From Nonomuraea rubra (GTDB lineage Bacteria; Actinomycetota; Actinomycetes; Streptosporangiales; Streptosporangiaceae), in NCBI RefSeq assembly GCF_014207985.1, contig NZ_JACHMI010000001.1, forward strand, positions 7,733,001 to 7,797,000: a stretch of 64,000 bases of DNA. The letters are read 5' to 3'. Position 1 is the first letter of the stretch. Every line of letters starts with the position of its first letter. This document shows positions 1-64,000 of this stretch, piece after piece. The notes under the pieces are model-generated. The model ran no database searches. It was given only the letters and a program-made list of their open reading frames with translations, and was not told the origin of the DNA. Made by a program: the position numbers and the translations under genes.

Positions 1-749
1 GCGCCCGGCGGGTCCAGCGGCCCAGGCTCGCCGTCGCCGCAGGACACGTAGAGCGGGACTCCGCCCAGCCTCTCCGCGAGGCGGGCGGGGTTGTGCTCGT
101 CCCATGCCTGCCCGTCTGGCTCGCCCCAGAGGGCGGCGGGGTCCTCGCCGTTCTCCCGGAGCAGCCTCCGCACGCCGGAGCGGTCGCCGGTGGTGTCGAG
201 CACGCCGGAGAACGACGCGGCCGCGCGGAACAGGCCGGGATGGCGGGCGGCGTACACCATGGCGCCCAGCCCGCCCATCGACAGCCCGGCGACCGCCCGG
301 TCCGGGCTCGCCCCGAACTCGGCCTCGATCAGCGGGATCAGCTCCTCGATGTGGAAGGTCTCCCACTTCGGGCCGCGTACCCAGTCGGAGTAGAAGCCGA
401 CGCGGCCGCCCTCGGGCACCACCACGATGGCGGGCAGCTCGCCGGTGAGCCGCTCCGCGCCGCCCTCGTCCACCCAGCCGAGGTGGCCGGCGCCGCAGCA
501 GCCGTGCAGCAGGTAGAGCACCGGCCAGGGGCCCGAGCCGCGGGTCCAGCCGCGCGGGAGCAGCACGCGTACGGGGGTCTCGCGGCCGAGCGCGCGCGAG
601 GCCACGGTCAGCGCCTGCCCGCGCTCGCCCACCGGCTCCCGCTCGACGATCCGCGCGCCGTCCACCTGGGCCGCGGGCGGCGCCGGAGCGGGTGTGCAGC
701 CCAGGGCCGCCACCACGAGCACCGCCACGAGTGCTGCCCTGGCCCTCAT
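1..749 (-). CDS. Secreted lipoprotein esterase, alpha/beta hydrolase fold (3' end beyond window)
   Basis: Translated from the ATG at 749 this gives an open frame that runs off the left edge. The N-terminus has a short hydrophobic stretch ending in AALGC, a plausible lipobox, so the enzyme is probably an outer-surface lipoprotein. Further on come YLLHGC (oxyanion-hole region) and GLSMGGLGAM, the nucleophile elbow of the esterase D / antigen 85 type family. Members hydrolyse or transfer acyl esters; the substrate here cannot be told. The catalytic Asp and His may lie beyond the edge. The ATG overlaps the stop of the upstream dioxygenase gene as ATGA, so the two are probably co-translated. Confidence 0.85.
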   Translation of the reverse strand, partial: MRARAALVAVLVVAALGCTPAPAPPAAQVDGARIVEREPVGERGQALTVASRALGRETPVRVLLPRGWTRGSGPWPVLYLLHGCCGAGHLGWVDEGGAERLTGELPAIVVVPEGGRVGFYSDWVRGPKWETFHIEELIPLIEAEFGASPDRAVAGLSMGGLGAMVYAARHPGLFRAAASFSGVLDTTGDRSGVRRLLRENGEDPAALWGEPDGQAWDEHNPARLAERLGGVPLYVSCGDGEPGPLDPPG

Positions 750-1486
750 CGCCCGGCCAGGGGGTCGAAGCCGCGCAGCATCATGCCCTGGCCGCGTGAT
801 CGGTGCACGTCGTCGGCGGGCCGGTCCTCGGGGTCGCGGAACTGCACGAGCAGCGTCGTACGGGCCTCGCCCGACCGGTTGATCCCGGACCCGTGCACGG
901 TCAGGTAGCCGATGAACAGCACGTCGCCCGCCTCCGCCTCGACCGGCACCGCCTTCTCCAGCGGCCACCGCTCCGGCGGCAGGTGCCAGCCGCCCTCCTC
1001 GACGTGTGGCAGCGGCCCGTCCCTGTGGCTGCCCGGCACGACCCGCACGCAGCCCTTCTCCTCGGGCGCGTCGTCGAAGTGGAAGATGGCCGCGCCGACC
1101 GTGTGGCGGGTGTGCGGGAAGTGCGCGGCGTCCTGGTGCATCGGGAACGGCGAGCCCTTCTCCGCTGGCTTGACGAAGATCTTGGTGTGGTGGAGCTGGA
1201 CGTTCTCCGACCCGATCAGGGCCGCCGCCACGTCGGTGAAGCGCGGGTCGAGCATGAGCCGGGCGAACGCGGCCGAGTGGAACTGCGCGTCGTGGCAGTG
1301 GCGCAGCTCGGTGGCGATCCCGGCCAGCCGCCTGGCGCTGCCCCAGGTGGGGTCGTACGGGCGTAACCGCGACAGCACCGCGTGGCACTCCTCGCGGTAG
1401 GCCCGCGCCTCGTCCTTGCCGATCAGCCCTCTGACCAGCAGGTAACCGTGGTCCCGGTAGAACCGGGTCATCGAAGAATCGGCCAT
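746..1486 (-). CDS. Phytanoyl-CoA dioxygenase (PhyH) family protein
   Basis: A 246-residue protein. It carries the Fe(II)-binding facial triad expected of 2-oxoglutarate-dependent PhyH enzymes: HQD (within MHQDAAHFPH) and the distal His in HGSGINRSGEART, whose Arg would hold 2-oxoglutarate. Family members hydroxylate lipid or natural-product substrates in the cytoplasm; the substrate is unknown. The start at 1486 is preceded by GGGAGTG. An in-frame ATG 33 bp upstream is less well placed. It is the first gene of a two-gene unit with the esterase lipoprotein (ATGA overlap), which suggests a shared substrate or process. Confidence 0.85.
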   Translation of the reverse strand: MADSSMTRFYRDHGYLLVRGLIGKDEARAYREECHAVLSRLRPYDPTWGSARRLAGIATELRHCHDAQFHSAAFARLMLDPRFTDVAAALIGSENVQLHHTKIFVKPAEKGSPFPMHQDAAHFPHTRHTVGAAIFHFDDAPEEKGCVRVVPGSHRDGPLPHVEEGGWHLPPERWPLEKAVPVEAEAGDVLFIGYLTVHGSGINRSGEARTTLLVQFRDPEDRPADDVHRSRGQGMMLRGFDPLAGR

Positions 1487-1524
1487 CCCACACTCCCGGT
1501 GCCGCGCGGTCCCTCTCACTGTGT

Positions 1525-1577
1525 GCCCGCGAAGCCGCCGGGGGAAGAGTGGCGGCCCGCGAAGCCGCCGGGGAAGG
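1525..1577. repeat. Two direct repeats of about 20 bp
   Basis: GCCCGCGAAGCCGCCGGGG followed by G/AAG occurs at 1525-1546 and again at 1555-1577, a 30-bp offset. They lie in the 249-bp divergent gap between the dioxygenase and the aldo/keto reductase. No other gene is visible in this gap. Confidence 0.7.
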
Positions 1578-1735
1578 GCGGCGGCCGCGCCGCCACCCTT
1601 CCGGGCGTTACCGGCAGGTCACCGGGTGCTCGCCTTGACCCGGGCAGTACGTCACTTGGATCCCTCTTGTAACGCTCCGAGGTGCTTAACTGGGGTCGTA
1701 AATCGTTTCATTGCGATCTCTGCGGAAGGTCCCCC

Positions 1736-2710
1736 TTGGATTACGAACGCCAGCCGTACAGAAGGTGCGGCCGCAGCGGCCTGCTCCTGCCCGCCGTGTC
1801 GCTCGGCCTGTGGCACAACTTCGGCGAGGGCAAGCCGCTCGACGGCCAGCGCGCCATCCTGCACAAGGCCTTCGACCTCGGCATCACCCACTTCGACCTC
1901 GCCGACCGCTACGGCCCGCCCATCGGCGCCGCCGAGGCGGCCTTCGGCAGGCTCCTGCCGCGTTCGCTGCGTGACGAGGTGGTGGTCACCACCAAGGGCT
2001 TCAACCCCATGTGGGACGGCCCGTACGGCGTGGGCGGCTCGCGCAAGCACCTGCTGGCCACCCTCGACCGTTCGCTGCAGCGGCTCGGCCTCGACTACGT
2101 GGACATCTTCTACCTGCACCGCGACGACGAGGAGACGCCGCTGGAGGAGCAGGTGGCCACGCTGGACCACATGGTCCGCACCGGCCGCGCCCTCTACGTC
2201 GGCGTCTCCAACTTCTCCCCCGAGCGCACCGCCCAGGCCGCCCGCCTGCTGCGCTCGCTCGGCACGCCGCTGCTGGTGCACCAGCCGTCGTACTCGCTGC
2301 TGAACCGGGGCATCGAGGACTCGCTGCTGGGCGTGCTGGAGGAGGAGGGCGTCGGGTGCGTGGTGTACTCGCCGCTGGCGCAGGGCCTGCTGACCGACCG
2401 CTACCTGAACGGCATCCCGGCCGACTCGCGGGCGGCCGAGGGCCGGTTCCTGACGCCTGACCGGGTGACGCCCGAGGTGCTGGCGTTCGTGCGGTCGCTG
2501 TCGGAGCTGGCGGACTCGCGCGGGCAGACGGTGGCGCAGCTCGCGCTGGCGTGGGCGCTGCGGGACCCGCGGATCACCTCGGTGCTCGTCGGCGCCTCCA
2601 GCCCCGAGCAGCTGGAGGCGAACGTGGCGGCCGTGGACCGGCTCGACTTCACCGAGGACGAGCTGGCCACCATCGAGCGCGCCGCCAAGGAGTCCGGCGT
2701 CCAGGCGTGA
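1736..2710 (+). CDS. Aldo/keto reductase, YghZ/YajO-like
   Basis: NAD(P)H-dependent TIM-barrel oxidoreductase of about 324 residues. The catalytic tetrad is recognisable: Asp/Tyr in DLADRYGPP, Lys in VVTTKGF, and His in DIFYLHRDDEE. GVSNFSP and VLVGASSPEQL are the usual cofactor-loop landmarks. The RYGPP motif resembles the L-glyceraldehyde-3-phosphate reductase (YghZ) branch, so a small aldehyde or sugar is a likely substrate. I chose TTG at 1736 because GGAAGG sits 6 bp upstream. An ATG at 1682 would add 18 residues that do not look like the family. It stands alone, convergent with the next gene. Confidence 0.85.
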   Translation: MDYERQPYRRCGRSGLLLPAVSLGLWHNFGEGKPLDGQRAILHKAFDLGITHFDLADRYGPPIGAAEAAFGRLLPRSLRDEVVVTTKGFNPMWDGPYGVGGSRKHLLATLDRSLQRLGLDYVDIFYLHRDDEETPLEEQVATLDHMVRTGRALYVGVSNFSPERTAQAARLLRSLGTPLLVHQPSYSLLNRGIEDSLLGVLEEEGVGCVVYSPLAQGLLTDRYLNGIPADSRAAEGRFLTPDRVTPEVLAFVRSLSELADSRGQTVAQLALAWALRDPRITSVLVGASSPEQLEANVAAVDRLDFTEDELATIERAAKESGVQA

Positions 2711-2715
2711 CCCCC

Positions 2716-2747
2716 GCCGGCGGGAGGCCGCGAGGTCGCCCGCCGGC
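2716..2747. terminator. GC-rich hairpin between convergent genes
   Basis: GCCGGCGGG (2716-2724) pairs perfectly with CCCGCCGGC (2739-2747) across a 14-nt loop. It sits in the 40-bp gap between two convergent stop codons. There is no T-tract, as is common for actinomycete bidirectional terminators. Confidence 0.5.
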
Positions 2748-2750
2748 CGC

Positions 2751-3212
2751 TCAGAGCAGGTCGCGGGCGGCGGCCAGGGTGGCGGCGAGCGTCGTGCGCA
2801 CCACCTCGCCGGGCCTGGCCAGGCTCGTCTGGCAGCGCACGTCCTCCACCCGCGGATAACCCGGATCGGCCCCCACCACGATCCGCCGCGCCGGGTTGTC
2901 CAGCGCCGCCCCCAGCTCCAGCAGCGCGATCGGCTGCGTGCTCTCCCCCGGCGGGAACCAGAACATGGTCAGCACCCCCGGCAGGTGCAGGTGGTGATGC
3001 TCCCAGGCGATCTGGACGGGCGCCTGCGCGGGATCCCCGATCGGGAAGTCGCGGCGGCGCGGGTTGAGCACGACCGCGCCGAGCCGTCCGAGCTCCCGCG
3101 CCGCCTCCCGCTGCCAGTCCGCCACCCCGGTGATCCCGCCCGCCAGGAACACCGCGGGCGGATCCCCTGGGGCGGGCTCGTAGTAGTCGGGCGCCTCGTA
3201 GTAAGGGCTCAC
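2751..3212 (-). CDS. Nucleoside 2-deoxyribosyltransferase-like protein
   Basis: A 153-residue protein. The segment AVFLAGGIT, then NPRRRDFP, then WEHHHL, MFWFPPGES and PIALLELGAAL follows the order of the Nuc_deoxyrib_tr family: a nucleotide-binding first strand, and a catalytic Glu in LLELG. Family enzymes exchange bases on deoxynucleosides or hydrolyse nucleotides; the substrate is not predictable. GTG at 3212 is preceded by GGAGGA at 6-7 bp, a clear ribosome site. The gene is divergent from the DUF418 gene, with an inverted repeat between them. Confidence 0.75.
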   Translation of the reverse strand: MSPYYEAPDYYEPAPGDPPAVFLAGGITGVADWQREAARELGRLGAVVLNPRRRDFPIGDPAQAPVQIAWEHHHLHLPGVLTMFWFPPGESTQPIALLELGAALDNPARRIVVGADPGYPRVEDVRCQTSLARPGEVVRTTLAATLAAARDLL

Positions 3213-3247
3213 CGCGATTCCTCCTCGTCCGCGACTTCGGTCGCGCG

Positions 3248-3269
3248 CCGTACATCCATCGATGTACGG
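3248..3269. promoter_or_regulatory. Perfect 9-bp inverted repeat in divergent promoter region
   Basis: CCGTACATC (3248-3256) and GATGTACGG (3261-3269) form a perfect dyad with a 4-bp spacer, placed midway between the divergent starts at 3212 and 3327. The size and symmetry suit a TetR- or GntR-type dimer. No regulator gene lies beside it. Confidence 0.6.
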
Positions 3270-3326
3270 GTGATTTCGCTCCACGGGACGATCGGGAGCG
3301 GCCCGCACGCCAGCACAGTTGAAGGT

Positions 3327-4448
3327 GTGGACAGACGCATCGGCGCACTCGACGTGCTGCGCGGCGTGGCCATCCTGGGCACGCTGGGCACCAACATCTG
3401 GATCTTCACCGACCCCGCAGGCCCGCCGGCGATGCTGGGCTTCGGCGGGGACGCCGGCGTGGCGGAGACGTTCCTGCGCTTCCTGTCCAACGGCAAGTTC
3501 CTCGGCCTGCTCACGCTGCTGTTCGGCGTCGGGCTGGAGCTGCAGTACCGCAGCGCGGTACGCAGGGGCCTGGCGTGGCCCGGCCGCTATCTGTGGCGGG
3601 CGGCGCTGCTGTTCGCCGAGGGGGCGCTGCACTTCGTCCTGATCTTCGAGTTCGACGTGCTGATGGGGTATGCGCTGACCTCGATGATCGTCGCATATCT
3701 GATCGGCAGGAGCGAGCGTGCCGTGACGGCCTGGATGGTGGGGGCGGGCACGCTGCTCGTGGCCCTGGTCGGCCTCGTCACGCTGGCCCTGCTGACAGCC
3801 CCGGCCGGGGCGACGGGGCGGGCCGCCGCGTACCCGGACGGCTGGCTGGACCAGGTGCGGCTGCGGCTGGACAACCTGGTGGTGTTCCGCGCGGAGCTGG
3901 TCCTCATCGTGCCGCTGGGCATCGTGCTGTTCCTGCTCGGGGCCCGGCTGATGCGCGCCGGGGTGTTCGAGGAGCGGGGCGCGCGGTTGCGCGGCCGGCT
4001 GATGGCCGCCGGGCTCGGCCTCGGCGTGCCGCTGAACCTGCTCACCTCGTTCGCGGGCCCCGCCTGGTTCATGGTGGACCGTTACCTCATGGCGCCGCTG
4101 GTCGCCCTGGGCCTGCTGGCGCTGATCACCTCGATCACGCTCGGCATGAAGGGCGCGCCGGGCGTGCTGCGCCGGGGGCTCACGAACGTCGGCCGCACGG
4201 CGCTGTCCTGCTACGTGTTCCAGAACCTGGCCGCCGGAGTGCTCTGCTACGGCTGGGGGCTGGGCCTGGCCGCCCGGTTCGACGGGCTGCGGCCCTGGTG
4301 GGTGCCGGTGGCCTGGGGCACGATCTGCCTGCTGTTCATGGTGCTGTCGTCGTGGTGGCTGCGCCGGTTCGAGCGCGGGCCGCTCGAGCTGGCCTGGCAG
4401 TGGGCGTACCTGGCCCCGTTCAGGACGGCCGCGCCCGCGCGGCGATGA
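3327..4448 (+). CDS. DUF418 family membrane protein
   Basis: About 373 residues, strongly hydrophobic with roughly eight to ten membrane segments. It opens with RIGALDVLRGVAILGTL, the typical N-terminus of YeiB/DUF418 proteins, and closes with the DUF418 domain (GRTALSCYVFQNL onward). Function in this family is not established, though an acyltransferase-like fold has been proposed. GTG at 3327 is chosen because it begins just before the conserved opening; its ribosome site (GAAGG) is unusually close. Another GTG at 3270 overlaps the inverted repeat. Transcribed away from the deoxyribosyltransferase-like gene. Confidence 0.8.
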   Translation: MDRRIGALDVLRGVAILGTLGTNIWIFTDPAGPPAMLGFGGDAGVAETFLRFLSNGKFLGLLTLLFGVGLELQYRSAVRRGLAWPGRYLWRAALLFAEGALHFVLIFEFDVLMGYALTSMIVAYLIGRSERAVTAWMVGAGTLLVALVGLVTLALLTAPAGATGRAAAYPDGWLDQVRLRLDNLVVFRAELVLIVPLGIVLFLLGARLMRAGVFEERGARLRGRLMAAGLGLGVPLNLLTSFAGPAWFMVDRYLMAPLVALGLLALITSITLGMKGAPGVLRRGLTNVGRTALSCYVFQNLAAGVLCYGWGLGLAARFDGLRPWWVPVAWGTICLLFMVLSSWWLRRFERGPLELAWQWAYLAPFRTAAPARR

Positions 4449-4503
4449 CCGCCTGACACCCCGCGTCCGCACCACCCGCCGGAACGTGTTTCAATGCACC
4501 GAC

Positions 4504-5001
4504 ATGAAATTTTCCAGTCTCGGACCGGGCGGCGGGACCGTGAGCCGGCGCGCGCTCGACTGGCTGCCGGCGATCGCGGGCGGCGTGCTGCTCACGCTGA
4601 TGACCCAGACCAACGCCGTGCTCGCCCGCCACACCGACGCCGTGTACGCCTCCTGGGCCGCGCACGCCATCGGCGCCGTGGTCGCGCTGGTCCTGGTGCC
4701 CACCATCGGCCGGCGCCGGCCGCCGGCGCCGGCGGACGGCGCGGCCAGGACGCCGCTCTGGTACTACCTGGGCGGCATCCCCGGCGCGCTCGTGGTCGTC
4801 CTGTCGGCCGTCGCGGTCAACAGCGAGCTGGCCCTGGCCGGGACCATCGCGCTGATGCTCACCGGCCAGGTGGTGTTCGGCACCGCCGCCGACCACCTGG
4901 GCCTGCTGCACACCCCTCAACGCCGGCTCACGGGCATGGACCTGGCGGTGGCCGGGTGCGTGCTCGCGGGCAGCGTGCTCATCGTGCTCGGTGGAGCGTG
5001 A
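4504..5001 (+). CDS. DMT-superfamily small membrane protein (YdcZ-like), first of a pair
   Basis: About 165 residues with five hydrophobic stretches (WLPAIAGGVLLTLM, AAHAIGAVVALVLVP, IPGALVVVLSAVAVN, TIALMLTGQVVFG, VAGCVLAGSVLIVLG). The pattern and the YYLGGIPGALVVVLSAVAVN motif match the YdcZ/DUF606 branch of the drug/metabolite transporters. These often work as paired half-transporters. The ATG at 4504 lacks a clear ribosome site; GTG at 4540 after GGCGGGACC is an alternative start. It is followed after two bases by a homologous partner. Confidence 0.75.
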   Translation: MKFSSLGPGGGTVSRRALDWLPAIAGGVLLTLMTQTNAVLARHTDAVYASWAAHAIGAVVALVLVPTIGRRRPPAPADGAARTPLWYYLGGIPGALVVVLSAVAVNSELALAGTIALMLTGQVVFGTAADHLGLLHTPQRRLTGMDLAVAGCVLAGSVLIVLGGA

Positions 5002-5003
5002 CC

Positions 5004-5441
5004 ATGCTGTTCTTCGTGTTCCTCGCGCTGGCCAACGGCGTGCTCATCGGCACGAGCCGCACCATCAACGGCCAGCTCGGCACGCGGGCGGGCGCGTTCA
5101 GGGCGTCCGTGTGGAACCACGTGGTGGGGTTCGTCTTCCTGAGCGTGGTGCTGCTCGTCCTGCGGATCTGGCCGGACGTCACGGACGTGCCCGCCGCCGC
5201 GTACGCGGGCGGGGTGTTCGGGGCGCTGTTCGTGGCGGTCAACAGTTACGTGTTCCCGAGGCTGGGCGCGATGAGTGCCTCGGTGCTGGTGATCAGCGGG
5301 CAGGTGCTGTCCGCCGTGGTGATCGACTGCGTCCAGCAGGGGACGTTCCCCGCGCCGGTCAGGCTGGCCGGCGTGGCCCTCGTACTCCTGGGGCTCAGCC
5401 TGCCCCGCATCACGGCCCGCCTGCGGCGCGAGAACACCTAG
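5004..5441 (+). CDS. DMT-superfamily small membrane protein (YdcZ-like), second of a pair
   Basis: 145 residues with five hydrophobic segments. It has the same layout as its upstream neighbour, including GGVFGALFVAVNSYVFPRLG, which parallels the GGIPGALVVVLSAVAVN region of the partner. It starts two bases after the previous stop (TGACCATG), so the two are almost certainly a heteromeric pair made from one transcript. Cargo cannot be inferred. Confidence 0.75.
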   Translation: MLFFVFLALANGVLIGTSRTINGQLGTRAGAFRASVWNHVVGFVFLSVVLLVLRIWPDVTDVPAAAYAGGVFGALFVAVNSYVFPRLGAMSASVLVISGQVLSAVVIDCVQQGTFPAPVRLAGVALVLLGLSLPRITARLRRENT

Positions 5442-5447
5442 CGCCGC

Positions 5448-5511
5448 CGTCATCGGCGCCGAGCGTCCGGGTGGGGGTGCGGTGAGCACCTTCGTCATCG
5501 GCGCCGAGCGT
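5448..5511. repeat. 19-bp direct repeat; one copy spans a stop codon
   Basis: CGTCATCGGCGCCGAGCGT is present at 5448-5466 and identically at 5493-5511. The second copy includes the stop codon and last codons of the minus-strand gene ending at 5495; the first lies just past that stop. It therefore looks like a copy of the gene's 3' tail. Confidence 0.85.
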
Positions 5512-6160
5512 GCATGCGGCGGCGCAGCGCCACGGCGGTGAAGGCGCCCGCCAGCAGCAGGGCGGCACCCGCGCCCCCGGCGATCCATCCCCAGCCGATG
5601 CCCGTCTCCTCCTCCGCCCTCAGCGGCTCCTTGACGGGGAAGGTCTCGCCGGCCGCCACCGGCCGCGCCGGGGTGCCGAGCGCCTTGACGAGCCCGGCGT
5701 CCACCGGTCCCGCCAGGCTCTCGTGCCCGGCCTCCCGCTCGTCGCCGGGCCGCAGCGGCCCCGCACCCGGGTCCACCGGCACGTTGCCCGAGCACAGGGT
5801 GGACGACAGTTCGACCCCCGCCACCATGGACCCCTCGGATCCGGCCGCCGCGAACACCAGGTAACGCCCGCCCCGCTCGAACGCGTACCCGCACGAGGCA
5901 CTGTCCGCGCTGCTCGCGACCGTGAACCTGCCGGCGGGCCTCCCCTTGTAGATCTGGTCGGCCAGGAACGTGTAGACCCGCGGCCTGCCCGGCCCCTCCT
6001 CCGCGCGCACGTCCGCCACGGTGCCGGTGAAGACGGCGTCCGCGTGCTCGACGGCCCGCGCCGGTGACAGGTCCGCGCAACTGCAGGCGTACGCGGGCGT
6101 GGACAGCCCCACGAGGACGGAGGCCGCCAGGGCGAGGAGAGCGAGCAAGCGAAGCACCAT
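5495..6160 (-). CDS. Secreted TIMP-like (NTR-fold) protein with C-terminal anchor
   Basis: 221 residues. A signal peptide (residues 1 to about 25, ending TPAYA) is followed by CSCADLSPARAVEHADAVFTG, the cysteine motif of bacterial proteins annotated as tissue-inhibitor-of-metalloproteinase-like. Two further cysteines (SASCGYAF, STLCSGN) could complete disulfides. A membrane segment (GWIAGGAGAALLLAGAFTAVAL) and a basic RRRMHARRR tail at the C-terminus anchor it to the cell surface. The biochemical role of bacterial members is not settled. It is monocistronic and convergent with the DMT pair. Confidence 0.75.
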   Translation of the reverse strand: MVLRLLALLALAASVLVGLSTPAYACSCADLSPARAVEHADAVFTGTVADVRAEEGPGRPRVYTFLADQIYKGRPAGRFTVASSADSASCGYAFERGGRYLVFAAAGSEGSMVAGVELSSTLCSGNVPVDPGAGPLRPGDEREAGHESLAGPVDAGLVKALGTPARPVAAGETFPVKEPLRAEEETGIGWGWIAGGAGAALLLAGAFTAVALRRRMHARRR

Positions 6161-6200
6161 GCCCTTACCACGTACCCGGAGGGTGCGCAGTTCACGGGGG

Positions 6201-7445
6201 TCAGCGCAGCGGGTCGAACTCGGCCAGGGCGGCGGGCCGCTTGCCGGTGGTGATCTGCTCGGCCAGCAGCCGTCCCGTGATCGGGCCGTGGGTCAGGCCC
6301 CACATGCCGTGGCCGCCCGCCACGTACACGGTGGGAGCCGCCGTCGCCCCGATGACCGGCCGCCCGTCCGGCGTGACCGGCCGGGAGCCCACCCAGACGT
6401 CGGTACGTTCCTCCCAGCGCACCCCGCGCAGCAGCGGGCGGGCGGAGGCGATGATGGCGTCCAGCCTGGCGGGCACCCCCGGGGCGTCCGGGTCGCGGAA
6501 CTCCATGGTGCCCGCCACCCGCAGGCCGCCCTGGTACGGCGTGCAGGCGACCCGTACGCCGGGCAGGTAGAGCGGCCCGGGGACGGGGTGGTCGACCGGC
6601 ACGGTGAAGGAGTAGCCGCGGCCCGCTCGTACCGGGACGCGGACGCCCCACTGCCGGGCCAGGCGGGGCAGCCAGGCGCCGGTGGCCAGCACCACCGCGT
6701 CGGCCGACAGGACGGTGCCCTTGGCGGAGCGGACGATCACCTTCCTGTCGTCGGTGCGCACCTCGGCGACCTCGACGGCGTACACGGTCGCGCCGCGCCG
6801 CATGACGGCCCTGCCCAGGGCGTGCACGAACGCGCCCGGGTCGACGTAACGCTGCCCCTCGATCCGTACCCCGGCGCCCAGCGCGTCGCCTGCCAGCGGG
6901 ACCTGCTCGTGCAGCCGCCCGCCGTCCAGCACGGTGTGCTCGACCCGCTGCCCGGCCGACTCCAGCCTGCGCAGCTCCCGCAGCAGGCTCTCGGCCTGGC
7001 GCGGGGTGCCGAACGCGGCGGTGATCGGCGCCGCGACAACGGCCGCCGGCACGCCGTCGGCCGCCAGCGCCTCGTACGCCTCGACGCACTCGTCGTTGAG
7101 CGGCAGGTTGGCACGCGCGGCGCGGGTCCAGGACCGCCAGCGGCTGTTGGCGGCGAAGCGGGCCAGGAACGCCCACAGTCCGGGGTCGACGGTGGCGGGC
7201 ACGTGGAGCGGAGCGGCGGGGTCGAGCAGCGAGCGCAGGCCGTACCGCAGGACGGCGGGCTCGTTCAGCGGGATGGCCAGGCCGGGCGCGATCCACCCCG
7301 CGTTGCCCCAGGACGCGCCGGCCGCCACGCCGCCCCGGTCGATCACGTCGACCTGAACCCCGCGCTCCTGCAGGAACCACGCGGTCGACAGGCCCACGAT
7401 GCCCGCGCCCACCACGATCACCGATCGCGGCCAGTTGCCGGCCAT
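6201..7445 (-). CDS. D-amino-acid dehydrogenase / FAD-dependent oxidoreductase, DadA-like
   Basis: 414 residues. The N-terminal VIVVGAGIVGLSTAWFLQERG is the Rossmann FAD-binding motif of the DAO family. Near the end, GGHGMWGLTHGP matches the DadA-type C-terminal flavin loop. Such enzymes oxidatively deaminate D-amino acids and pass electrons to the respiratory chain. ATG at 7445 follows GGAGGG at about 5 bp. It lies downstream of and parallel to a PucR regulator; PucR-type proteins usually control amino-acid or purine catabolism, which fits an inducible amino-acid oxidase. Confidence 0.8.
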   Translation of the reverse strand: MAGNWPRSVIVVGAGIVGLSTAWFLQERGVQVDVIDRGGVAAGASWGNAGWIAPGLAIPLNEPAVLRYGLRSLLDPAAPLHVPATVDPGLWAFLARFAANSRWRSWTRAARANLPLNDECVEAYEALAADGVPAAVVAAPITAAFGTPRQAESLLRELRRLESAGQRVEHTVLDGGRLHEQVPLAGDALGAGVRIEGQRYVDPGAFVHALGRAVMRRGATVYAVEVAEVRTDDRKVIVRSAKGTVLSADAVVLATGAWLPRLARQWGVRVPVRAGRGYSFTVPVDHPVPGPLYLPGVRVACTPYQGGLRVAGTMEFRDPDAPGVPARLDAIIASARPLLRGVRWEERTDVWVGSRPVTPDGRPVIGATAAPTVYVAGGHGMWGLTHGPITGRLLAEQITTGKRPAALAEFDPLR

Positions 7446-7564
7446 GCTCACCCTCCAACGAGTACGGATGCCGATGTCGCAGCCAGCATGGCCCGGCCGG
7501 CGGCCCGTGACGGTGTGGGCGGGCGACAATCACACCGCCGCCGTTGTGGATCCGGCACAACACC

Positions 7565-9205
7565 TCAGTGACCGGGCTCCTCCTCGACGGCGGCCAGCAT
7601 GATCGTCAGGGCGAGACGCTTGCGGGCGTCACCAAGGTCCAGCGGGGTGATCTCGCCCATCTTGCGCAGCCGGTTGCGCACCGTGTTGGGATGCACCTCC
7701 AGCCGTTCGGCGGCCGCGGTGAGGTCGCCCTGGCTCTCCAGCCAGGCCCGCAACGTGGCCACGAACCGGGTTCCGTGACGGGCGTCGTACCGCATCAGCG
7801 TGGGCACGGGCCCGCGCGCCGGCGTCCGGCCCGTACGCGCGGCCGCGCGCAGCCGCCGCAGCAGGATGTCGTCCCAGGACTCGTCGTAGGCAGGGACGAG
7901 TACCCCGGGCCTGGCACTCCCGTGCGACCCGCCCTCGCGCAACCCGGTCCCATGCGGCCCGCTCAGCCCACTCCCGTGCGCCCCGCCCTCACCCAGCCCG
8001 CTCTCGTGCAAGGCCAGGCATTCGCCGGCCTCCTGGCGGCTCGCCGGCAGCTCCAGAACCCCGGCGGGGGCGCCGATCCCCGCCGCCAGGCGTACCTGCG
8101 CGGGGAGCTCGGCCTGCAGCGCCGTGATCCAGCGGCGGGCGGCCTGCGCGTGCACGGCCGGCAGGATCGTGTAGAGCGTGTCACCCAGCAGCGTGCTGCG
8201 GCCGGGCCTGGACCAGCCGAAGCCGGTGGTGGCCTGCTCGAACGCCAGCAGCAGCGCGGCGTGACGCTCGCCCCCCGTACGGGCGCGGACCGCGATGACG
8301 CGCATCTCCTGCGGTGGCAGGCCCAGCCGGCTGATCAACGTCGCCGCGTCGGCGCTGCCCTCCAGCAGCCGGATGACCAGGTCGGACTCCACCTGCCGCT
8401 CCAGGTCGGCGCTGGCCCGGGAGCGCAGGAGGTGCAGCGCGACCGTACGGGCACCGTCGGCCAGAGCACGACGGCCGGCCTCGTCCGGCGGGCTGCCGCA
8501 ACTCACCCACACCGAGCCGAGCAGCTCGCGACCGGCCCGCACCGCCACCGCCATGCGCCCGGTCAGTCCGTTCCCGGGATCGGCGGGCACGAACACCGGC
8601 TCGTCCGTCGTCGCCAGGCGGGCGAAGACCCCCTGCTGCTGGAACAGCTCGCGCAGGCGATCGGGCACGCGCCGGGCGAGGATCGTCTCCAGCCGGGCAG
8701 GGTCGCCCGCCTGCTGGGAACGGGAGTAGGCCAGCACCCGCGAGTGCCGGTCCTCGATGGTCACCGGCCCGCCGATGACGTCGGCGAGGCTGTCGGCCAG
8801 GGCGAACAGGTCGGTCGGACCACGCCCCGAGGCGGTCTCGCGGCTCTCCAGCACCAGCCCGTAGACCACCCCCGCCAGCTGGCTCCACGAGACGGCAGGA
8901 TCGGCCAGCAACACGGCCACCCCGTACCGCTCACCGAGCTCGGCGGCCTCCCGCTCCTCGTCCGCGCGGCCCCCGCTCCCGGCGGGACGGACCAGGACCG
9001 CCGTGGCCTTGACCGCCGCCGCGGCCCGCACCGCCTCGCCGATCGACCTGCTGCCGACGGCCAGCAGCAGGTCTCCCGTGACGTGGCGGTCGCCGGCATC
9101 CGGCATCGCCACGCTGCGCAGCCAGGCCGAACGGGCCTCGGGACGCCCGCACAGCCGCACGCCGTACCCGCCGAGCACGTTCACCAGGCGGTCCAACGTG
9201 ATCAC
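7565..9205 (-). CDS. PucR family transcriptional regulator
   Basis: 546 residues. A PucR-type N-terminal domain (LDRLVNVLGGYGVRL onward) is followed by a GGDEF-like central region (MRVIAVRARTGG) and a C-terminal PucR helix-turn-helix with LTAAAERLEVHPNTVRNRL. It should bind DNA and respond to an amino-acid or purine signal. GTG at 9205 lies two bases after the upstream stop. The hinge before the helix-turn-helix (encoded by about 7910-8012) contains Gly/Ser/His-rich repeats such as GLGEGGAHGSG and GLREGGSHGSA, encoded by an imperfect 31-bp duplication with a 54-bp offset. Probable target: the DadA-like gene 119 bp downstream. Confidence 0.85.
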   Translation of the reverse strand: MITLDRLVNVLGGYGVRLCGRPEARSAWLRSVAMPDAGDRHVTGDLLLAVGSRSIGEAVRAAAAVKATAVLVRPAGSGGRADEEREAAELGERYGVAVLLADPAVSWSQLAGVVYGLVLESRETASGRGPTDLFALADSLADVIGGPVTIEDRHSRVLAYSRSQQAGDPARLETILARRVPDRLRELFQQQGVFARLATTDEPVFVPADPGNGLTGRMAVAVRAGRELLGSVWVSCGSPPDEAGRRALADGARTVALHLLRSRASADLERQVESDLVIRLLEGSADAATLISRLGLPPQEMRVIAVRARTGGERHAALLLAFEQATTGFGWSRPGRSTLLGDTLYTILPAVHAQAARRWITALQAELPAQVRLAAGIGAPAGVLELPASRQEAGECLALHESGLGEGGAHGSGLSGPHGTGLREGGSHGSARPGVLVPAYDESWDDILLRRLRAAARTGRTPARGPVPTLMRYDARHGTRFVATLRAWLESQGDLTAAAERLEVHPNTVRNRLRKMGEITPLDLGDARKRLALTIMLAAVEEEPGH

Positions 9206-9207
9206 GA

Positions 9208-10011
9208 TCAGCCCCGGGCCGGCTTGGCGGCTACGGCCAGAGCCGGCTGCAGGCACAGCCGCATCAGCCCGCGGACGGTGGCATGCTGCGGCTGCGGCGC
9301 CACGCCGACCGGCAGCCGTACCGACGCGCGCAACCGGCGCAGCAGCTCCTCCTGACGCGCGCCACCGCCGGTGACGACCAGGCCGCGGGCGCGCGTGGCG
9401 GGCCGCGCACCGGCCGCCAGGCGGCGGACCAGGGCCGCCGTCATGTCCACGACCCCCTCCAGCGCGTACGACGCCAGCCCCGTCCCCGTGGTGGCGCTGA
9501 GCTGGAGCGCGGCCGCGTCGACGACGGCCCCCTGGCTGAACGCGACCACCTCGACGATGCCCGCGCCGACGTCCAGCACCAGGCAGGGCCGGGTGTCGAG
9601 CACGTCCACGCCGGCGCCGACGGCGGCGGCCAGCGGCTCGTCCACCAGCCGCACCTCGCACCCGGCGATCTCGGCGACCGCGGCGCGGACCGCCCCGCGA
9701 TCGCTCCGGGACGCGGCCAGCGGCACCCCGGCCAGCACCCGCTCCAGCGGGCGGCTGTCGTAGAGCCGGGTGTCCCGCAACGCCAGGCGAACCAGCCGCA
9801 GGCAGCCGCCCGGGTCGATCACCATGCCGTGCCGGATGGGCCGCACCGCGTCCGCCCCCCTGGCGATCACCGACGGCAGGTCGGCCATGGCGTTCCCGCC
9901 CATGGCCAGCGACCGGGTACGCGCGGTGCCCAGATCGAGCGCCACGAGGCGCCGCCCGGCGTTCACCACGCGCTCCCGCACGAGGACGCCGGGCGGAGCC
10001 CCAGGTGACAT
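9208..10011 (-). CDS. Actin-like ATPase (MreB/Hsp70 superfamily), divergent
   Basis: 267 residues, somewhat short for MreB (about 340). Actin-fold landmarks are present: phosphate 1 LVALDLGTARTRSLA, phosphate 2 CLVLDVGAGIVEVVAF, and adenosine loop GLVVTGGGARQEELL. Between them, IAGCEVRLVDEPLAAAVGAG matches the MreB/EutJ 'EP.AAA.G' connection. It could be a shape-type protein, a reactivating chaperone like EutJ, or a regulator. It sits two bases upstream of the PucR gene, an unusual partnership. A GTG 24 bp inside the frame is an alternative start. Confidence 0.7.
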   Translation of the reverse strand: MSPGAPPGVLVRERVVNAGRRLVALDLGTARTRSLAMGGNAMADLPSVIARGADAVRPIRHGMVIDPGGCLRLVRLALRDTRLYDSRPLERVLAGVPLAASRSDRGAVRAAVAEIAGCEVRLVDEPLAAAVGAGVDVLDTRPCLVLDVGAGIVEVVAFSQGAVVDAAALQLSATTGTGLASYALEGVVDMTAALVRRLAAGARPATRARGLVVTGGGARQEELLRRLRASVRLPVGVAPQPQHATVRGLMRLCLQPALAVAAKPARG

Positions 10012-10149
10012 GCGGGCTCGTACGGCCGCGGCAGGACGTGAACTGATTCGGCGACGGACATGACGGTGATCGGCTCCTAGCTGACGCCAAGGGCAGGGCG
10101 GCAGACCCCGCCCCTGCTTGCACGAGGGGAAGGAAGAAAGAGACGTCGG

Positions 10150-10374
10150 CTAGGTCAGCGGCGGGCTGCGCGACCCCGCGGTGCGCTGCGCGAGCTGTTG
10201 CGGATCTCGGACCGCGTCCGCCGCGGGCGACGGCAGCAGGGCCAGATGGGTGGGCTCACCGTGGCGATCACCGTGCAGCAGCGGCCACAACGACAGCAGG
10301 ACCGGGCCCATCACGCCGGTGAACGCGATGGACCCTCGTGGTGTTCTCCACGGTCCCGTCATGGGGCCGACCAT
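10150..10374 (-). CDS. Possible small hypothetical membrane protein
   Basis: A 74-residue frame from the ATG at 10374. It contains one hydrophobic stretch (SIAFTGVMGPVLLSLWPLL) followed by a polar tail. No convincing ribosome site is seen and I recognise no family. An ATG at 10362 would also serve. It is the only frame in the gap with protein-like composition and may not be expressed. Confidence 0.25.
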   Translation of the reverse strand: MVGPMTGPWRTPRGSIAFTGVMGPVLLSLWPLLHGDRHGEPTHLALLPSPAADAVRDPQQLAQRTAGSRSPPLT

Positions 10375-10443
10375 AGCCCACACCGCCGCCGGACGCGCCA
10401 CGGCTCGGCCGAACGCTCCGTGAGCGGTGCGGGCTGCGGGTGG

Positions 10444-10472
10444 TTGACGTGGCGTCTGCGAACGCTTACGGT
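10444..10472 (+). promoter_or_regulatory. Candidate xylanase promoter
   Basis: TTGACG (10444-10449) and TACGGT (10467-10472) are separated by 17 bp, a good match to the housekeeping sigma consensus for actinomycetes. The transcript would start near 10480, just before the operator boxes. Confidence 0.55.
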
Positions 10473-10485
10473 TCCGGCAGTCGGT

Positions 10486-10519
10486 GAAACTATCGACACA
10501 ATTCCGAAACTTTCGAAAG
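10486..10519. promoter_or_regulatory. Xylanase operator, CGAAACTTTCG box
   Basis: CGAAACTTTCG (10505-10515) is a perfect palindrome and overlaps a second perfect palindrome CTTTCGAAAG (10510-10519). A degenerate copy, GAAACTATCG, precedes it at 10486-10495. CGAAA/TTTCG boxes are a known conserved element upstream of actinomycete xylanase genes. They lie between the predicted transcription start and the ribosome site, the position expected for a repressor. Confidence 0.7.
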
Positions 10520-10563
10520 TCCTGTCGCCGCCCAGCCACCCCCACGGCACCGGAGGTCATTCG

Positions 10564-11604
10564 GTGAAGCCCTTGATCATCGCCCTCGCTCTCGTCCTCG
10601 CCGCCCCGCTCCCCGCCTCCGCCCACCCGCGCCCGCCGCGCGACCTGCGCCAGCTCGCGGAGCAGACCGGCGTCAAGATCGGCTCAGCGGTCGACATCGC
10701 CGCCCTGCGCGCCGAGTCCGACTACCGCAGGGTGCTCAACCGCCAGTTCAACCACGTCACCGCCGAGAACGCGATGAAGTGGGAGTCGGTGGAGCCGCAG
10801 CGCGGCGTGTTCACCTGGGACGACGCCGACACCCTGGTCGAGAACGCGCGCCGCAACCGCCAGCAGGTACGCGGCCACACCCTCGTCTGGCACAACCAGC
10901 TCCCCGCCTGGCTGACCGCGGGCGTCGAGGACGGCTCGATCGGCGCCACCGAGCTGCGGCAGATCCTGCGCGACCACATCACCACCCAGGTACGCCGCTA
11001 CAAGGGCAAGATCCGCGCCTGGGACGTGGTCAACGAGGTCGTGGAGGAGGACGGCACGATGCGGCAGAGCATCTGGCTCAAGCACCTCGGCTCCGGCTAC
11101 ATCGCCGACGCCTTCCGCTGGGCGCACCGCGCCGACCCGCGCGCCAAGCTGTTCATCAACGACTACAACCTCGAGTGGAACGCCCCCAAGATCGAGACCA
11201 CGCTGTCCCTGGTCAAGGAGCTCCAGGCGCAGGGCGTGCCGATCCACGGCGTCGGCTTCCAGGGCCACCTCGGCATCCAGTACGACTACCCCGGCGACTG
11301 GGCGAACGTCATGCGCCGCTTCGCCGACCTCGGCCTGGAGGTCGCGATCACCGAGCTGGACGTGCGCATGGAGCTGCCGGTGACGCCGGAGAAGCTGGCC
11401 ACCCAGGCCACGTACTACAGCCGGGCCATGACCGACTGCCTCAGCGTCAGGGCCTGCCGCGAGCTCACCGTCTGGGGCTTCACCGACCGGCACTCGTGGG
11501 TGCCGGGCTGGTTCGACGGGGAGGGCGCGGCCTGTCTCCTCGACGAGAACCTGGCGCCCAAGCCGGCCTACCAGGCACTGCTGACGGTCAAGAACCCTCG
11601 CTGA
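10564..11604 (+). CDS. Secreted endo-1,4-beta-xylanase, GH10
   Basis: 346 residues. A signal peptide (LIIALALVLAAPLPASA) leads into one GH10 barrel with no carbohydrate-binding module. The acid/base Glu is E158 in WDVVNEVVEE, the nucleophile is E264 in ITELDVRM, and WHNQLPAW and NAMKWESVEPQRG are further subsite motifs. It cleaves xylan outside the cell. GTG at 10564 is preceded by GGAGG at 7 bp. The gene stands alone with its own promoter and palindromic operator, so expression is probably induced by xylan breakdown products. Confidence 0.95.
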   Translation: MKPLIIALALVLAAPLPASAHPRPPRDLRQLAEQTGVKIGSAVDIAALRAESDYRRVLNRQFNHVTAENAMKWESVEPQRGVFTWDDADTLVENARRNRQQVRGHTLVWHNQLPAWLTAGVEDGSIGATELRQILRDHITTQVRRYKGKIRAWDVVNEVVEEDGTMRQSIWLKHLGSGYIADAFRWAHRADPRAKLFINDYNLEWNAPKIETTLSLVKELQAQGVPIHGVGFQGHLGIQYDYPGDWANVMRRFADLGLEVAITELDVRMELPVTPEKLATQATYYSRAMTDCLSVRACRELTVWGFTDRHSWVPGWFDGEGAACLLDENLAPKPAYQALLTVKNPR

Positions 11605-11679
11605 CCGATCGCCCTCGCTCACGAGGGGGCGCCACCGGGGGCGAGCACCCCCGCCGAGCCGGGCACCGTGCCGGCACGG

Positions 11680-11799
11680 CACCCTGATGACCGGAGTCGC
11701 CGGTCCGGCCAGGCACCCCTGATGACCGGGGTCGCCGGTCCGGCGAGGGACTCCCGATGACCGGGAAGCCGGGCGCGGCGTTCCCGATGGCCGGGCACC
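11680..11799. repeat. Degenerate tandem repeats downstream of the xylanase
   Basis: About four units of 30-37 bp built on CCTGATGACCGGGGTCGCC occur at 11680-11713, 11714-11750, 11751-11780 and 11781-11799, decaying towards the end. Just before them is a perfect 14-bp palindrome CCGTGCCGGCACGG (11666-11679). Together with the hairpin at 11825 these fill the 339-bp convergent gap; no gene is visible there. Confidence 0.7.
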
Positions 11800-11824
11800 T
11801 TCCGCCGACGGTGCCCGGCCGCCG

Positions 11825-11865
11825 CCCAGGTCCTCACGATCCGCACACCCGCGTGAGGACCTGGG
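11825..11865. terminator. Strong 14-bp hairpin, likely bidirectional terminator
   Basis: CCCAGGTCCTCACG (11825-11838) pairs perfectly with CGTGAGGACCTGGG (11852-11865) over a 13-nt loop, between the convergent xylanase and the minus-strand gene ending at 11944. There is no T-tract. Confidence 0.65.
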
Positions 11866-11919
11866 CCCCCAGCGTCCCGGCGGGCTCGCGGAAGCATCGG
11901 GCCAGGCTCGCGCCGAGCC

Positions 11920-11967
11920 TCAGAACGGGCCGGAAGGTGCTCGTCAGAACGGGCCGGAAGGTGCTCG
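11920..11967. repeat. Perfect 24-bp tandem duplication including a stop codon
   Basis: A 24-bp unit occurs at 11920-11943 and 11944-11967 without any difference. On the minus strand each unit encodes the C-terminal tail of the neighbouring protein plus its TGA. The second copy is silent, lying past the stop. Confidence 0.9.
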
Positions 11968-12498
11968 TTCGAGCCGCTGGAAGAGGCCGTACACGAAGCG
12001 GGCGCGATGCGTCTCGCCGTCGTGGCGGAAGTCGACCGTCCAGTGGTGCGGGGCGGGGCCGTCGATCTGTACGGCGCCGGGGAAGCTCGCGCCGACGTCC
12101 CCCACGACGCACGCCCAGGGCACCAGGTCGGCGAAGGTCAGCGCGGCGGCGCCGGAGGGGCGGACGAACCACTGGTTCCACAGCTCGCCGCCGGGGCCGA
12201 CCAGCGCCTCGTACGCCAGGCCCGGCCAGGTCGGCAGCGGCCACCGGAGCACGTCGCAGGTGAGGCTGCCGGCGGGCCTGCGGCCGCGGTGCGGCGGCGG
12301 GCCCAGCGCCCTCCGCAACGCGGCGGCCCCCTTCGGCGCCCTCGGGGCGTGGGCCAGCCTCGTCCAGTGGGCATGGGCCTCGCGCAACTCGGCGCGGGAG
12401 GCGCCGAGGAGACCGAGCGTCTCCTCGACCTTCTCGGCGTTCACGTCGCGCATGCGGTGCAGCAGCGCCAGCTCGAACTCACGTACCCCGAATCCCAC
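11944..12498 (-). CDS. Hypothetical protein, unknown family
   Basis: 184 residues, not recognised with confidence. The N-terminal third (FELALLHRMRDVNAEKVEE) is helical. The rest contains WPGLAYEALVGPGG, PSGAAALTFADLVPWA, FPGAVQIDGPAPHHWTVDFRHDGE and ends in SGPF. There is no signal peptide or membrane segment. GTG at 12498 is the best start because upstream residues become a low-complexity run of PVGRP-like repeats that shadows the Rrf2 tail. It is downstream of the Rrf2 regulator gene by 19 bp on the same strand and may be co-transcribed with it. Confidence 0.6.
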   Translation of the reverse strand: MGFGVREFELALLHRMRDVNAEKVEETLGLLGASRAELREAHAHWTRLAHAPRAPKGAAALRRALGPPPHRGRRPAGSLTCDVLRWPLPTWPGLAYEALVGPGGELWNQWFVRPSGAAALTFADLVPWACVVGDVGASFPGAVQIDGPAPHHWTVDFRHDGETHRARFVYGLFQRLERAPSGPF

Positions 12499-12517
12499 CG
12501 CCCCAGCTTGCCACTCG

Positions 12518-13021
12518 CTACGAAACCTCGCGCCCGGGCGGCCCACCGGACCCGACCAGACCATCGGACCCGAGCGGACCACCGGACGCCGGCGGCCCAC
12601 CGGACCCGGGGGCGCGGGCTGGTGCGGGACCAGCGGACCCGAGAGGACTGCCGGCGACGACGTCGGCCAGGGTGATCTCACCGAGCAGCGTGTCCTCGTG
12701 GCTGCGCAGCCGGTCCCAGATCTCGGCGAGCGGCGCGGCCGCCGGGGAGAACGGGCGCAGGGCCTGCTCGGCCCCCTCGGTGACGCGGATGACGTCGGCG
12801 AGCGCGATCTCCCCGGGCGGCCGGGCCAGCCAGTAGCCGCCGTCGGGGCCGCGCTGACTGCGGATGAGACCGGCCCGGCGCAGCTGAAGCAGGATGTTGT
12901 CGCAGAAGCGACGGGGGATGTCCTGCGTGACGGCGATGCGTTCGGCGTGCACCGGGCTGTCGGCCACGGCCAGGGCGAGCATGGCGCCCAGGGCGTATTG
13001 GGTGCGGGCGGAGATTCTCAT
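12518..13021 (-). CDS. Rrf2 family transcriptional regulator
   Basis: 167 residues. It begins MRISARTQYALGAMLALA and continues IPRRFCDNILLQLRRAGLIRSQRGPDGGYWLARPP, the Rrf2 winged helix. The three-cysteine cluster of IscR/NsrR-type iron-sulfur sensors is absent (a single Cys is seen), so it resembles CymR-like, cluster-free members that respond to sulfur status. The last 40 residues are a Gly/Pro/Ser repeat tail unlike the family. It lies 8 bp downstream of a TauE/SafE exporter gene and probably controls that operon. Confidence 0.85.
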   Translation of the reverse strand: MRISARTQYALGAMLALAVADSPVHAERIAVTQDIPRRFCDNILLQLRRAGLIRSQRGPDGGYWLARPPGEIALADVIRVTEGAEQALRPFSPAAAPLAEIWDRLRSHEDTLLGEITLADVVAGSPLGSAGPAPARAPGSGGPPASGGPLGSDGLVGSGGPPGREVS

Positions 13022-13029
13022 GGGCCGGC

Positions 13030-13971
13030 TCAGGCGGAGGCCGTCTCCTCCTCTGCCGTCGTACGCCGGCGCAGCTCGCTCTCCACCGCCTCGACCGACT
13101 CGTTGGCCTTGTCGCGGCGGTACTCGCGTACGGAGTAGGCGATCGCGGCGGCCCAGATGGCGGCGATGACGAGGTAGGCGACGGTCTGGACGCCGCCGGA
13201 GGCGTCGATCCAGTCGCTGCGCAGCAGCGTGCGGACGTTGGTCAGCACGATCACGCCGCCCACGGCCGAGCCGAGGATGCGCGGCGGGATGTGCCGGACG
13301 AGCCAGGCGGCGATCGGCGCGGCGATGACACCGCCGAGCAGGAGGACGGCGACCCAGGCGAAGTTGATGTTCTCGGAGCCGATGCCGACGAAGAAGCCGA
13401 CGCTGGCGGCGATGGCGACGAGGAACTCGCTGGCGTCGATGGAGCCGATCACCTTGCGGGGGGCCAGGCGGCCGCTGGCCAGGATGGCGGGCGTGCCGAC
13501 CGGGCCCCAGCCGCCACCGCCGGTGGCGTCCACGAAGCCGGCCAGCAGGCCGAGCGGCGCCAGGAAGCGCCTGCGCAGCGGCTTGCCCAGGTTCCCGCGC
13601 GGCAGGCCGAACGCGGTGAAGCGGATGAGGATGTAGACGCCCAGGGACAGCAGGATGAGCGACATGACCGGGGCGGCGATCTCGGTGGACAGGCTCGACA
13701 GGAACGTCGCCCCGGCGAAGGCGCCGACGGCTCCGGGGATGCCGATCTTCGCGACGACCTTCCAGTCCACGTTGCCGAAGCGCCAGTGGGAGATGCCTGA
13801 GGCGAGCGTGGTGCCGATCTCGGCGAGGTGGACGGTGGCGGAGGCGGCCGCCGCGTTGGTGCCGATGGCCAGCAGCAGCGTGGTCGAGGTGACGCCATAG
13901 GCCATGCCGAGGCTGCCGTCGACCAGCTGAGCGGCGAGGCCGACCAGCCCGAGCAGGATGAGCGCTCGCAC
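13030..13971 (-). CDS. TauE/SafE family sulfite/organosulfur exporter
   Basis: 313 residues with about eight membrane segments. The opening ALILLGLVGLAAQLVDGSLGMAYGV and the internal repeat GLLAGFVDATGGGGWGPVGTP are the paired TauE/SafE signatures. The C-terminus is a charged cytoplasmic tail. It is expected to export sulfite, sulfoacetate or thiosulfate. GTG at 13971 follows GGGGAG at about 3-8 bp. The linked Rrf2 gene and the dyad just upstream suggest control by sulfur or cysteine supply. Confidence 0.85.
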   Translation of the reverse strand: MRALILLGLVGLAAQLVDGSLGMAYGVTSTTLLLAIGTNAAAASATVHLAEIGTTLASGISHWRFGNVDWKVVAKIGIPGAVGAFAGATFLSSLSTEIAAPVMSLILLSLGVYILIRFTAFGLPRGNLGKPLRRRFLAPLGLLAGFVDATGGGGWGPVGTPAILASGRLAPRKVIGSIDASEFLVAIAASVGFFVGIGSENINFAWVAVLLLGGVIAAPIAAWLVRHIPPRILGSAVGGVIVLTNVRTLLRSDWIDASGGVQTVAYLVIAAIWAAAIAYSVREYRRDKANESVEAVESELRRRTTAEEETASA

Positions 13972-13989
13972 GATCTCCCCTTCCCTACG

Positions 13990-14012
13990 ATTCCTACTAT
14001 ACAAGTAGGAAT
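13990..14012. promoter_or_regulatory. Rrf2-type operator upstream of the TauE gene
   Basis: ATTCCTACT (13990-13998) and AGTAGGAAT (14004-14012) form a perfect 9-bp inverted repeat with spacer ATACA. The dyad lies 19 bp upstream of the start at 13971 and contains TATAGT on the minus strand; TTGACA is at 14042-14037 on that strand. It is AT-rich compared with its surroundings. The remaining 257 bp to the next gene (14013-14269) show nothing convincing. Confidence 0.7.
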
Positions 14013-14269
14013 AATGATTTAGCGCGCCGGGCAACCTGTCAACCCTCCGGATGGACACGGAACCATGACGACCGCCCCCGGCGTGCGTGACCAGGCACGC
14101 CGGCTCGCGCACCGCCACGCCCACGCGAGATACGACCGCCGCCCGCGTCCGCGTCGGCACGAAGTCGGCACCCGGCGGGTGGCGCGTGCTCGACCCAGCG
14201 TGTCGCCACGTCCGTACGAGCTACGACACGACGCCGCCTCGGCGCGGGCCCGGCGGGCGGCGGGTGGTG

Positions 14270-14662
14270 CTAGTCGGTGATCAGCGCCTTGACGGCGAGT
14301 TGCTCCTCGCCCGCGGGCCCGTCGAGCCGGATCGACACCTCCCAGACGCCGCTCATCGAGAACAGCTCACCCTCGGCCACAAACCGCCCAGGCTCCCGCT
14401 CGGTGGCGGCGAGCTCAGGCGTGGAGTGCCCCATGTCGGCCATCACCGCGGACACGGCCACGCTGTCGGCGTCCCCCTCGCTCACCATGACCTCCACGGC
14501 GACCCGCCCCGGAGCCGGATCCTCGATCACCACGGTGGCGGCGTACCGGGCGCCGGTGGTGGTCAGGTTGATCGGATCAGCCGACGCACCCCCGCCCACC
14601 ACGAACACCACCGCACCGGCGACCACGAGCGCACCAGCGACGAGCGCCGCCTTCACCCTCAC
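14270..14662 (-). CDS. Small secreted FixH/YtkA-like protein (cassette A)
   Basis: 130 residues. An N-terminal membrane segment or signal (ALVAGALVVAGAVVFVVG) precedes a beta-rich domain with the motif VMADMGHSTPEL and the end GVWEVSIRLDG, typical of FixH/YtkA-like domains. The Met-Gly-His motif could bind copper. Its ATG overlaps the upstream stop (ATGA). A paralogue with MPQMGHITPEA lies at 57741-58112 in the same position relative to its own large partner, so the pair has moved or been duplicated as a unit. Confidence 0.7.
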   Translation of the reverse strand: MRVKAALVAGALVVAGAVVFVVGGGASADPINLTTTGARYAATVVIEDPAPGRVAVEVMVSEGDADSVAVSAVMADMGHSTPELAATEREPGRFVAEGELFSMSGVWEVSIRLDGPAGEEQLAVKALITD

Positions 14663-16023
14663 CGCCCGGCCTCCGCCGCCGCCGTCACGTCCACGGTGAA
14701 CGGCGCGGTCACGATGCGATCGCCGGTGGCGTACTGCACCCAGGCGAGGTACCGGCCGGGTGCGGGGAAGCTGAAGGTGAAGCGCAGCCGGGAGCCGGGG
14801 GTGCCCATCTCGTGCACGTGGCCGAGGAACGCCCCGTCCTGGCTGCGTACGAGCAGGTGCCCCGTCATGCCGAGCCAGGGCCGCACCCCGGCGGGGACGT
14901 CCAGCTCGATCGTCGTGGGCCGCCCCGCGACCGGCGCGGCGGGCTGCAGCCGCGGCACGACGGCCCCGCCCGCCTCCGCCACGTCCGCACGCGAAGTCTC
15001 GCCCCCGACCTCATCCCCAACCTCGGAACCGACCTCAGAATCGACCTCAGAGCCAGCCTCGCCCCCGATCTCGGAGCCAGCCTCGGAGCCGATCTCGAAA
15101 CCGGCGGCGACGAGCTGGCCGCCCGAATCCTCCCGTTCCAGCTCGGCATGCGCCAGGTACCGCCCGGCCCGATCGGCGCGCAAGCGCACCTCCAGCCGTC
15201 CCGGCGCCGTGCGCAAGGGGTGCACGTGGCGGAAGTACCGGCCGTCCTCGCTGGTGACGACCACGTGGGCGAGCGCCTCGTGGTGCACGGTGAGATCGTC
15301 CACGGGCCGCCCGGTCGAGCCGTCGATGAGGTCCAGCCGCAACGTGAACTCCTCTCCCGCGCCCGGCCGCGCGGGCACCGTCTCCACCCGGGCCTGCGCG
15401 TACGGCCGCCCGCCCGCCGCAGGGGTCGCGGCGGCGGGGGCGGCGCCGTCGGGCGCGGGCGGCGGCAGTTGCGGTTCGAACACGATGACCATGGCGGCGA
15501 CCGTCACCCCTGCCGCGGCCCCCGCCGCCAGCGCCATCGCCCGGCCGGGCCGGGCCGTGGCGCCGGTGAGCAGGCCGCCCACCAGCAGCAGCGCGGCCAG
15601 GAACAGGCCCCCGTAGATCAGGAAGTCGCCCATCGACCCGCGCTCGACGAGGACGCGGAACGGAACGACGGCGACCTCGCCTCCCGCACTCAGCTTCAGC
15701 TCGTGCGGCCCGGTGCGCTCGACCCTGACCTGGACGTACTGCGGGTCTGCCGCCGCCTGGGCCGTGCCCGTCAGCGCCCGGCCGTCCTCGACCGAGCGGA
15801 CCTCCAGGCCGACGGGCAGCCCGGAGACCGGCTGGTACGCGATCACGCCGATCCGCAGCGGCCCCGGCACCCGCGAAGTCCCCTTGATCACCACCGTGAC
15901 CTCGGCCCCGGCGATCGTCTGCGCGATCCGCAGATCCGCCCCCGCCGTGACATTGTGCGCCCCGGCGGGGACGGCCAGCGCCACCACGAGGACGGCGGCC
16001 AGGCACAGAGCTCGAACGATCAT
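14659..16023 (-). CDS. Secreted membrane-anchored protein with YtkA-like metal-binding domains (cassette A)
   Basis: 454 residues. A signal peptide ends PAGA and is followed directly by His23, so the mature protein would start with histidine, as in CopC and LPMO copper proteins. An N-terminal beta domain (ADLRIAQTIAGAEVTVVIKG) precedes two membrane segments, then a domain with HHEALAHVVVTSEDG and YFRHVHPL, and a C-terminal domain with GHLLVRSQDGAFLGHVHEMG. The conserved HVHP/GHVH motifs suggest metal binding. A Gly-Ser-Glu repeat separates the last two domains. The start overlaps the upstream stop (ATGA). The paralogue is at 56260-57741. Confidence 0.75.
   Translation of the reverse strand: MIVRALCLAAVLVVALAVPAGAHNVTAGADLRIAQTIAGAEVTVVIKGTSRVPGPLRIGVIAYQPVSGLPVGLEVRSVEDGRALTGTAQAAADPQYVQVRVERTGPHELKLSAGGEVAVVPFRVLVERGSMGDFLIYGGLFLAALLLVGGLLTGATARPGRAMALAAGAAAGVTVAAMVIVFEPQLPPPAPDGAAPAAATPAAGGRPYAQARVETVPARPGAGEEFTLRLDLIDGSTGRPVDDLTVHHEALAHVVVTSEDGRYFRHVHPLRTAPGRLEVRLRADRAGRYLAHAELEREDSGGQLVAAGFEIGSEAGSEIGGEAGSEVDSEVGSEVGDEVGGETSRADVAEAGGAVVPRLQPAAPVAGRPTTIELDVPAGVRPWLGMTGHLLVRSQDGAFLGHVHEMGTPGSRLRFTFSFPAPGRYLAWVQYATGDRIVTAPFTVDVTAAAEAGR
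14990..15102. repeat. In-frame Gly/Ser/Glu-Val repeat region in the cassette A secreted protein
   Basis: Units of about 12-18 bp built on CTCGGAGCC / CTCAGAATCGAC encode successive GSEAGSEIGGEAGSEVDSEV-like blocks. They form an acidic linker between two beta domains. The paralogue at 56 kb lacks this insert. Confidence 0.75.
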
Positions 16024-17126
16024 GCCCGCTCGGCGCCGGCCGTCTCGCCGTCCTCGGTGCCCGGTGTGACCGCCCCGATCGCGTTCGGCAGGAACAGCGC
16101 CCCGAGCGCCAGCCCGATGAGCCCGGCGATGACCGGCGCCCCCGTCCACAGCTCCGGCACCGCGGGCAGCCCGCCCCCCGCCACCGAGGAGATCCCGATG
16201 TAGAGCGTCCAGGTGGCGAACGCCGACAGCCCGGCGAACGCCCAGTAGGCGCCACGCCGCCGGGCCGACGGGCGCAGCCGGCGGATCAGCAGGTCGCTCA
16301 CGAGCCCGGCGGCCACGAACGACAGCAGCACCGGCACGTTCTGGAACTCGGTCTGGGCGCCCGGCATGAGCACGACGATCGTGTACATGACGGTCACCGA
16401 GCCGAACGGCAGCACCCAGCGGCGGGCCAGCAGCAGGACCGGGCTGAGGATGACGACGTTGGTGACGACCATCGCCAGCGCGAGCCGGTCCGCGCCCGGG
16501 TCGTCCACCGAGGAGAACGCCTCGACGATGCGGCCCGGGCGGTACTGCATGGCGTCGCCGTACGACAGGAACAGCGACACCAGCGTGGTGGCGAACCCGA
16601 GCCCGATCAGCGCGGGCAGCAGCCGGCCGAGCGTCGGCCGGGGGCCGAGGTCGGGGGCGTTCCACGCGGAACGGAGCGGGGTGGTGATGATGAGGAGCAT
16701 CGTCACGATGAGCCCGAGATGCGAAGGGCTGAAAAGGATGTCGAGGCTCGTCTCGATGCCGAGAATGGTGTGCCACATCATGTCCGCGAACCCGAACGCG
16801 GCGAACGCGGGCACCGCCACCAGCCCGGCGAGATAACCCGTCGGCACCGCCGCCAGCCCCTGCCTCCCGGCGCGTACGTTCCGCCACACCTGCCAGAGGA
16901 TCCAGCCGGATACCACCGCGAACCCGGAGTAGAACACCGCATGCCACGGGGTGAAGAACGTCTCCAGTTCCGTCCGAGTGGTGTGCGCCCAGGCGTCGAT
17001 CATCAGCCCGACCCCGAACCATACCCCGAGCAGCGCCGTCACCAGATCGGCTCTGGGAGACACCCATCCCCTGGGCTCCCCCGAATCCACCAGTAATCGC
17101 CGGATGCCGGCGTCGGCCAATGCCAC
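16020..17126 (-). CDS. Polytopic membrane protein with conserved histidines (cassette A)
   Basis: 368 residues with about ten membrane segments. Not a family I can name. Conserved features shared with a paralogue at 38423-39478 are IDAWAH, FFTPWHAVFYSG, FADMMWHTILGIE and FSPSHLGL, giving four histidines in or near membrane segments, plus TPLRSAW. These could hold a metal or heme. GTG at 17126 has GGAG 9 bp upstream. It is the first gene of a three-gene unit joined by two ATGA overlaps to the secreted proteins. Confidence 0.7.
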   Translation of the reverse strand: MALADAGIRRLLVDSGEPRGWVSPRADLVTALLGVWFGVGLMIDAWAHTTRTELETFFTPWHAVFYSGFAVVSGWILWQVWRNVRAGRQGLAAVPTGYLAGLVAVPAFAAFGFADMMWHTILGIETSLDILFSPSHLGLIVTMLLIITTPLRSAWNAPDLGPRPTLGRLLPALIGLGFATTLVSLFLSYGDAMQYRPGRIVEAFSSVDDPGADRLALAMVVTNVVILSPVLLLARRWVLPFGSVTVMYTIVVLMPGAQTEFQNVPVLLSFVAAGLVSDLLIRRLRPSARRRGAYWAFAGLSAFATWTLYIGISSVAGGGLPAVPELWTGAPVIAGLIGLALGALFLPNAIGAVTPGTEDGETAGAERA

Positions 17127-17254
17127 GTTGCTGACTCCTTTCTGTCAGGTCGAACCTATCCATTGTGAGCGCGGAGAAGGGAGCCGAAAAACAACTTGTG
17201 GATTTCACGTTGCGTACCGGCGCGGACACGATTCAGAGAATGCCAGTCAAAATC

Positions 17255-17266
17255 CGGATATATCCG
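17255..17266. promoter_or_regulatory. Perfect 12-bp palindrome in a divergent AT-rich promoter region
   Basis: CGGATATATCCG lies in the 250-bp gap between cassette A (start 17126) and the SpoIIE-type phosphatase (start 17380). The region is AT-rich for this genome. It could be an operator or contain a -10 element for either gene. Confidence 0.4.
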
Positions 17267-17379
17267 TGACGGAATTTGCGGAAATCGCCCGCCGCCGACC
17301 GGCCCGGGATCTACCGGGTTGAGAACGACGGGTTTCCTGCGCGATGCTGGTACGCCGGAAGAGTTCACTCGGGGGTCGG

Positions 17380-18420
17380 ATGAGGTCGCTGCGAATCCTG
17401 CGCTGGCTGCCGTTCGTCGTCATGCTGGGTGTCGCGCTCACCGACCTGCTGGCCGGCGAGAACCTCGTCTTCCTGCCGCTCCTCACCCTCGGCCCCGCCT
17501 TCGCCTCGGTGTCGGGCGGCGTACGGCGCACCGCGGCCGTCGGGGCGGTGGCGCTGGCGCTGTGCGTGCCGATGGCCGTCTACAACGACCTGCTGTTCAC
17601 GTTCGAGAACAACCTCACGGTCGTCGGCATCATGGGCGTGACGGCGGCGAGCATGCTGGCCAGCCGCCTGCGCCTGCAGCGCGAGCGCGAGCTGGCCAGC
17701 GTCCGCCAGGTCGCGGAGGCCGCCCAGCGCGTCCTGCTCCGCCCCGTGCCCCGGCGGGCGGGCGACCTCCAGGTGGCGCTCTCCTACACCTCGGCGGCGG
17801 CCGAGGCCCGGATCGGCGGCGACCTGTACGAGATCGTCACGACCCCGCACGGCGTGCGGCTGCTGATCGGGGACGTGCAGGGCAAGGGGCTGGCAGCGGT
17901 CGAGACGGCGGCGTGGGTGCTGGGGGCGTTCAGGGAGGCGGCCTACGACGAGGCCGGCCTGGCCGACATCGGCGAACGGCTTGAGGCCAGCCTGGCCAGG
18001 CACCTGGGCGGGGAGCAGTTCGTCACCGCGATCATCGCCGAGATCCACGAGAGCGAGATCACGCTGGTGAACTTCGGGCATCCGGCGCCCCTGCTCATCC
18101 TGGACGACGGCACCCTGCACCCCGCCGACCCGCCCGACCCCGGCCTGCCCCTCGGGCTCGGCGCGCTGGAGCCGGCCGCGGTCAAGGCGCACCGGGTGCC
18201 GTTCGGGAGCGGGGACCGCATCCTGTTCTTCACCGACGGGGTCATCGAGGCGCGGGACAAGGGCGGGGAGTTCTACCCGCTGGAGGAGCGGGTCTGGTTG
18301 TTGCGGCGGGACGATCCGCAGGCGGGCCTGGACGCGTTGCGGGCGGATCTGGTGCAGCACACGGGCGGGCCGCTGCTGGACGACGCGGCCATGTTGCTGC
18401 TGCACCGGCCGGGGGATTGA
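17380..18420 (+). CDS. Membrane-bound PP2C-type serine/threonine phosphatase (SpoIIE domain)
   Basis: 346 residues. Four or so membrane segments at the N-terminus (residues 5 to about 95) are followed by a short coiled linker (RLQRERELASVRQVAEAAQ) and a SpoIIE/RsbU PP2C domain. Metal-site motifs are visible: RIGGDLYEIV, LLIGDVQGKGL, LVNFGHPAPLL and ILFFTDGVIEARD. Such proteins dephosphorylate anti-anti-sigma factors in partner-switching systems. No anti-sigma or anti-anti-sigma gene is adjacent. ATG at 17380 follows GGGGGT; an ATG 36 bp upstream has no ribosome site. Confidence 0.85.
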   Translation: MRSLRILRWLPFVVMLGVALTDLLAGENLVFLPLLTLGPAFASVSGGVRRTAAVGAVALALCVPMAVYNDLLFTFENNLTVVGIMGVTAASMLASRLRLQRERELASVRQVAEAAQRVLLRPVPRRAGDLQVALSYTSAAAEARIGGDLYEIVTTPHGVRLLIGDVQGKGLAAVETAAWVLGAFREAAYDEAGLADIGERLEASLARHLGGEQFVTAIIAEIHESEITLVNFGHPAPLLILDDGTLHPADPPDPGLPLGLGALEPAAVKAHRVPFGSGDRILFFTDGVIEARDKGGEFYPLEERVWLLRRDDPQAGLDALRADLVQHTGGPLLDDAAMLLLHRPGD

Positions 18421-18435
18421 GCCGGCCAAGGCGCG

Positions 18436-19782
18436 TCACGGAAGCAGTGATCGGGTTTCGGCCACGATCGCGTCGATCAGGCCGGTGTCGTCCGCCAGCG
18501 CGGGATCGAGCCCGGCCAGGGCCGTACGGGCGGCCTCCCGCAGCGGTCCAGCAGCGGGCTCCCGTACAGGAGGAACGGGCTCGTGCTGGTGCAGGAGCCA
18601 GGCCGCGAGCACCCGGACCGCCCCGGCGGGGAGCGCGCCTCGCGCCCGCTCGGCTCTCAGGACCGGCAGGATCCGTACGGGCAGCTTCCGCGGGCCGTCC
18701 TCGGCGATCTTGGCCAGGGTGTGCCGGATCCTGGGGTTGGCGAAGCGGTCCAGCAGGGCTTGCCGGTACGCGGCCAGCTCCGCCTCCGGGAAGGACAGGT
18801 GGCGGGACGCCTCCGCCCACCATTGCGCCAGCCATCCCCTGCAGGCCGGATCGGCGACGGCCTCGGCGACCGTGGTGTGGCCGCGCAGCGACCCGGCGTA
18901 GGCCAGCAGCGAGTGGCCGCCGTTCAGCAGCCAGAGCTTGCGCTCCTCGTACGGGGCGGCGTCGGTGACGAAGCGGGCGCCGGCGTCCTCCCAGCGGGGC
19001 CGGCCCGCCGGGAAGTCCCCGCACAGCACCCATTCGGAGTACGGTTCGGTGACGACCGGGGCGGCGTCGGCGCGGCCGGTCGCGGCGGCCACCAGGCCGG
19101 TGTCCTCCTGAGACGGGTACGGGGTGATCCGGTCGACCATGGTGGTGACGTAGCGGGCGTCCGCGAGCCGCAGCCCCGCCGCCTGCGCCTGCTCCTCGAC
19201 CAGGCGCCGGGTCAGCTCGCCGTTGCCCGGCAGGTTGTCGCAGGACACGATCGCCACCGGCCCTCCCCCGGCCCGCCGTCGCGCCGCCAGCCCGGCCGCC
19301 AGCCGCCCCGCCACGGTCGCGGCCGTCGCGGCTGTGACCGTGGCGGGCGTAGCCGTCGCGGGCGGGGCCGTCGCGGGAGGGGCCGTCGCGGGAGGGGCCG
19401 TCGCGGCCGGGGCGGAGTCGCGCGCGTAACCTGCCTCGGTGACGGTCAGCGTGACCACGGCCAGCTCGGGCCGCCGCCAGTACGCCAGCCACTCCGCGTC
19501 CTCACCCCCGCCGTGCACGGCCGTGACCGATCCGACCACCTCGAAGGCGTCCCCGTCCGCGCCCCGCGTGACCAGCGTGTAGGCCCCGTCCTGAGCGGCC
19601 AGTCGCGCCACCAGATCCGTGCTGCGGCCGGTGAAGGCGGCGATGCCCCACCGGGAGGCGTCGGGGGCGTGCTCGGTGTACCAGGCCTGGTGCGCGCGGA
19701 AGAAGCCGCCGAGCCCCAGGTGCAGCATGCGGACGGGCGCGGCGGGGCGCCCGTCGGCGGCTCGGGTGAGGGGCCGGGTCAC
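18436..19782 (-). CDS. Mannitol dehydrogenase family (fructuronate reductase-like) oxidoreductase
   Basis: 448 residues. The Rossmann start LHLGLGGFFRAHQAWY, the central SCDNLPGNGE and the catalytic region KLWLLNGGHSLLAY identify the long-chain polyol dehydrogenase family, which interconverts hexitols or hexuronates with ketoses using NAD(P). An Ala/Pro/Thr repeat (PPATA units) is inserted after VTEAGYARDSA, inside the nucleotide-binding domain; it is encoded by 15-bp repeats. The gene starts with GTG overlapping the stop of the LacI regulator (GTGA), so both are co-expressed and the regulator probably responds to the same sugar. Confidence 0.85.
   Translation of the reverse strand: MTRPLTRAADGRPAAPVRMLHLGLGGFFRAHQAWYTEHAPDASRWGIAAFTGRSTDLVARLAAQDGAYTLVTRGADGDAFEVVGSVTAVHGGGEDAEWLAYWRRPELAVVTLTVTEAGYARDSAPAATAPPATAPPATAPPATATPATVTAATAATVAGRLAAGLAARRRAGGGPVAIVSCDNLPGNGELTRRLVEEQAQAAGLRLADARYVTTMVDRITPYPSQEDTGLVAAATGRADAAPVVTEPYSEWVLCGDFPAGRPRWEDAGARFVTDAAPYEERKLWLLNGGHSLLAYAGSLRGHTTVAEAVADPACRGWLAQWWAEASRHLSFPEAELAAYRQALLDRFANPRIRHTLAKIAEDGPRKLPVRILPVLRAERARGALPAGAVRVLAAWLLHQHEPVPPVREPAAGPLREAARTALAGLDPALADDTGLIDAIVAETRSLLP
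19351..19410. repeat. Four 15-bp in-frame tandem repeats
   Basis: Units of GGCCGTCGCGGGAGG type at 19351-19365, 19366-19380, 19381-19395 and 19396-19410 (two identical, two near-identical). On the coding strand each gives a five-residue PPATA-like unit inside the polyol dehydrogenase. Confidence 0.9.
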
Positions 19783-20807
19783 GGTTCCACGCGGACCAGC
19801 GGCACCGTCGTCGACTCCCTGACCACCAGGTGGCAGGGCCGGGCGTGCCGTCCGGGGGACGGTGTGCCGTTGATGGCGGCCAGCAACATCTCGGCGGCCG
19901 TCCTGCCGAGCCCTTCCAGGTTCATGTCCACGCTGGTCAGCGGCGGCTGGCAGGCCCCCGCCATCACGTCCCAGTTGTCGTACCCGACCAGCGCCACCTC
20001 CTCCGGCACCCGCCGCCCCACCGCCCGCAGCGCGTCCGCGACGCCGCGCGCGATCTGGTCGCTGCCGCAGAACACGGCGTCGAACGAGGTGCCGCCCGCC
20101 AGCAGCATCCCCACGGCCTGCCGGCCCCAGGCCTCGCTCCACGCCCCGAACAGCGGCGGCGCCGCCAGGGAGAGCCCCGCCTCGGCGAGCCGTCCGACGG
20201 CGGCGGCCGAGCGCGCCTGGGCCGAGTGGTGGTGCTCGGGCCCGGTCACGTGCGCCATCCTGGTACGGCCGATGGCCAGCAGGTGCTCCACCGCCTTGCG
20301 CGCCCCGCCCTCCTCGTCGGGCACCACCGAGCAGTCGCCGGGGTCCGTCGAGCTGATGAAGGCGTAGACCACGGGCACGGGCAGCCTGGGCGCGATCGGC
20401 GCGCGGGCCTCCGTGCGCCTGCCCGTCACGATGATGCCGTCCACGCGCCGGCTGAGCAGCGTCTTGACGTGGTACTGCTCCCGGATCGGGTCGTCGCGGC
20501 CGTCGCACAGGAACACCGACATCTGCCCCGCCCCGAGCGCGTCCTCCGCGCCCATCAGCACGGGGATGCTGAACCGGCCGATCGTGTCCGTGGTGATCAT
20601 GCCCACGGTGTACGTGCGGCCGGAGTGCAGGCTCCGGGCCCCCGCGTTCACCTCGAAGTTGAGCTGCCTGGCCGCCTCCCTGACCCGGGTCCGGGTCTCC
20701 TCGCGCAGGGACCCGCGCCCGTTGAGCGCCTTGGAGGCCGTGCCCACCGACACCCCGGCGAGCGCCGCCACGTCGGTGATCGTGGCGTGACGCTCCACTT
20801 TGCCCAT
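19779..20807 (-). CDS. LacI family transcriptional regulator
   Basis: 342 residues. The helix-turn-helix ATITDVAALAGVSVGTASKALNG is followed by the hinge and a periplasmic-binding-protein-like sensor domain (VGMITTDTIGRFSIPVLMG; VDGIIVTGRR; FDAVFCGSDQIARG; ALVGYDNWD). ATG at 20807. It probably represses its own operon, including the polyol dehydrogenase, through the AAACGGTTT site 80 bp upstream. The effector is likely a sugar or sugar alcohol. Confidence 0.9.
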   Translation of the reverse strand: MGKVERHATITDVAALAGVSVGTASKALNGRGSLREETRTRVREAARQLNFEVNAGARSLHSGRTYTVGMITTDTIGRFSIPVLMGAEDALGAGQMSVFLCDGRDDPIREQYHVKTLLSRRVDGIIVTGRRTEARAPIAPRLPVPVVYAFISSTDPGDCSVVPDEEGGARKAVEHLLAIGRTRMAHVTGPEHHHSAQARSAAAVGRLAEAGLSLAAPPLFGAWSEAWGRQAVGMLLAGGTSFDAVFCGSDQIARGVADALRAVGRRVPEEVALVGYDNWDVMAGACQPPLTSVDMNLEGLGRTAAEMLLAAINGTPSPGRHARPCHLVVRESTTVPLVRVEP

Positions 20808-20889
20808 GCTTGCTCCGCTTTCCGAACGGCTTGCCCGTGTGAACTCTACCCTCCGCCGAGTCCAGCAACAGGGCGTCGCCCCGTACGAG

Positions 20890-20902
20890 GCAAACGGTTT
20901 CC
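20890..20902. promoter_or_regulatory. LacI-type operator
   Basis: GCAAACGGTTTCC contains the palindrome AAAC-G-GTTT (20892-20900), the usual core of LacI/GalR operators. It lies upstream of the LacI gene start at 20807 and after the acyl-CoA dehydrogenase stop. Confidence 0.65.
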
Positions 20903-20928
20903 TCCCCCTTCCTCAGCGCGGGATGTTC

Positions 20929-22137
20929 TCAGCGGACCGGCAGCCCCGTGACCGCCCGGCCGATGATCAGCCGCTGGATCTCGCTCGTGCCCTCGAAGAT
21001 CGTGTAGATCTTGGCGTCGCGGTGGAAGCGCTCCACCGGGTGCTCCCTGGTGTATCCGGCGCCGCCCAGGATCTGGATCGCCTGCTCCGACACCCAGACC
21101 GCCGTCTCCCCCGCCACCAGCTTCGACATCGAGCCCTCCGCCTGCTCGAACCGCTTGCCGTTGCGGGCCATCCAGGCGGCGCGCCAGGTCAGCAGCCGGG
21201 CCACGTCCACCCGCGTGGCCATCTCGGCCAGCAGGAAGGCGATGGCCTGGTTCTCGCCGATCCTGCGGCCGAACTGCTCGCGCTCGCGGGCGTAGTCCCT
21301 GGCGTACTCGAAGGCCGCGCGGGCGATGCCCACCGCCATCGCGGCCACCGACGGGCGGGTGGTCTCGAACGTGCGCATCGCCGCCTGCTCGCCGGCCCGC
21401 TCGCCGTTCCGTACGCGCGCCAGCCTGGCCTCCAGCTTCTCCTTGCCGCCGAGCAGGCAGGAGCCGGGCACCCGGACGTCGTCCAGGACCACCTCGGCCG
21501 TGTGCGAGGCGCGGATGCCGTGCTTGCGGAACTTCTGCCCCATCGACAGCCCCGGCGTGCCCGGCGGGATCACGAACGACGCCTGGCCCCTGGTGCCCAG
21601 CGACGGGTCCACCGAGGCGACGACCACGTGCACGTTCGCGATGCCGCCGTTCGTGGCCCAGGTCTTGACGCCGTTGAGCACCCAGTCGTCGCCGTCGGGG
21701 ACGGCTCGGGTGCGGATGGCGCCGACGTCGGAGCCGGCGTCCGGCTCGGACGCGCAGAAGGCGCCCAGCTTGACGTCGTTCTCCGTGCCGAACATCTGCG
21801 GCAGCCACTCCCCCATCTGCTCGGGGGTGCCGTTGGCGGCCAGCGCCGCGGCGGCCAGGCCGGTGCCGGTGATCGACAGCCCGATGCCCGCGTCGCCCCA
21901 GAAGATCTCCTCGAACGCCACCGGCAGCGCCAGCCCGCTCTCCTCGAACCACTGGGTGGCGAAGAAGTCGAGCGAGTACAGCCCGACCTTGGCCGCCTCC
22001 TGGATGACCGGCCAGGGGGTTTCCTCGCGTTCGTCCCATTCGGCGCCCGCGGGGCGGATGACGTCGCGGGCGAAGGCGTGCACCCAGTCACGCACCTGGA
22101 CCACGTCGTCGCTCGGCTCCGGACAGAACCCCGCCAT
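20929..22137 (-). CDS. Acyl-CoA dehydrogenase
   Basis: 402 residues. The flavin- and substrate-loop motif AFCASEPDAGSDVGAIRTRA, the R-rich EREQFGRRIGENQAI helix and the C-terminal IQILGGAGYTREHPVERFHRDAKIYTIFEGTSEIQ are typical. It introduces the alpha-beta double bond into acyl-CoA, passing electrons to ETF. The active-site base position cannot be fixed by eye. ATG at 22137 follows GGGGGAG. It is monocistronic, with two TetR-type dyads directly upstream. Confidence 0.9.
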   Translation of the reverse strand: MAGFCPEPSDDVVQVRDWVHAFARDVIRPAGAEWDEREETPWPVIQEAAKVGLYSLDFFATQWFEESGLALPVAFEEIFWGDAGIGLSITGTGLAAAALAANGTPEQMGEWLPQMFGTENDVKLGAFCASEPDAGSDVGAIRTRAVPDGDDWVLNGVKTWATNGGIANVHVVVASVDPSLGTRGQASFVIPPGTPGLSMGQKFRKHGIRASHTAEVVLDDVRVPGSCLLGGKEKLEARLARVRNGERAGEQAAMRTFETTRPSVAAMAVGIARAAFEYARDYAREREQFGRRIGENQAIAFLLAEMATRVDVARLLTWRAAWMARNGKRFEQAEGSMSKLVAGETAVWVSEQAIQILGGAGYTREHPVERFHRDAKIYTIFEGTSEIQRLIIGRAVTGLPVR

Positions 22138-22150
22138 CACTCCCCCTAAG

Positions 22151-22180
22151 GTTACCGGTGGTAACACCTTACCGGTCGGT
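22151..22180. promoter_or_regulatory. Two adjacent TetR-type dyads before the acyl-CoA dehydrogenase
   Basis: GTTACC-GGT-GGTAAC (22151-22165) is a perfect dyad; TTACCGGTCGGTA (about 22169-22181) follows at once. TTACC...GGTAA half-sites are common in operators of TetR regulators of fatty-acid degradation. They lie 14-44 bp upstream of the start codon. Confidence 0.65.
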
Positions 22181-22221
22181 AGCGTGCCATCGGAACGCCT
22201 CTTCGCCGCCGATGTCACGGC

Positions 22222-23412
22222 TCACTGCTTTCCTGCCGTCCAGGTGGAGAGCAGGATGAACAGGGTGGCCAGCGCCATGCCGGTCGCGAGGCCGTACATG
22301 AGCGGGGTCAGACCCCCGAACGCGGCCGCCACCTGCGGGCCGACGCTGCCGCCGACCGCGAGCGCGGCGGAGAACAGCGCCAGCGCCGTGCCGCGGGCCG
22401 GGCCCGCCTCCGCCGAGATCGACTCGTTCATGCTGGGCAGGCCGCCGGTGATGGCGGCGACGAACAGGGCGAGCAGGAGCACCAGGACGGCGGTGCCGGT
22501 GAGGCCGATGACGGCCAGCGCGAGCGCGGCGGCCGCCAGGAACGCGGCGGCCCTGGTCGTCATGCGGATCCTGGCCAGCCACGGCATGAGGAGCGGCATC
22601 AGGACGATCGACGGCAGCCCCGCCGCGCGCAGCGCGAGCAGCTCGGCGGGCGAGCTGCCGCCGTAGATCTGCAGGCCGGTGTACACGGCCACGAAGCCGA
22701 CCATCAGCATGAACGTGGCCAGGTACCGCAGGCTCAGCACCCGGTGCAACAGCAGGCCCGGCAGCGGCCGGTAGGCGGACCACAGGGATCCGGCGGCCTG
22801 GCGGGACACATCGGGCAGCATGACCGCGCGCACCCCCAGCGCGGCGAGCACGAACCCGGCCGCCGACAGCCCGAACAGGCCGCGCCAGCCGATCACGTTC
22901 ACCAGGAGCTGGGCGGCGACCTGCAGCAACACGGCGGAGGCGAGGAACGCGCCGGTCACCGCCGCGATGGCGACCACGCGGCGGCGCGGCTCCAGCCGCT
23001 CCCCCAGGTACGCCATCCCGGCCGGCGGGAACATCGCCACCGCCACGCCCTGCACCGCCCGCAACCCCAGCGCCACCTCGGGCGACGGGCTCAGCGCCAC
23101 CAGCGCCGTCGTCAGCGCGGCCAGCGGCAATCCGATCATCAGCAGCCTGCGGCGGCCGTACCGGTCGGAAAGCGGTCCGAACACCAGGAAACCGATGCCG
23201 TAGCCGATGCCGAAGGCGGTCACCAGCCACGTCAGCCCGCCGGCCGAGGAGCCCCAGCCGGCGGCCATGTCGTGCAAGAGGGGGATCACGATGTACAGCT
23301 GGCCGCTGACCAGGATCGCGGTCAGCGTGAACGCCGCCAGCGTGCTCGCGAAGGGCGCGGCGGCCGGGGATGGGGGCCGCAGCCGCGGGGCGGGGGAAAC
23401 AGTGAGTGTCAT
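22222..23412 (-). CDS. MFS transporter, drug-efflux type
   Basis: 396 residues with 12 predicted membrane segments. The motif-A loop is FGPLSDRYGRRRLL between segments 2 and 3. TAILVSGQLYIVIPLL and GLPSMNESISAE are MFS features. It is divergent from a TetR regulator, with three operator dyads in the 85-bp gap, so it is likely induced by a ligand of that regulator, possibly a toxic compound. ATG at 23412. Confidence 0.85.
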   Translation of the reverse strand: MTLTVSPAPRLRPPSPAAAPFASTLAAFTLTAILVSGQLYIVIPLLHDMAAGWGSSAGGLTWLVTAFGIGYGIGFLVFGPLSDRYGRRRLLMIGLPLAALTTALVALSPSPEVALGLRAVQGVAVAMFPPAGMAYLGERLEPRRRVVAIAAVTGAFLASAVLLQVAAQLLVNVIGWRGLFGLSAAGFVLAALGVRAVMLPDVSRQAAGSLWSAYRPLPGLLLHRVLSLRYLATFMLMVGFVAVYTGLQIYGGSSPAELLALRAAGLPSIVLMPLLMPWLARIRMTTRAAAFLAAAALALAVIGLTGTAVLVLLLALFVAAITGGLPSMNESISAEAGPARGTALALFSAALAVGGSVGPQVAAAFGGLTPLMYGLATGMALATLFILLSTWTAGKQ

Positions 23413-23427
23413 GGGGTCGGACGCTAG

Positions 23428-23482
23428 CCAACCAACTGGTTGGATGTCAACCATCTAGTTGGTTTGCAACCAACCGGTTGGT
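23428..23482. promoter_or_regulatory. Triple operator array in TetR/MFS divergent promoter
   Basis: Three dyads of the form CCAACCA-NN-TGGTTGG: 23428-23443 (arms exact), 23447-23462 (TCAACCA/TAGTTGG, degenerate) and 23469-23482 (ACCAACCGGTTGGT, perfect). The centres are 19 and 21 bp apart, about two helical turns each, so dimers would lie on one face of the DNA. Confidence 0.85.
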
Positions 23483-23497
23483 GGCTAGGATGTCGTC

Positions 23498-24070
23498 ATG
23501 GCACCCAAGGTCTCGACCGCCGCTACCCGCGCCGCCCTGCTGGAGGCCGCGCGGGAGGAATTCGCCGCGTACGGGGTGGCGGGCGCGCGCGTGGATCGCA
23601 TCGCCGAGCGCGCCGGCGTCAACAAGGAGCGCATCTACGGGCACTTCGGCAGCAAGGAGAAGCTGTTCGACGCCGTCATCACCGAGGCGCTCGACGACCT
23701 GACGGCCCAGATCGCCCTGCCCGGCGCCGACCCCGTCGACTACGTGGCCAAGCTGACCGACTACTACCGCGCGCATCCCGACCTGGTGCGGCTGCTGATG
23801 TGGGAGGCGCTCAACTACCGGGGCGAGGAGCTCCTGGAGGGCCAGGAGGCCCGGGTGGAGCGCTGCGGCCGCAAGACGGCCTCGCTGGCGGAGGGCCGGG
23901 GTGAGGAGCCTTCGGCGCGCACGGCCAGGATGTTGTTCACGCTGACGGGGCTGGCGCTGTTCCCGGCGATGATGCCGCAGCTCGCGCGCATCATCCTGCG
24001 GGACGCCGCCGACGACCACGAGGCGATGCGCGACCAGATCGCCGCCTTCGTCACCGCCGCGCTCAAGTGA
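23498..24070 (+). CDS. TetR family transcriptional regulator
   Basis: 190 residues. The N-terminal helix-turn-helix reads RAALLEAAREEFAAYG...VDRIAERAGVNKERIYGHFGSKEKLFDAV. The ligand-binding domain (LMWEALNYRGEELL) is family-typical but gives no hint of the ligand. Divergent from the MFS transporter; the three-dyad array in between is its probable binding region and would cover both promoters. Confidence 0.9.
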   Translation: MAPKVSTAATRAALLEAAREEFAAYGVAGARVDRIAERAGVNKERIYGHFGSKEKLFDAVITEALDDLTAQIALPGADPVDYVAKLTDYYRAHPDLVRLLMWEALNYRGEELLEGQEARVERCGRKTASLAEGRGEEPSARTARMLFTLTGLALFPAMMPQLARIILRDAADDHEAMRDQIAAFVTAALK

Positions 24071-24091
24071 CCGCCGGGCCGGCGGCCGGCT

Positions 24092-24113
24092 CCCTGCCCA
24101 TCGGCGAGCAGGG
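24092..24113. terminator. Small hairpin between convergent genes
   Basis: CCCTGC (24092-24097) pairs with GCAGGG (24108-24113) over a 10-nt loop in the 58-bp gap between convergent stops, flanked by GC-rich imperfect complementarity. Weak evidence. Confidence 0.35.
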
Positions 24114-24128
24114 TTGGCCGGCGGGCGG

Positions 24129-25055
24129 TCAGGCGTCCACGGTGACCATCGGCGGGCGTTCGCCGATGCCGACGTCCCGGATCAGGACCTCGTGCCCGTT
24201 CTGCCCCCGGCGGAACTGGGCCAGCCGCAACGACGGCTCGTGGAACGTCTGGATCTTCCCCTGGCGCTCCAGCCGGGACCAGGCGGCGAGCATGATCTGC
24301 CCCGCCATCCCGCCGAGCGCCTCCGTGGACTGGGGCGCGTGCTCGCGTGACCCCAGGTCCACCTGCGCGAAGGCGTCCAGCCCCGCCAGTTCGAGGAGAT
24401 CGATCAGGAGCCCCAGCTCGACGCCGTAGCCGGTCACGAAGGGCACCCGTTCCAGGGCCGAGCGCCGGCCCGCGTACTCCCCCGCGAGTGGCTGCACGAA
24501 ACCCGCCAGTTCGGGCCAGTGCAGGTTGATCAGTGGCCGGGCCACCAGCTCCGTGACGCGCCCGCCGCCGTTGCCTGCGGCGTTCACCGGCCGGTCATAG
24601 CACCCCTTGGCGTACGCCACGCTCGGGTCACCCAGCAGCGGCCCCAGCACTCCGAGCACCAACGAAGGCCGAAAATTCCGGATATCGGCGTCGACGAACA
24701 CCAGCACGTCACCCGAGGTGACAGCCAGTGACTTCCACAGCGCCTCCCCCTTGCCGTCGAGCGGTTTGAGCTGCGGCAGGATCTCGTCCTGGGCATGCAC
24801 CCTGGCCCCCGCGCGGGCCGCCACCAGCGCCGTGTCATCAGTGGAACGCGAGTCGATGACCACGAGCTCGTCCACGAGCGGGCCCAGCTCGCGCCGGATC
24901 ACGCCGACGATCTCCCCGACGGTGTCCCGCTCGTCGCGGGCCGGGAGCACCACGCTGACCGTGGTCTCCCCCTTGGCGGCCAGCAGGTCCCGGAGCGGCC
25001 AGTCCCCGGCGGACGAAGTACGGCGCCGCAACCAGCCATGCACTTCCGGCAGCAT
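24129..25055 (-). CDS. gpgS: Glucosyl-3-phosphoglycerate synthase
   Basis: 308 residues, GT81 family. It transfers glucose from an NDP-sugar to 3-phosphoglycerate, the first step towards glucosylglycerate and methylglucose lipopolysaccharides. Visible landmarks: VVLPARDERDTVGEIV (nucleotide-sugar site), VFVDADIRNF (the metal-binding DxD), and RVTELVARPLINLHWPEL followed by PLAGEYAGRR and VPFVTGYGVELGLLID, which follow the mycobacterial GpgS pattern closely. ATG at 25055. It is monocistronic; a -10-like TATATG lies upstream in the 173-bp gap to the next gene. Confidence 0.88.
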   Translation of the reverse strand: MLPEVHGWLRRRTSSAGDWPLRDLLAAKGETTVSVVLPARDERDTVGEIVGVIRRELGPLVDELVVIDSRSTDDTALVAARAGARVHAQDEILPQLKPLDGKGEALWKSLAVTSGDVLVFVDADIRNFRPSLVLGVLGPLLGDPSVAYAKGCYDRPVNAAGNGGGRVTELVARPLINLHWPELAGFVQPLAGEYAGRRSALERVPFVTGYGVELGLLIDLLELAGLDAFAQVDLGSREHAPQSTEALGGMAGQIMLAAWSRLERQGKIQTFHEPSLRLAQFRRGQNGHEVLIRDVGIGERPPMVTVDA

Positions 25056-25228
25056 GCGACACCACCCCCGAATCCCCCATATATCAGGCTCTGTCTGGTT
25101 TTCTACCCTGACCCCGCGTTCACCTGCTTCTTTGCACCCATCGCCCAGTCCTGCCCACCGATCGCCGCTACTCACAGAACGCGGCAGCCCCGCCTCTCGC
25201 GAGTGCGCACCACCCGGCCACCCGCTGT

Positions 25229-26134
25229 TCACCAGCCCAGTTCGTCGCAGCCCTGGTGGTCGGCCGGCTCGACCTGGAGGGTGGCGTGCGCGACGCCGTG
25301 CCGGCGGCGCAGGAGGTCGCGGGCCTGGTCCAGGACGGCGTGGTTGTCGCTGAGGTCGCCGGTGACGAGGTGGGCGGTGGCGACGTTCATGCCGGAGGTC
25401 AGGGTCCACAGATGCAGGTCGTGCACGTCGCGTACGCCCTCGATGGCCGCCAGGTCGTTCGCCACGGCGGCGGCGTCGATCCCCTCGGGCACGTGCTGGC
25501 CCAGGACCGCGAAGACCTGCCGGCCGAGCGAGATCGCCCGCACGGCGACGAACACGCCGATGCCCAGGGCGATGACGGTGTCCCAGAGCGCCTGCCCGGT
25601 GGCCGCGACCAGCCAGCCGGCCACGATGACGCCGACCGAGCCGGCGGTGTCGGCCACGACCTCGAGGTAGGCGCCCTTGACGTTCAGGCTCTCGCCCGCG
25701 CCGGCGCGCAGCAACAGCAGCGCGATCAGGTTCACCACCAGGCCGACGGCGCCCACGACGATCATCGGCCCGGAGGAGACCTCGGCGGGCCCGCCGATCC
25801 GGCCGATCGCCTCCAGCACGACGTACAGCGCCACGCCCAGCATCAGCACGACGGCCAGCAGCGACGCGAACACCTCCGCCCGGTACGAGCCGTAGCTGCG
25901 CCGGCCCGTGGTGTCGGGGCGGACGGCGATCCTGGTGGCGACCAGCGCCGCGCCGAGCGTGACCACGTCGGCGGCCATGTGGCCGGCGTCCGACAGCAGC
26001 GACAGCGAGCCCGACAGCAGGCCGAAGACCAGCTCCACCACGAAGAAGGCGCCGATCAGCACGAACGACACCGCCAGCCGCCAGCGGTGGCGGCTGCCCG
26101 CGTGCCCGTGGCCGTGCCCGTGCCCGGCGCCCAT
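25229..26134 (-). CDS. Cation diffusion facilitator (CzcD-like) metal exporter
   Basis: 301 residues. A His-rich N-terminus (GHGHGHGHAGSRH) precedes six membrane segments with the metal-site motifs LLSDAGHMAADVV and YLEVVADTAGSV (HxxxD and its partner), then a cytoplasmic metal-sensing domain. It exports zinc, cobalt or a related divalent cation in exchange for protons. Its ATG overlaps the ArsR stop (TGATG), so the two are translationally coupled and the metal sensor controls the exporter. Confidence 0.9.
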   Translation of the reverse strand: MGAGHGHGHGHAGSRHRWRLAVSFVLIGAFFVVELVFGLLSGSLSLLSDAGHMAADVVTLGAALVATRIAVRPDTTGRRSYGSYRAEVFASLLAVVLMLGVALYVVLEAIGRIGGPAEVSSGPMIVVGAVGLVVNLIALLLLRAGAGESLNVKGAYLEVVADTAGSVGVIVAGWLVAATGQALWDTVIALGIGVFVAVRAISLGRQVFAVLGQHVPEGIDAAAVANDLAAIEGVRDVHDLHLWTLTSGMNVATAHLVTGDLSDNHAVLDQARDLLRRRHGVAHATLQVEPADHQGCDELGW

Positions 26135-26514
26135 CAGGCGTTCCCCTCGCGCTCGGGGTGCAGCGCCTCGGTGTGCTCGGTGTGGGCCAGCGCGAGGTCG
26201 AGCAGCATGCGGACGTGCGGGTCCTCCAGCCGGTAGAAGGCCATCCGGCCGGAGCGGCGGGCGGCCACGATGCGGTGGGCGCGCAGCAGCCGCAGCGCGT
26301 GGGAGACGGCCGACTCGCTCTGGCCGGTCACCGCCGCCAGGTCGCACACGCACAACTCGCCGTCCAGCAGGGCCACCAGCAACCGCAGCCGGTTCGGGTC
26401 GGACAGCAGCCCGAAGACGTCGGCGGTGTCGGCCAGGTCGTCGGTGGCCGGCATCCGCTCCCGCACGGCGGCGACCCTGCCGGCGTCGACCACCCGGGTG
26501 GTACAGCTGTCCAT
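26134..26514 (-). CDS. ArsR/SmtB family metal-sensing repressor
   Basis: 126 residues from ATG 26514 (MDSCTTR...). The winged helix includes LLSDPNRLRLLVALLDGELCVCDLAAVTGQSESAVSHALRLL. ELCVCDLA is the alpha-3 metal site and, with the N-terminal Cys, would bind a soft or borderline metal. An ATG at 26547 would place the operator inside the gene, so I prefer the later start; no ribosome site is seen before it, and a leaderless transcript is possible. Co-transcribed with the CDF exporter. Confidence 0.85.
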   Translation of the reverse strand: MDSCTTRVVDAGRVAAVRERMPATDDLADTADVFGLLSDPNRLRLLVALLDGELCVCDLAAVTGQSESAVSHALRLLRAHRIVAARRSGRMAFYRLEDPHVRMLLDLALAHTEHTEALHPEREGNA

Positions 26515-26529
26515 GGCCAAAACTTTGTT

Positions 26530-26549
26530 ATCTGAAGAGGTATTCATAT
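26530..26549. promoter_or_regulatory. ArsR/SmtB-type operator
   Basis: ATCTGAA-N6-TTCATAT (26530-26549) is the classic imperfect dyad of ArsR-family repressors (ideal ATATGAA-N6-TTCATAT, one mismatch). It lies 16 bp upstream of the chosen ArsR start and is markedly AT-rich. Confidence 0.75.
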
Positions 26550-26560
26550 GTACAACGATA

Positions 26561-26591
26561 GGGCCCCGTGATGACAGGCTGTCAAGGGCCC
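26561..26591 (-). terminator. Composite hairpin after the DeoR gene
   Basis: GGGCCC (26561-26566) can pair with GGGCCC (26586-26591) enclosing a perfect TGACA-GGC-TGTCA stem (26572-26584). It lies 12 bp past the DeoR stop and ahead of the ArsR operator. No clear T-tract. Confidence 0.4.
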
Positions 26592-26603
26592 CACGCCTCT
26601 TCG

Positions 26604-27380
26604 TCAGCCTCCGGCGGGAACGGTCACGAGGTGCACGCCACGGGACTTGAAGGGCTCCAGGGCCTGGGGGGTGGCGGTCGTGTCGGTCACCAGGGTCCAG
26701 GTGTCGGGCATGCGGGCCCAGGCGTGGAAGGGCCTGCGCCCCAGCTTGGCGGCGTGCACGAGCAGGTAGACGTGCCGGGAGCGCTGCATCATCAGCTCCT
26801 TCATGCGCGTCTGCTGCAGGCTGGCCTCGCAGATGCCGTCCTCGGCCGTCACGCCGTCGGCCCCCAGGAAGACCCGGTCGAACGTCATCCGGCTCAGCGC
26901 CGCCTCCGCGAGCGGGCCGACGAAGCCCTGGCTCACCTGCCTCAGCGTGCCGCCGAGGCACTCCACGTGCACGCCCGTGGCGCCCACCAGCTCCTGGAGG
27001 GCGTTGAGGCCGGTGGTGGCGATCGTGAGGTCCGCCGCCGAACGCAGCTCGTGGGCCAGGGCGCCGGTGGTCGAGCCCGCGTCGAGCAGGATCGTCTCAC
27101 CGGGGCGGATCTGCGCGGCGGCCCAGGCGGCGATCGCGCGCTTGGCCTCGAACGCCTCCCCGATGCGCTGCCGCAGCGACGCCTCCGGATGGGTGACGAC
27201 CGCCATCGCGCCACCGTACGTGCGGGCCAGCAGGCCCGCCGCCTTCAGGTGGGCCAGGTCGCGGCGGATCGTGGAGGCGGTCACCCCGAGCTGGGCCGAC
27301 AGCTCCTCGACACTGGCCAGCCCGGTGGTGGTGGCCAGGCGGACGATCTCGTCACGGCGAACCTGTGCTGCGCGGCCCAT
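26604..27380 (-). CDS. DeoR family transcriptional regulator
   Basis: 258 residues. The N-terminal helix-turn-helix (VEELSAQLGVTASTIRRDLAHLKAAGLL) is followed by the DeoR sensor domain with ILLDAGSTTGALAHEL and FLGADGVTAEDGI, which binds phosphorylated sugars. It is the last gene of a unit with a PdxA-like dehydrogenase (16-bp gap) and a four-carbon acid-sugar kinase. It probably represses that unit and the divergent genes in response to a sugar-acid phosphate. Confidence 0.88.
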   Translation of the reverse strand: MGRAAQVRRDEIVRLATTTGLASVEELSAQLGVTASTIRRDLAHLKAAGLLARTYGGAMAVVTHPEASLRQRIGEAFEAKRAIAAWAAAQIRPGETILLDAGSTTGALAHELRSAADLTIATTGLNALQELVGATGVHVECLGGTLRQVSQGFVGPLAEAALSRMTFDRVFLGADGVTAEDGICEASLQQTRMKELMMQRSRHVYLLVHAAKLGRRPFHAWARMPDTWTLVTDTTATPQALEPFKSRGVHLVTVPAGG

Positions 27381-27396
27381 CGGCGTCCCTCTCCCC

Positions 27397-28395
27397 TCAC
27401 ACGCCCTGCGCGGACGACAGCTCGGCCGCCTGGCGGAGGGCCTCGATCATGCTACCCGCGTCGGCCACGCCCTTTCCCGCTATGTCGAACGCGGTGCCGT
27501 GGTCGACGGACGTCCTGATCACCGGCAGCCCGACGGTGATGTTGACGCCCGCCTCCAGGCCCAGGATCTTGACGGGGCCGTGGCCCTGGTCGTGGTACAT
27601 GGCCACGATGAGGTCGTAGTCGCCCCGGCCCGCCAGGAAGAACGCCGTGTCGGCCGGGAGCGGGCCGTGCACGTCCATGCCCTCGGCGCGCAGCCGTTCG
27701 ACCGCCGGGACGACCTTCTCCTCCTCCTCGCCGTACCCGAACAGGCCGTTCTCGCCCGCGTGCGGGTTGATGCCGCACACGCCGATCCTGGGCCGGTCGA
27801 GGCCGGAGCCGCGCATGGCGGCGTGCCCGCGCCGGATCGTCCGCTCCACCAGGCCGGGCTCGATGCGGGCGACCGCGTCGATGAGGCCGATGTGGGTGGT
27901 GACGTGGATGACCTTCACCTTGTGGGTGGAGAGCATCATCGACACCTCCTCCGTGCCGGTCAGGTGCGCGAGCAGCTCGGTGTGGCCGGGGTAGACGTGG
28001 CCGGCGGCGTGCAGGGCCTCCTTGTTCAGCGGGGCCGTGCAGATGGCCTGGACCTGGCCGGACATCGCCAGCTCCGCGGCCAGCCGTACGTACTCGTAGG
28101 CCGCGCCGCCCGCGACCGCCGACACCCGACCCCACGGCAGGTCCTCGGGCAGCAGGCCGGGATCGATGACGTTGACGCGGCCCGGCTCGAACGCGGCCTC
28201 GGCGACGCCGCCCACGGTCACCACCTCCGGCCGTACGCCGAGGCAGGCGGCGGCCTTGCGCAGGCGTCCCGCGTCACCGATGACGACGGGGCGGCAGAAG
28301 GTGGCGGTCTCGGGGGCGAGCAGGGCGCCGACGACGACCTCCGGGCCTACGCCGGAGCCGTCCCCCATGGTGAGGGCGATGAGAGGTGTGCTCAT
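27397..28395 (-). CDS. PdxA-like 4-phospho-D-threonate/erythronate dehydrogenase
   Basis: 332 residues, PdxA family: TMGDGSGVGPEVV at the start, PLNKEALHAAGHVYPGHTELLA, and metal-binding His residues including those in NPHAGENG and MYHDQGHGPVKI. Although PdxA acts in vitamin B6 synthesis, copies beside a DUF1537 kinase (PdxA2) oxidise 4-phosphothreonate or 4-phosphoerythronate with loss of CO2, giving dihydroxyacetone phosphate. The ATG overlaps the kinase stop (ATGA). I therefore call it catabolic. Confidence 0.85.
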   Translation of the reverse strand: MSTPLIALTMGDGSGVGPEVVVGALLAPETATFCRPVVIGDAGRLRKAAACLGVRPEVVTVGGVAEAAFEPGRVNVIDPGLLPEDLPWGRVSAVAGGAAYEYVRLAAELAMSGQVQAICTAPLNKEALHAAGHVYPGHTELLAHLTGTEEVSMMLSTHKVKVIHVTTHIGLIDAVARIEPGLVERTIRRGHAAMRGSGLDRPRIGVCGINPHAGENGLFGYGEEEEKVVPAVERLRAEGMDVHGPLPADTAFFLAGRGDYDLIVAMYHDQGHGPVKILGLEAGVNITVGLPVIRTSVDHGTAFDIAGKGVADAGSMIEALRQAAELSSAQGV

Positions 28396-30266
28396 GTCAG
28401 CCTTTCGGGTGCGAGATGGGCGGCTATGCGGACGAGGCTGTCGCGGTCCCCGAAACTGCCCGGCCTGGTGACGACCGAGCGGCCTTCGGGGGTGAGGCAG
28501 TGGACGGCGCCGTGGTGGATCTGGGCCACGGGGGTCAGCTCGCGTACCTGGAGCGCGTCGAGGACCCGCCTGGCCGTCTCGCCGCCGGTGAGGACCAGGT
28601 CGGGGGCGGGGGTGTGGCCGGTGAGCGCGGCGCCTACGAGGTCGGCGAGCGTGGTCGCGGCGGTGGGTGGCGCCTGGCCGCTGATCGTCAGCACGACGGT
28701 CGCGGTGGCCGCGGTGGCCGCGGTGGTCTGGCCGAGGGCTTGGCGCAGGCGCTGTGCGAGGTGCGTGCGGTGGGCAGGGGTGGCGGCCAGGTCGGTTTCG
28801 GCGTCGAGGGTGATCGGGTGGGCGCCGTACGAGAGGAGCAGACGCGCCTGCTCGGCCGCCCCGGGCTCGGCGGTGCCGACGACGACCAGGAGGGGCCGGG
28901 TTTCGGTACGGCCAATGCCGCGGACTGCCGGGAGAAGAGCGCCCGTGCGAGGAATGGCCGGGGGAAGCGCATCCACGCGAGCCGTGATCGAGTGGTGCGT
29001 GCCCGAGTTGGGGATGATCGGGGACTGTGTGCCCGCGCGATCGGTGATCGGGGGCTGTGCGTCCGCGCGATCGGCGATCGGGGGCTGTGCGTCCATGCGC
29101 TCGGCGATCGGGGGCTGTGCGTCCAGGAAGCGGCCGAGGGCGGAGGCGAGGCCGCCCGCGCCGATGAAGCGGGCGCGGTGATCGGCCGCGAGTGCCGCGC
29201 TGACGATCGCGCCGAGGTCGGAGTCCGTTTCCGCGTCGCACACGGCGATCCGCCCGGCGGTCTGCGCCAGCGTCCGTACGAGGGTGTCATGGCCGGCGCG
29301 GACGGCGGCGAGCGGCACGATCGCGGACGGCACGCCACCCAGCGCATCGGTGACGGACGCCGGTGCGGGGCGACGCTCCACCTGCCAGGCGCGCGTTTCG
29401 CGCAAGGACAGGCCGCCGATGTACGCGACGCCACCGACGGTCACACGTCCGGCGGCCGGCAACGCCGGCGCGAACACGACGAGCGCGGGTGAGGGCAGGT
29501 GCGATGCCTGTGCCGGGCCGGCAGGCGCAAGAGAGGCCGAGGCATCGCGCACCCCGGCCTCGCCCACTGCCGCATCCCGCACCGCGACGTCACGCACTGC
29601 CACGTCGTGCGCGGTCACGTCGTGCGCGGTCACGTCGTGCGCGGTCACGTCGTGCGCGGTCACGTCGTGCGCGGTCACGTCGTGCGCGGTCACGTCGTGC
29701 GCGGTCACGTCGTGCGCGGTCACGTCGTGCGCGGTCACGTCGTGCACCGCAGCGTCTCTCACCGCCCCCTCGCGCACCACCGCATGGCAGGCCCCGCCCT
29801 CTCGCACGGGCGCGTCACGCACGGGCGCGTCACGCGCCGCAGCGCCCCGCCTCGCCGCATCGCGCCCCGCAGCGCTCCGCTCCGCCCCCTCGCACACCGC
29901 CCCCTCGCACACCGCCCCCTCGCACACCGCCCTCTCGCACACCGCCCCTTCGCGCACTACCGCATCGTGAGGTGCGCTCGCGTGGAGGGTTGCGGCGGCT
30001 GTGGCGGGCAGGTTGCCGCGGAGCAATGAGTCGATCTTGACGAAGACGCGCCGTTCCCCCGCGTGCCGCAACGCCTCCCGCACCAGCTCCCCGGCCTCCT
30101 CCCGGTACCGGCAGTCGAGATCGGCCACCACCACAGGCGCCGCGAACGCGTACGGCGGCCCGGAGAGCGCGATCCGCGCAGAACGAGCGGGCGCCATGAG
30201 CAACGCGGCCACCTCCGCCGCACCCGAGAGGTCATCGGCCAGGGCGAAGACGGAAGCCGATCGCAC
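28392..30266 (-). CDS. Four-carbon acid sugar kinase (DUF1537/OtnK family) enlarged by tandem repeats
   Basis: 624 residues, about 200 more than the family's usual 420 or so. The N-terminal domain (VFALADDLSGAAEVA; VFVKIDSLLRGNLPA; ALVVFAPALPAAGRVTVGG) and the C-terminal ATP-binding domain (PLLVVVGTAEPGAAEQARLL; LVLTGGETARRVLDAL; RPGSFGD) are intact. The family phosphorylates threonate, erythronate or related acids. Two insertions interrupt the domains: GAVCE- and HDVTA-type pentapeptides after NLPATAAATLHAS, and DAQPPIADRA-type decapeptides in the interdomain linker. GTG at 30266 follows GGAGG at 9 bp. Whether it is active is uncertain. Confidence 0.8.
   Translation of the reverse strand: MRSASVFALADDLSGAAEVAALLMAPARSARIALSGPPYAFAAPVVVADLDCRYREEAGELVREALRHAGERRVFVKIDSLLRGNLPATAAATLHASAPHDAVVREGAVCERAVCEGAVCEGAVCEGAERSAAGRDAARRGAAARDAPVRDAPVREGGACHAVVREGAVRDAAVHDVTAHDVTAHDVTAHDVTAHDVTAHDVTAHDVTAHDVTAHDVTAHDVAVRDVAVRDAAVGEAGVRDASASLAPAGPAQASHLPSPALVVFAPALPAAGRVTVGGVAYIGGLSLRETRAWQVERRPAPASVTDALGGVPSAIVPLAAVRAGHDTLVRTLAQTAGRIAVCDAETDSDLGAIVSAALAADHRARFIGAGGLASALGRFLDAQPPIAERMDAQPPIADRADAQPPITDRAGTQSPIIPNSGTHHSITARVDALPPAIPRTGALLPAVRGIGRTETRPLLVVVGTAEPGAAEQARLLLSYGAHPITLDAETDLAATPAHRTHLAQRLRQALGQTTAATAATATVVLTISGQAPPTAATTLADLVGAALTGHTPAPDLVLTGGETARRVLDALQVRELTPVAQIHHGAVHCLTPEGRSVVTRPGSFGDRDSLVRIAAHLAPERLT
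29011..29125. repeat. 30-bp in-frame tandem repeats, about four copies
   Basis: Units at 29011-29040 (diverged), 29041-29070, 29071-29100 and 29101-29125 share TCGGGGGCTGTGCGTCC. They encode DAQPPIADRA-like decapeptides in the interdomain linker of the DUF1537 kinase. Confidence 0.9.
29611..29745. repeat. Nine identical 15-bp tandem repeats
   Basis: GCGGTCACGTCGTGC is repeated nine times without a single difference from 29611 to 29745, giving nine HDVTA pentapeptides on the coding strand. The flanks (VRDVAVRD and AAVHD) look like decayed further units. Confidence 0.97.
29884..29958. repeat. Five 15-bp tandem repeats (CACACC type)
   Basis: GCCCCCTCGCACACC occurs three times exactly (29884-29928) and twice with changes (29929-29943, 29944-29958). 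They encode GAVCE-type pentapeptides just N-terminal of the HDVTA array. Confidence 0.93.
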
Positions 30267-30293
30267 CCCCACCACACCTCCAAGCCCACAGAT

Positions 30294-30327
30294 TTGCGCA
30301 AGACGCGCGACAAGCATTGCACGAAAC
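30294..30327. promoter_or_regulatory. Possible DeoR sites in the divergent gap
   Basis: TTGCGCAA (30294-30301) is a palindrome, and a related TTGCACGAAA lies about 23 bp further on (from 30317). DeoR proteins often bind spaced direct half-sites. The gap (30267-30380) separates the kinase operon from the aldo/keto reductase operon. Confidence 0.3.
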
Positions 30328-30380
30328 GCGCACGTTCTGCCACAGTTGTCGGCGAGCGACCCGCGCGAGAGGAGCCCGCG

Positions 30381-31301
30381 ATGAGCGCCGAGCCCGTGCT
30401 CGGAACCATGACGTTCGGCGACACCGTGGACCCCGCCACAGCCGCGCGGATGCTGGACCTCGCGCTCGACGCGGGCGTCACCGGCGTGGACACCGCCAAC
30501 GGCTACGCGGGCGGCGCCGCCGAGGAGATCCTGGGCACGCTGCTGCGCGGCCGCAGGGACCGCGTGGTGCTGGCGACCAAGGCGGGCATCCCGCACCCGG
30601 ACGCCGCCGGGCACGCGCCCCTGTCCCCCGCCGGGCTGCGGCTGGCGCTGGAGGGCAGCCTGCGGCGGCTCGGCACGGACCACGTGGACCTGTTCTACCT
30701 GCACCAGCCCGACCGGGCCACGCCGCTGGAGTCCACGCTGGCCACGGTCGCCGAGCTGATGGCGGAGGGCAAGATCGGCGAGCTGGGCGTGTCCAACTAC
30801 GCGGCCTGGCAGATCGCGGGGATGAGCCCGCGCCCGGTGGTCGCCCAGCAGCTCTACAACCTGCTGGCGCGGCGGGTCGAGGACGAGTACGCCGAGTTCG
30901 CCGTCACCTCCGGGCTGCGCACGATGGTCTACAACCCGCTCGGCGGCGGCCTGCTGACCGGCCGGCACCGCTTCGACCAGACCCCGGCGACCGGCCGGTT
31001 CGGCGACTCGCGGCTGGCGGCGATGTACCGGGAGCGGTACTGGGACGCCGAGCTGTTCAAGGCGGTCGAGGCGCTCGGCTCGATCGCGCTGGAGGCCGGG
31101 CTGCCCCTGCCCGAGCTGTCGCTGCGCTGGCTGCTCGGCCGGCCGATGGTGAGTGCGGTGCTGCTCGGCGCCTCCAGCCCCGCCCAGCTGCGCGCGAACC
31201 TGGCCGCCCTGGCCGCGGGCCCGCTGCCCGCCGAGGTGGCCGCCGCCTGCGACACCGTGGGCGACGCGCTGCGCGGCCCGATGCCCGCCTACAACCGATG
31301 A
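30381..31301 (+). CDS. Aldo/keto reductase (four-carbon sugar-acid locus)
   Basis: 306 residues. Catalytic Asp/Tyr in VDTANGYAGG, Lys in VLATKAGI, His in DLFYLHQPDRATP; GVSNYAAWQIAG and VLLGASSPAQL close the barrel. GAGGAG precedes the ATG at 30381 by 6 bp. It begins the operon divergent from the DUF1537 kinase and overlaps the HpcH/HpaI aldolase region by coupling. It may oxidise or reduce the sugar acid that feeds the kinase, a step normally done by a 3-hydroxyacid dehydrogenase in such loci. Confidence 0.85.
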   Translation: MSAEPVLGTMTFGDTVDPATAARMLDLALDAGVTGVDTANGYAGGAAEEILGTLLRGRRDRVVLATKAGIPHPDAAGHAPLSPAGLRLALEGSLRRLGTDHVDLFYLHQPDRATPLESTLATVAELMAEGKIGELGVSNYAAWQIAGMSPRPVVAQQLYNLLARRVEDEYAEFAVTSGLRTMVYNPLGGGLLTGRHRFDQTPATGRFGDSRLAAMYRERYWDAELFKAVEALGSIALEAGLPLPELSLRWLLGRPMVSAVLLGASSPAQLRANLAALAAGPLPAEVAAACDTVGDALRGPMPAYNR

Positions 31302-31318
31302 CGAGGAGACCCGAACCC

Positions 31319-32083
31319 ATGATCGCAGCCGAGTTCGCCGCCAGGATCCGTGATCGCGAGCAGTGCGTGGGCTACTGGGTGGTGCTCGACGCGCCCGTCG
31401 CCACCGAGCGCCTGGCCAGGCTGGGGTACGACTACGTCGCGCTGGACGCCCAGCACGGCCTGATCGGCAACGCCGGGCTGCTGAGCAACCTCATGGCCAT
31501 CGACGCGGGCGGCCGGTCGGTCGGGCTGGTCCGGGTCGAGTCGGCCGAGCCGGCGGCCATCGGCAGGGCGCTCGACTTCGGCGCGGGCGGCGTGATCGTG
31601 CCGCTGATCGACACCCCGGAGGACGCGGCCCGCGCGGTGTCGGCCGCCCGCTACCCGGCCGGGGGCCGCCGCTCGTACGGGCCGATGCGCTCCATGCTGC
31701 GCATCGGCCCGACGCCGGCGGAGGCCGACGAGAGCGTGCTGGTCCTGGCCATGATCGAGACGCCTGCCGGGCTGGCCAACCTCGACGCCATCTGCGCCGT
31801 GCCGGGCCTGGACGGCGTGTACGTCGGCCCCTCCGACCTGTGCCTGGCCGTGGGCGGCAGGTTCCCGAACGACCCGGAGGTGGCGGAGGTCTTCGAGGCG
31901 GCGCTGGAGCGGGTCCGCACGGCCGCCGCGCGGGCGGGCATCGCGGCCGGCATCCACAACCCCACCGGCGAGCAGGCCGCCCGCCGCCTGGCCGAGGGTT
32001 TCACGTTCGCCACGGTCGCCTCGGACCTGGTGCATCTGGAGCAGGCCGCCGCCGCGCACCTCAAGGCGGTCCAGGGCGCGTAG
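31319..32083 (+). CDS. HpcH/HpaI family aldolase
   Basis: 254 residues, class II (metal-dependent) pyruvate-type aldolase. LGYDYVALDAQHGLI carries the catalytic His/Asp, MIETPAGLANLDAI the metal-binding Glu, and VYVGPSDLCLAVG the metal-binding Asp. It cleaves or forms 2-keto-hydroxy acids. ATG at 31319 has GAGGAG 10 bp upstream; an ATG at 31298 overlapping the previous stop (ATGA) is possible. In this locus it would split the oxidised sugar acid. Confidence 0.85.
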   Translation: MIAAEFAARIRDREQCVGYWVVLDAPVATERLARLGYDYVALDAQHGLIGNAGLLSNLMAIDAGGRSVGLVRVESAEPAAIGRALDFGAGGVIVPLIDTPEDAARAVSAARYPAGGRRSYGPMRSMLRIGPTPAEADESVLVLAMIETPAGLANLDAICAVPGLDGVYVGPSDLCLAVGGRFPNDPEVAEVFEAALERVRTAAARAGIAAGIHNPTGEQAARRLAEGFTFATVASDLVHLEQAAAAHLKAVQGA

Positions 32084-32094
32084 GCAGGCTCAGA

Positions 32095-33064
32095 ATGGCG
32101 CGGTCCGCGTCAACGGGCACGCAGAAGTTGTTGATCGCGACGGGGACGGCAGGTAGCGTCCTTGCTTGGCGGGCCGCCGCCACCCCGTACAACGTGCACA
32201 CCTCCGCGAGCAAGGTCACCATCCGCGAGGACGGCGCCCTCCCCGGCACCAAGCCCGGCTCCATCCCGCCGTCGCCACCCGCCACCACCGCGGCGGGGAA
32301 GGCCGGCGCGCCCGCCACCGCGGGGAAGGTGTTCTTCCTCGGCGCCGAGGGGCAGCCGCACTGGTGCACGGGCACCGCCGTGCACTCCCAGTACCGCAAC
32401 ACCGTGGCGACCGCGGCGCAGCGCGCGTACGACACCCAGCGCGACGGCTACGCGCTCGACAAGTGGGTCTTCGTGCCCGGTTACGCCGGTGGCGCGGCGT
32501 CGTCGGGCCTCTACGTCGGCAAGCAGCTCTTCTGTAGAGGTCGAAGTCGTAGTGCCCCGCGACTTCGACCGCGGCTACGCCTTCGTCACCGTGCACGAGG
32601 GCGTCGTCCCCTCCGCCGGCGGCGGCCTGGCGAACTCCGGCAGGCTGGGCGACAACGTCGGCGGCCAGGGCCTGGCCTGGAACCAGCCGGCGGTGGACAC
32701 CACGGTCGACGTCCTCGGCTACCCGGCCGGTCCGCACCCCGGCGGCCACCGGCCGTAAACGGGCGAGACCCTTGAGACCTCCGGCGGACGTACCGCCGTC
32801 GCCGTGGCGCCCAGCCTGAAGGGCGAGGAGCTGCTCGCCGTGGACTCCCCGTTCACCGGTGAGGGCGCCCTCGACTCCTCCTGGCTGCTGCGCTTCGACA
32901 AGGCGAGCGGCGGGGGCTACCTGAACGGCGTGACGATCAGCGTCACCGACCTCGACGTGGACCTGCGGTACGACACGAGCCTGTCGCCGTACTTCGACGG
33001 CGAGACGCAGGCCGTCTACGCCGCCGCCAACGCGCACTGGAGCGGAGCCGTCCTGCCGGGGTGA
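32095..33064 (+). pseudogene. Decayed secreted trypsin-like (S1) peptidase
   Basis: Read across frames the product follows a family of actinomycete S1 peptidases: GKVFFLGAEGQPHWCTGTAV, then VATAAQRAYDT, KWVFVPGYAGGAAS, and, after a +1 frame change near 32530-32545, RGYAFVTVHEG, GLAWNQPAVDTTVDVLGYPAGP and FTGEGALDSSWLLRFDKASGGGYLNGVTI. Lesions: the expected catalytic His-Cys (AHC) reads Gln-Arg; a frameshift; a TAA at 32756-32758 where the family has Tyr (RPYTG); and the Ser motif GASG reads GALD. It lacks a clear signal peptide. Not translatable as one protein. Confidence 0.8.
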
Positions 33065-33086
33065 CCGGCCCGCCGCGCGAGCGAAT

Positions 33087-33125
33087 GAAACCACCGCCGG
33101 AGTCCGGCGGTGGTTTCTCTTTTTG
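33087..33125 (+). terminator. Rho-independent terminator
   Basis: GAAACCACCGCCGG (33087-33100) and CCGGCGGTGGTTTC (33104-33117) form a perfect 14-bp stem with a 3-nt loop, followed by TCTTTTTG. It ends the aldo/keto reductase-aldolase-pseudogene transcript. Confidence 0.9.
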
Positions 33126-33274
33126 TCGCGCACGGCGCGGACGGTATTTCCCGGCGATAAATCCGCACGGCACGATTCAGCCTTTCGTCCCGTCTTCCGT
33201 AAATGCTAAATTGGAGAAGCTCTTGAAGGCAGCCCCAAGGCGTCGATCAATGGCGCGCTGGAAAGGTGTGCGAC

Positions 33275-33778
33275 ATGATCTCGGCGCCCATCGGCATTCC
33301 TTCGGCGTGGACTCATCGCGTGCGGCTGCTCACCTTCGCCTGCTCCTTCGTCCTTGCCGTCTGCGCCATCCTCCAGGGCTGGCTGGTCATCAACGACGAG
33401 ACGGTGGAGGCCGCGTTACGCCTGGCCGGCAGGTCGGCGGCGGAGGCCTCGGACGAAGCGCCGGGCCTGGTGGCGCAGTTCCGCGCCGTCCTCGCGTATT
33501 ACGCGGCGGGAAACTCCCTGGGCATGCTGGCGCTCCGCGGCGCGGCGTGGACGTTCTGGGCCACCCTCCTGATCAACCTCACCCAGGTCGCCGGCCCGCT
33601 GGGGTTGATTCCCGCCCACGTATATCGGGCGGCATTTCACCACTACGGGCCGGCCGGATTGTTGCCGACGGTCGTGCTCAGCGGCGGCGCGCTCGCCCTG
33701 AGCGTGACGCTCATTTCCCGCATCATTCCGTTGAGGGAAATCTGGGCCGATCTCAGGGCCGCCGGAATGAAGGGCTGA
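33275..33778 (+). CDS. Small membrane protein, unknown
   Basis: 167 residues, not recognised. Three hydrophobic segments: LLTFACSFVLAVCAILQGWLV, AAWTFWATLLINLTQVAG, and LLPTVVLSGGALALSVTLI, with an extracytoplasmic acidic stretch between the first two. AAAGG lies 8 bp before ATG 33275. It contains a TTA leucine codon at 33416-33418, rare in this genome. The gene stands alone, convergent with an MFS transporter. Confidence 0.6.
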   Translation: MISAPIGIPSAWTHRVRLLTFACSFVLAVCAILQGWLVINDETVEAALRLAGRSAAEASDEAPGLVAQFRAVLAYYAAGNSLGMLALRGAAWTFWATLLINLTQVAGPLGLIPAHVYRAAFHHYGPAGLLPTVVLSGGALALSVTLISRIIPLREIWADLRAAGMKG

Positions 33779-33802
33779 ATCGCATTTCCCCGGCGAAATC
33801 TC

Positions 33803-35224
33803 TCACGGCGCGACCGGCTGGTCTCCACCGCTCGCCGCCGTCGTCGTGAGAGCCTGCGGGCGAGCATCACGCCGGACCGGCGCGGCAGGGACGAGCCAGG
33901 CCGCCACCGCCGCCACCGCCAGGATCGCGACCCCGGCCCACAGGGCCGCGCGCAGCCCGGAGACGAAGAGCGCCGGCGTGCCGTAACCGCCACCGGCCGC
34001 GAACACCCCGGCCAGGACGGCCACGCCCAGCACGATGCCGATCTGCCGCATCGCGTTGTTCACCCCGGCGGCCAGCCCTTCCTCCGAGGGCGCGACGAAG
34101 TCGAGCGGCTGCCGGGCCGCCACGGCGTAGAACAGGCCCATGCCGGCCCCCGCCACGACCATGCCGGGCCACAGCAGCGAGTACGGCACCGCCGGCGCCA
34201 CCACGACGGCGAAGCACGCCAGCGCGGCCCCTTGCAGAATCGCGCTGGCCACCATCAGCCGCCTGACCCCGAACCGCTCGCCGAACACTCCGGCGAGCGG
34301 GGCCACCACGGCGGGCAGCAGCGTCCACGGTAACGTCCGCACGCCCGCGTCGAGCGGCCCGTAGGCCAGCACGAGCTGCAGGAACTGGGTCAGCAGGAAC
34401 ACCGCGCCGAGCATGCCGCCCTGCACCAGCGTCGAGACGACGTTGGACAGCGTGAACCCGCGACTGCGGAACAGGCGCGGCGGCAGGACGGGCTCGGCGG
34501 CCACGCGCTCCCACCACGCGAACGCCACCAGGACGGCCACGCCGGCCACGATAGGCGGCAGCACCTGGACGTGCGACCAGCCGAGCGTGACGCTGCGGAT
34601 CAGCCCGAACACCACCCCGAACAGCCCCGCCATCATCAGCAGGATGCCCCGCACGTCGAGCCGCCGCTGCACCCGGCCGCCCTCGGCGAGCAGCAGCGCG
34701 GCCAGCGGCACGAGGACGAGCCCCACGGGCACATTGATCCAGAAGACGGCCTGCCACGACCCGTACTGGACGACGGCGCCGCCGATCCAGGGCCCGAGCG
34801 CGATGCCGAGCCCGACCATGCCGCCGAGGCCGGCGATCGCGGCGCCGCGCCGCTCCGGCCGCGTGGCGCTCACCAGGAGTGTCAGCGCCAGTGGAATGAT
34901 CATCGCGGTGCCGAGCCCCTGGATCGCGCGGGCGAGCACGAGCAGGCCGATGGAGCCCGCCAGCGCGGCCCCCGCGGACGACCCGGTGAACAGCACCAGG
35001 CCCAGGACGAACACGCGTTTCCTGCCGTACCTGTCACCCAGCGCGGCGGCGGTCAGCAGGAAGACCGCGTAGCAGAGCGTGAAGACGTTGACCGTCCACT
35101 CCATGCTCTCCAGCGATGCGCCGAACTGCTCCCGGATCGTGGGCAGGGCCGTGGTGACGACGAGGGTGTCGAGCGCCGCCATGAAGCTGGCGGCCCCGGC
35201 GATCAGGAACGTGCGCAACTGCAT
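33803..35224 (-). CDS. MFS transporter, DHA2 (EmrB/QacA) family
   Basis: 473 residues with 14 predicted membrane segments. Motif A is LGDRYGRKRVFV; the DHA2 opening SFMAALDTLVVTTALPTIREQ and the motif-C-like GLGIALGPWIGGAVV are present. It is a proton-driven multidrug efflux pump. ATG at 35224. The promoter region carries a 23-bp motif shared with the MMPL and aldo/keto reductase/MerR promoters, so these genes may be co-regulated. Confidence 0.9.
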   Translation of the reverse strand: MQLRTFLIAGAASFMAALDTLVVTTALPTIREQFGASLESMEWTVNVFTLCYAVFLLTAAALGDRYGRKRVFVLGLVLFTGSSAGAALAGSIGLLVLARAIQGLGTAMIIPLALTLLVSATRPERRGAAIAGLGGMVGLGIALGPWIGGAVVQYGSWQAVFWINVPVGLVLVPLAALLLAEGGRVQRRLDVRGILLMMAGLFGVVFGLIRSVTLGWSHVQVLPPIVAGVAVLVAFAWWERVAAEPVLPPRLFRSRGFTLSNVVSTLVQGGMLGAVFLLTQFLQLVLAYGPLDAGVRTLPWTLLPAVVAPLAGVFGERFGVRRLMVASAILQGAALACFAVVVAPAVPYSLLWPGMVVAGAGMGLFYAVAARQPLDFVAPSEEGLAAGVNNAMRQIGIVLGVAVLAGVFAAGGGYGTPALFVSGLRAALWAGVAILAVAAVAAWLVPAAPVRRDARPQALTTTAASGGDQPVAP

Positions 35225-35240
35225 CGCGGCCTCCCTGAAT

Positions 35241-35272
35241 GTGGATAGCTAAACTTACCACTATCTATCCAC
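35241..35272. promoter_or_regulatory. Shared 23-bp motif, copy 1 (DHA2 promoter)
   Basis: The core at 35243-35265 starts GGATAG and ends CCACTATC. It lies within a wider dyad GTGGATAG (35241-35248) / CTATCCAC (35265-35272). It is 17-48 bp upstream of the transporter start. It matches copy 2 at 17 of 23 positions. Confidence 0.75.
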
Positions 35273-35972
35273 TCGCGACAGACCAGGGATAGGCCGCGGC
35301 TTCCCCGAGGGCGTTGTACTTGTTGACCGCGTCGATCCGCGACACGGCGCCCAGCTTGTGGAAGATGTTGCGCAGGTGCCGCTTGACGGTGCCCTCCGTC
35401 ACCGACAGGTGGGTGGCGATCTGGCGGTTGCTCATGGCGGCCGCCACGAGCGCGATGACCTCCTTCTCCCGCCTGGACAGCGGGCCCGCGTGGTCGGCGT
35501 CCAGGTTCGCGATCGTGCCGTGCGGGACGGTCAGCGTCACCTGCTCGCGGGCCCCCGCCACGCTCCGCAGTGATGCCACCAGATCCCGCCGCGTGATGCC
35601 CTTGTGCAGGTAGCAGCGCACCCCCGCCCTGATCATCTCCTGCACGATCCGAGCGTCGTCGTACATGCTGAGCACCGCCACGACCGAGCGCGGCGAGGCC
35701 TCCCGCAGCCGCCGCACGACCCCGCCCGGACTGCCGTGCGGCTTGTCGATGTCGATCAGGACGATGTCCGGCCTCGTCCTGGCGATCAGCGCGACCGAGG
35801 ACTCGAAGTCCGCCGAGTCGGCCGTCACGCAGAAGTCGTCCTCCGCCAGCAGCACCTCTCCCAGGACCTCACGCAGCAGCGTGTGCTCGTCCACGATCAC
35901 GATCCTGATCCCCGCCGGCCTGGGGAACCCCCCGTTCCATCCATGCGCTAACGATGGAGATTTTGTTCCCAT
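35265..35972 (-). CDS. Orphan LuxR-type response regulator
   Basis: 235 residues. A receiver domain (IRIVIVDEHTLLREVLGEVL; phosphoacceptor Asp in IVLIDIDKPHG; Lys in CYLHKGITRRDL) is joined to a LuxR helix-turn-helix (LSRREKEVIALVAAAMSNRQIATHLSVTEGTVKRHL). The acidic pair is DE rather than DD, still compatible with Mg binding. No sensor kinase is adjacent. ATG 35972 is chosen; an ATG at 36005 adds 11 residues. The gene stop lies against the DHA2 operator. Confidence 0.85.
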   Translation of the reverse strand: MGTKSPSLAHGWNGGFPRPAGIRIVIVDEHTLLREVLGEVLLAEDDFCVTADSADFESSVALIARTRPDIVLIDIDKPHGSPGGVVRRLREASPRSVVAVLSMYDDARIVQEMIRAGVRCYLHKGITRRDLVASLRSVAGAREQVTLTVPHGTIANLDADHAGPLSRREKEVIALVAAAMSNRQIATHLSVTEGTVKRHLRNIFHKLGAVSRIDAVNKYNALGEAAAYPWSVASG

Positions 35973-36136
35973 TGCCCGTTCAGCCCACCGTTCCACAATT
36001 GGCAATTTGACTCAACGCGCCAGCTTCACAATGGAAGAATAGCCAAATCGTCATCGGCGAAGCAATACTTCGAATGTTATTCCAATATGAAGATTGTCGA
36101 TATCTATATGTCCTCGGTGTTTCCAATGATGAAAGA

Positions 36137-36171
36137 GAGCCCGTCCACCTGCTCACCGGGTGGACGGGCTC
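36137..36171 (-). terminator. Hairpin terminator after the MMPL gene
   Basis: GAGCCCGTCCACC (36137-36149) and GGTGGACGGGCTC (36159-36171) form a perfect 13-bp stem with a 9-nt loop, 10 bp past the MMPL stop. On the minus strand it is followed by TCTTTC. It separates MMPL from the response regulator. Confidence 0.75.
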
Positions 36172-36180
36172 AATTCGGGC

Positions 36181-38373
36181 CTAATTCCGGACAGCCGAAT
36201 CGGGGACGTGGACCGGCGGCGTCAGCGGAACGACGCTCTGCTCGGGCTCGGGCATGCCGTGCCGCTCCCACCAGCGGGCCAGCGGCCTCGGCGACCACCA
36301 CGCCCAGCGGCCCAGCAGTTTCATGGACGCCGGCACGAGCAGCCCGCGCACGACGGTGGCGTCGACGACGAGCGCCACCACCACCCCGACGCCGATCATC
36401 TTCAGCACGGTCACGTTCGTGATGACGAACGCGCCCACCACCACGCCCAGCAGCAGCGCGGCGGCCGTCACGATGCGGGCGGTGTGCTGCACGCCGACCG
36501 CCACGGACTCCACCGGGTCACGCGAGACCAGGTAGTGCTCGCGGATCCTGGCCAGCATGAAGACCTCGTAGTCCATGGCCAGGCCGAACGCGATCGCCGC
36601 GATCATGACGGGCATGTTGGCGTCGATGAACCCGGGCGCGGTGAACCCGAGCAGCCCCGACAGGAACCCGTCCTGGAAGATCAGCACCATCGCGCCGAAC
36701 GCGGCCGACAGCGACAGCAGGTTCATCAGCACGGTCTTGATGGGCAGCGTGACCGATCCGAACGCCAGGAACAGCACCACGAACGTGACCACCGAGGTGA
36801 TGAGCAACATCCACGGCAACCCGTTCGCGATCATGGTCAACATGTCCACGATCGCCGCAGGCCGGTTGGCGAACAGCGCGGTGGCGCCCGGCGGCGGCGG
36901 CTCGGCCCGCAGCTTCGTCACCACGTCCCTGATCTCCTGCCCGTAGGGCGACAGGGAGTAGCCCAGGGTGATCCGGGCGAGGTCACCCTCGGTGCCCGTC
37001 ACCGCCGCGCGGTCGACGCCCTCGATCCGGTCGAGCCGCTGGGCGAACGCGTCGAGCTGGGCCCTGGCCTCCGGCGTGTCCGCGGGGCCGGGCATGCGCA
37101 CGACCGTGCTGATCACCTTCGTGGGGTCGTACGGGAACTCCTCGGCGAGCTGCCTGGTCACCACGACGCTGTCGGTGTCGGCGGGCAGCGCCCACTCGGC
37201 CGGGCGGGTCCAGACCGCGCCCAGCAGCGGGACGCCGAGCGCGCCCAGCGCGAGGGTGATGCCCAGCACGACGGTGACCGGCCGCCGCATGACGCCGTGC
37301 GCCGTGCGGTACCACCTGGTGCCCTCGGTCTCCGGGCGGCGCCGCCCGAGCAGCGGGATGCGCAGCGAGTCGATGCGGCGGCCGGCCACCCGAAGCAGCG
37401 CGGGCAGCACGGTGAGCGCGCTGATCACGGCGAACAGCACGACGCTCACCCCGGCGTAGGCCAGCGAGGTCAGGAACCGGGACGGGAAGACGATCAGGCC
37501 GCCGAGCGTGACCGCGACCGTGATGCCGGAGACCGCGACGGTACGGCCGGCCGTGGCGGTCGCCCGTACGACGGCGTCCTCGACCTCGCGCCCGGCGGCC
37601 AGCTCCTCCCTGAACCTGTTGACGATCAGCAGCGCGTAGTCGGTGGCCAGCCCCAGCCCGAGGATCACCACCACGTTGATCGCGGCGGTGGACAGGTCCA
37701 CCAGCCCGCCCACGATGCGCAGCACCACGAGCGACCCGACCGCCACCAGGACGGCGATGGCCAGCGGCAGCGCCGCCGCGACGAGGCTGCGGAAGACGAT
37801 CAGGAGCAGGATGATCAGCAGCGGGAACGACAGCAGCTCCGCCCTGGCCAGGTCGCGGTTGCTGATCGCGTTGAACTGCTGGCCCACCGCGGTCAGCCCG
37901 CCGAAACGCTCGGTGAGGCCGGGCGCGTCGAACAGCGGCAGGATCCGGTTGTAGACGACGACCTGCTCCTCCTCGACGGCGCCGGGGAGCTGCAGGGCGA
38001 GGTAGGTCTTGTGCCGGTCGGCCGAGACGAAGTCGGCCGAGCCGGTGGAGTAGTAGCTCTCCACCCACTCGTAGGAGTCCTTGGGCAGCTTGGCGACGAC
38101 CGCCTCGACCTGCGCCTTGAACCGCGGGTCGTCCACGTCCATGGCCTGGCTCTCGTACATGACCACGACGTCCGCGACGTGCCGGCCGAGCGTGCCGGCG
38201 AGCAGGCTGTTGGCCTGGGAGGACTCGCCATGGGGGTTGTCGAGCCCGGCGCCGCCGCCGAGGACGCCGCCCGCCCCCGAGCCCCAGACGCCGCCCAGGA
38301 CGACGAACAGGATCGCGGCCATGAACACCCATGTTCGGCGCCTTGCTGCGAAGCGGCCGATGGTCGCAAACAT
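36181..38373 (-). CDS. MMPL family (RND-type) transporter
   Basis: 730 residues. Two repeated halves of one plus five membrane segments flank large extracytoplasmic domains. GLGLATDYALLIVNRFREEL and AFGLAMDYEVFMLARIREHY are the proton-relay signatures of the two halves (Asp-Tyr pairs). MMPL proteins export lipids or hydrophobic compounds. ATG at 38373 is favoured over the adjacent ATG at 38376 because GAGGGAG is then better spaced. Third gene after the aldo/keto reductase and His-rich membrane protein, with its own upstream motif. Confidence 0.9.
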   Translation of the reverse strand: MFATIGRFAARRRTWVFMAAILFVVLGGVWGSGAGGVLGGGAGLDNPHGESSQANSLLAGTLGRHVADVVVMYESQAMDVDDPRFKAQVEAVVAKLPKDSYEWVESYYSTGSADFVSADRHKTYLALQLPGAVEEEQVVVYNRILPLFDAPGLTERFGGLTAVGQQFNAISNRDLARAELLSFPLLIILLLIVFRSLVAAALPLAIAVLVAVGSLVVLRIVGGLVDLSTAAINVVVILGLGLATDYALLIVNRFREELAAGREVEDAVVRATATAGRTVAVSGITVAVTLGGLIVFPSRFLTSLAYAGVSVVLFAVISALTVLPALLRVAGRRIDSLRIPLLGRRRPETEGTRWYRTAHGVMRRPVTVVLGITLALGALGVPLLGAVWTRPAEWALPADTDSVVVTRQLAEEFPYDPTKVISTVVRMPGPADTPEARAQLDAFAQRLDRIEGVDRAAVTGTEGDLARITLGYSLSPYGQEIRDVVTKLRAEPPPPGATALFANRPAAIVDMLTMIANGLPWMLLITSVVTFVVLFLAFGSVTLPIKTVLMNLLSLSAAFGAMVLIFQDGFLSGLLGFTAPGFIDANMPVMIAAIAFGLAMDYEVFMLARIREHYLVSRDPVESVAVGVQHTARIVTAAALLLGVVVGAFVITNVTVLKMIGVGVVVALVVDATVVRGLLVPASMKLLGRWAWWSPRPLARWWERHGMPEPEQSVVPLTPPVHVPDSAVRN

Positions 38374-38402
38374 CATCTCTCCCTCGACGAGGTGACTCGG
38401 AT

Positions 38403-38428
38403 ACCGATAGTAGAGCTTTCCACTATCG
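38403..38428. promoter_or_regulatory. Shared 23-bp motif, copy 2 (MMPL promoter)
   Basis: CGATAGT (38405-38411) and ACTATCG (38422-38428) form a perfect dyad. On the minus strand TTGTTC and TACTAT, 18 bp apart, make a plausible promoter around it. The motif overlaps the stop codon of the upstream membrane-protein gene. Confidence 0.75.
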
Positions 38429-39478
38429 ATGAACAAGTGGACGAGCCGCGAGCCCGCCGAGCAGGCCCCCGAGCAGCACGGTCAGCACGACAGTCCCCGC
38501 CCACATCTCCGGCGACCACCGCACCCCCGCCGCCAGGTGCAGCCCCACGAGCTGCCCCGCGCACACCAGCCCGGCGTACAGCGCGCCCGCCAGGGGCAGC
38601 CGCAGCGGCGCCGCCGCACCCCGTACGGTGTCGAGCCGCACCAGCAGCCCGTCGGCGAGGAGGGCGGCGGCCAGGGCGCCGGCGGCGACGGTGAGGTGCG
38701 GCTGCGGGAACTCGTTGATCACCATCAGCCGGATCGCCACGCCGAGCACCAGCGCGGTGCCGGCGAACATGGTGGCGCGCCGCCGGTGCATCATGAGCAG
38801 CGGGATCGTCACCAGCAGCGTGGTGACCAGGTAGCTGAAGACGCCCTGCACCACCAGGAACTCGTCCGGCGTGTCGATGATCCCGCCGTAGTCGCCCAGC
38901 ACCGGCTCGTACGGCCGCGCCGGCGCGATCGTCATGATCGAGGCGCCGTAGTTGAGCAGCACCAGCATGCCCATCACCGCGAACGTCATGGAGGCCACGC
39001 CCGCCAGCGCGCGCGGGCCGCCCTCCCCCGAGGCCCACCAGGACCGCAGCGGGCTGGTGCCCAGGATGACGCCGCCGAGCGTGGCGACGATGTGGGTCGG
39101 GCTGAAGGACGGCAGCAGGCCGATCTCGATGCCGATCGTCTGGTGCCAGATCATGTCGCCGAACCCGCCGGCGAAGAAGATCAGCGCGCCGATCGCGCCC
39201 AGCCGGTAACCCTCGGGCCAGCCGTCGCGCCACCACTGCGGGTGGCGGTCGCGCCGCACGTACGCCAGCCGGAACGTCCAGGCGGCGGTCAGGCCGTAAC
39301 CCAGGTAGAGGACAGCGTGGTAGGGGGTGAAGAACCCCTCCAGGGTGTCGATGACGTTCTTGTGGGCCCAGCCGTCGATGGCCAGCCCGGAGATCATGAT
39401 GGTCCCGCAGAGGACGGTGACCAGGTCCTCGCGTACGCTCGCGCGCTCCCCGGTGGTGACGGCGGCGGTCGTCGTCAT
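38423..39478 (-). CDS. Polytopic membrane protein with conserved histidines (paralogue of cassette A)
   Basis: 351 residues, about ten membrane segments. Unnamed family; it shares with the protein at 16020-17126 the order IDGWAH, FFTPYHAVLYLG, FGDMIWHQTIGIE, FSPTHIV and SPLRSWW. These give the same four histidines and an Asp in equivalent places. It lacks the secreted partners found in cassette A. It starts 5 bp after the aldo/keto reductase stop and lies upstream of the MMPL transporter, so all three may form one unit. Confidence 0.7.
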   Translation of the reverse strand: MTTTAAVTTGERASVREDLVTVLCGTIMISGLAIDGWAHKNVIDTLEGFFTPYHAVLYLGYGLTAAWTFRLAYVRRDRHPQWWRDGWPEGYRLGAIGALIFFAGGFGDMIWHQTIGIEIGLLPSFSPTHIVATLGGVILGTSPLRSWWASGEGGPRALAGVASMTFAVMGMLVLLNYGASIMTIAPARPYEPVLGDYGGIIDTPDEFLVVQGVFSYLVTTLLVTIPLLMMHRRRATMFAGTALVLGVAIRLMVINEFPQPHLTVAAGALAAALLADGLLVRLDTVRGAAAPLRLPLAGALYAGLVCAGQLVGLHLAAGVRWSPEMWAGTVVLTVLLGGLLGGLAARPLVHR

Positions 39479-39483
39479 CACGG

Positions 39484-40515
39484 CTATCCTCTGCGCCGCA
39501 GGGCGGGGTCGAGCAGCTCGGGCGGCCGCCACCCGGCGTCGGCGGCGTTGATCGTCAGCCCGGGCGGCACGATCACGTCGATGGCGTCCAGCACGTCGGG
39601 CGTCAGCCGGACGTCGAGGGCCCGCAGGTGGCTCTCCAGGTGGTCCATCGTGCGCGGGCCGATGATGGCCGACGTCACCGCCGGGTGCTGCATGACGAAC
39701 TGCAGCGCGAGCTCGACCAGCGACATCCCGGCCTGCTCGGCCAGCAGGGCCAGCCGCTCGGCCGCGGCGAGCTTGCGCCGGTTCTCCTCCAGCTCCATGT
39801 CGTAGCGGGCGGGCAGCAGCGCGGCGCGCCTGCTCTGCGGCAGCTCGGCGCCCTCGCGGTACCGGCCGGACAGCCAGCCGCCCGCGAGCGGGCTCCACGC
39901 CAGGACGCCCATGCCGTACTGCTGGCACACCGGCAGGAGGTCGGCCTCGACGGCGCGGGCCAGGATCGAGTACGGGGGCTGCTCGCTGGCGAACCGCTCC
40001 CGGTGCCGCCGCTCGGCGACCCAGTGGGACTCGACGACCCGGTGGGCGGGGAAGGTGGAGCACCCGATGTAGCGCACCTTGCCGGCGCGTACGAGATCGG
40101 TCAGGGCGCCGAGCGTCTCGTCGAGGTCGACGGAGGGGTCGGGCCGGTGGATCTGGTAGAGGTCGATCCGGTCCGTACGCAGCCGGCGCAGGCTGTCCTC
40201 GACGGCCCGCATGATCCAGGCGCGGCTGTTGCCGCCACGGTTGGGCCCCTCGCCCATCTGGCCGTGGACCTTGGTGGCCAGCACGATCTCGTCGCGCAGG
40301 CCGCTCTCGGACAGGAAACGGCCGATCAGCTCCTCGGACTCGCCGGCGGCGTAGACGTCGGCGGTGTCGATGAAGTTCACCCCGGAGTCGACGGCCCGCT
40401 GGATCATCTTGCCGGTCTCTTCCGGGCCGTTCTCGCCCCACCAGCCGAACATCATCCCGCCGAGACAGATCGGACTTACCTTCAGGCCAGTCCGACCAAG
40501 TGGTCGGTAGTCCAT
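39484..40515 (-). CDS. Aldo/keto reductase
   Basis: 343 residues. MDYRPLGRTGLKVSPICLGG opens the barrel; Asp/Tyr in FIDTADVYAAGESEELIG, Lys in VLATKVHG and His in DLYQIHRPDPSVD form the catalytic tetrad; TSAIIGPRTMDHLE is the cofactor loop. NADPH-dependent reduction of an aldehyde or ketone is likely. ATG 40515 follows GGGAG at 9 bp. Divergent from a MerR regulator with a shared operator, so possibly induced by the same signal. Confidence 0.88.
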   Translation of the reverse strand: MDYRPLGRTGLKVSPICLGGMMFGWWGENGPEETGKMIQRAVDSGVNFIDTADVYAAGESEELIGRFLSESGLRDEIVLATKVHGQMGEGPNRGGNSRAWIMRAVEDSLRRLRTDRIDLYQIHRPDPSVDLDETLGALTDLVRAGKVRYIGCSTFPAHRVVESHWVAERRHRERFASEQPPYSILARAVEADLLPVCQQYGMGVLAWSPLAGGWLSGRYREGAELPQSRRAALLPARYDMELEENRRKLAAAERLALLAEQAGMSLVELALQFVMQHPAVTSAIIGPRTMDHLESHLRALDVRLTPDVLDAIDVIVPPGLTINAADAGWRPPELLDPALRRRG

Positions 40516-40545
40516 TACGATCAACTCCCAGGCCGGTCGAAAAAT

Positions 40546-40569
40546 GGATACGAGAACTGTCTACTATCC
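40546..40569. promoter_or_regulatory. Shared 23-bp motif, copy 3 (aldo/keto reductase-MerR divergon)
   Basis: Core 40546-40568, from GGATAC to ACTATC, matches copy 1 at 16 of 23 positions with the same spacing. TACTAT (40562-40567) could be the -10 element of the MerR gene. It lies 30 bp from the reductase start and 60 bp from the MerR start. Confidence 0.7.
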
Positions 40570-40629
40570 TTTTCGATGGGTTGGCAAGGGCCAGCTCGTG
40601 GGTACGAGTTGGGCGAAAGGGGAGGAACC

Positions 40630-41259
40630 ATGCGCATCGCGGAGCTGAGCCGCCGGGCCGACGTGCCCGTACCGACGATCAAGTACTACCTGCGCGAAGG
40701 TCTCCTGTCCCCTGGCGAGCGCACCAGCTACAACCAGGCCCAATACACCGAGGAACACGTCCGCAGGCTCCGCCTGGTGCGGGCGCTGCTGGAGGTCGGC
40801 GGGCTGAGCGTGGCCGCCACCCGCGACGTCCTGGAGAAGATGGACGCCCCCGGGATGAGCCTCATCGACCAGGCCGGCAAGGCCCAGTTCGCCATGACCG
40901 TCTCCCCGAAGGTGGTCAAGGACGAGGCCTGGCAGGCGGCGGAGGAGGAGACCCAGGCGCTGATCGAGCGGCTCGGCTGGAAGGTGCGCCAGACCAACCC
41001 CGCCCGCCTGACGCTGGCCTCCGCGCTGGCCACGCTGCACCGGCTCGGCAAGACCGACCAGGTGAAGCTGCTGGAGATCTACGCCAGGGCGGCCCGCGAG
41101 GTCGCCGAGGCCGAGCTGGGCCAGCTCATCCAGGACTCCGAGCCGGAGGCGATCCTCGAGACGGCCGTGGTGTGGACGGCGCTCGGCGACGTCGTCTTCA
41201 GCGCGCTGCGCAGGTTCGCCCACGAGGACGTGGCCTACGGCGACGCCGCCCTCGACTGA
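40630..41259 (+). CDS. MerR family transcriptional regulator
   Basis: 209 residues. The MerR winged helix reads MRIAELSRRADVPVPTIKYYLREGLLSPG, then YTEEHVRRLRLVRALLEVGGLSV. The long C-terminal domain has no cysteine metal site, so a small-molecule ligand is more likely than a metal. GGGGAGG precedes the ATG. It is the only DNA-binding protein beside the three copies of the 23-bp motif apart from the orphan response regulator, and so the best candidate for the regulator of that set. Confidence 0.88.
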   Translation: MRIAELSRRADVPVPTIKYYLREGLLSPGERTSYNQAQYTEEHVRRLRLVRALLEVGGLSVAATRDVLEKMDAPGMSLIDQAGKAQFAMTVSPKVVKDEAWQAAEEETQALIERLGWKVRQTNPARLTLASALATLHRLGKTDQVKLLEIYARAAREVAEAELGQLIQDSEPEAILETAVVWTALGDVVFSALRRFAHEDVAYGDAALD

Positions 41260-41382
41260 CGCCCTCATCTGACGGCCTCGGCCGACGCCCCGGCTGACGG
41301 CGATCAGGGCCAGACCGCCGCCGGCCTCGACCGACGCCCCCGACCGACGACAGGCGTGGCGACGCCGCCTTCGGCTGACGGC
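41237..41382. repeat. Imperfect copy of the MerR gene tail 119 bp downstream
   Basis: GGCGACGCCGCCCTCGACTG at the gene end (41239 on) is echoed by GGCGACGCCGCCTTCGGCTG from 41358. The sequence between is a run of degenerate CCGACGCC units. No gene is visible in this 125-bp gap. Confidence 0.6.
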
Positions 41383-41384
41383 GG

Positions 41385-42041
41385 CTACGGCGTGACCGCC
41401 GCCGGCTGGTCCAGCAGCGCGTCGAGTTCCGCGGCCGCCCTGGCGGCGTCGGTGAACTCGATCGCCAGCCAGCCCGCGGCCCGGGCGCCGGCGCAGTTCT
41501 TGGCCAGGTCGTCGACCAGCACGCACTGCCCGGCCGGCACGCCCGCCCGGGCGGCCGCCAGCTCGAAGATCTCCGGGTCCGGCTTCCGGCAGCCGACCTG
41601 CGCGGAGTTGACCACGTCGTCGAAGACGCCCTCCGGCGGCACCATGCGCCGCCAGTGCTCCTCCCACGCCGGCGGCATGTTCGACAACATCCCGACGAAC
41701 AGCCCCCGCTCGCGCACCCGGTGCAGTTGCGCCAGCCACTCGGCGTTGGTACGCCTGCCGTCGAACCAGGCGTCGGCGAAGCTGATCATCGGCGCCTCGA
41801 TCCCCTGCCCTGCCAGCTCGGCGGCGATCTGCCGCAGCCACTCGTCCTCGGTGACCAGCGGGGTGTCCAGCGGCAGCATGAAGTCGTCGGTGCCGTAGCG
41901 GGCGGTCACGTTCGCGACGGCGGTCAGCAACGGGCCGGGCGGCAGGCCCGTCCTCGTGCAGAAGTCCGAGAACGTCTCGCCGACGGGCGGCGTCAGGACC
42001 CCGCCGAAATCCGTCCAGACTGCTTTTATGGAAATCGTCAC
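41385..42041 (-). CDS. HAD-family hydrolase (probable phosphatase)
   Basis: 218 residues. Motif I is VWTDFGGVLTPPV (nucleophile Asp; the second Asp of the usual DxD is Gly, as in the epoxide-hydrolase-like HAD branch), motif II is GMLSNMPP, Lys lies in GCRKPDPEIF, and motif IV is VLVDDLAKN. It probably hydrolyses a small phosphate ester. GTG at 42041 is chosen. It is divergent from the polyketide operon and its promoter abuts the SARP boxes, so it may take part in that pathway, for example removing phosphate from a butenolide phosphate. This is inference. Confidence 0.75.
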   Translation of the reverse strand: MTISIKAVWTDFGGVLTPPVGETFSDFCTRTGLPPGPLLTAVANVTARYGTDDFMLPLDTPLVTEDEWLRQIAAELAGQGIEAPMISFADAWFDGRRTNAEWLAQLHRVRERGLFVGMLSNMPPAWEEHWRRMVPPEGVFDDVVNSAQVGCRKPDPEIFELAAARAGVPAGQCVLVDDLAKNCAGARAAGWLAIEFTDAARAAAELDALLDQPAAVTP

Positions 42042-42064
42042 CCTGCTACCTTGACGCATTTCCC

Positions 42065-42115
42065 TCAAGCCGCTGTCAGGCCGCCATCAAACCCCGATCA
42101 CGTCCGGATCAAAGC
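42065..42115 (+). promoter_or_regulatory. SARP-type binding array: five heptamers at 11-bp period
   Basis: TCAAGCC (42065), TCAGGCC (42076), TCAAACC (42087), TCACGTC (42098) and TCAAAGC (42109) begin exactly 11 bp apart. A sixth TCA at 42121 is one base out of step. Direct heptamer repeats of TCGAGCC/TCAAG type with 11-bp spacing are the known binding sites of SARP activators. The array ends 38 bp before the ligase start. Confidence 0.85.
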
Positions 42116-42139
42116 CATTTTCAGCATTTCCCGGGCTGG

Positions 42140-42145
42140 TTACAT
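42140..42145 (+). promoter_or_regulatory. Probable -10 element of a leaderless transcript
   Basis: TACATT fits TAnnnT and ends 8 bp before the ATG at 42154, so transcription would start at or next to the start codon. This explains the missing ribosome site. There is no good -35, as expected for a SARP-dependent promoter. Confidence 0.55.
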
Positions 42146-42153
42146 TGCTGCCC

Positions 42154-43863
42154 ATGATTCCCTTTGCAGAGACCCTCGGGGAGTTACTCGCTTTCCGGGC
42201 CCGGGAGAACGCCGCAAAAACTGTCTACCGCTTTCTCCCGGACGGCGAGCGTGAATCCCACTCGCTCACCTTCGCCCGGCTCGATCTGGAGGTCCGCGCG
42301 CTGGCCTCCCGGCTCGCCGAACACGCCGCGCCGGGCGAGCGCGCGCTGATCCTGGCACCCGGCTCGGCCGATTTCATCCGCGCGTTCCTGGCCTGTCAGT
42401 ACGCGGGCGTGATCGCCGTCCCGATATTCCCGCCCATGCCGTTCGACGCCCGGCGCGGAACGTCGAACCTGCGGGCCATCGCGCAGGACTGCGCGCCCGG
42501 CGTGGTCCTGTTCGCCGGACCCGACGGGTACGAGCGGTTCATCCGCGACAACTCCCCCGAACTCGCGGCGCTGACGTGGATCGGGGCCGATGAGGCCGAC
42601 GAGGGCCGTACCGGCTTCTCGCCGGTGCCCGCGGACCCGGCGGGCATCTCCTTCCTCCAGTACACCTCGGGATCCACCGCCTCGCCGAAGGGCGTCATGG
42701 TCAGCCACCGGGCGCTGCTCGCCCAGGAGCGGCTGCTGCACGAGATCGGCGACTTCAGCCAGGACTCGGTCATCGTGAGCTGGCTGCCGCTCTTCCACGA
42801 CATGGGACTGATCGGCAACGTGCTGCTCGCGCTCTACGCGGGCTGCGAGGCCGTGCTCATGCCGCCGCTGACGTTCGTGCAGCAGCCGGTCCGGTGGCTG
42901 CGGGCGATCTCCGCCTACCGGGCGACCGTGTCGGGCGGGCCGAACTTCGCGTACGAGCTGTGCGTGCGGCGCGTGCCCGAGCAGGACCGGCAGGGTCTCG
43001 ACCTGAGCAGCCTGCGGGTCGCGTTCAACGGCGCCGAGCCGGTGCGGGCGAGCACCCTGGAGGCGTTCACCGCCGCGTACGCGCCGCACGGGTTCGACGC
43101 GCGCGCACTCTACCCCTGCTACGGCCTGGCCGAGGTGACGCTGATGGCCACCGGCTCCCCCGTCGGGGGCGGCCCCGTCACGCTGGACGTGCACCTCGAC
43201 GCGCTGCAGGAGGGCCGGCTGGTCACCGGCGGCGATCACCGCATCGTCGGCTCCGGCCGTCCAGGCCCACGGCGCCGGCTGGAGATCGTGGACCCGGAGA
43301 CGTGCCTCCCGGTACGGCCCGGCCACGTGGGCGAGATCTGGGTCGCCGGGCCCGACGTGACCGACGGCTACTGGGGCAGGCCGGAGGAGACCGCGGAGGT
43401 CTTCGGCGCCCGCCTGACCGACAGCTTCGAGGGGCCGTTCCTGCGCACCGGTGACCTCGGCGTCGTGCACGAGGGCGAGCTGTTCGTCTCGGGCAGGCTG
43501 AAGGACCTGATCATCGTCGGCGGGCGCAACCACTACCCGCAGGACCTGGAGGCGACGGCCGAGACGGCGCATCCCCTGGTCAGGCGCGGCTGCGTGGTCG
43601 CGTTCGGCGACGCGCCGCTGGTCGTGGTGGCCGAGGTCAAGGCAGGGGCGACCGAGGAGCAGCTCGCGCGGGTCGGGCCGGCCGTACGCACCGCCGTCGC
43701 CGCCGGGCACGGCGTCCAGGTCGACGAGGTCGTGCTGATCGCCGCCGGCACCATGCCCAAGACGTCCAGCGGCAAGCTGCAGCGGCGGGCCTGCCGCGCG
43801 GCCTACGAGCGCGGCACGCTGACGGCCGCCGCGCCCGCACTCCAGCTCGAAGGAGCGTCATGA
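42154..43863 (+). CDS. Fatty acyl-AMP ligase (FAAL), starter-loading enzyme
   Basis: 569 residues. ANL motifs: FLQYTSGSTASPKGVMVSH (P-loop), SWLPLFHDMGLIG, FNGAEPVR, CYGLAEVTL, LRTGDLGVV and the C-terminal Lys in KTSSGKLQRR. The overall pattern is that of FAALs, which form acyl-adenylate and pass the chain to a carrier protein rather than CoA. The likely acceptor is the ACP at the N-terminus of the next protein. Codon 11 is TTA (42184-42186), rare in this genome and dependent on the bldA-type tRNA. First gene of the operon; its stop overlaps the PKS start (ATGA). Confidence 0.88.
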   Translation: MIPFAETLGELLAFRARENAAKTVYRFLPDGERESHSLTFARLDLEVRALASRLAEHAAPGERALILAPGSADFIRAFLACQYAGVIAVPIFPPMPFDARRGTSNLRAIAQDCAPGVVLFAGPDGYERFIRDNSPELAALTWIGADEADEGRTGFSPVPADPAGISFLQYTSGSTASPKGVMVSHRALLAQERLLHEIGDFSQDSVIVSWLPLFHDMGLIGNVLLALYAGCEAVLMPPLTFVQQPVRWLRAISAYRATVSGGPNFAYELCVRRVPEQDRQGLDLSSLRVAFNGAEPVRASTLEAFTAAYAPHGFDARALYPCYGLAEVTLMATGSPVGGGPVTLDVHLDALQEGRLVTGGDHRIVGSGRPGPRRRLEIVDPETCLPVRPGHVGEIWVAGPDVTDGYWGRPEETAEVFGARLTDSFEGPFLRTGDLGVVHEGELFVSGRLKDLIIVGGRNHYPQDLEATAETAHPLVRRGCVVAFGDAPLVVVAEVKAGATEEQLARVGPAVRTAVAAGHGVQVDEVVLIAAGTMPKTSSGKLQRRACRAAYERGTLTAAAPALQLEGAS

Positions 43864-46800
43864 CCACGCACCAGGAGACCGTCGAGTGGCTGCTGCGGCG
43901 CACGGCCGAGCTGCTGTCGGCGCCGGTCGCCGGCCTGTCGCCCGACACGCCGTTCTCCCAGCTCGGGCTCTCGTCCATGCAGTCGGTCGAGCTCGCGGGC
44001 GATCTGGAACGGTGGAGCGGCCGGTCCCTGTCGCCGACGATCGCCTACGACTACCCGACGATCGAGGCGGTGGCCGCGTACCTCACCTCGCCGGACGAGC
44101 AGCCGGACGAGCAGCCGGCCGAGCAGCCGGCCGAGCAGCCGGCCGAGCAGCCGGCCGGACGCCCGGACGCGGCACACGGCGAGCCCGTCGCCATCGTGGG
44201 CATCGGCTGCCGCCTGCCCGGCGCCGACGGGCCGGCGGGCTTCTGGAACGCGCTGCGCGAAGGGGTGGACGCCATCCGGGAGGTGCCGGCCGGCCGGTGG
44301 GACGGCGAGGCGCTCTACGACCCCGACCCCGACCGGCCCGGCCGGATGAACACCCGGTGGGGCGGCTTCCTTGACGACGTGGAGAGCTTCGACTCCGACT
44401 TCTTCGCGATCTCCGCGCGGGAGGCCGCGCGCATGGACCCGCAGCAGCGCCTGCTGCTGGAGGTCGCCTGGGAGGCGCTGGAGGACGCCGGCGTGCCCGC
44501 GTCCGTCCTGTCGGGCGCGCGGGCCGGCGTCTTCGTCGGAGCCTCCACCTACGACCACGGCGCGTCCCTGCTCAGCTCGGGCGCCGAGCCCGAGGCGTAC
44601 GACGGCACCGGCGCCGCGCTCAGCGTCATCGCCAACCGGCTGTCGTACTGCCTGAACCTGCGCGGGCCCAGCCTGGTCGTCGACAGCGCCTGCTCCTCCT
44701 CTCTCGTGGCCGTCCACCTGGCCTGCCAGGCGCTGCGCGCCGGGGAGGCGGACCTCGCGCTCGCCGGCGGGGTCAACGTCATCACCAGCCCGCGGATCGC
44801 GCTCAGCTTCAGCAAGGGCAGGCTGATGGCGCCCGACGGCCGGTGCAAGCCGTTCGACCAGCGGGCCAACGGGTACGTGCGCAGCGAGGGCGCGGGCGTG
44901 GTGCTGCTGCGGCCGCTGTCGGCGGCGCTGGCCGCCGGTGACCGGATCTACGCGGTGATCCACGGCAGTGCCGTCAACCAGGACGGGCGTACCAACGGCC
45001 TGGCCGCGCCGAACCGGCCCGCCCAGGAGGAGGTGCTGCGCTCGGCGTACGCCGCCGCCGGCATCGACCCCGCGACGGTCGACTACGTCGAGGCGCACGG
45101 CACCGGTACGGCGGTCGGCGACCCGATCGAGGTGGCGGCCCTGGCCACGGTCCTCGGCCCGGGCCGGCCGGAGGAGCGGCCGCTGCGGATCGGCTCCGCC
45201 AAGTCGAACGTCGGGCACCTGGAGGCGGCGGCGGGCGTGGCGGGGCTGATCAAGGCGGCGCTGTCGCTGCACCACGGCGAACTGCCGCCGACCGTGCACT
45301 TCACCAAGCCCAACCCGCTGCTCGGCCTCGACCGCCTCCCGGTCGTCGTCCAGGACCGCACCGAACCGTGGCCGTCTGACGGCCCGGCCCACTCGCCGGG
45401 GACGGCTCGGCGCACGGCCGGCGTCAGCTCGTTCGGCTTCGGCGGCACCAACTCCCACGTCGTCCTGTCATCGGCACCTCCCCAGCCGGCCCCCGGCGGC
45501 TCTTCCGGTTCGGGCGGCGGGTTGCACCTGTTCCCGATCTCCGCGCGTTCGGAGGCGGCACTGCGGCGGCGGGCGGCGGCGCTGGCCGCCGTGGCGCGCG
45601 GCAGGGCGGGCGACACGGCCTGGCTGGCCGGGGCGGCCGCGGCGGCGGCGCTGCGCGGCGACCACGACCGCCACCGCGCCGCCGTCGTCGCCGCCTCCCC
45701 CGAAGAGCTCGCGACCGCGATGACCGCACTGGCGGAGGGCCCTGACGAGGCGAGCACGCGCAGGCGCCGGACCCAGCGCCCCACGCTCGTCTTCCCCGGC
45801 CAGGGCGCCCAGTGGGAGGGCATGGGCAAGCAGCTCGCCGACGCCGTCCCCGCCTTCCGGGCGGCCATCCGCAGATGCGACGCGGCGATCAGCCGCCTGC
45901 TGGGCGAGCCGCTCTGGGACGACGAACGCGGCCTCACCCCGCGCGGCACCGCCCACGTCCAGCCCGCGCTCTTCGCCTACCAGGTGGCGCTGGCCGAGAC
46001 GTGGCGGGCGTGGGGCGTCGAGCCGGCCGCGGTGATCGGGCACAGCATGGGCGAGATCGCCGCCGCGCACGTCGCCGGCGCGCTGTCGCTGGAGGACGCC
46101 GCCCGCGTCGTCTGCGAGCGCAGCAGGCTGCTCACCCGGCTCACCGGCCAGGGCGGCCTGGCGCTGGTCGAGCTGGACGCCGAGGAGGCGGACCGCGCCC
46201 TGGCCGGCCGCCGCGACCGGCTGTCGGTGGCGGCCGTCAACGGCCCGCGCGCCACGGTGCTGTCCGGAGAGCCGGCGGCGCTGGACGAGGTGATCGCCGA
46301 GCTGGAGGCGCGCGGGGTGTTCGCCCGGCGGGTCGCCGTCGACTTCGCCGCGCACAGCCCCCAGGTCGGGCCGCTGCAGGACGAGCTGTCCGCGGCACTC
46401 GACGGGCTCGCCCCGGGGCCCGCGACGACCCCGCTGTACTCGACGGTCACGGCGGAGCCCGCGGCCGGTCCCGAGCTCGGCCCCGCCTACTGGCGGCGGA
46501 ACGTCCGCGAGCCCGTGCTCTTCTCGCCCACGCTGGAGCAGCTCATCGCCGCGGGACACGAGCTGTTCGTGGAGGTGTCGCCGCACCCGGTGCTCACCCG
46601 CTCGGTGGCCGAGCTCGCCGGCCACCTCGACCGTCCGGTCGAGATCATCTCCTCGGTACGGCGCGACGAGCACGAGGCCCGCGCCCTGCTCGGCGCCCTC
46701 GGCGACCTGTACACCGGCGGCGCCGCCATCGCCTGGGACGCCCTGTACGACGGCGCGGCCCACGTCCCCCTGCCGCCCCACGGGTGGGATCGGCGGCGCT

Positions 46801-49613
46801 TTCCCCTGCTGCGCGCCGTGCCCGGCGCGACCGTCCCGTCAGGTCACGGGGGCGCGCTGCTGGGCGCCCGCCTGAAGGTGGGCGCCGAGCCGGGCCTGCG
46901 GCTGTGGCCGCTGTCGCTCGGCGGCGCGCACGAGCTGGCCGACCACGTCGCCGACGGCGTGCCGCTGGTCCCCGGCGCCTACTGGCTGGCGACCGCCGCC
47001 CAGGCGGCCGCCTCGGCCCGTGACGGCGAGGCCGCCGGTGCCGGGCCGGTGTCGCTGGAGGACGTGGACTTCGCACACCCCTGCCCGGCCGACGGCGACC
47101 CCGGGCTCCAGCTCGCCCTGCGCCCGTCGGGGCCGGGACGGCAGTCCTTCGTCATCACCTCCGACCGCGGCGGCGGCCCGGTGGTCCACGCCCGCGGCAC
47201 CGTCTCCGGCGACACCACCCCGCCGTCGCCCCCTGCCGCTCCCGTCGACCTGCCGGGCGAGGTGCCGGTCTCGGAGCTGTACGAGCGGCTGGCGGCGGCC
47301 GGGCTGGACTACGGCCCGCGTTTCCGTGGCCTGACCGGGCTCCGTACGGGCAACCGTGAAGCGGTCGCGACGTTCGAGCTCCCCGGCGGGCTCGACACCG
47401 GCCGCGCACCGCTGCACCCCGCCCTGCTCGACGCCTGCTTCCACACGGTCGCGGCGGCGGCGGGCGGCGCCCTTCCCGCCCGCGTCCTGCCCCTGCCCGC
47501 CGGGGCCGGGCGCGTGTGGTCGCGCGGCGGGGAGGCCGTGCGGCGCGGTACGGCCCACGCCGTCATCCGCAGGCTCGCCCCCGACGAGCTGGCCGCCGAC
47601 GTCACGGTGAGGTCGGAGGCGGGCGAGGTGGCCTGGGTGGTGTCCGGTCTGCGCATCCGCCTGATCCGGCGCCGCGCCGCCGAGGACGGCCGCCTCTACA
47701 CGCTGCGCTGGCAGCCGCTGACCCCCGGCCCCGCCGTCACCACCCGGGGCGCCTGGCTGGTGCTCGCCGGCCCGGTCCCCGCGAGCGGTCCCGCCTCGGT
47801 GGGCGAACGGCTGGCGGAACGGCTGGCGGCGGCGGGCGAGCCGTACCTGCTCGCCGCCGCGGACCGGCCGCTCGACGAGCTGATCGACGAGGCGATCACC
47901 CGGCACGGCGCCCTGCGCGGCATCCTCGACACCCGCGCCACCAGCACCCTGCCCGCTCCGAACGGCCACGCGTACAACACCGCAACACCGACGCACGAGC
48001 ACGTGGGACCACTGCACGACCGCGCGACGGAGGTGCTGCACGGACGCGCGTCCGAGGCGCTGCGGCTGGCGCGGGACCTGGTCCGGCGGGCGTGGCTCGG
48101 GCAGCCGCCGCGGCTGTGGTTGCTGACGGCGGGCCCGGCCGGGTCGGTGGTGTGGGGCCTCGGCAGGGTGATCGCCAACGAGCATCCCGAACTGGCCGCC
48201 ACGCTGGCGGACCTGCCCGGCTCGCCCACGCGGGCCGACCTCGACGCCCTGGTGACGGCGCTGCGGGCGCAGGACACCCCGGGACAGATCCGGGTACGCG
48301 ACGGCGCCCTGCTGGAGCCGAAGCTCGTGCCGGCCCCGGCGGGGTCCGGCGACCCGGCGCCGATCAGGCCCGGCCGCCCGTACCTGATCACCGGCGGCCT
48401 CGGCGCGCTCGGCCTGCACGTGGCGCGCCGGCTGGTGGAGAGGGGCGCGCGCAGGCTCGTCCTGACCGGCCGCACCGCGCCCGGCCCCCAGGCGCGGGCC
48501 GTGCTGGACGAGCTGCGGGAGGCGGGGACCGAGGTCAGGGTGGAGCTCGCCGACCTGGCCGACGCCGGGCAGCTCGCCAGGGCGCTCCCCGAGGACCTCG
48601 CCGGGGTGTTCCACCTGGCGGGCGTGCTGGAGGACGCGCTGGTCGCCACGCTCGACGACGGCCTCCTGCACCGCGCGCTGGCGGGCAAGGCGGCCGGCGC
48701 CTGGAACCTGCACACGCTGACGGCGGACCTGCCGGTGGAGCACTTCGTTCTGTTCTCGTCGCTGGCCGGCCTGTTCGGCTCGCCGGGGCAGGGCGCCTAC
48801 GCGGCGGCGAACACGTTCCTGGACGGCCTGGCCGAGCACCGGGCCGCACTCGGCCTGCCCGCGCAGAGCATCGACTGGGGCACCTGGTCGGGCACCGGCC
48901 TGGCGGTGGCGGCCGGCGGCGTCGAACGGCTGGCGGCGCGCGGCCTGCCGCCGCTGTCCCCCGAGGTCGCGCTGGACCTGCTGGAGGAGTCCCTCGGCAG
49001 CGGCCGTCGGCACCTGGTGGCGGCGGCGTTCGACTGGGCGGCGTTCGGCAGGGCCGGGCTGGGCCCGGACCTGGCCCGCATGCTGGAGGGGCAGGTGAGC
49101 GCCGACCGGCCGGCGGCGGGCGCGGAGCGCGGCGCCGTCAAGAAGGCCGCGCTGGCCGCCACCGGGGCCGCCGCCCGTCTGGACGTCCTGCGCCGCTTCC
49201 TGCTGGAGCAGGTGGGCGCGGTCCTCGGCCAGACCCCCGAGAGCCTGGACACCTCCGCCCCGCTGCAGGAGCTCGGCTTCGACTCGCTGATGGCCATGGA
49301 GCTGCGCACCCGCCTGGAGACCGGGCTGGACCTGCGGCTGTCTGCCACCGTCGTCTACACCTTCCCGACCGTGGAAGCCCTGGCCGACGGCCTGACCCAG
49401 CGCATCACCGCCGAACGCCCCGCCGCCCCGGACCCGGCCGCCGTACACAACATGGCCGCCGTACTAGACACGGCCGCCGCACAGGACCTGGCGGGCGATG
49501 AGGACGCGGGCGACGAGCCGGGCGTGCCCGGCGAGCTGGCCGCGCTCGACGAGCACGAGCTGGCCGCACTGCTGGCCGAGGAGCTCGACCTGAAGGGAGG
49601 ACGGCATGACTGA
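43860..49613 (+). CDS. Type I polyketide synthase, ACP-KS-AT-DH-KR-ACP
   Basis: 1917 residues. N-terminal ACP (phosphopantetheine Ser39 in LGLSSMQS) to accept the FAAL product; EQPA repeat linker (78-97); KS 107 to about 540 with C278, H413, H453; AT about 640-945 with S729 in GHSMGE and FAAHS at 829-833; DH with H1029 and D1191; KR from about 1505 with GGLGALG, S1634 and Y1647; ACP with S1809 in GFDSLMA; a short acidic C-terminal tail likely docks to the next protein. The AT motif is closer to methylmalonyl YASH than malonyl HAFH but is not decisive. All sites look intact. The module should give an enoyl chain. Confidence 0.93.
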   Translation: MTTHQETVEWLLRRTAELLSAPVAGLSPDTPFSQLGLSSMQSVELAGDLERWSGRSLSPTIAYDYPTIEAVAAYLTSPDEQPDEQPAEQPAEQPAEQPAGRPDAAHGEPVAIVGIGCRLPGADGPAGFWNALREGVDAIREVPAGRWDGEALYDPDPDRPGRMNTRWGGFLDDVESFDSDFFAISAREAARMDPQQRLLLEVAWEALEDAGVPASVLSGARAGVFVGASTYDHGASLLSSGAEPEAYDGTGAALSVIANRLSYCLNLRGPSLVVDSACSSSLVAVHLACQALRAGEADLALAGGVNVITSPRIALSFSKGRLMAPDGRCKPFDQRANGYVRSEGAGVVLLRPLSAALAAGDRIYAVIHGSAVNQDGRTNGLAAPNRPAQEEVLRSAYAAAGIDPATVDYVEAHGTGTAVGDPIEVAALATVLGPGRPEERPLRIGSAKSNVGHLEAAAGVAGLIKAALSLHHGELPPTVHFTKPNPLLGLDRLPVVVQDRTEPWPSDGPAHSPGTARRTAGVSSFGFGGTNSHVVLSSAPPQPAPGGSSGSGGGLHLFPISARSEAALRRRAAALAAVARGRAGDTAWLAGAAAAAALRGDHDRHRAAVVAASPEELATAMTALAEGPDEASTRRRRTQRPTLVFPGQGAQWEGMGKQLADAVPAFRAAIRRCDAAISRLLGEPLWDDERGLTPRGTAHVQPALFAYQVALAETWRAWGVEPAAVIGHSMGEIAAAHVAGALSLEDAARVVCERSRLLTRLTGQGGLALVELDAEEADRALAGRRDRLSVAAVNGPRATVLSGEPAALDEVIAELEARGVFARRVAVDFAAHSPQVGPLQDELSAALDGLAPGPATTPLYSTVTAEPAAGPELGPAYWRRNVREPVLFSPTLEQLIAAGHELFVEVSPHPVLTRSVAELAGHLDRPVEIISSVRRDEHEARALLGALGDLYTGGAAIAWDALYDGAAHVPLPPHGWDRRRFPLLRAVPGATVPSGHGGALLGARLKVGAEPGLRLWPLSLGGAHELADHVADGVPLVPGAYWLATAAQAAASARDGEAAGAGPVSLEDVDFAHPCPADGDPGLQLALRPSGPGRQSFVITSDRGGGPVVHARGTVSGDTTPPSPPAAPVDLPGEVPVSELYERLAAAGLDYGPRFRGLTGLRTGNREAVATFELPGGLDTGRAPLHPALLDACFHTVAAAAGGALPARVLPLPAGAGRVWSRGGEAVRRGTAHAVIRRLAPDELAADVTVRSEAGEVAWVVSGLRIRLIRRRAAEDGRLYTLRWQPLTPGPAVTTRGAWLVLAGPVPASGPASVGERLAERLAAAGEPYLLAAADRPLDELIDEAITRHGALRGILDTRATSTLPAPNGHAYNTATPTHEHVGPLHDRATEVLHGRASEALRLARDLVRRAWLGQPPRLWLLTAGPAGSVVWGLGRVIANEHPELAATLADLPGSPTRADLDALVTALRAQDTPGQIRVRDGALLEPKLVPAPAGSGDPAPIRPGRPYLITGGLGALGLHVARRLVERGARRLVLTGRTAPGPQARAVLDELREAGTEVRVELADLADAGQLARALPEDLAGVFHLAGVLEDALVATLDDGLLHRALAGKAAGAWNLHTLTADLPVEHFVLFSSLAGLFGSPGQGAYAAANTFLDGLAEHRAALGLPAQSIDWGTWSGTGLAVAAGGVERLAARGLPPLSPEVALDLLEESLGSGRRHLVAAAFDWAAFGRAGLGPDLARMLEGQVSADRPAAGAERGAVKKAALAATGAAARLDVLRRFLLEQVGAVLGQTPESLDTSAPLQELGFDSLMAMELRTRLETGLDLRLSATVVYTFPTVEALADGLTQRITAERPAAPDPAAVHNMAAVLDTAAAQDLAGDEDAGDEPGVPGELAALDEHELAALLAEELDLKGGRHD
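44091..44150. repeat. Five 12-bp in-frame tandem repeats in the ACP-KS linker
   Basis: CCGGACGAGCAG twice (44091-44114) then CCGGCCGAGCAG three times (44115-44150), encoding Pro-Asp/Ala-Glu-Gln units between the loading ACP and KS. Confidence 0.92.
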
Positions 49614-52548
49614 CCAGCGCAAACTCCTGGAACGCGCCCTGCTGCAGCTCCGCGACACCCGGGCCCGCCTGGCCGCCGCCGTGTGCGCGGCCCGCGAGCC
49701 GATCTCGGTGCTCGGCGCGGGCGTGCGCCTGCCGGGCGACGTGGCGGACCTGGAGGCGTTCTGGAACCTGCTGCGCGACGGCGTCGACGCCGTCACGCCG
49801 TCGGTCGACACGCTCGACGGCCACCGCCCCGAGCCGGCCGACCGCGCCGAGAACGGCCGCTGGGCCGGGCTGCTGACCGAGGTGGACGGGTTCGACGCCG
49901 GCTTCTTCGGCATCTCGCCCGCCGAGGCGGCCAAGCTGGACCCGCAGCAGCGGCTCGTGCTGGAAGTGGCCTGGGAGGCGATGGAGGACGCGGGCCTGCC
50001 GCTGGAGACGCTGCAGCGTGCCGGCACCGGCGTGTTCCTGGGCGTCTACAACAGCGACTACCTCACCCTCCAGTACGACGACCCGGCCGTGATCAACACC
50101 TACACGGCCCCGGGCGGCGCCCACAGCGTGCTGGCCAACCGCCTGTCCTACCTCCTGGACCTGCGCGGACCCAGCCTGGCCGTGGACACCGCCTGCTCCT
50201 CGTCCCTGATGGCCGTCCACCTGGCGGTGCGGGCGCTGCGGCAGGGCGAGTGCGACATCGCGCTGGCCGGCGGCGTCAACATCATCCTCAACCCCGTCTC
50301 CACGCTGGTCACCGAGAAGGTGCTGCCGCTGGCGCCGGGCGGGCGGTGCCGTACGTTCGACGCCGCGGCCGACGGGATCATCCGCGCGGAGGGGTGCGGC
50401 GTGCTCGTCCTCACCCGCGAGTCGCTGGCCGCGGGCAGGCGCGTGCGCGCGGTGATCCGCGGTACGGCGGCCAACCACGACGGCCGCACCAACGGCCTGA
50501 CGGCGCCCAACCCGCGCGCCCAGGCGGACCTGCTGCGCCGCGCCCTCGGCGACGCGGGCGTACGGCCGGAGCAGGTCACCTACATCGAGGCGCACGGAAC
50601 GGGCACGCCGCTGGGCGACCCGATCGAGGTGGAGGCGCTGCGCGAGGTGTACGGCGACGGCTCCCTGCCGTGCGCGCTCGGCTCGGTGAAGACGAACTTC
50701 GGCCACCAGGAGGCCGCCGCGGGCGTCACCGGCCTGATCAAGGCCATGCTGGTGCTGGAGCACGGGCAGGTGCCGCCCAACGTGCACCTGCGGCGGCTGA
50801 ACCCCGAGATCGACCTGGCCGGCAGCAGGCTGTCGGCCCCGGCCGCGCTCACCGGCCTGGCCCGTGGCGAGCACGCGCCGCTGGCGGCGGTCAGCTCGTT
50901 CGGGTTCGGCGGCGCGAACGCCCACGCGATCGTGCAGGCGCCGCCGCCCCCGCCCGCGGGCGCCGCCACGCTGGGCAAGCTCGTGCTGCCGCTGTCGTCC
51001 CGCGACCCGGCCGCGCTGGCCCCGCTGGCCAGGGCGTACGCGGAGCGGCTGGACGGCTGCGACCCGGCGCAGGCCGCGGCCGTGTGCGCGGCGGCGGGCA
51101 CCCGGCGCACGCACCTGGCGCACCGGCTGTGCCTGACGGCCGCCGGCCCGGCCGAGCTCGTGGCGAAGCTGGGCGAGGTGGACGGCGGGGCTCCGGCGGT
51201 GCCGCCGCGGCCGCCCCGGGTGGCGTTCGTCTTCAGCGGCCAGGGCTCGCAGTGGGCCGGCATGGGGACCGAGCTGCTGCGGCGCGAGCCGGTGGTCGCG
51301 GCGGAGGTGGCGGAGTGCGACGCCGTCGTACGGGAGCTGGCCGGCTGGTCCGTGCTGGAGCAGCTCGCCGACGGCGGCCGGCTGCACGAGACGGAGGTCG
51401 CGCAGGTGGCGATCGGCGCGTTGCAGCTCGGGCTTGCCGCGCTGTGGCGGTCCTGGGGGGTCGAGCCGTCGGCGGTGACCGGACACAGCATGGGCGAGGT
51501 CACCGCGGCGTACGCGGCCGGGGCGCTGGACCGCGCCCAGGCGTTCGACCTGCTGCTGCGCCGGGCGCGGCGGGCCGAGGAGGGCGCGGCGGGCGGCGCC
51601 ATGGCGAGCATCTCGCTGCCACCCGACCGGGTCCGCGAGCTGATCGCCGCCGGAGGCCGGGTGGGGGTCGCCGCTGTGAACGGGCCGCGCTCCACCGTCG
51701 TCGCCGGCGAGCGGCAGGCCGTGGTGGCCGTCTGCGACGCCGCCGAGCGGCTCGGCGCGAACGTGCGCAGGCTCCCCAGCCGCTACGGCTTCCACAGCCC
51801 GATGCTCGACGGCCAGGACGAACGCCTGGCCGCCGAGCTCGCGGACCTGCGCCCAGGCCCGTGCACGGTGCCGATGTACTCCACCGTGACCGGCGCCCTG
51901 GTCCAGCCCGGACAGCTCGGCGCGGCCCACTGGGGGCGCAACCTGCGCGACGCCGTGCGCTTCTCCTCCGCGGTCTCCGCGATCGCCGCCACCGGGGTGA
52001 CGGTGTTCGTGGAGCTCGGCCCGCATCCGGTGCTGCTGCGCGACCTCGGCGAGACGCTGGAGGAGGCCGGTGTCCGCTACCGGGCCGTGGGCAGCCTGCG
52101 GCGCGGCCAGCCGGCGTCCGCCACCCTGGACCGCTCGCTGGCCGACCTCTACCGCGCCGGCCTGGACGTGGACTGGGAGGCGGTGCTCGGCGCCCCGCCC
52201 GCCGACGTCCCGCTGCCCGCCTATCCCTGGCAGCGCCGCCGCCACTGGCTGGGAGAGGCCACGCAGCGGGCCGACCTGGGCACGGCCGTGCCGCAGGCCG
52301 AGCGCGCCGCCACGATCGCCCTGTTCGTACGGCGCCGCATCGCCGACGCCCTCGGCCTCGACGACGTCGAGCAGGTGCCCGAGGACCGGCCGCTGGCGGA
52401 CTTCGCCCTCGATTCGCTGGTGATCGTCGAGCTGAAGGGCCGGGCGGAGAGCGAGCTCGGCGTCACGGTGCCGCTGCAGGCGCTGCTCCGCGTCATGCAC
52501 GGCGGCACGGCGCTCGACCTGGCCGCCATGATCGCGAAGGAGAGCTGA
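49606..52548 (+). CDS. Type I polyketide synthase, KS-AT-ACP
   Basis: 980 residues. An N-terminal helical docking segment (KLLERALLQLRDTRARLAA) is followed by KS with C197, H330 and H367; AT with S628 in GHSMGE and GFHS (H730), the malonyl-CoA type; and ACP with S937 in FALDSLVIVEL. There is no KR, DH, ER or thioesterase, so the chain should leave as a beta-ketoacyl thioester with an enoyl group next to it. The start lies 8 bp inside the end of the previous gene. C-terminal release must come from separate enzymes downstream. Confidence 0.93.
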   Translation: MTDQRKLLERALLQLRDTRARLAAAVCAAREPISVLGAGVRLPGDVADLEAFWNLLRDGVDAVTPSVDTLDGHRPEPADRAENGRWAGLLTEVDGFDAGFFGISPAEAAKLDPQQRLVLEVAWEAMEDAGLPLETLQRAGTGVFLGVYNSDYLTLQYDDPAVINTYTAPGGAHSVLANRLSYLLDLRGPSLAVDTACSSSLMAVHLAVRALRQGECDIALAGGVNIILNPVSTLVTEKVLPLAPGGRCRTFDAAADGIIRAEGCGVLVLTRESLAAGRRVRAVIRGTAANHDGRTNGLTAPNPRAQADLLRRALGDAGVRPEQVTYIEAHGTGTPLGDPIEVEALREVYGDGSLPCALGSVKTNFGHQEAAAGVTGLIKAMLVLEHGQVPPNVHLRRLNPEIDLAGSRLSAPAALTGLARGEHAPLAAVSSFGFGGANAHAIVQAPPPPPAGAATLGKLVLPLSSRDPAALAPLARAYAERLDGCDPAQAAAVCAAAGTRRTHLAHRLCLTAAGPAELVAKLGEVDGGAPAVPPRPPRVAFVFSGQGSQWAGMGTELLRREPVVAAEVAECDAVVRELAGWSVLEQLADGGRLHETEVAQVAIGALQLGLAALWRSWGVEPSAVTGHSMGEVTAAYAAGALDRAQAFDLLLRRARRAEEGAAGGAMASISLPPDRVRELIAAGGRVGVAAVNGPRSTVVAGERQAVVAVCDAAERLGANVRRLPSRYGFHSPMLDGQDERLAAELADLRPGPCTVPMYSTVTGALVQPGQLGAAHWGRNLRDAVRFSSAVSAIAATGVTVFVELGPHPVLLRDLGETLEEAGVRYRAVGSLRRGQPASATLDRSLADLYRAGLDVDWEAVLGAPPADVPLPAYPWQRRRHWLGEATQRADLGTAVPQAERAATIALFVRRRIADALGLDDVEQVPEDRPLADFALDSLVIVELKGRAESELGVTVPLQALLRVMHGGTALDLAAMIAKES

Positions 52549-52552
52549 GCCC

Positions 52553-53305
52553 ATGACCGCACTGGCCTGCCTCGGCGAGAACCCCGCCGCCGCGCTGCGC
52601 CTGATCTGCTTCCCGCACTCCGGCGGGCAGCCGGGCATGTTCCGCCGCTGGGTGGCCGGCCTGGCCCCGGACGTGGAGGTGTGGGGGGCGACGCTGCCCG
52701 GCCGCGCCACCCGGGTGAGCGAGCCGTTCGCCCGGCAGTGGAGCCCGCTCGTCGCCGAGATCACCGACGCCGTGCTCGACCAGGTGCCGGGGCCCGTGGC
52801 GCTGTTCGGGCACAGCCTGGGCGCGCTGCTGGCCTTCGAGGTGGGGCGCGCGCTGACGCTGGCCGGGCGGGCGCCCGAGCACCTCGTGGTCTCCGCCCGT
52901 GCCACGCCCGCCACGCCGTACCCGCTGACCCTGCCGGACGGCGACGAGGAGCTGATCGACGCCGTGGACCGCGTCTACCAGGGCATCCCGGCGGCGCTGC
53001 GCGACTCGCCCGAGCTGCTGCGGCTGTTCGCGCCGGTGCTGCGCGCCGACCTGGAGCTGGCCGTCTCCTACGTGTTCCGGCCCGGGCCCCCGCTGTCGTG
53101 CCCGATCACGGCGCTCGGCGGCACGGACGACCCGACGGTGTCCGAGGCCGAGCTGTCCGCCTGGCGCCGCCACACCAGCGGCGCGTTCGCCTCCGCCCGC
53201 TTCCCCGGCGGCCACTTCTACCTCGACGCCGCCGAACGCCCGGTGCTGGACACGCTCTGGCGGTGCCTGGCGCCCCGCCACGCTCTGACGAGGAGTTCGT
53301 CGTGA
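52553..53305 (+). CDS. Type II thioesterase
   Basis: 250 residues, alpha/beta hydrolase. FPHSGGQPGMFRRW, the nucleophile Ser88 in LFGHSLGALLAFEVG, and the terminal His in FPGGHFYLD are as in stand-alone polyketide/NRPS editing thioesterases. It clears stalled chains from carrier proteins and could also release product. It starts 4 bp after the PKS stop; its own stop overlaps the AfsA-family start. Confidence 0.9.
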   Translation: MTALACLGENPAAALRLICFPHSGGQPGMFRRWVAGLAPDVEVWGATLPGRATRVSEPFARQWSPLVAEITDAVLDQVPGPVALFGHSLGALLAFEVGRALTLAGRAPEHLVVSARATPATPYPLTLPDGDEELIDAVDRVYQGIPAALRDSPELLRLFAPVLRADLELAVSYVFRPGPPLSCPITALGGTDDPTVSEAELSAWRRHTSGAFASARFPGGHFYLDAAERPVLDTLWRCLAPRHALTRSSS

Positions 53306-54240
53306 CCTCTGACCCGTACGGAAAGCTGACCTTCGACCAGACGGTGCCGCGCTCGCTGGCCCACAGGCAGGCCGTGGGCGAGGTGTTCGTCACCGACTCC
53401 GCCCCGGGGCCGGACGGCGACTTCCTGGTGGCCGTGCAGGTGCCGCGCGCGCACAGCCTCTGGTTCGACCGGCTCGTCCCCTTCCATGACCCGTTCTCCA
53501 CGGCCGAGGCGGCCCGGCAGGGGTCGTTCGTCGTGCTGCACCGGTACTTCGGGGTGCCCGTCGGGCTGCCGTTCAGCCTGCTGCGGTGGCAGTTCCGCGT
53601 GCACGACCTGGCCGCGTACCGCGACGACGAGCGGTCGCCGCTGCAGGGGGTCCTGCGTTACCAGGTGAACGACAAGTCCAAGGGCGGCGAGCTGGGCGAC
53701 CTGACGCTGTCCGGGGAGCTGACGATCGGCTCCTCCACCGCCATGAGCTTCAACGGGGACGTGGTCTTCTTCGGCAAGGCGGACTACGCGGCACTGCGCG
53801 AGTTCCAGCAGGCGAGCAAGCCGCCGCCGGACCCGGCCGCGTCCGCCGTCACGCCGCTGGACCCGGCGCTGGTCGGCCGCCGCGATCGGCGCAACGTGGT
53901 CATCGGGGACGGGGAACGCTTCCCGTACGTGATCGACACCAGCCATCCCTCCTACTTCGACCACGCCTACGACCACGTGCCCGGGCCGTTCATCGTCGAG
54001 GGCTTCCGGCAGTCGGCGGTGGTCGCGGCGGTGCGGGCCGGGGAGCTGCCCTCGCCGGTCGCCGCCGTACTCGGCTGCACGACGACGTTCGGGTCGTTCG
54101 GCGAGTTCGGGGCGTTGCTGGAGTGCTCGGCCGAGGTGACGGGGGCGGCCGGCGGGCGCGTCACCGTCGCGGTGGAGCTGCACCAGTACGGCAAGCGGCT
54201 CGCGTCGGCGGGCATCGAGCTCGGGCCGTACCCGGCATGA
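53302..54240 (+). CDS. AfsA-family (A-factor biosynthesis hotdog) protein
   Basis: 312 residues with the two hotdog repeats of AfsA/ScbA. Repeat 1: VPRSLAHRQAVGEVFVTD, VPRAHSLWFD, TAEAARQGSFVVLHRYFGV. Repeat 2: DHAYDHVPGPFIVEGFRQSA, GCTTTFGSFGEFGALLEC. The Glu-x-x-Arg motifs (EAARQ, EGFRQ) match residues found important in ScbA. AfsA condenses a beta-ketoacyl thioester with dihydroxyacetone phosphate to a butenolide phosphate. Here the substrate is likely the chain made by the preceding PKS. GTG 53302 has AGGAG at 6 bp and overlaps the thioesterase stop. Confidence 0.88.
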   Translation: MTSDPYGKLTFDQTVPRSLAHRQAVGEVFVTDSAPGPDGDFLVAVQVPRAHSLWFDRLVPFHDPFSTAEAARQGSFVVLHRYFGVPVGLPFSLLRWQFRVHDLAAYRDDERSPLQGVLRYQVNDKSKGGELGDLTLSGELTIGSSTAMSFNGDVVFFGKADYAALREFQQASKPPPDPAASAVTPLDPALVGRRDRRNVVIGDGERFPYVIDTSHPSYFDHAYDHVPGPFIVEGFRQSAVVAAVRAGELPSPVAAVLGCTTTFGSFGEFGALLECSAEVTGAAGGRVTVAVELHQYGKRLASAGIELGPYPA

Positions 54241-55787
54241 GCCGCCTGCGCTCCCCGGTCGCGGCCGCCGGGCTGATCGCCTTCGCCCTGACGCTCACCC
54301 TGAGCTCCGGGAACGTCGCCCTGCCCGCGATCGAACGCGACCTCGGCGTCTCCTTCGCGGTCAGCCGCTGGGCCGTGCTCGGCTACGCCCTCGCAGCCGT
54401 CGTGTTCGTTCCCTTCGCCTGGCGGTCCCTGCGGGGGGTGGGGCTTCGGCGGGCGATGGTGTGGGGGGTGGGCGGTTTCGGGGTGGCTTCGGTGGTGTGC
54501 GCGCTGGCGCCCGAGATCGGCACGCTGCTGGCCGGACGCCTGGTGCTGGCCGCCTTCGCCGCTCTCCTGACAGTCCTGACCACCGTCCTGGCCGTGTCCG
54601 GTGAGGGCCAGGGTACGGTGCCGGGCACGAACCGGAACGCCGTACCTATCACGGTCCGGAACGCCGTGCCCAGCCCGGGCCGCAACGCCGTGTCCAGCCC
54701 CGGGTCGGTGGAGCGCGACCCGGGGGCGGAGCTTGCGGGCGCCGGGGCGGCGGGGCGTGGTGCGGTGGAGCTCGGCGCAACGCGCGCGTCCGGGAAGGCG
54801 GGTGGGCGGCGGGACGGCAGCGTCGGCGGGCTGGCGGTCGCGGCCGTCTGCGCCACGCTCGGCGGGTTCGCCGGGGCGGCGGCGGGCGGTGGGCTGGTGA
54901 GCCCGCTCGGCTGGCGCGCCCTGCTCCTCCTGCCCGTCCCGCTCTGCCTCCTCGCCCTCATCACACGCATCCCCGGCCCCCGGCCGAGCGCTCGTGCGTC
55001 CGCGACTTCCAACCCCGCGACGGCCTCATCAACGGCTGCGTTCGCGGACACCACCGTCTCCTCACCAACCACCGCACAGACCAACACCACCGTCTCCTTG
55101 CCGACGACCGCACAGACCAACACCGCGATCTCCCCATCAAGAGCCGCACCCACCGGCACCCCGGCCGCCCGTGCCCCCGCCCTGCTCGCCGTCACGATGC
55201 TGGCCACGATCGACGCGCTGGTCATCGTCCTGAGCCCGTTCTTCCTCTTCCAGGGCCAGGTGATGCAGTCCGCACTGCCGCTGGTGGGCCTGACCGTGAC
55301 GGGCCTGCCGGTCGCGCTCATCGCGGGCGCCGCGATCGGCACCCGCCTGACCGGCCGGTTTGGCCCCCGGGCCGTCGCTCTGGCCGGCGCCGCGCTGGCC
55401 GCTCTCGGGCTGCTGCTCCTGCTGCCCCTCTCCCCCGCGTGGTCCGCCGCCGAGGTGGCGCTGCGGCTCGCCGTGGTGGGTGCCGGGATGGGCCTGTACG
55501 GCGGCCCCGCCCACTCCCTGGTCATGACCGGCGGCGCGCTCGACCGTGCCGCCGGCCGGCTCCAGTTCGCGCGCGGCCTCGGCTACGTCCTGGGCCCCGC
55601 TCTGGCCGCCACCCTGTGGGCGGCCGAGGGGTTCGGGAGAGCCGGGGTGGGCACCGCGCTCCTGCCTGCGCTCGGCGCCGCCGCGGTGGCGGCGCTCACC
55701 CTGATCCCCTACCGCTCCATGACCACCCGACGACCTTCACTCCAACGACCGGGAGCACCATGGACACCCACGCGATCAAGAGTCTGA
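54237..55787 (+). CDS. MFS exporter with repeat-bearing loops
   Basis: 516 residues, about 12 membrane segments (AAAGLIAFALTLTLSSGNVALPAI onward). Two long loops are low complexity: after segment 4, three NRNAVPIT/GRNAVSSP-type units (54622-54705), and in the central loop TTAQTNTTVSLP-type units of 36 bp (about 55050-55135). Probably exports the polyketide product. The ATG overlaps the AfsA-family stop (ATGA), and its end overlaps the next start by 28 bp. Confidence 0.8.
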   Translation: MSRLRSPVAAAGLIAFALTLTLSSGNVALPAIERDLGVSFAVSRWAVLGYALAAVVFVPFAWRSLRGVGLRRAMVWGVGGFGVASVVCALAPEIGTLLAGRLVLAAFAALLTVLTTVLAVSGEGQGTVPGTNRNAVPITVRNAVPSPGRNAVSSPGSVERDPGAELAGAGAAGRGAVELGATRASGKAGGRRDGSVGGLAVAAVCATLGGFAGAAAGGGLVSPLGWRALLLLPVPLCLLALITRIPGPRPSARASATSNPATASSTAAFADTTVSSPTTAQTNTTVSLPTTAQTNTAISPSRAAPTGTPAARAPALLAVTMLATIDALVIVLSPFFLFQGQVMQSALPLVGLTVTGLPVALIAGAAIGTRLTGRFGPRAVALAGAALAALGLLLLLPLSPAWSAAEVALRLAVVGAGMGLYGGPAHSLVMTGGALDRAAGRLQFARGLGYVLGPALAATLWAAEGFGRAGVGTALLPALGAAAVAALTLIPYRSMTTRRPSLQRPGAPWTPTRSRV

Positions 55788-56260
55788 TGACCGAGGCCGT
55801 CACCCAGCTCACGGCCCCCGCCCGCCCGATCGAGGTGCGGCACACGCCCAGGCGGCACGTCTACCACCGCCAGGTGCGCTTCTCCGACATCGACGCCCAC
55901 GGCCACGTGAACAACGTGCGCTTCCTGGAGTACCTGGAGGACGCCCGGATCGCCCTCTTCCTCGACTACGCGGGCACACCGCCCGAGGACCGCAGCGGGT
56001 TGCCCGCCGTAGGGGTCGCGATCGTGCGGCACGAGGTCGACTACCGCAGGCCGCTCAGGTTCCGGCACGGCTCGGTGCGGATCGAGTCGTGGGTGACGAA
56101 GGTGAACCGGGTCAGCTGCGAACTGGCCGCGGAGATCTGCTCGGACGAGGGGGTGTTCGCCGAGGCCCGCTCCACGATCATGGCCTTCGACCCGCACACC
56201 GCCAAACCACGGCGTTTCACCATCCCGGAGCGCACCTTCCTCAAGCGCTATCTGCACTGA
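55760..56260 (+). CDS. Hotdog-fold acyl thioesterase (4HBT/FadM type)
   Basis: 166 residues. HRQVRFSDIDAHGHVNNVRFLEYLEDARI contains the catalytic Asp and the helix start of 4-hydroxybenzoyl-CoA-type thioesterases. GGGAG precedes the ATG. Such enzymes hydrolyse acyl-CoA or beta-ketoacyl-ACP; here it may release or proofread the polyketide or supply free acid for the FAAL. Embedded in the operon by overlaps on both sides. Confidence 0.85.
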   Translation: MDTHAIKSLMTEAVTQLTAPARPIEVRHTPRRHVYHRQVRFSDIDAHGHVNNVRFLEYLEDARIALFLDYAGTPPEDRSGLPAVGVAIVRHEVDYRRPLRFRHGSVRIESWVTKVNRVSCELAAEICSDEGVFAEARSTIMAFDPHTAKPRRFTIPERTFLKRYLH

Positions 56261-57741
56261 TGCGGATCCCGCCCTTCCGGCTGCAGCGGCCCCACTTCCA
56301 GCCGCTGCCGCCCCTCCGGCCGCTGCCCGTCCGGCCGCTGCCCCTCTGGCTGCTGCCCTTCCTCCGGCCGCGGCTCTTCCTCCTGCTGCCGCTGCTTCTC
56401 CTCCTCCTGACGCTAGGGTCGGCGCCGGCCGGTGCGCACGTGGTCGCCCCCGGTGCCGACCTGCGGATCGCGCAGACGATCGCCGGTGCCGAGCTGACGA
56501 TCACGGTACGGGGCGTGAACAGGACGCCCGCGCCCGCCGTCGTGGAGATCGAGGCGTTCCACCCGGTCCCCGACCTCCCGGTCGAGCTGACGATGCGCTC
56601 CACCGAGACCGGCCGGGCGACCCGCGCGTCGGTGCGGCTGGCGGCGGGCCGGGCGGGCCCGTACCGGGTGAGCATGCAGGTGTTCCGGGCGGGGCCGCAC
56701 GAGCTGGAGATGCGGACGCCCGCGGAGCGCTCGGTGCTGCCGGTCCGCGTGCTGGTCCCGGCGACGTCGCCGTGGGAGCTGGTCATCCACGGTGGGTTCT
56801 ACGCGGCGGGGCTCCTGGTGGTGGGCGGGCTGCTGACGGGCGGGATGTCGCGACGCGGCCCCGCCGTGGCCGTACGCGCGGGCGCGCTGGTGGGGGTGGT
56901 GGCGCTCACCGTGGCGGTGCTGTCCCCGCAGCTCCCCGAGCCCGTCCCCGACGGCGCCGCACCGGGGGCCGAGCCCGTCCCCCGCCGTGCCGCTCCTCAG
57001 GCCGAGCCCGTTCCCGATGGCAGCGCCCCCATGGCGGAGTCCGGTAGCGGCGCTTCCATGGCCGAGCCAGGAGGCGCGGGCGGGCGGCCGTACCTGGTCG
57101 GGAGATTGAGCACGCAGCCGGCGCGACCGGCGGCCGGGACGGAGTTCACGCTGCTGGTCGACCTCGTGGACGGCTCCACGGGCCGCCCGGTGGACGACCT
57201 CGTCCTCCATCACGAGGCCCTGGCCCACCTGGTGGTGACCAGCGCCGACGGCGCGTACTTCCGCCACCTCCACCCCGTCAGGCTCGGCCCGGGCAGGCTC
57301 GCGGTACGCCTGCGCGCCGACCGCCCCGGCCGCCACCTCGCCTACGCCGAGCTGGAACGGGCGGACTCCGGCGGCCAGCTCGTCACCGGCGCGTTCGAGG
57401 TCGCCGCAGGCACTCAGGCGGCCCCGGTGGCGGCTTCCCCGCCCGGAGCGTCGGTGATCGTCCCGCCGCGGCCGGTGGCGGGCCGTCCCACCACCATCGG
57501 CGTCCGTACGAGGGGCCGTCTCCAGCCGTGGCTCGGCATGCCCGGCCACCTGATCGTGCGCGACAGGGAGGGCGGCTTCCTCGGTCACGTGCACGCCACG
57601 CCCACCCGCACGTCCGCGCTGACGTTCACCTTCAGCTTCCCCGCCCCGGGCACCTACCTCGCCTGGGCGCAGTACGCGACCGGCTCCACCGTCGAGACCG
57701 TGCCCTTCACCATCACGGTCGGGACGGAGGGCGAGACGTGA
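56260..57741 (+). CDS. Secreted membrane-anchored protein with YtkA-like metal-binding domains (cassette B)
   Basis: 493 residues, paralogue of 14659-16023. An odd leucine/proline-rich start (PLPPLRPLPVRPLPLWLL) leads to a signal ending PAGA, with His60 as predicted mature N-terminus. ADLRIAQTIAGAELTI, HHEALAHLVVTSADG, YFRHLHPV and GHLIVRDREGGFLGHVHA repeat the cassette A motifs. The linker after the membrane segments carries EPVPDGAAPGA-type repeats instead of the GSE repeat. It starts by overlap with the thioesterase stop (TGATG), tying it to polyketide expression. Confidence 0.75.
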   Translation: MRIPPFRLQRPHFQPLPPLRPLPVRPLPLWLLPFLRPRLFLLLPLLLLLLTLGSAPAGAHVVAPGADLRIAQTIAGAELTITVRGVNRTPAPAVVEIEAFHPVPDLPVELTMRSTETGRATRASVRLAAGRAGPYRVSMQVFRAGPHELEMRTPAERSVLPVRVLVPATSPWELVIHGGFYAAGLLVVGGLLTGGMSRRGPAVAVRAGALVGVVALTVAVLSPQLPEPVPDGAAPGAEPVPRRAAPQAEPVPDGSAPMAESGSGASMAEPGGAGGRPYLVGRLSTQPARPAAGTEFTLLVDLVDGSTGRPVDDLVLHHEALAHLVVTSADGAYFRHLHPVRLGPGRLAVRLRADRPGRHLAYAELERADSGGQLVTGAFEVAAGTQAAPVAASPPGASVIVPPRPVAGRPTTIGVRTRGRLQPWLGMPGHLIVRDREGGFLGHVHATPTRTSALTFTFSFPAPGTYLAWAQYATGSTVETVPFTITVGTEGET

Positions 57742-58112
57742 TGAGACGCCTCCTGGCCGGCGCCTGCCTGGCCGCGGCGGCCATGACCGTCGCCGTCGGC
57801 TGCCTGTCGCGGCCCGGCCCGGTGTCGGCGCAGGGCGCGGGCACGCGTTATGCCGTCACGCTGACGATCGACGGGAGCGACACGGCCGACATCGTCGTGG
57901 ACAGGGGCGAGGCCGAGGCGGTCGTGGTCACGGCCACGATGCCGCAGATGGGACACATCACCCCGGAGGCGACGGCTCGGCGCCTGGCGCCGGGCCGGTT
58001 CCGGGCGGCGGGCGAGCTGTTCACGATGGACGGGGTGTGGGAGGTCTCGGTACGCGTGTCCGGGGCCGCGGGTGAGGAGGTCATCCCGCTGACCGTCCTG
58101 GTCACCTCGTGA
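57741..58112 (+). CDS. Small FixH/YtkA-like lipoprotein (cassette B)
   Basis: 123 residues, paralogue of 14270-14662. The N-terminus ends in VAVGC, a likely lipobox. ATMPQMGHITPEATA and GVWEVSVRVSG match the cassette A protein (MADMGHSTPEL, GVWEVSIRL). The ATG at 57741 (or GTG at 57738) overlaps the upstream stop. Last gene of the operon, followed by a hairpin terminator. Possible copper or small-ligand binding by the Met-Gly-His motif is inference. Confidence 0.7.
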   Translation: MRRLLAGACLAAAAMTVAVGCLSRPGPVSAQGAGTRYAVTLTIDGSDTADIVVDRGEAEAVVVTATMPQMGHITPEATARRLAPGRFRAAGELFTMDGVWEVSVRVSGAAGEEVIPLTVLVTS

Positions 58113-58117
58113 AGAAG

Positions 58118-58148
58118 AGGCGAGGGCGCCCGGATGGGGCCCTCGCCT
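58118..58148. terminator. Bidirectional hairpin at the end of the polyketide operon
   Basis: AGGCGAGGGC (58118-58127) pairs with GCCCTCGCCT (58139-58148) over an 11-nt loop, directly between the operon's last stop and the stop of the convergent cyclase gene. Confidence 0.7.
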
Positions 58149-58993
58149 TACAGCAGCGCCAGAGCCCTGACGGGCGCGCCGAAGCCGCCGCGCAGCTTCG
58201 CCGCGCCCACGACCAGCTGCGCTCCCCGTTCGGGCACGGTGTCGAGCGCGGCCAGGTTCTCCAGCCCGTACCTGCCCGTGGTCAGCAACATCCGGTGGAC
58301 GAGCGGCTCGCGGCGGGTGCCGACGTCGAGGCTGCTGGTGTCGGTGCCGAAGCCGACGATGGAACGCTGGTTGATCAGGAAGTCGGCCGCCTCGGGGCTG
58401 ATCCCGGGGAAGCGCATCACCTGCGCGAGCGCGTCGAACTGCAGGTACGCCGCGGCGTCGCCGACCCTCCTGTACCAGCCGCTGTCGAGGGCGACGAAGG
58501 CCCGGTCGGGGATGGGGCCGTTCCTGCGTTCCCATTCGCGCAGGTCCTTGACGGTGAGCTCGGTGATGTTGTCGCGGGCGGCGCGCTCGGCGATGCGGAC
58601 GACGCACAGCGGGGCGACGAGGTCCTCGGGCCGCACCTGGTCGGCGGTGGGCAGGCCCTTCCTGGAGTGGGCGGGGACGTCCATGTGCGTCCCGGTGTGC
58701 TCGTTGAGCGTCCACTCGGCGGTGTTGAACCCGATCACGTCCTCGAACATGACCTGGCGGCGGGCGGGCTTGCGCACGTACATCTCGAACACCGGGAAGT
58801 CGGGGCCGAGCGGGTGCGTCAGGTCCAGGACGCGGGAGGCGCGCACCCCGCTCGCGGCCTCGGCCCGCCGGGGCAGCAGGGCGAGCGCGCCGGCCCCGAA
58901 CAGACCGGCCAGCGCCCCGCGCAACACCTGCCGCCTGCCGGCCGGCCGCGGCTCGCCCTCCAGCGCCGCCATGATCGTCTCAGGCGCGCACAC
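58148..58993 (-). CDS. Cyclase family (kynurenine formamidase-like) protein, Tat-exported
   Basis: 281 residues. GRRQVLRGALAGLFGAGALALL is a twin-arginine signal. The domain has LDLTHPLGP and NEHTGTHMDVPAH, the His/Asp metal motif (HxGTHxDxPxH) of the cyclase/formamidase family. Members hydrolyse amides or cyclise polyketides. GTG at 58993 has GGAGG 8 bp upstream, inside the previous gene; ATG at 58972 is an alternative. Overlaps the monooxygenase gene, so probably co-expressed with it. Confidence 0.82.
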   Translation of the reverse strand: MCAPETIMAALEGEPRPAGRRQVLRGALAGLFGAGALALLPRRAEAASGVRASRVLDLTHPLGPDFPVFEMYVRKPARRQVMFEDVIGFNTAEWTLNEHTGTHMDVPAHSRKGLPTADQVRPEDLVAPLCVVRIAERAARDNITELTVKDLREWERRNGPIPDRAFVALDSGWYRRVGDAAAYLQFDALAQVMRFPGISPEAADFLINQRSIVGFGTDTSSLDVGTRREPLVHRMLLTTGRYGLENLAALDTVPERGAQLVVGAAKLRGGFGAPVRALALL

Positions 58994-60575
58994 GAGGCGA
59001 CCTCCCCCGACCGGCCAGCGGCGCCACCAGCGCGGCGACGTCCTCCCCGGTGGTGGCATCGGCGACATACCCGTCAGGCCGGACCAGCACGAGCTTCGCT
59101 CCCCGCAACGGCCCCTGCCCCGCGAAGCCACCAGGCACCCGGTACGGCTCCCCGTAAGCACTCCCCTTGGACACCAGCACCCGCGCCACCACCCGATCGG
59201 CCATCGGCTCCAGCCCGGGCAGCACCTTGAGCGGATCCACCCCCGGCATCACCAGCAGGGTGTGCCTCGGGTCGGCCAGCAGCTCGCCGAGCCGCACCGG
59301 CGCGCCGTCGCCGCGCAGCGGGGTCACCGTGACGTCCGGCAGGCCGCGGGCGCCGATCGCTCGCCGCCCGCCCCGCGGCCCGACCACGGGGCTCTTGCGG
59401 TAGTCGAGATCGTCCTGCGCCAGGTTGGGGATGAACCGGCGCTCCAGCGCCCCGGTGGAGCCGAGCAGGCCGAGCAGCCCGTCACGCAGGAGGCGGCCGA
59501 TCGGGGAGCGTACGGTCCACAGCCGGGTCTGCTGGTGGGCGCCGCGCAGCACCTGCGCGGCCACCGGCGAGCGTTCGGCCTGGTAGCTGTCCAGCAGCCG
59601 GTCGGCGTCGCCGTGCCCGTTGAGGACGAGGGCGAGTTTCCAGCCGAGGTTGGCGGCGTCCTGGATGCCGGTGTTGAGGCCCTGGCCGCCCGCCGGGCTG
59701 TGCACGTGGGCGGCGTCGCCGGCCAGCAGGCAGCGGCCGGCCCGGTAGGCGGCGGCCTGGCGCATGTGCACGGGGAAGCGGGTGCTCCACGTCAGGTCCT
59801 TGATCTGCACCGGGTAGGGGGCGCGCTCGGTGGCCAGCCGCTGCAGCTCCTCGGCGCTCGGCGCGGAGTCGAGCCTGCCGGCCCGGCCGGCGTCGGCGAA
59901 CACGCGCAGGCCGCCGCCCGGCAGCGACACCAGCACGAGCACGCCGTCGGGGTGCAGGTGGTAGTGCGCCTCGCCGCGCGGGACGGCGCTGGAGACGTGG
60001 CCGTCGCCGAGGATGAAGCTCTGGGTGTAGGTGGTGCCCGCGAAGGGGATGCCGGACAGCTCGCGGACGGTGCTGTGGGCGCCGTCGCAGCCGACCACGT
60101 ACGCGGCGGTGAGCTCTTCGAGCCCGCCGGGGCCGTCGAGCCGGACGCCGACGTGGTCGCCGTGGCCGGTGAGCCCGACGAGCTCCGTACGCCACTCCAC
60201 CGCCACCCCGAGCTCGCGCAGCCTGGCGGCCATGACGGCCTCGACGGCGGGCTGCGTGATGCCCAGCATGGTCGGGCCGCCGTTGTGCCAGTCGCCGAGG
60301 CGCACGGTCGCCACGTTCCTGGAGCCCGACCAGTAGCGGGCGGCGCCCATCCGGAGGCCGGCGGCGATCACGCCGTCGGCCGTGCCGTGCCGGGCGAGGA
60401 CGTCCAGCGCGCCGGGCCACATCGCCACGGCTCTGGCCTGGTGGGCGGGCCTGTCGAGGGAACGGTCGATGATCCGGCAGGTGATGCCCTGCCTGCGGAG
60501 CTCTGTCGCGAGAGCCAGTCCGGTGGGGCCGGCGCCCACGACCAGGACGGGCAGGGAGATCTTCTCGGTGTCCAC
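58980..60575 (-). CDS. FAD-dependent aromatic/polyketide monooxygenase
   Basis: 531 residues, group A flavoprotein hydroxylase. VLVVGAGPTGLALATELRRQG binds FAD; VVGCDGAHSTVRELSG is the DG motif; CLLAGDAAHVHSPAGGQGLNTGIQDAANL is the GD motif. The thioredoxin-like C-terminal domain is present. It hydroxylates phenol- or enol-type substrates with NAD(P)H and oxygen. GTG at 60575. Divergent from the SARP gene; a tailoring role for the polyketide is plausible but not shown, and I found no SARP repeat array in its promoter. Confidence 0.85.
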   Translation of the reverse strand: MDTEKISLPVLVVGAGPTGLALATELRRQGITCRIIDRSLDRPAHQARAVAMWPGALDVLARHGTADGVIAAGLRMGAARYWSGSRNVATVRLGDWHNGGPTMLGITQPAVEAVMAARLRELGVAVEWRTELVGLTGHGDHVGVRLDGPGGLEELTAAYVVGCDGAHSTVRELSGIPFAGTTYTQSFILGDGHVSSAVPRGEAHYHLHPDGVLVLVSLPGGGLRVFADAGRAGRLDSAPSAEELQRLATERAPYPVQIKDLTWSTRFPVHMRQAAAYRAGRCLLAGDAAHVHSPAGGQGLNTGIQDAANLGWKLALVLNGHGDADRLLDSYQAERSPVAAQVLRGAHQQTRLWTVRSPIGRLLRDGLLGLLGSTGALERRFIPNLAQDDLDYRKSPVVGPRGGRRAIGARGLPDVTVTPLRGDGAPVRLGELLADPRHTLLVMPGVDPLKVLPGLEPMADRVVARVLVSKGSAYGEPYRVPGGFAGQGPLRGAKLVLVRPDGYVADATTGEDVAALVAPLAGRGRSPRVRA

Positions 60576-60793
60576 CGCGCCACCGTAGGCAGGGGGTGGT
60601 CCCGGGCGACTCCAGCGAAGGGTGACAGCGGCCGGATCTAACGGGTCAGCTCATGTGCCGAAGGAAACATTCGTCTTCCGCTTTCGGACAGCCTGTGCCG
60701 CCGGGCACCGAGGTGGATCGGGATGGCCGTCGTACCATCCGACAGAACGGCTCTCTCTCGAGAGTACGCAAATGACGGGGAATTGAGCACTTG

Positions 60794-61663
60794 ATGATCA
60801 AATTCAATGTTCTCGGTCCGCTGGAAGTGCGCACGGAAGCCGATTCTGCTCTGCCCAAGGGCCGGAAGGCACGCCAGGTCCTGGCGTTGCTGCTGCTCCG
60901 GGCCAACGAGGTGGTGGACGTGGAGACGTTCGCCGAGGAGCTGTGGGAGGGTCGCGGCGGGGGGGTCGGCGCGATCCGCACGCACGTCTACAACCTGCGC
61001 TCGGCGCTGGCCGCCCAGCCCGCCACCCGCGCGGTGGCCGACATGCTGGTCACCGAGCCGACCGGGTACCTGCTGCGGGTCGAGCCCGGGCAGCTCGACG
61101 CGGAGGCGTTCGCCGACTCGGTCGCCGAGGGGCGGCAGCTCATGAGCTCGGGCGCGGCCGAGAAGGCGGCGCGGCGGCTGCGTGACGGGCTGAGCCTGTG
61201 GCGGGGGCGCGCGCTGGCCAACGTCACGCCGGGGCCGGTCGTGGCCCGGCATCTCACGTACCTGGAGGAGATCCGCAACCGCGCCGTCGAGCTGCGGCTG
61301 GAGGCGGATCTGCGGCTCGGCCACCATCGGGAGCTGGTGGCGGAGCTGCGCACGCTGATCGCCAGGAACCCGCTCAACGAGTGGTACCACCTGCGGCTCA
61401 TCGAGTGCCTGTGCAGGTGCGGGCGGCGCGGCGAGGCCCTGCTCGCCTACCACGACCTGCGCAGGATCCTGGACGAGGAGCTCGGGCTGGAGCCTTCGGC
61501 GGAGGCCAGGCGGCTCCAGCACGGGATCCTGGCGGACGCGGGGCACGCGCCCGCCGATCAGCAGTCGAACCGCCCGATGTACAGCTGGTCCCTGCGCGCG
61601 CCGCTCGCCCGCAGGCCCGCGGCCGTGGTGTCGACGAAGCGGGGGCTGCCGCAGATGAAGTAG
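60794..61663 (+). CDS. SARP family pathway activator
   Basis: 289 residues. An OmpR-type winged helix (IKFNVLGPLEVR; GRKARQVLALLLLRANEVV; IRTHVYNLRSAL; GYLLRVEPGQLDAEAF) is followed by the BTAD domain (HRELVAELRTLIARNPLNEWYHLRLIECLCRCGRRGEALLAYHDLRRIL). It has no ATPase domain. Its likely target is the 11-bp repeat array at 42065. The last 40 or so residues, after LQHGILADAG, are antisense to the end of the converging reductase gene and do not belong to the family. A CTCTCGAGAG palindrome (60755-60764) lies in its promoter. Confidence 0.88.
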   Translation: MIKFNVLGPLEVRTEADSALPKGRKARQVLALLLLRANEVVDVETFAEELWEGRGGGVGAIRTHVYNLRSALAAQPATRAVADMLVTEPTGYLLRVEPGQLDAEAFADSVAEGRQLMSSGAAEKAARRLRDGLSLWRGRALANVTPGPVVARHLTYLEEIRNRAVELRLEADLRLGHHRELVAELRTLIARNPLNEWYHLRLIECLCRCGRRGEALLAYHDLRRILDEELGLEPSAEARRLQHGILADAGHAPADQQSNRPMYSWSLRAPLARRPAAVVSTKRGLPQMK

Positions 61664-62409
61664 CGGGCGCGCGGCGTGACCGGGATGGCGGGCCGGTGGG
61701 GGCGTACGACCTCCTGGTAGCGCTCGCCGAGGCGGTGGCGCAGCTCCGCGCCGGACACCGCCTCCTGCGGCGAGGCCACCACGTGGACGAGCGACAGGGG
61801 CAGGTCATCGCCCTGGCGCACCAGCTCCACGAAGGAGGTCACGCCGATGCCGCCCGCGATCAGCACCGCAGGCCGGCGGGCCCCGGTCAGGGCTTAGCGG
61901 GTGAACGTGCCGTAGGGGCCGGCGAGGTGGACGACCGCACCCGGCCCGAGAGCGCGCAGCCGCTCGGCCCGCTCCAGCCGGTACGGCACCGCCCACCGCG
62001 GCACCGACCCCCGCCACACCACCACCCCGGCGAACACCACGGCCAGCCCCAGCCAGTACGCCTGCAGCCACGGCGTCTCCGCCAGGAAGCTCCCCAGCCC
62101 CCAGGAGTGCACGAACACCAGCGCCAGCAGCGGGTAGGACAGGTAGTGCGCGTACCGCCAGACCCGGTGCCTGACCAGGTAGCGCGCCAGCGTGCTGGTC
62201 AGCCAGAGCACCAGGAACATGATGAAGGCCAGCCGGTCGTCCCCCAGCCGGTGGGAGATCTGGCGCACGCCGAGCAGCACCTGCCACCAGCTGACGAGCG
62301 TGCCGGCCAGGCCGATCAGGTTGGCCACGTCGCCGAGGTCGGAGGCGCGCAGCGCGAGGGGCAGCAGCGGGAGGAAGGAGACGGCTGCCGCGATCAGGAC
62401 GCGGGTCAT
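61558..62409 (-). pseudogene. Ferric-reductase-like membrane oxidoreductase split by an in-frame stop
   Basis: From ATG 62409 (overlapping the ApbE stop, ATGA) come about five membrane segments with a possible heme His pair (YAHYLSYPLLALVFVHSWG) and the flavin motif HLAGPYGTFTR. A TAA at 61894-61896 then stops the frame. In the same frame directly beyond it follow ALTGARRPAVLIAGGIGVTSF, SLVHVVASPQEAV and ARYFICGSPRFVDTT, the NAD(P)-binding half. One base change in that codon would restore a normal reductase. It overlaps the end of the SARP gene by 106 bp. It may be a true null or a sequence error. Confidence 0.8.
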
Positions 62410-63290
62410 GACAGGGCCGCCGAGGAGCGTACCCGGCCGTCGCGGCCGACGGTGATCCAGCGCGCGTCCGGGTCCTGCCCGGCCAGCCAGTCCGGCCCTT
62501 CGCGGGTGCCGAGCAGGATGAGGCAGGTGGCGTACACCTCGGCGGCGGCCAGGTCCGCGGTGATGACGGTGGCCTGCGCGCAGTCGGAGGCGGCCGGCTC
62601 GCCGGTGCGCGGGTCGACGATGTGGTGCAGGACGGTGCCGGCCCGGTCGCGCCAGCTGCGCCGCACGACGCTGCTCGTGGCCACCGCCGCCGTGCCCGCG
62701 GGCAGCTCCAGCGTGCCGACCGGCCGCTCGCGCAGCGGGTGCTCGACGCCGATCCGCCACGGCCTGCCCCCCTCCGGCCGCCAGGCGACCAGGTCCCCGC
62801 CGGCGTCGATCATCCCGTACGGCACCCGCCCGCCCTCGCGCCGCGCCTCCGCGGCCCGCTGCACGCTCCACCCCTTGACGAACCCGCCGAGGTCGACCGC
62901 GAGGCCGGGCGAGAGCGTCACGGTGCGGCGGTCGTGGTCGAGGTGCACGGCGGGGACTCCCATGGGGAGCGGCGCGGCGGCGACGTCGGGCGTCCCCACC
63001 AGCGCGAAGTCGGTGTCGTAGCCGAGCCGGGCGAGCTCGGCGCCGAGGAACGGGCTGAACAGCCCGCCGGTCGCGCCGAGGTAGCCGCAGGCCTCGTCGA
63101 GCGCCGCCAGGAACAGCTCGGAGACGACGACCGCGCCGCCCGCGTTCACGCGGCTGGTGTCGCTGCCGGGGTCGAACCGGCTGAAGGTGCGCTCCACCGT
63201 GCGCAGCCACTCCAGCACCGCGGCGTGCTCCCCCGGCGGCAGGACGAGCATGAGGTCGGTGCCCATCACCCGATCGCGCAGGACCTTCAC
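62406..63290 (-). CDS. apbE: FAD:protein FMN transferase
   Basis: 294 residues. ERTFSRFDPGSDTSRVNAGG, VDLGGFVKGWSVQRAAE, GMIDAGGDLVAW and the metal-site region HHIVDPRTGEPAASD are ApbE signatures. It attaches FMN to Thr/Ser of exported redox proteins. GTG at 63290 is chosen; an ATG at 63266 is possible. It sits between a DUF2271 gene and a ferric-reductase-like gene, a known type of extracytoplasmic flavin electron-transfer operon. Confidence 0.88.
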   Translation of the reverse strand: MKVLRDRVMGTDLMLVLPPGEHAAVLEWLRTVERTFSRFDPGSDTSRVNAGGAVVVSELFLAALDEACGYLGATGGLFSPFLGAELARLGYDTDFALVGTPDVAAAPLPMGVPAVHLDHDRRTVTLSPGLAVDLGGFVKGWSVQRAAEARREGGRVPYGMIDAGGDLVAWRPEGGRPWRIGVEHPLRERPVGTLELPAGTAAVATSSVVRRSWRDRAGTVLHHIVDPRTGEPAASDCAQATVITADLAAAEVYATCLILLGTREGPDWLAGQDPDARWITVGRDGRVRSSAALS

Positions 63291-63291
63291 C

Positions 63292-63973
63292 TCAGGACCC
63301 TCTCGTGAACGTCGTGACGGCCCCGGCGGGCAGCCCCTGGCCCGGGGAGTAGCCGGCGCGGACGTCGGCGACGAGCGCGGGCTCCTGCCCGGTGTCCGCC
63401 GGCAGGAACTCCACCCGCGCCAGGGAGGCGTGCGGCGTGTCCCCCACCTCGATGGAGCCGGTGAACAGCACCCGTTTCTCCCACACCACATTGCCCTCCA
63501 CACGATAGGTGTACGAACCCGGCGGCACCGGCTTGCCGCTGCGGTCGGTGGTGTCCCAGTAGACGCTCTGCCTGCCGCTCTCCTGGGCGGGCCGGCCGGC
63601 GGCCCTGACCTCGCTGTCGGTGGCCGACTCCCAGCCGGACGCCTGCCGCCACAGGGGCAGCGACATGGGCCTGCGCTCGAAGCCGCCGTTGGCGGTGAAG
63701 CTGGTGGCGAACAGGGTGCGCACGCAACGCCCCCGCGCGTCCTCGATCCAGATGGCGAGCTGGTTGCTGGCCAGGCGGGGTAACCGGTTGAGCTGATAGT
63801 CGATGCGGACCAGGCCCACGCGGCCGGTGACCGGCACCGACCAGGTGAGGCCCGCGGGTGAGGCGGGCGGCGGCTCGGGGCGGTAGGCGAGGTAGGCCGC
63901 GGTCGCTCGCGGTCGTGGCCACTCCGGTGATGACGCCGATCGGCACGATCAGCCGGCTCGTCCGCTCGGACAT
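63292..63973 (-). pseudogene. DUF2271 domain protein with 10-bp duplication frameshift
   Basis: ATG 63973 follows AAAGGG. The frame reads MSERTSRLIVPIGVITGVATTAS and then leaves the coding frame. Deleting ten bases (repeat CGCGGTCG at 63898-63905 and 63908-63915) joins ATTAAYLAYRPEPPPASPAG to VGLVRIDYQLNRLPRLASNQLAIWIEDARGRCV and PVPPGSYTYRVEG, the DUF2271 domain. The insertion is thus a near-tandem 10-bp duplication. Exported via an N-terminal hydrophobic signal. Probably a redox partner in the ApbE operon if intact. It may be a true mutation or an assembly error. Confidence 0.75.
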
Positions 63974-64000
63974 GGTTGCCCTTTCCGAATGGATAGTGTG

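Follow-up and report, generated by a model that had tools for sequence, protein, structure and literature searches.

A predicted fatty-acid-primed polyketide line with a putative trans-acting AfsA-family release enzyme in Nonomuraea rubra and other actinomycetes

How does a polyketide chain leave an assembly line whose last module carries no recognizable release domain? This question is raised by a locus of the soil actinomycete Nonomuraea rubra, which we analyzed within a 64,000-nucleotide stretch of its genome (hereafter, the window). The locus encodes a fatty acyl-AMP ligase (FAAL), two polyketide synthase (PKS) proteins and an AfsA-family protein. AfsA chemistry is best known from signaling molecules and, since 2020, also from a few PKS products (gladiostatin, gladiofungin). 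We consider it probable that the AfsA protein releases an unsaturated beta-ketoacyl chain from this lipid-polyketide line by transfer to dihydroxyacetone phosphate (DHAP), and that the resulting acyl-butenolide phosphate would then lose its phosphate and be oxidized.

A sequence-only reading of this DNA had proposed an operon in the order FAAL, ACP-KS-AT-DH-KR-ACP, KS-AT-ACP, type II thioesterase (TE), AfsA-family protein and MFS transporter. We observed open frames for all six genes where they were expected in the window, and positions, frames and Pfam domains agreed with this order (Table 1). The operon does not end at the MFS gene as had been thought: three more overlapping genes continue it, giving one coupled operon from the FAAL gene to position 58112. 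The FAD monooxygenase, cyclase, MMPL, aldo/keto reductase and SARP genes around it had gone unmentioned in that reading.

Table 1. Genes of the locus, with positions in the window and supporting matches
Feature	Position	Strand	Evidence and remarks
FAAL (fatty acyl-AMP ligase)	42154-43863	+	AMP-binding 219 bits, AMP-dom_DIP2-like 60 bits (Pfam)
PKS1, ACP-KS-AT-DH-KR-ACP	43860-49613	+	Pfam PP-KS-AT-DH-KR-PP; active-site motifs
PKS2, KS-AT-ACP	49606-52548	+	Pfam KS-AT-PP; AT motif Y-G-F-H-S
Type II thioesterase	52553-53305	+	PF00975 135.7 bits
AfsA-family protein	53302-54240	+	PF03756, two stretches
MFS transporter, predicted export	54237-55787	+	MFS_1 79.4 bits
4HBT hotdog thioesterase-like protein	55760-56260	+	PF13279 68.6 bits; 5 loci with the window
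493-aa protein without family match	56260-57741	+	5 loci with the window; co-occurs with the 57741-58112 gene
YtkA-like 123-aa protein	57741-58112	+	PF13115 24.2 bits, below cut-off 25.9; 5 loci with the window
PF04199 'cyclase', isatin-hydrolase-like metal hydrolase	58148-58972	-	In 8/21 line-A genomes
Class A FAD monooxygenase, predicted tailoring hydroxylase	58980-60575	-	PF01494 241.7 bits
SARP-type activator	60794-61663	+	BTAD 149.9 bits
HAD-superfamily hydrolase	41385-42041	-	PF00702 47.7 bits; head-to-head with FAAL
MerR regulator	40630-41259	+	PF13411 70.8 bits; neighbor in relatives too
Aldo/keto reductase	39484-40455	-	PF00248 272.8 bits
351-aa protein, looks membrane-bound, without family	38423-39478	-	Neighbor in relatives too
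MMPL transporter, predicted lipid export	36181-38328	-	PF03176 264.8 bits
LuxR (GerE)-type response regulator	35265-35900	-	PF00196 and PF00072; neighbor in relatives too
Second MFS transporter, edge of conserved stretch	33803-35224	-	MFS_1 168.7 bits; kept in Nonomuraea and Spongiactinospora

We observed both kinship to solved FAALs (FadD32, FadD23 and FadD28 are among the PDB relatives) and a C-terminal domain of the FAAL type, which is DIP2-like and follows the AMP-binding domain (Pfam). Fatty-acid–AMP ligase models were among the best NCBIfam matches, all under their cut-offs. These domains and relatives support the proposed priming, in which the FAAL would load a fatty acid onto the N-terminal ACP of PKS1. 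Every active-site motif that we checked in PKS1 and PKS2 was in place (motif counts exclude two rows aligned as PKS1, from L011 and L015, which are PKS2). The KR and DH domains of PKS1 also support the predicted unsaturated first extension. The AT1 motif, FAAHS, differs from the FHS form in AT2 (Y-G-F-H-S), which we take to be of the malonyl type; AT1, from which the AT2 motif is absent, may take methylmalonyl. Because each module has its own AT, the line is cis-AT, and the AfsA gene is separate rather than fused to the last module. Pfam and the motif check gave KS-AT-ACP for PKS2, in agreement with the claim that the last module lacks a reducing domain and a thioesterase. We also looked for an overlooked release domain. 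In PKS2, Pfam gave no match to a TE, a reductase or any other domain for release, and the protein ends shortly past its ACP.

The AfsA protein as a whole scored 98.9 bits against PF03756 (cut-off 24), in two hotdog stretches. The two Glu-x-x-Arg sites, whose loss would have spoken against the proposed chemistry, were kept (E69/R72 and E233/R236). Each continues into Gln (E69-R72-Q73 and E233-R236-Q237), as in 24/24 references, ScbA/BarX and MmfL-type proteins among them. E69, R72, Q73, D224, H225, E233, R236 and Q237 were identical in every tree row that has a residue at the position, including these references. The protein reached 170.6 bits against NCBIfam ScbA_BarX (NF041195), under the equivalog cut-off of 200. 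In the tree, which holds frames from 39 of the 42 loci L005-L046 (L034, L040 and L041 are missing; L003 and L047 lie outside), it fell into a group of 37 of the 64 rows (SH-aLRT 99), separate from the ScbA/BarX, MmfL-type and pFiD188 references. The predicted structure was a double hotdog (pLDDT 85.6, pTM 0.88) resembling in fold acyl-ACP thioesterases and PKS dehydratase/pyran-synthase domains. That likeness would suit a dehydratase or thioesterase acting on the ACP-bound chain rather than a condensing enzyme. However, function is not shown by a shared fold, and membership in PF03756, the Glu-x-x-Arg pair and further retained positions that do not vary among ScbA/BarX and MmfL-type proteins make this very improbable. 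The AfsA protein is instead predicted to be a trans-acting phosphorylated-butenolide synthase and chain-release enzyme.

We assessed the last module in 43 loci gathered by an AfsA search, so that every one of them has AfsA by construction. A KS lay upstream on the same strand in 37/43 loci, and no KR or DH was found between that KS and AfsA in any of the 37 (tblastn, single queries); at many loci, the same queries did find the KR and DH of earlier modules. The last KS of L038 is 8.2 kb away from AfsA, and other genes intervene between the two in Streptomyces line B. Either the complete type II TE or the 4HBT protein of the operon could hydrolyze the chain to a decarboxylated enone or a pyrone, with AfsA making a separate regulatory butyrolactone from an ordinary beta-ketoacyl-ACP. 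Excerpts of PMC7756379 describe classical AfsA proteins as serving signaling. The unreduced last module stays in 37/37 loci, however, and no TE was found in 2/21 line-A genomes (Streptomyces HPF1205 and S. hoynatensis) or in the interval from the last KS to AfsA of 10 Nocardia line-B loci (L025, L026, L029, L030, L032, L033, L039-L042). Against a signaling AfsA, the gene is translationally coupled between the TE and MFS genes, and the typed ORFs of 33.8-63.8 kb include no TetR receptor, their regulators being MerR, LuxR and SARP only; the nearest TetR noticed lies at 23498-24070 (among the best 150 of 664 candidates). We therefore regard hydrolytic release with a separate signaling AfsA as unlikely. 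Alongside release by AfsA, the type II TE likely has an editing role and would clear stalled chains.

FAAL was present at ≥52% identity in 19/20 genomes drawn from the 43 AfsA loci, and within Nonomuraea the AfsA and FAAL orthologues shared the same 5 of 54 genomes. AfsA and FAAL distances were correlated (r = 0.96 in 21 genomes, host relatedness included), with 0/2000 permutations as high. The correlation for KS1 was only r = 0.69, where five values of 47-50% are perhaps other KS domains, the first module being incompletely covered there. By the presence of FAAL in 19 of 20 genomes and the correlated gene distances, the co-occurrence is more than chance. The FAAL of N. amikacinitolerans has a TGA within the matched stretch. 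A class-wide draw, independent of the AfsA search, found both genes in 2/296 genomes, the window's own and one other. The cluster type is recurrent though rare, and scattered across several actinomycete families. The description of the locus as 'not a standard arrangement' thus holds for its rarity but not for its recurrence.

The HAD gene stands head-to-head with the FAAL gene in 15/21 genomes of line-A architecture, which is most simply explained by dephosphorylation. The FAD monooxygenase was present in 13 of these 15 genomes and in 0/6 of the remaining ones. Motif I of the HAD reads DFGG, without the second Asp (not DxD), and is the same in 12 aligned line-A relatives. The alignment also contains L[ST]N, RKP and DD stretches, which we assign to motifs II-IV (Ser/Thr, Lys, Asp-Asp). 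A DxG form of motif I, as in YihX, may nonetheless be compatible with phosphatase activity. The earlier proposal of this HAD as the phosphatase gains from its conserved place beside FAAL and loses from the missing Asp; we regard it as a candidate butenolide-phosphate phosphatase.

A second sub-line (Kitasatospora, Yinghuangia, Frankia CIT1, S. hoynatensis and N. harenae) has a different FAD enzyme and an enzyme resembling amine oxidases where the HAD and monooxygenase would be, and the two sets never occurred together in the 21 genomes. No HAD match was found in this sub-line (5/21 genomes), nor a phosphatase among its 7 typed ORFs. This swap suggests a shared core made up of the line and AfsA, with a differing fate of the ring. 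In pFiD188 and N. gamkensis, the stretches read contain AfsA, HAD and FAD monooxygenase but no FAAL-PKS line, which suggests that the HAD and monooxygenase are tied to the AfsA product. AfsA might release the chain with a different C3 partner or fate, the phosphate being kept or eliminated, or the ring rebuilt by FAD enzymes to a furan or other heterocycle, so that the end product is not a butenolide. The missing motif-I Asp and the sub-line without HAD fit such an outcome, as do the FAD monooxygenase and the isatin-hydrolase-like cyclase adjoining the operon, the latter a possible lactone or cyclic-amide hydrolase. According to excerpts of PMC7756379, furans and other types have been proposed or shown to arise from AfsA intermediates. 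The simplest account of the conserved HAD and the possible phosphatase activity of DxG-type HADs point the other way, and we hold a non-butenolide end product to be improbable.

AfsA-type condensation with DHAP is reportedly also used in the salinipostin (spt) cluster. L068, presumably a locus of the methylenomycin-furan type (MmfL-like), has a HAD hydrolase and an acyl-CoA-dehydrogenase-type enzyme adjoining its AfsA protein. It differs in having an ScbR-type regulator, FAAL and PKS are not annotated in that 12.7-kb stretch, and its HAD gave no BLASTP match to that of the window. Rhodococcus fascians pFiD188 shares AfsA, HAD (39% to the window HAD), FAD monooxygenase (42%), aldo/keto reductase (34%), MMPL and MFS proteins, but its AfsA is 35% identical and FAAL and PKS are not annotated in the 25-kb stretch read. 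The AfsA/ScbA/BarX gamma-butyrolactone synthases share PF03756 and both Glu-x-x-Arg sites with the window AfsA, whereas the latter lies outside the reference rows and under the NCBIfam cut-off, has no TetR among the typed ORFs and is coupled to a dedicated PKS.

AfsA-type release from a PKS is already known from gladiostatin and gladiofungin. In these Burkholderia gladioli systems an AfsA-like enzyme takes a beta-ketothioester from a last module without TE, and the cluster has candidate phosphatases, comparable to the candidate HAD here (excerpts of PMC7756379, PMC7756420). Those lines are trans-AT with a C-terminally fused AfsA and a glutarimide start, whereas the window has a cis-AT line, a discrete AfsA and FAAL priming. 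The gladiostatin domain condenses DHAP with a beta-ketothioester in vitro (excerpts of PMC7756379). One Glu-to-Ala change in GlaE of gladiofungin left the profile the same as wild type (excerpts of PMC7756420), which would count against our reading to the extent that this Glu matches one in the window AfsA. Styrolide A is named with gladiofungin as an AfsA-like butenolide in PMC12304814. We found no described product for FAAL-PKS-AfsA clusters in the open literature searched, among the matches listed, and no paper there in which FAAL and AfsA both occur as whole words. The listed matches that have AfsA together with 'fatty acyl-AMP ligase' are a Burkholderia review (PMC12838130) and a Rhodococcus genome paper (PMC5550956), the latter, by its excerpts, with the ligase in a reference title only. 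Term counts for a FAAL review (PMC11837247) gave no AfsA, butenolide or butyrolactone. The novelty lies in predicted priming by a FAAL, a putative release enzyme encoded separately, a cis-AT architecture and a distribution that is rare yet scattered among several actinomycete families.

Overall, our data suggest the following pathway. A fatty acid would be adenylated by the FAAL and placed on the first ACP, and module 1 would extend it once, its KR and DH giving the double bond. PKS2 would add malonyl and leave the beta-ketone. The free-standing AfsA would then work in trans on the PKS2 ACP, joining the beta-ketoacyl chain to DHAP to give, after ring closure, a 2-(2-enoyl)-3-(phosphooxymethyl)butenolide. 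The neighboring HAD may remove the phosphate and the FAD monooxygenase may oxidize the acyl-butenolide, which the MFS and MMPL proteins would export. We are slightly inclined to extend this to a taxonomically scattered class of fatty-acid-primed cis-AT lines in actinomycetes: a trans AfsA of its own group would be the normal release enzyme, and a shared acyl-butenolide phosphate would lead through the two tailoring sets to at least two chemically different end products, lipids undescribed in the literature searched. Clusters with FAAL and a free-standing AfsA would supply compact two-module systems in which release in trans could be studied, and offer a handle for genome mining, namely a last module KS-AT-ACP followed by AfsA. 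They would also point to an unknown class of lipids in Nocardia, Frankia, Nonomuraea and Streptomycetaceae.

The window cluster consisted of nine plus-strand genes that overlapped or almost touched (gaps of −28 to +4 bases; table). A sequence-only reading had the coupled genes end with MFS; its coordinates stood, but the operon reached further and the gene set was larger. The 5′ flank, mostly on the minus strand, carried HAD, MerR, an aldo/keto reductase, an apparent membrane protein, MMPL, a LuxR-type response regulator and MFS. The closest named relatives belonged to Nonomuraea; AfsA of N. thailandensis was 96% identical. The 493-aa and YtkA-like proteins were paired in five Streptosporangiaceae loci, window included.

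Features of the window cluster and of compared loci
Feature	Coordinates	Strand	Remark
Operon	42154-58112	+	nine genes, in the order listed
Fatty acyl-AMP ligase (FAAL)	42154-43863	+	
PKS1	43860-49613	+	ACP-KS-AT-DH-KR-ACP
12-base repeat, 5.7 copies	44090-44157		PKS1 linker past first ACP; encodes Pro-Ala-Glu-Gln repeat
PKS2	49606-52548	+	KS-AT-ACP
Type II thioesterase	52553-53305	+	
AfsA	53302-54240	+	
MFS		+	
4HBT hotdog protein		+	
493-aa protein without family, then YtkA-like protein	56260-58112	+	
HAD	41385-42041	-	5′ of operon
PF04199 cyclase	58148-58972	-	3′ of operon
Class A FAD monooxygenase	58980-60575	-	3′ of operon
SARP regulator	60794-61663	+	3′ of operon
AfsA-HAD-MFS-FAD monooxygenase-aldo/keto reductase	L004 8429-17963		Rhodococcus fascians pFiD188, near MMPL gene
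IS4-type transposase gene	L060 16821-17858		Kitasatospora, adjoins FAAL
IS4-type transposase gene	L061 2186-3178		Streptomyces hoynatensis, adjoins FAAL

We saw the KS Cys and His, AT Ser and ACP Ser motifs in PKS1 and PKS2, and the DH His and Asp, KR nucleotide and KR Ser/Tyr/Asn motifs in PKS1. The AT motif of PKS1 was FAAHS in 18 of 19 rows examined (VAGHS in locus L020), which we take not to be malonyl type and which may admit methylmalonyl. That of PKS2 was Y[GA]FHS in 21/21 rows, presumably malonyl type.

Searching proteins with AfsA produced 172 matches (120 listed), and bacterial genome contigs scanned with AfsA gave 43 loci. Two architectures were observed. Line A (FAAL, ACP-KS-AT-DH-KR-ACP and KS-AT-ACP; thioesterase in 19/21) occurred in Nonomuraea, Microtetraspora, Spongiactinospora, Streptomonospora, Nocardiopsis, Nocardia, Frankia, Kitasatospora, Yinghuangia and Streptomyces. 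Line B, with different modules, occurred in Nocardia and Streptomyces, in many with an amine-oxidase-like gene directly 3′ of AfsA. A same-strand KS lay upstream of AfsA in 37 of the 43 loci, and between the two AT was matched and neither KR nor DH (37/37). The remaining six comprised L028, L036 and L047, which start at contig ends, and L034 (Nocardia gamkensis), L045 and L046, which had no upstream KS at the threshold used. The last KS was 8.2 kb from AfsA in L038 and ~5 kb in Streptomyces line B, with other genes intervening.

The window AfsA retains E69-x-x-R72-Q73 and E233-x-x-R236-Q237. Both sites were identical in 24/24 references, an MmfL-type protein among them, and in all 40 locus rows having a letter there. 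The predicted structure was a double hotdog (pLDDT 85.6, pTM 0.88) with the Glu-x-x-Arg sites on two helices (residues 64-83 and 228-245). Thioesterases were the best Foldseek matches; ranked by Z, trypanosome mitoribosome assembly chains came top, followed by acyl-ACP thioesterases and, lower, PKS dehydratase domains. In a 64-row tree, the window and 36 loci formed one group (SH-aLRT 99) that excluded the ScbA/BarX, MmfL-type and pFiD188-group rows as well as L044, L045 and L046. An upstream KS was present in 34 of these 36 loci, and L028 and L036 had an AT at the contig end. Among the AfsA matches listed, P0102 (536 aa), which belongs to this group, joins AfsA and a phosphopantetheinyl transferase in one polypeptide, a link between AfsA and carrier-protein chemistry.

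AfsA enzymes act on beta-ketoacyl thioesters such as beta-ketoacyl-ACP, which PKS2, the last module, should yield. A PKS-fused AfsA-like domain condensed a 3-ketothioester with dihydroxyacetone phosphate in vitro (PMC7756379), and gladiofungin was lost on partial deletion of the AfsA domain (PMC7756420). By analogy with the fused domain, the window AfsA would off-load the chain in trans, giving an acyl-butenolide phosphate. We infer the chemistry of every step from protein family and gene order.

In 15 of the 21 line-A genomes, a set made up of the window, N. gerenzanensis and 19 more, HAD lay head-to-head with FAAL, with start distances of ~113 to 447 bases except in Streptomonospora (1849, one gene intervening). 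The FAD monooxygenase was also present in 13 of these 15; the other two loci run into a contig end shortly past AfsA. No HAD or FAD monooxygenase match was seen in five further genomes (Kitasatospora, Yinghuangia, Frankia CIT1, S. hoynatensis and N. harenae), which carried a different FAD enzyme plus one of amine-oxidase-like type. Streptomyces HPF1205 had neither tailoring set, and a 39% HAD elsewhere. No FAAL-PKS accompanied AfsA, HAD and the window-type FAD monooxygenase in the parts read of pFiD188, where the enzyme kinds match those around the window operon, or of N. gamkensis, where MFS was also present. HAD and the monooxygenase are thereby tied to the product of AfsA rather than to the PKS itself. 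HAD motif I was DFGG in 13/13 aligned line-A sequences, which counts against a simple phosphatase role. E. coli YihX, which has a similar motif, was among the PDB matches of HAD, named there as a phosphatase.

In Microtetraspora and Spongiactinospora the PF04199 cyclase reached 85-88% identity across 83-84% of its length, above the other cluster genes compared there (62-81%). This is unusually strong for a tailoring gene and perhaps reflects resistance or another constraint.

Pairwise AfsA distances, in correlations that include host relatedness, followed those of FAAL (r 0.96, 21 genomes), thioesterase (r 0.95, 19), FAD monooxygenase (r 0.95, 12), PKS2 KS (r 0.91, 21), HAD (r 0.79, 16) and PKS1 KS (r 0.69, 20). 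No permutation reached the observed r for any pair (0/2000 each).

FAAL was found at ≥52% identity in 19 of 20 genomes searched from the 43 loci (line A plus N. gamkensis, best match 47%). The match contained a TGA in N. amikacinitolerans and sat on a different contig in Frankia CIT1 and N. lijiangensis. The Nonomuraea genomes with AfsA and those with the FAAL orthologue were the same 5 of 54. A class-wide draw gave FAAL in 2/296 genomes and AfsA in 3/296; in the third genome AfsA was a 38% relative and no FAAL was matched at the threshold used. The cluster type is therefore rare. The transposase genes beside FAAL in Kitasatospora and S. hoynatensis hint at mobility.

The AfsA enzyme family and the release principle are already known. 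No paper in the open literature searched contained both FAAL and AfsA as whole words; the salinipostin papers, which possibly survey related clusters, lie outside that search. Among the papers listed, AfsA and “fatty acyl-AMP ligase” occurred together in two, a Burkholderia review (PMC12838130) and a Rhodococcus genome paper, in whose available text the ligase stood in a reference title only (PMC5550956). The accessible part of a 2025 FAAL review contained no butenolide, butyrolactone or AfsA (PMC11837247). We therefore grade the window line as a variant of known AfsA release that occurs as a conserved family.
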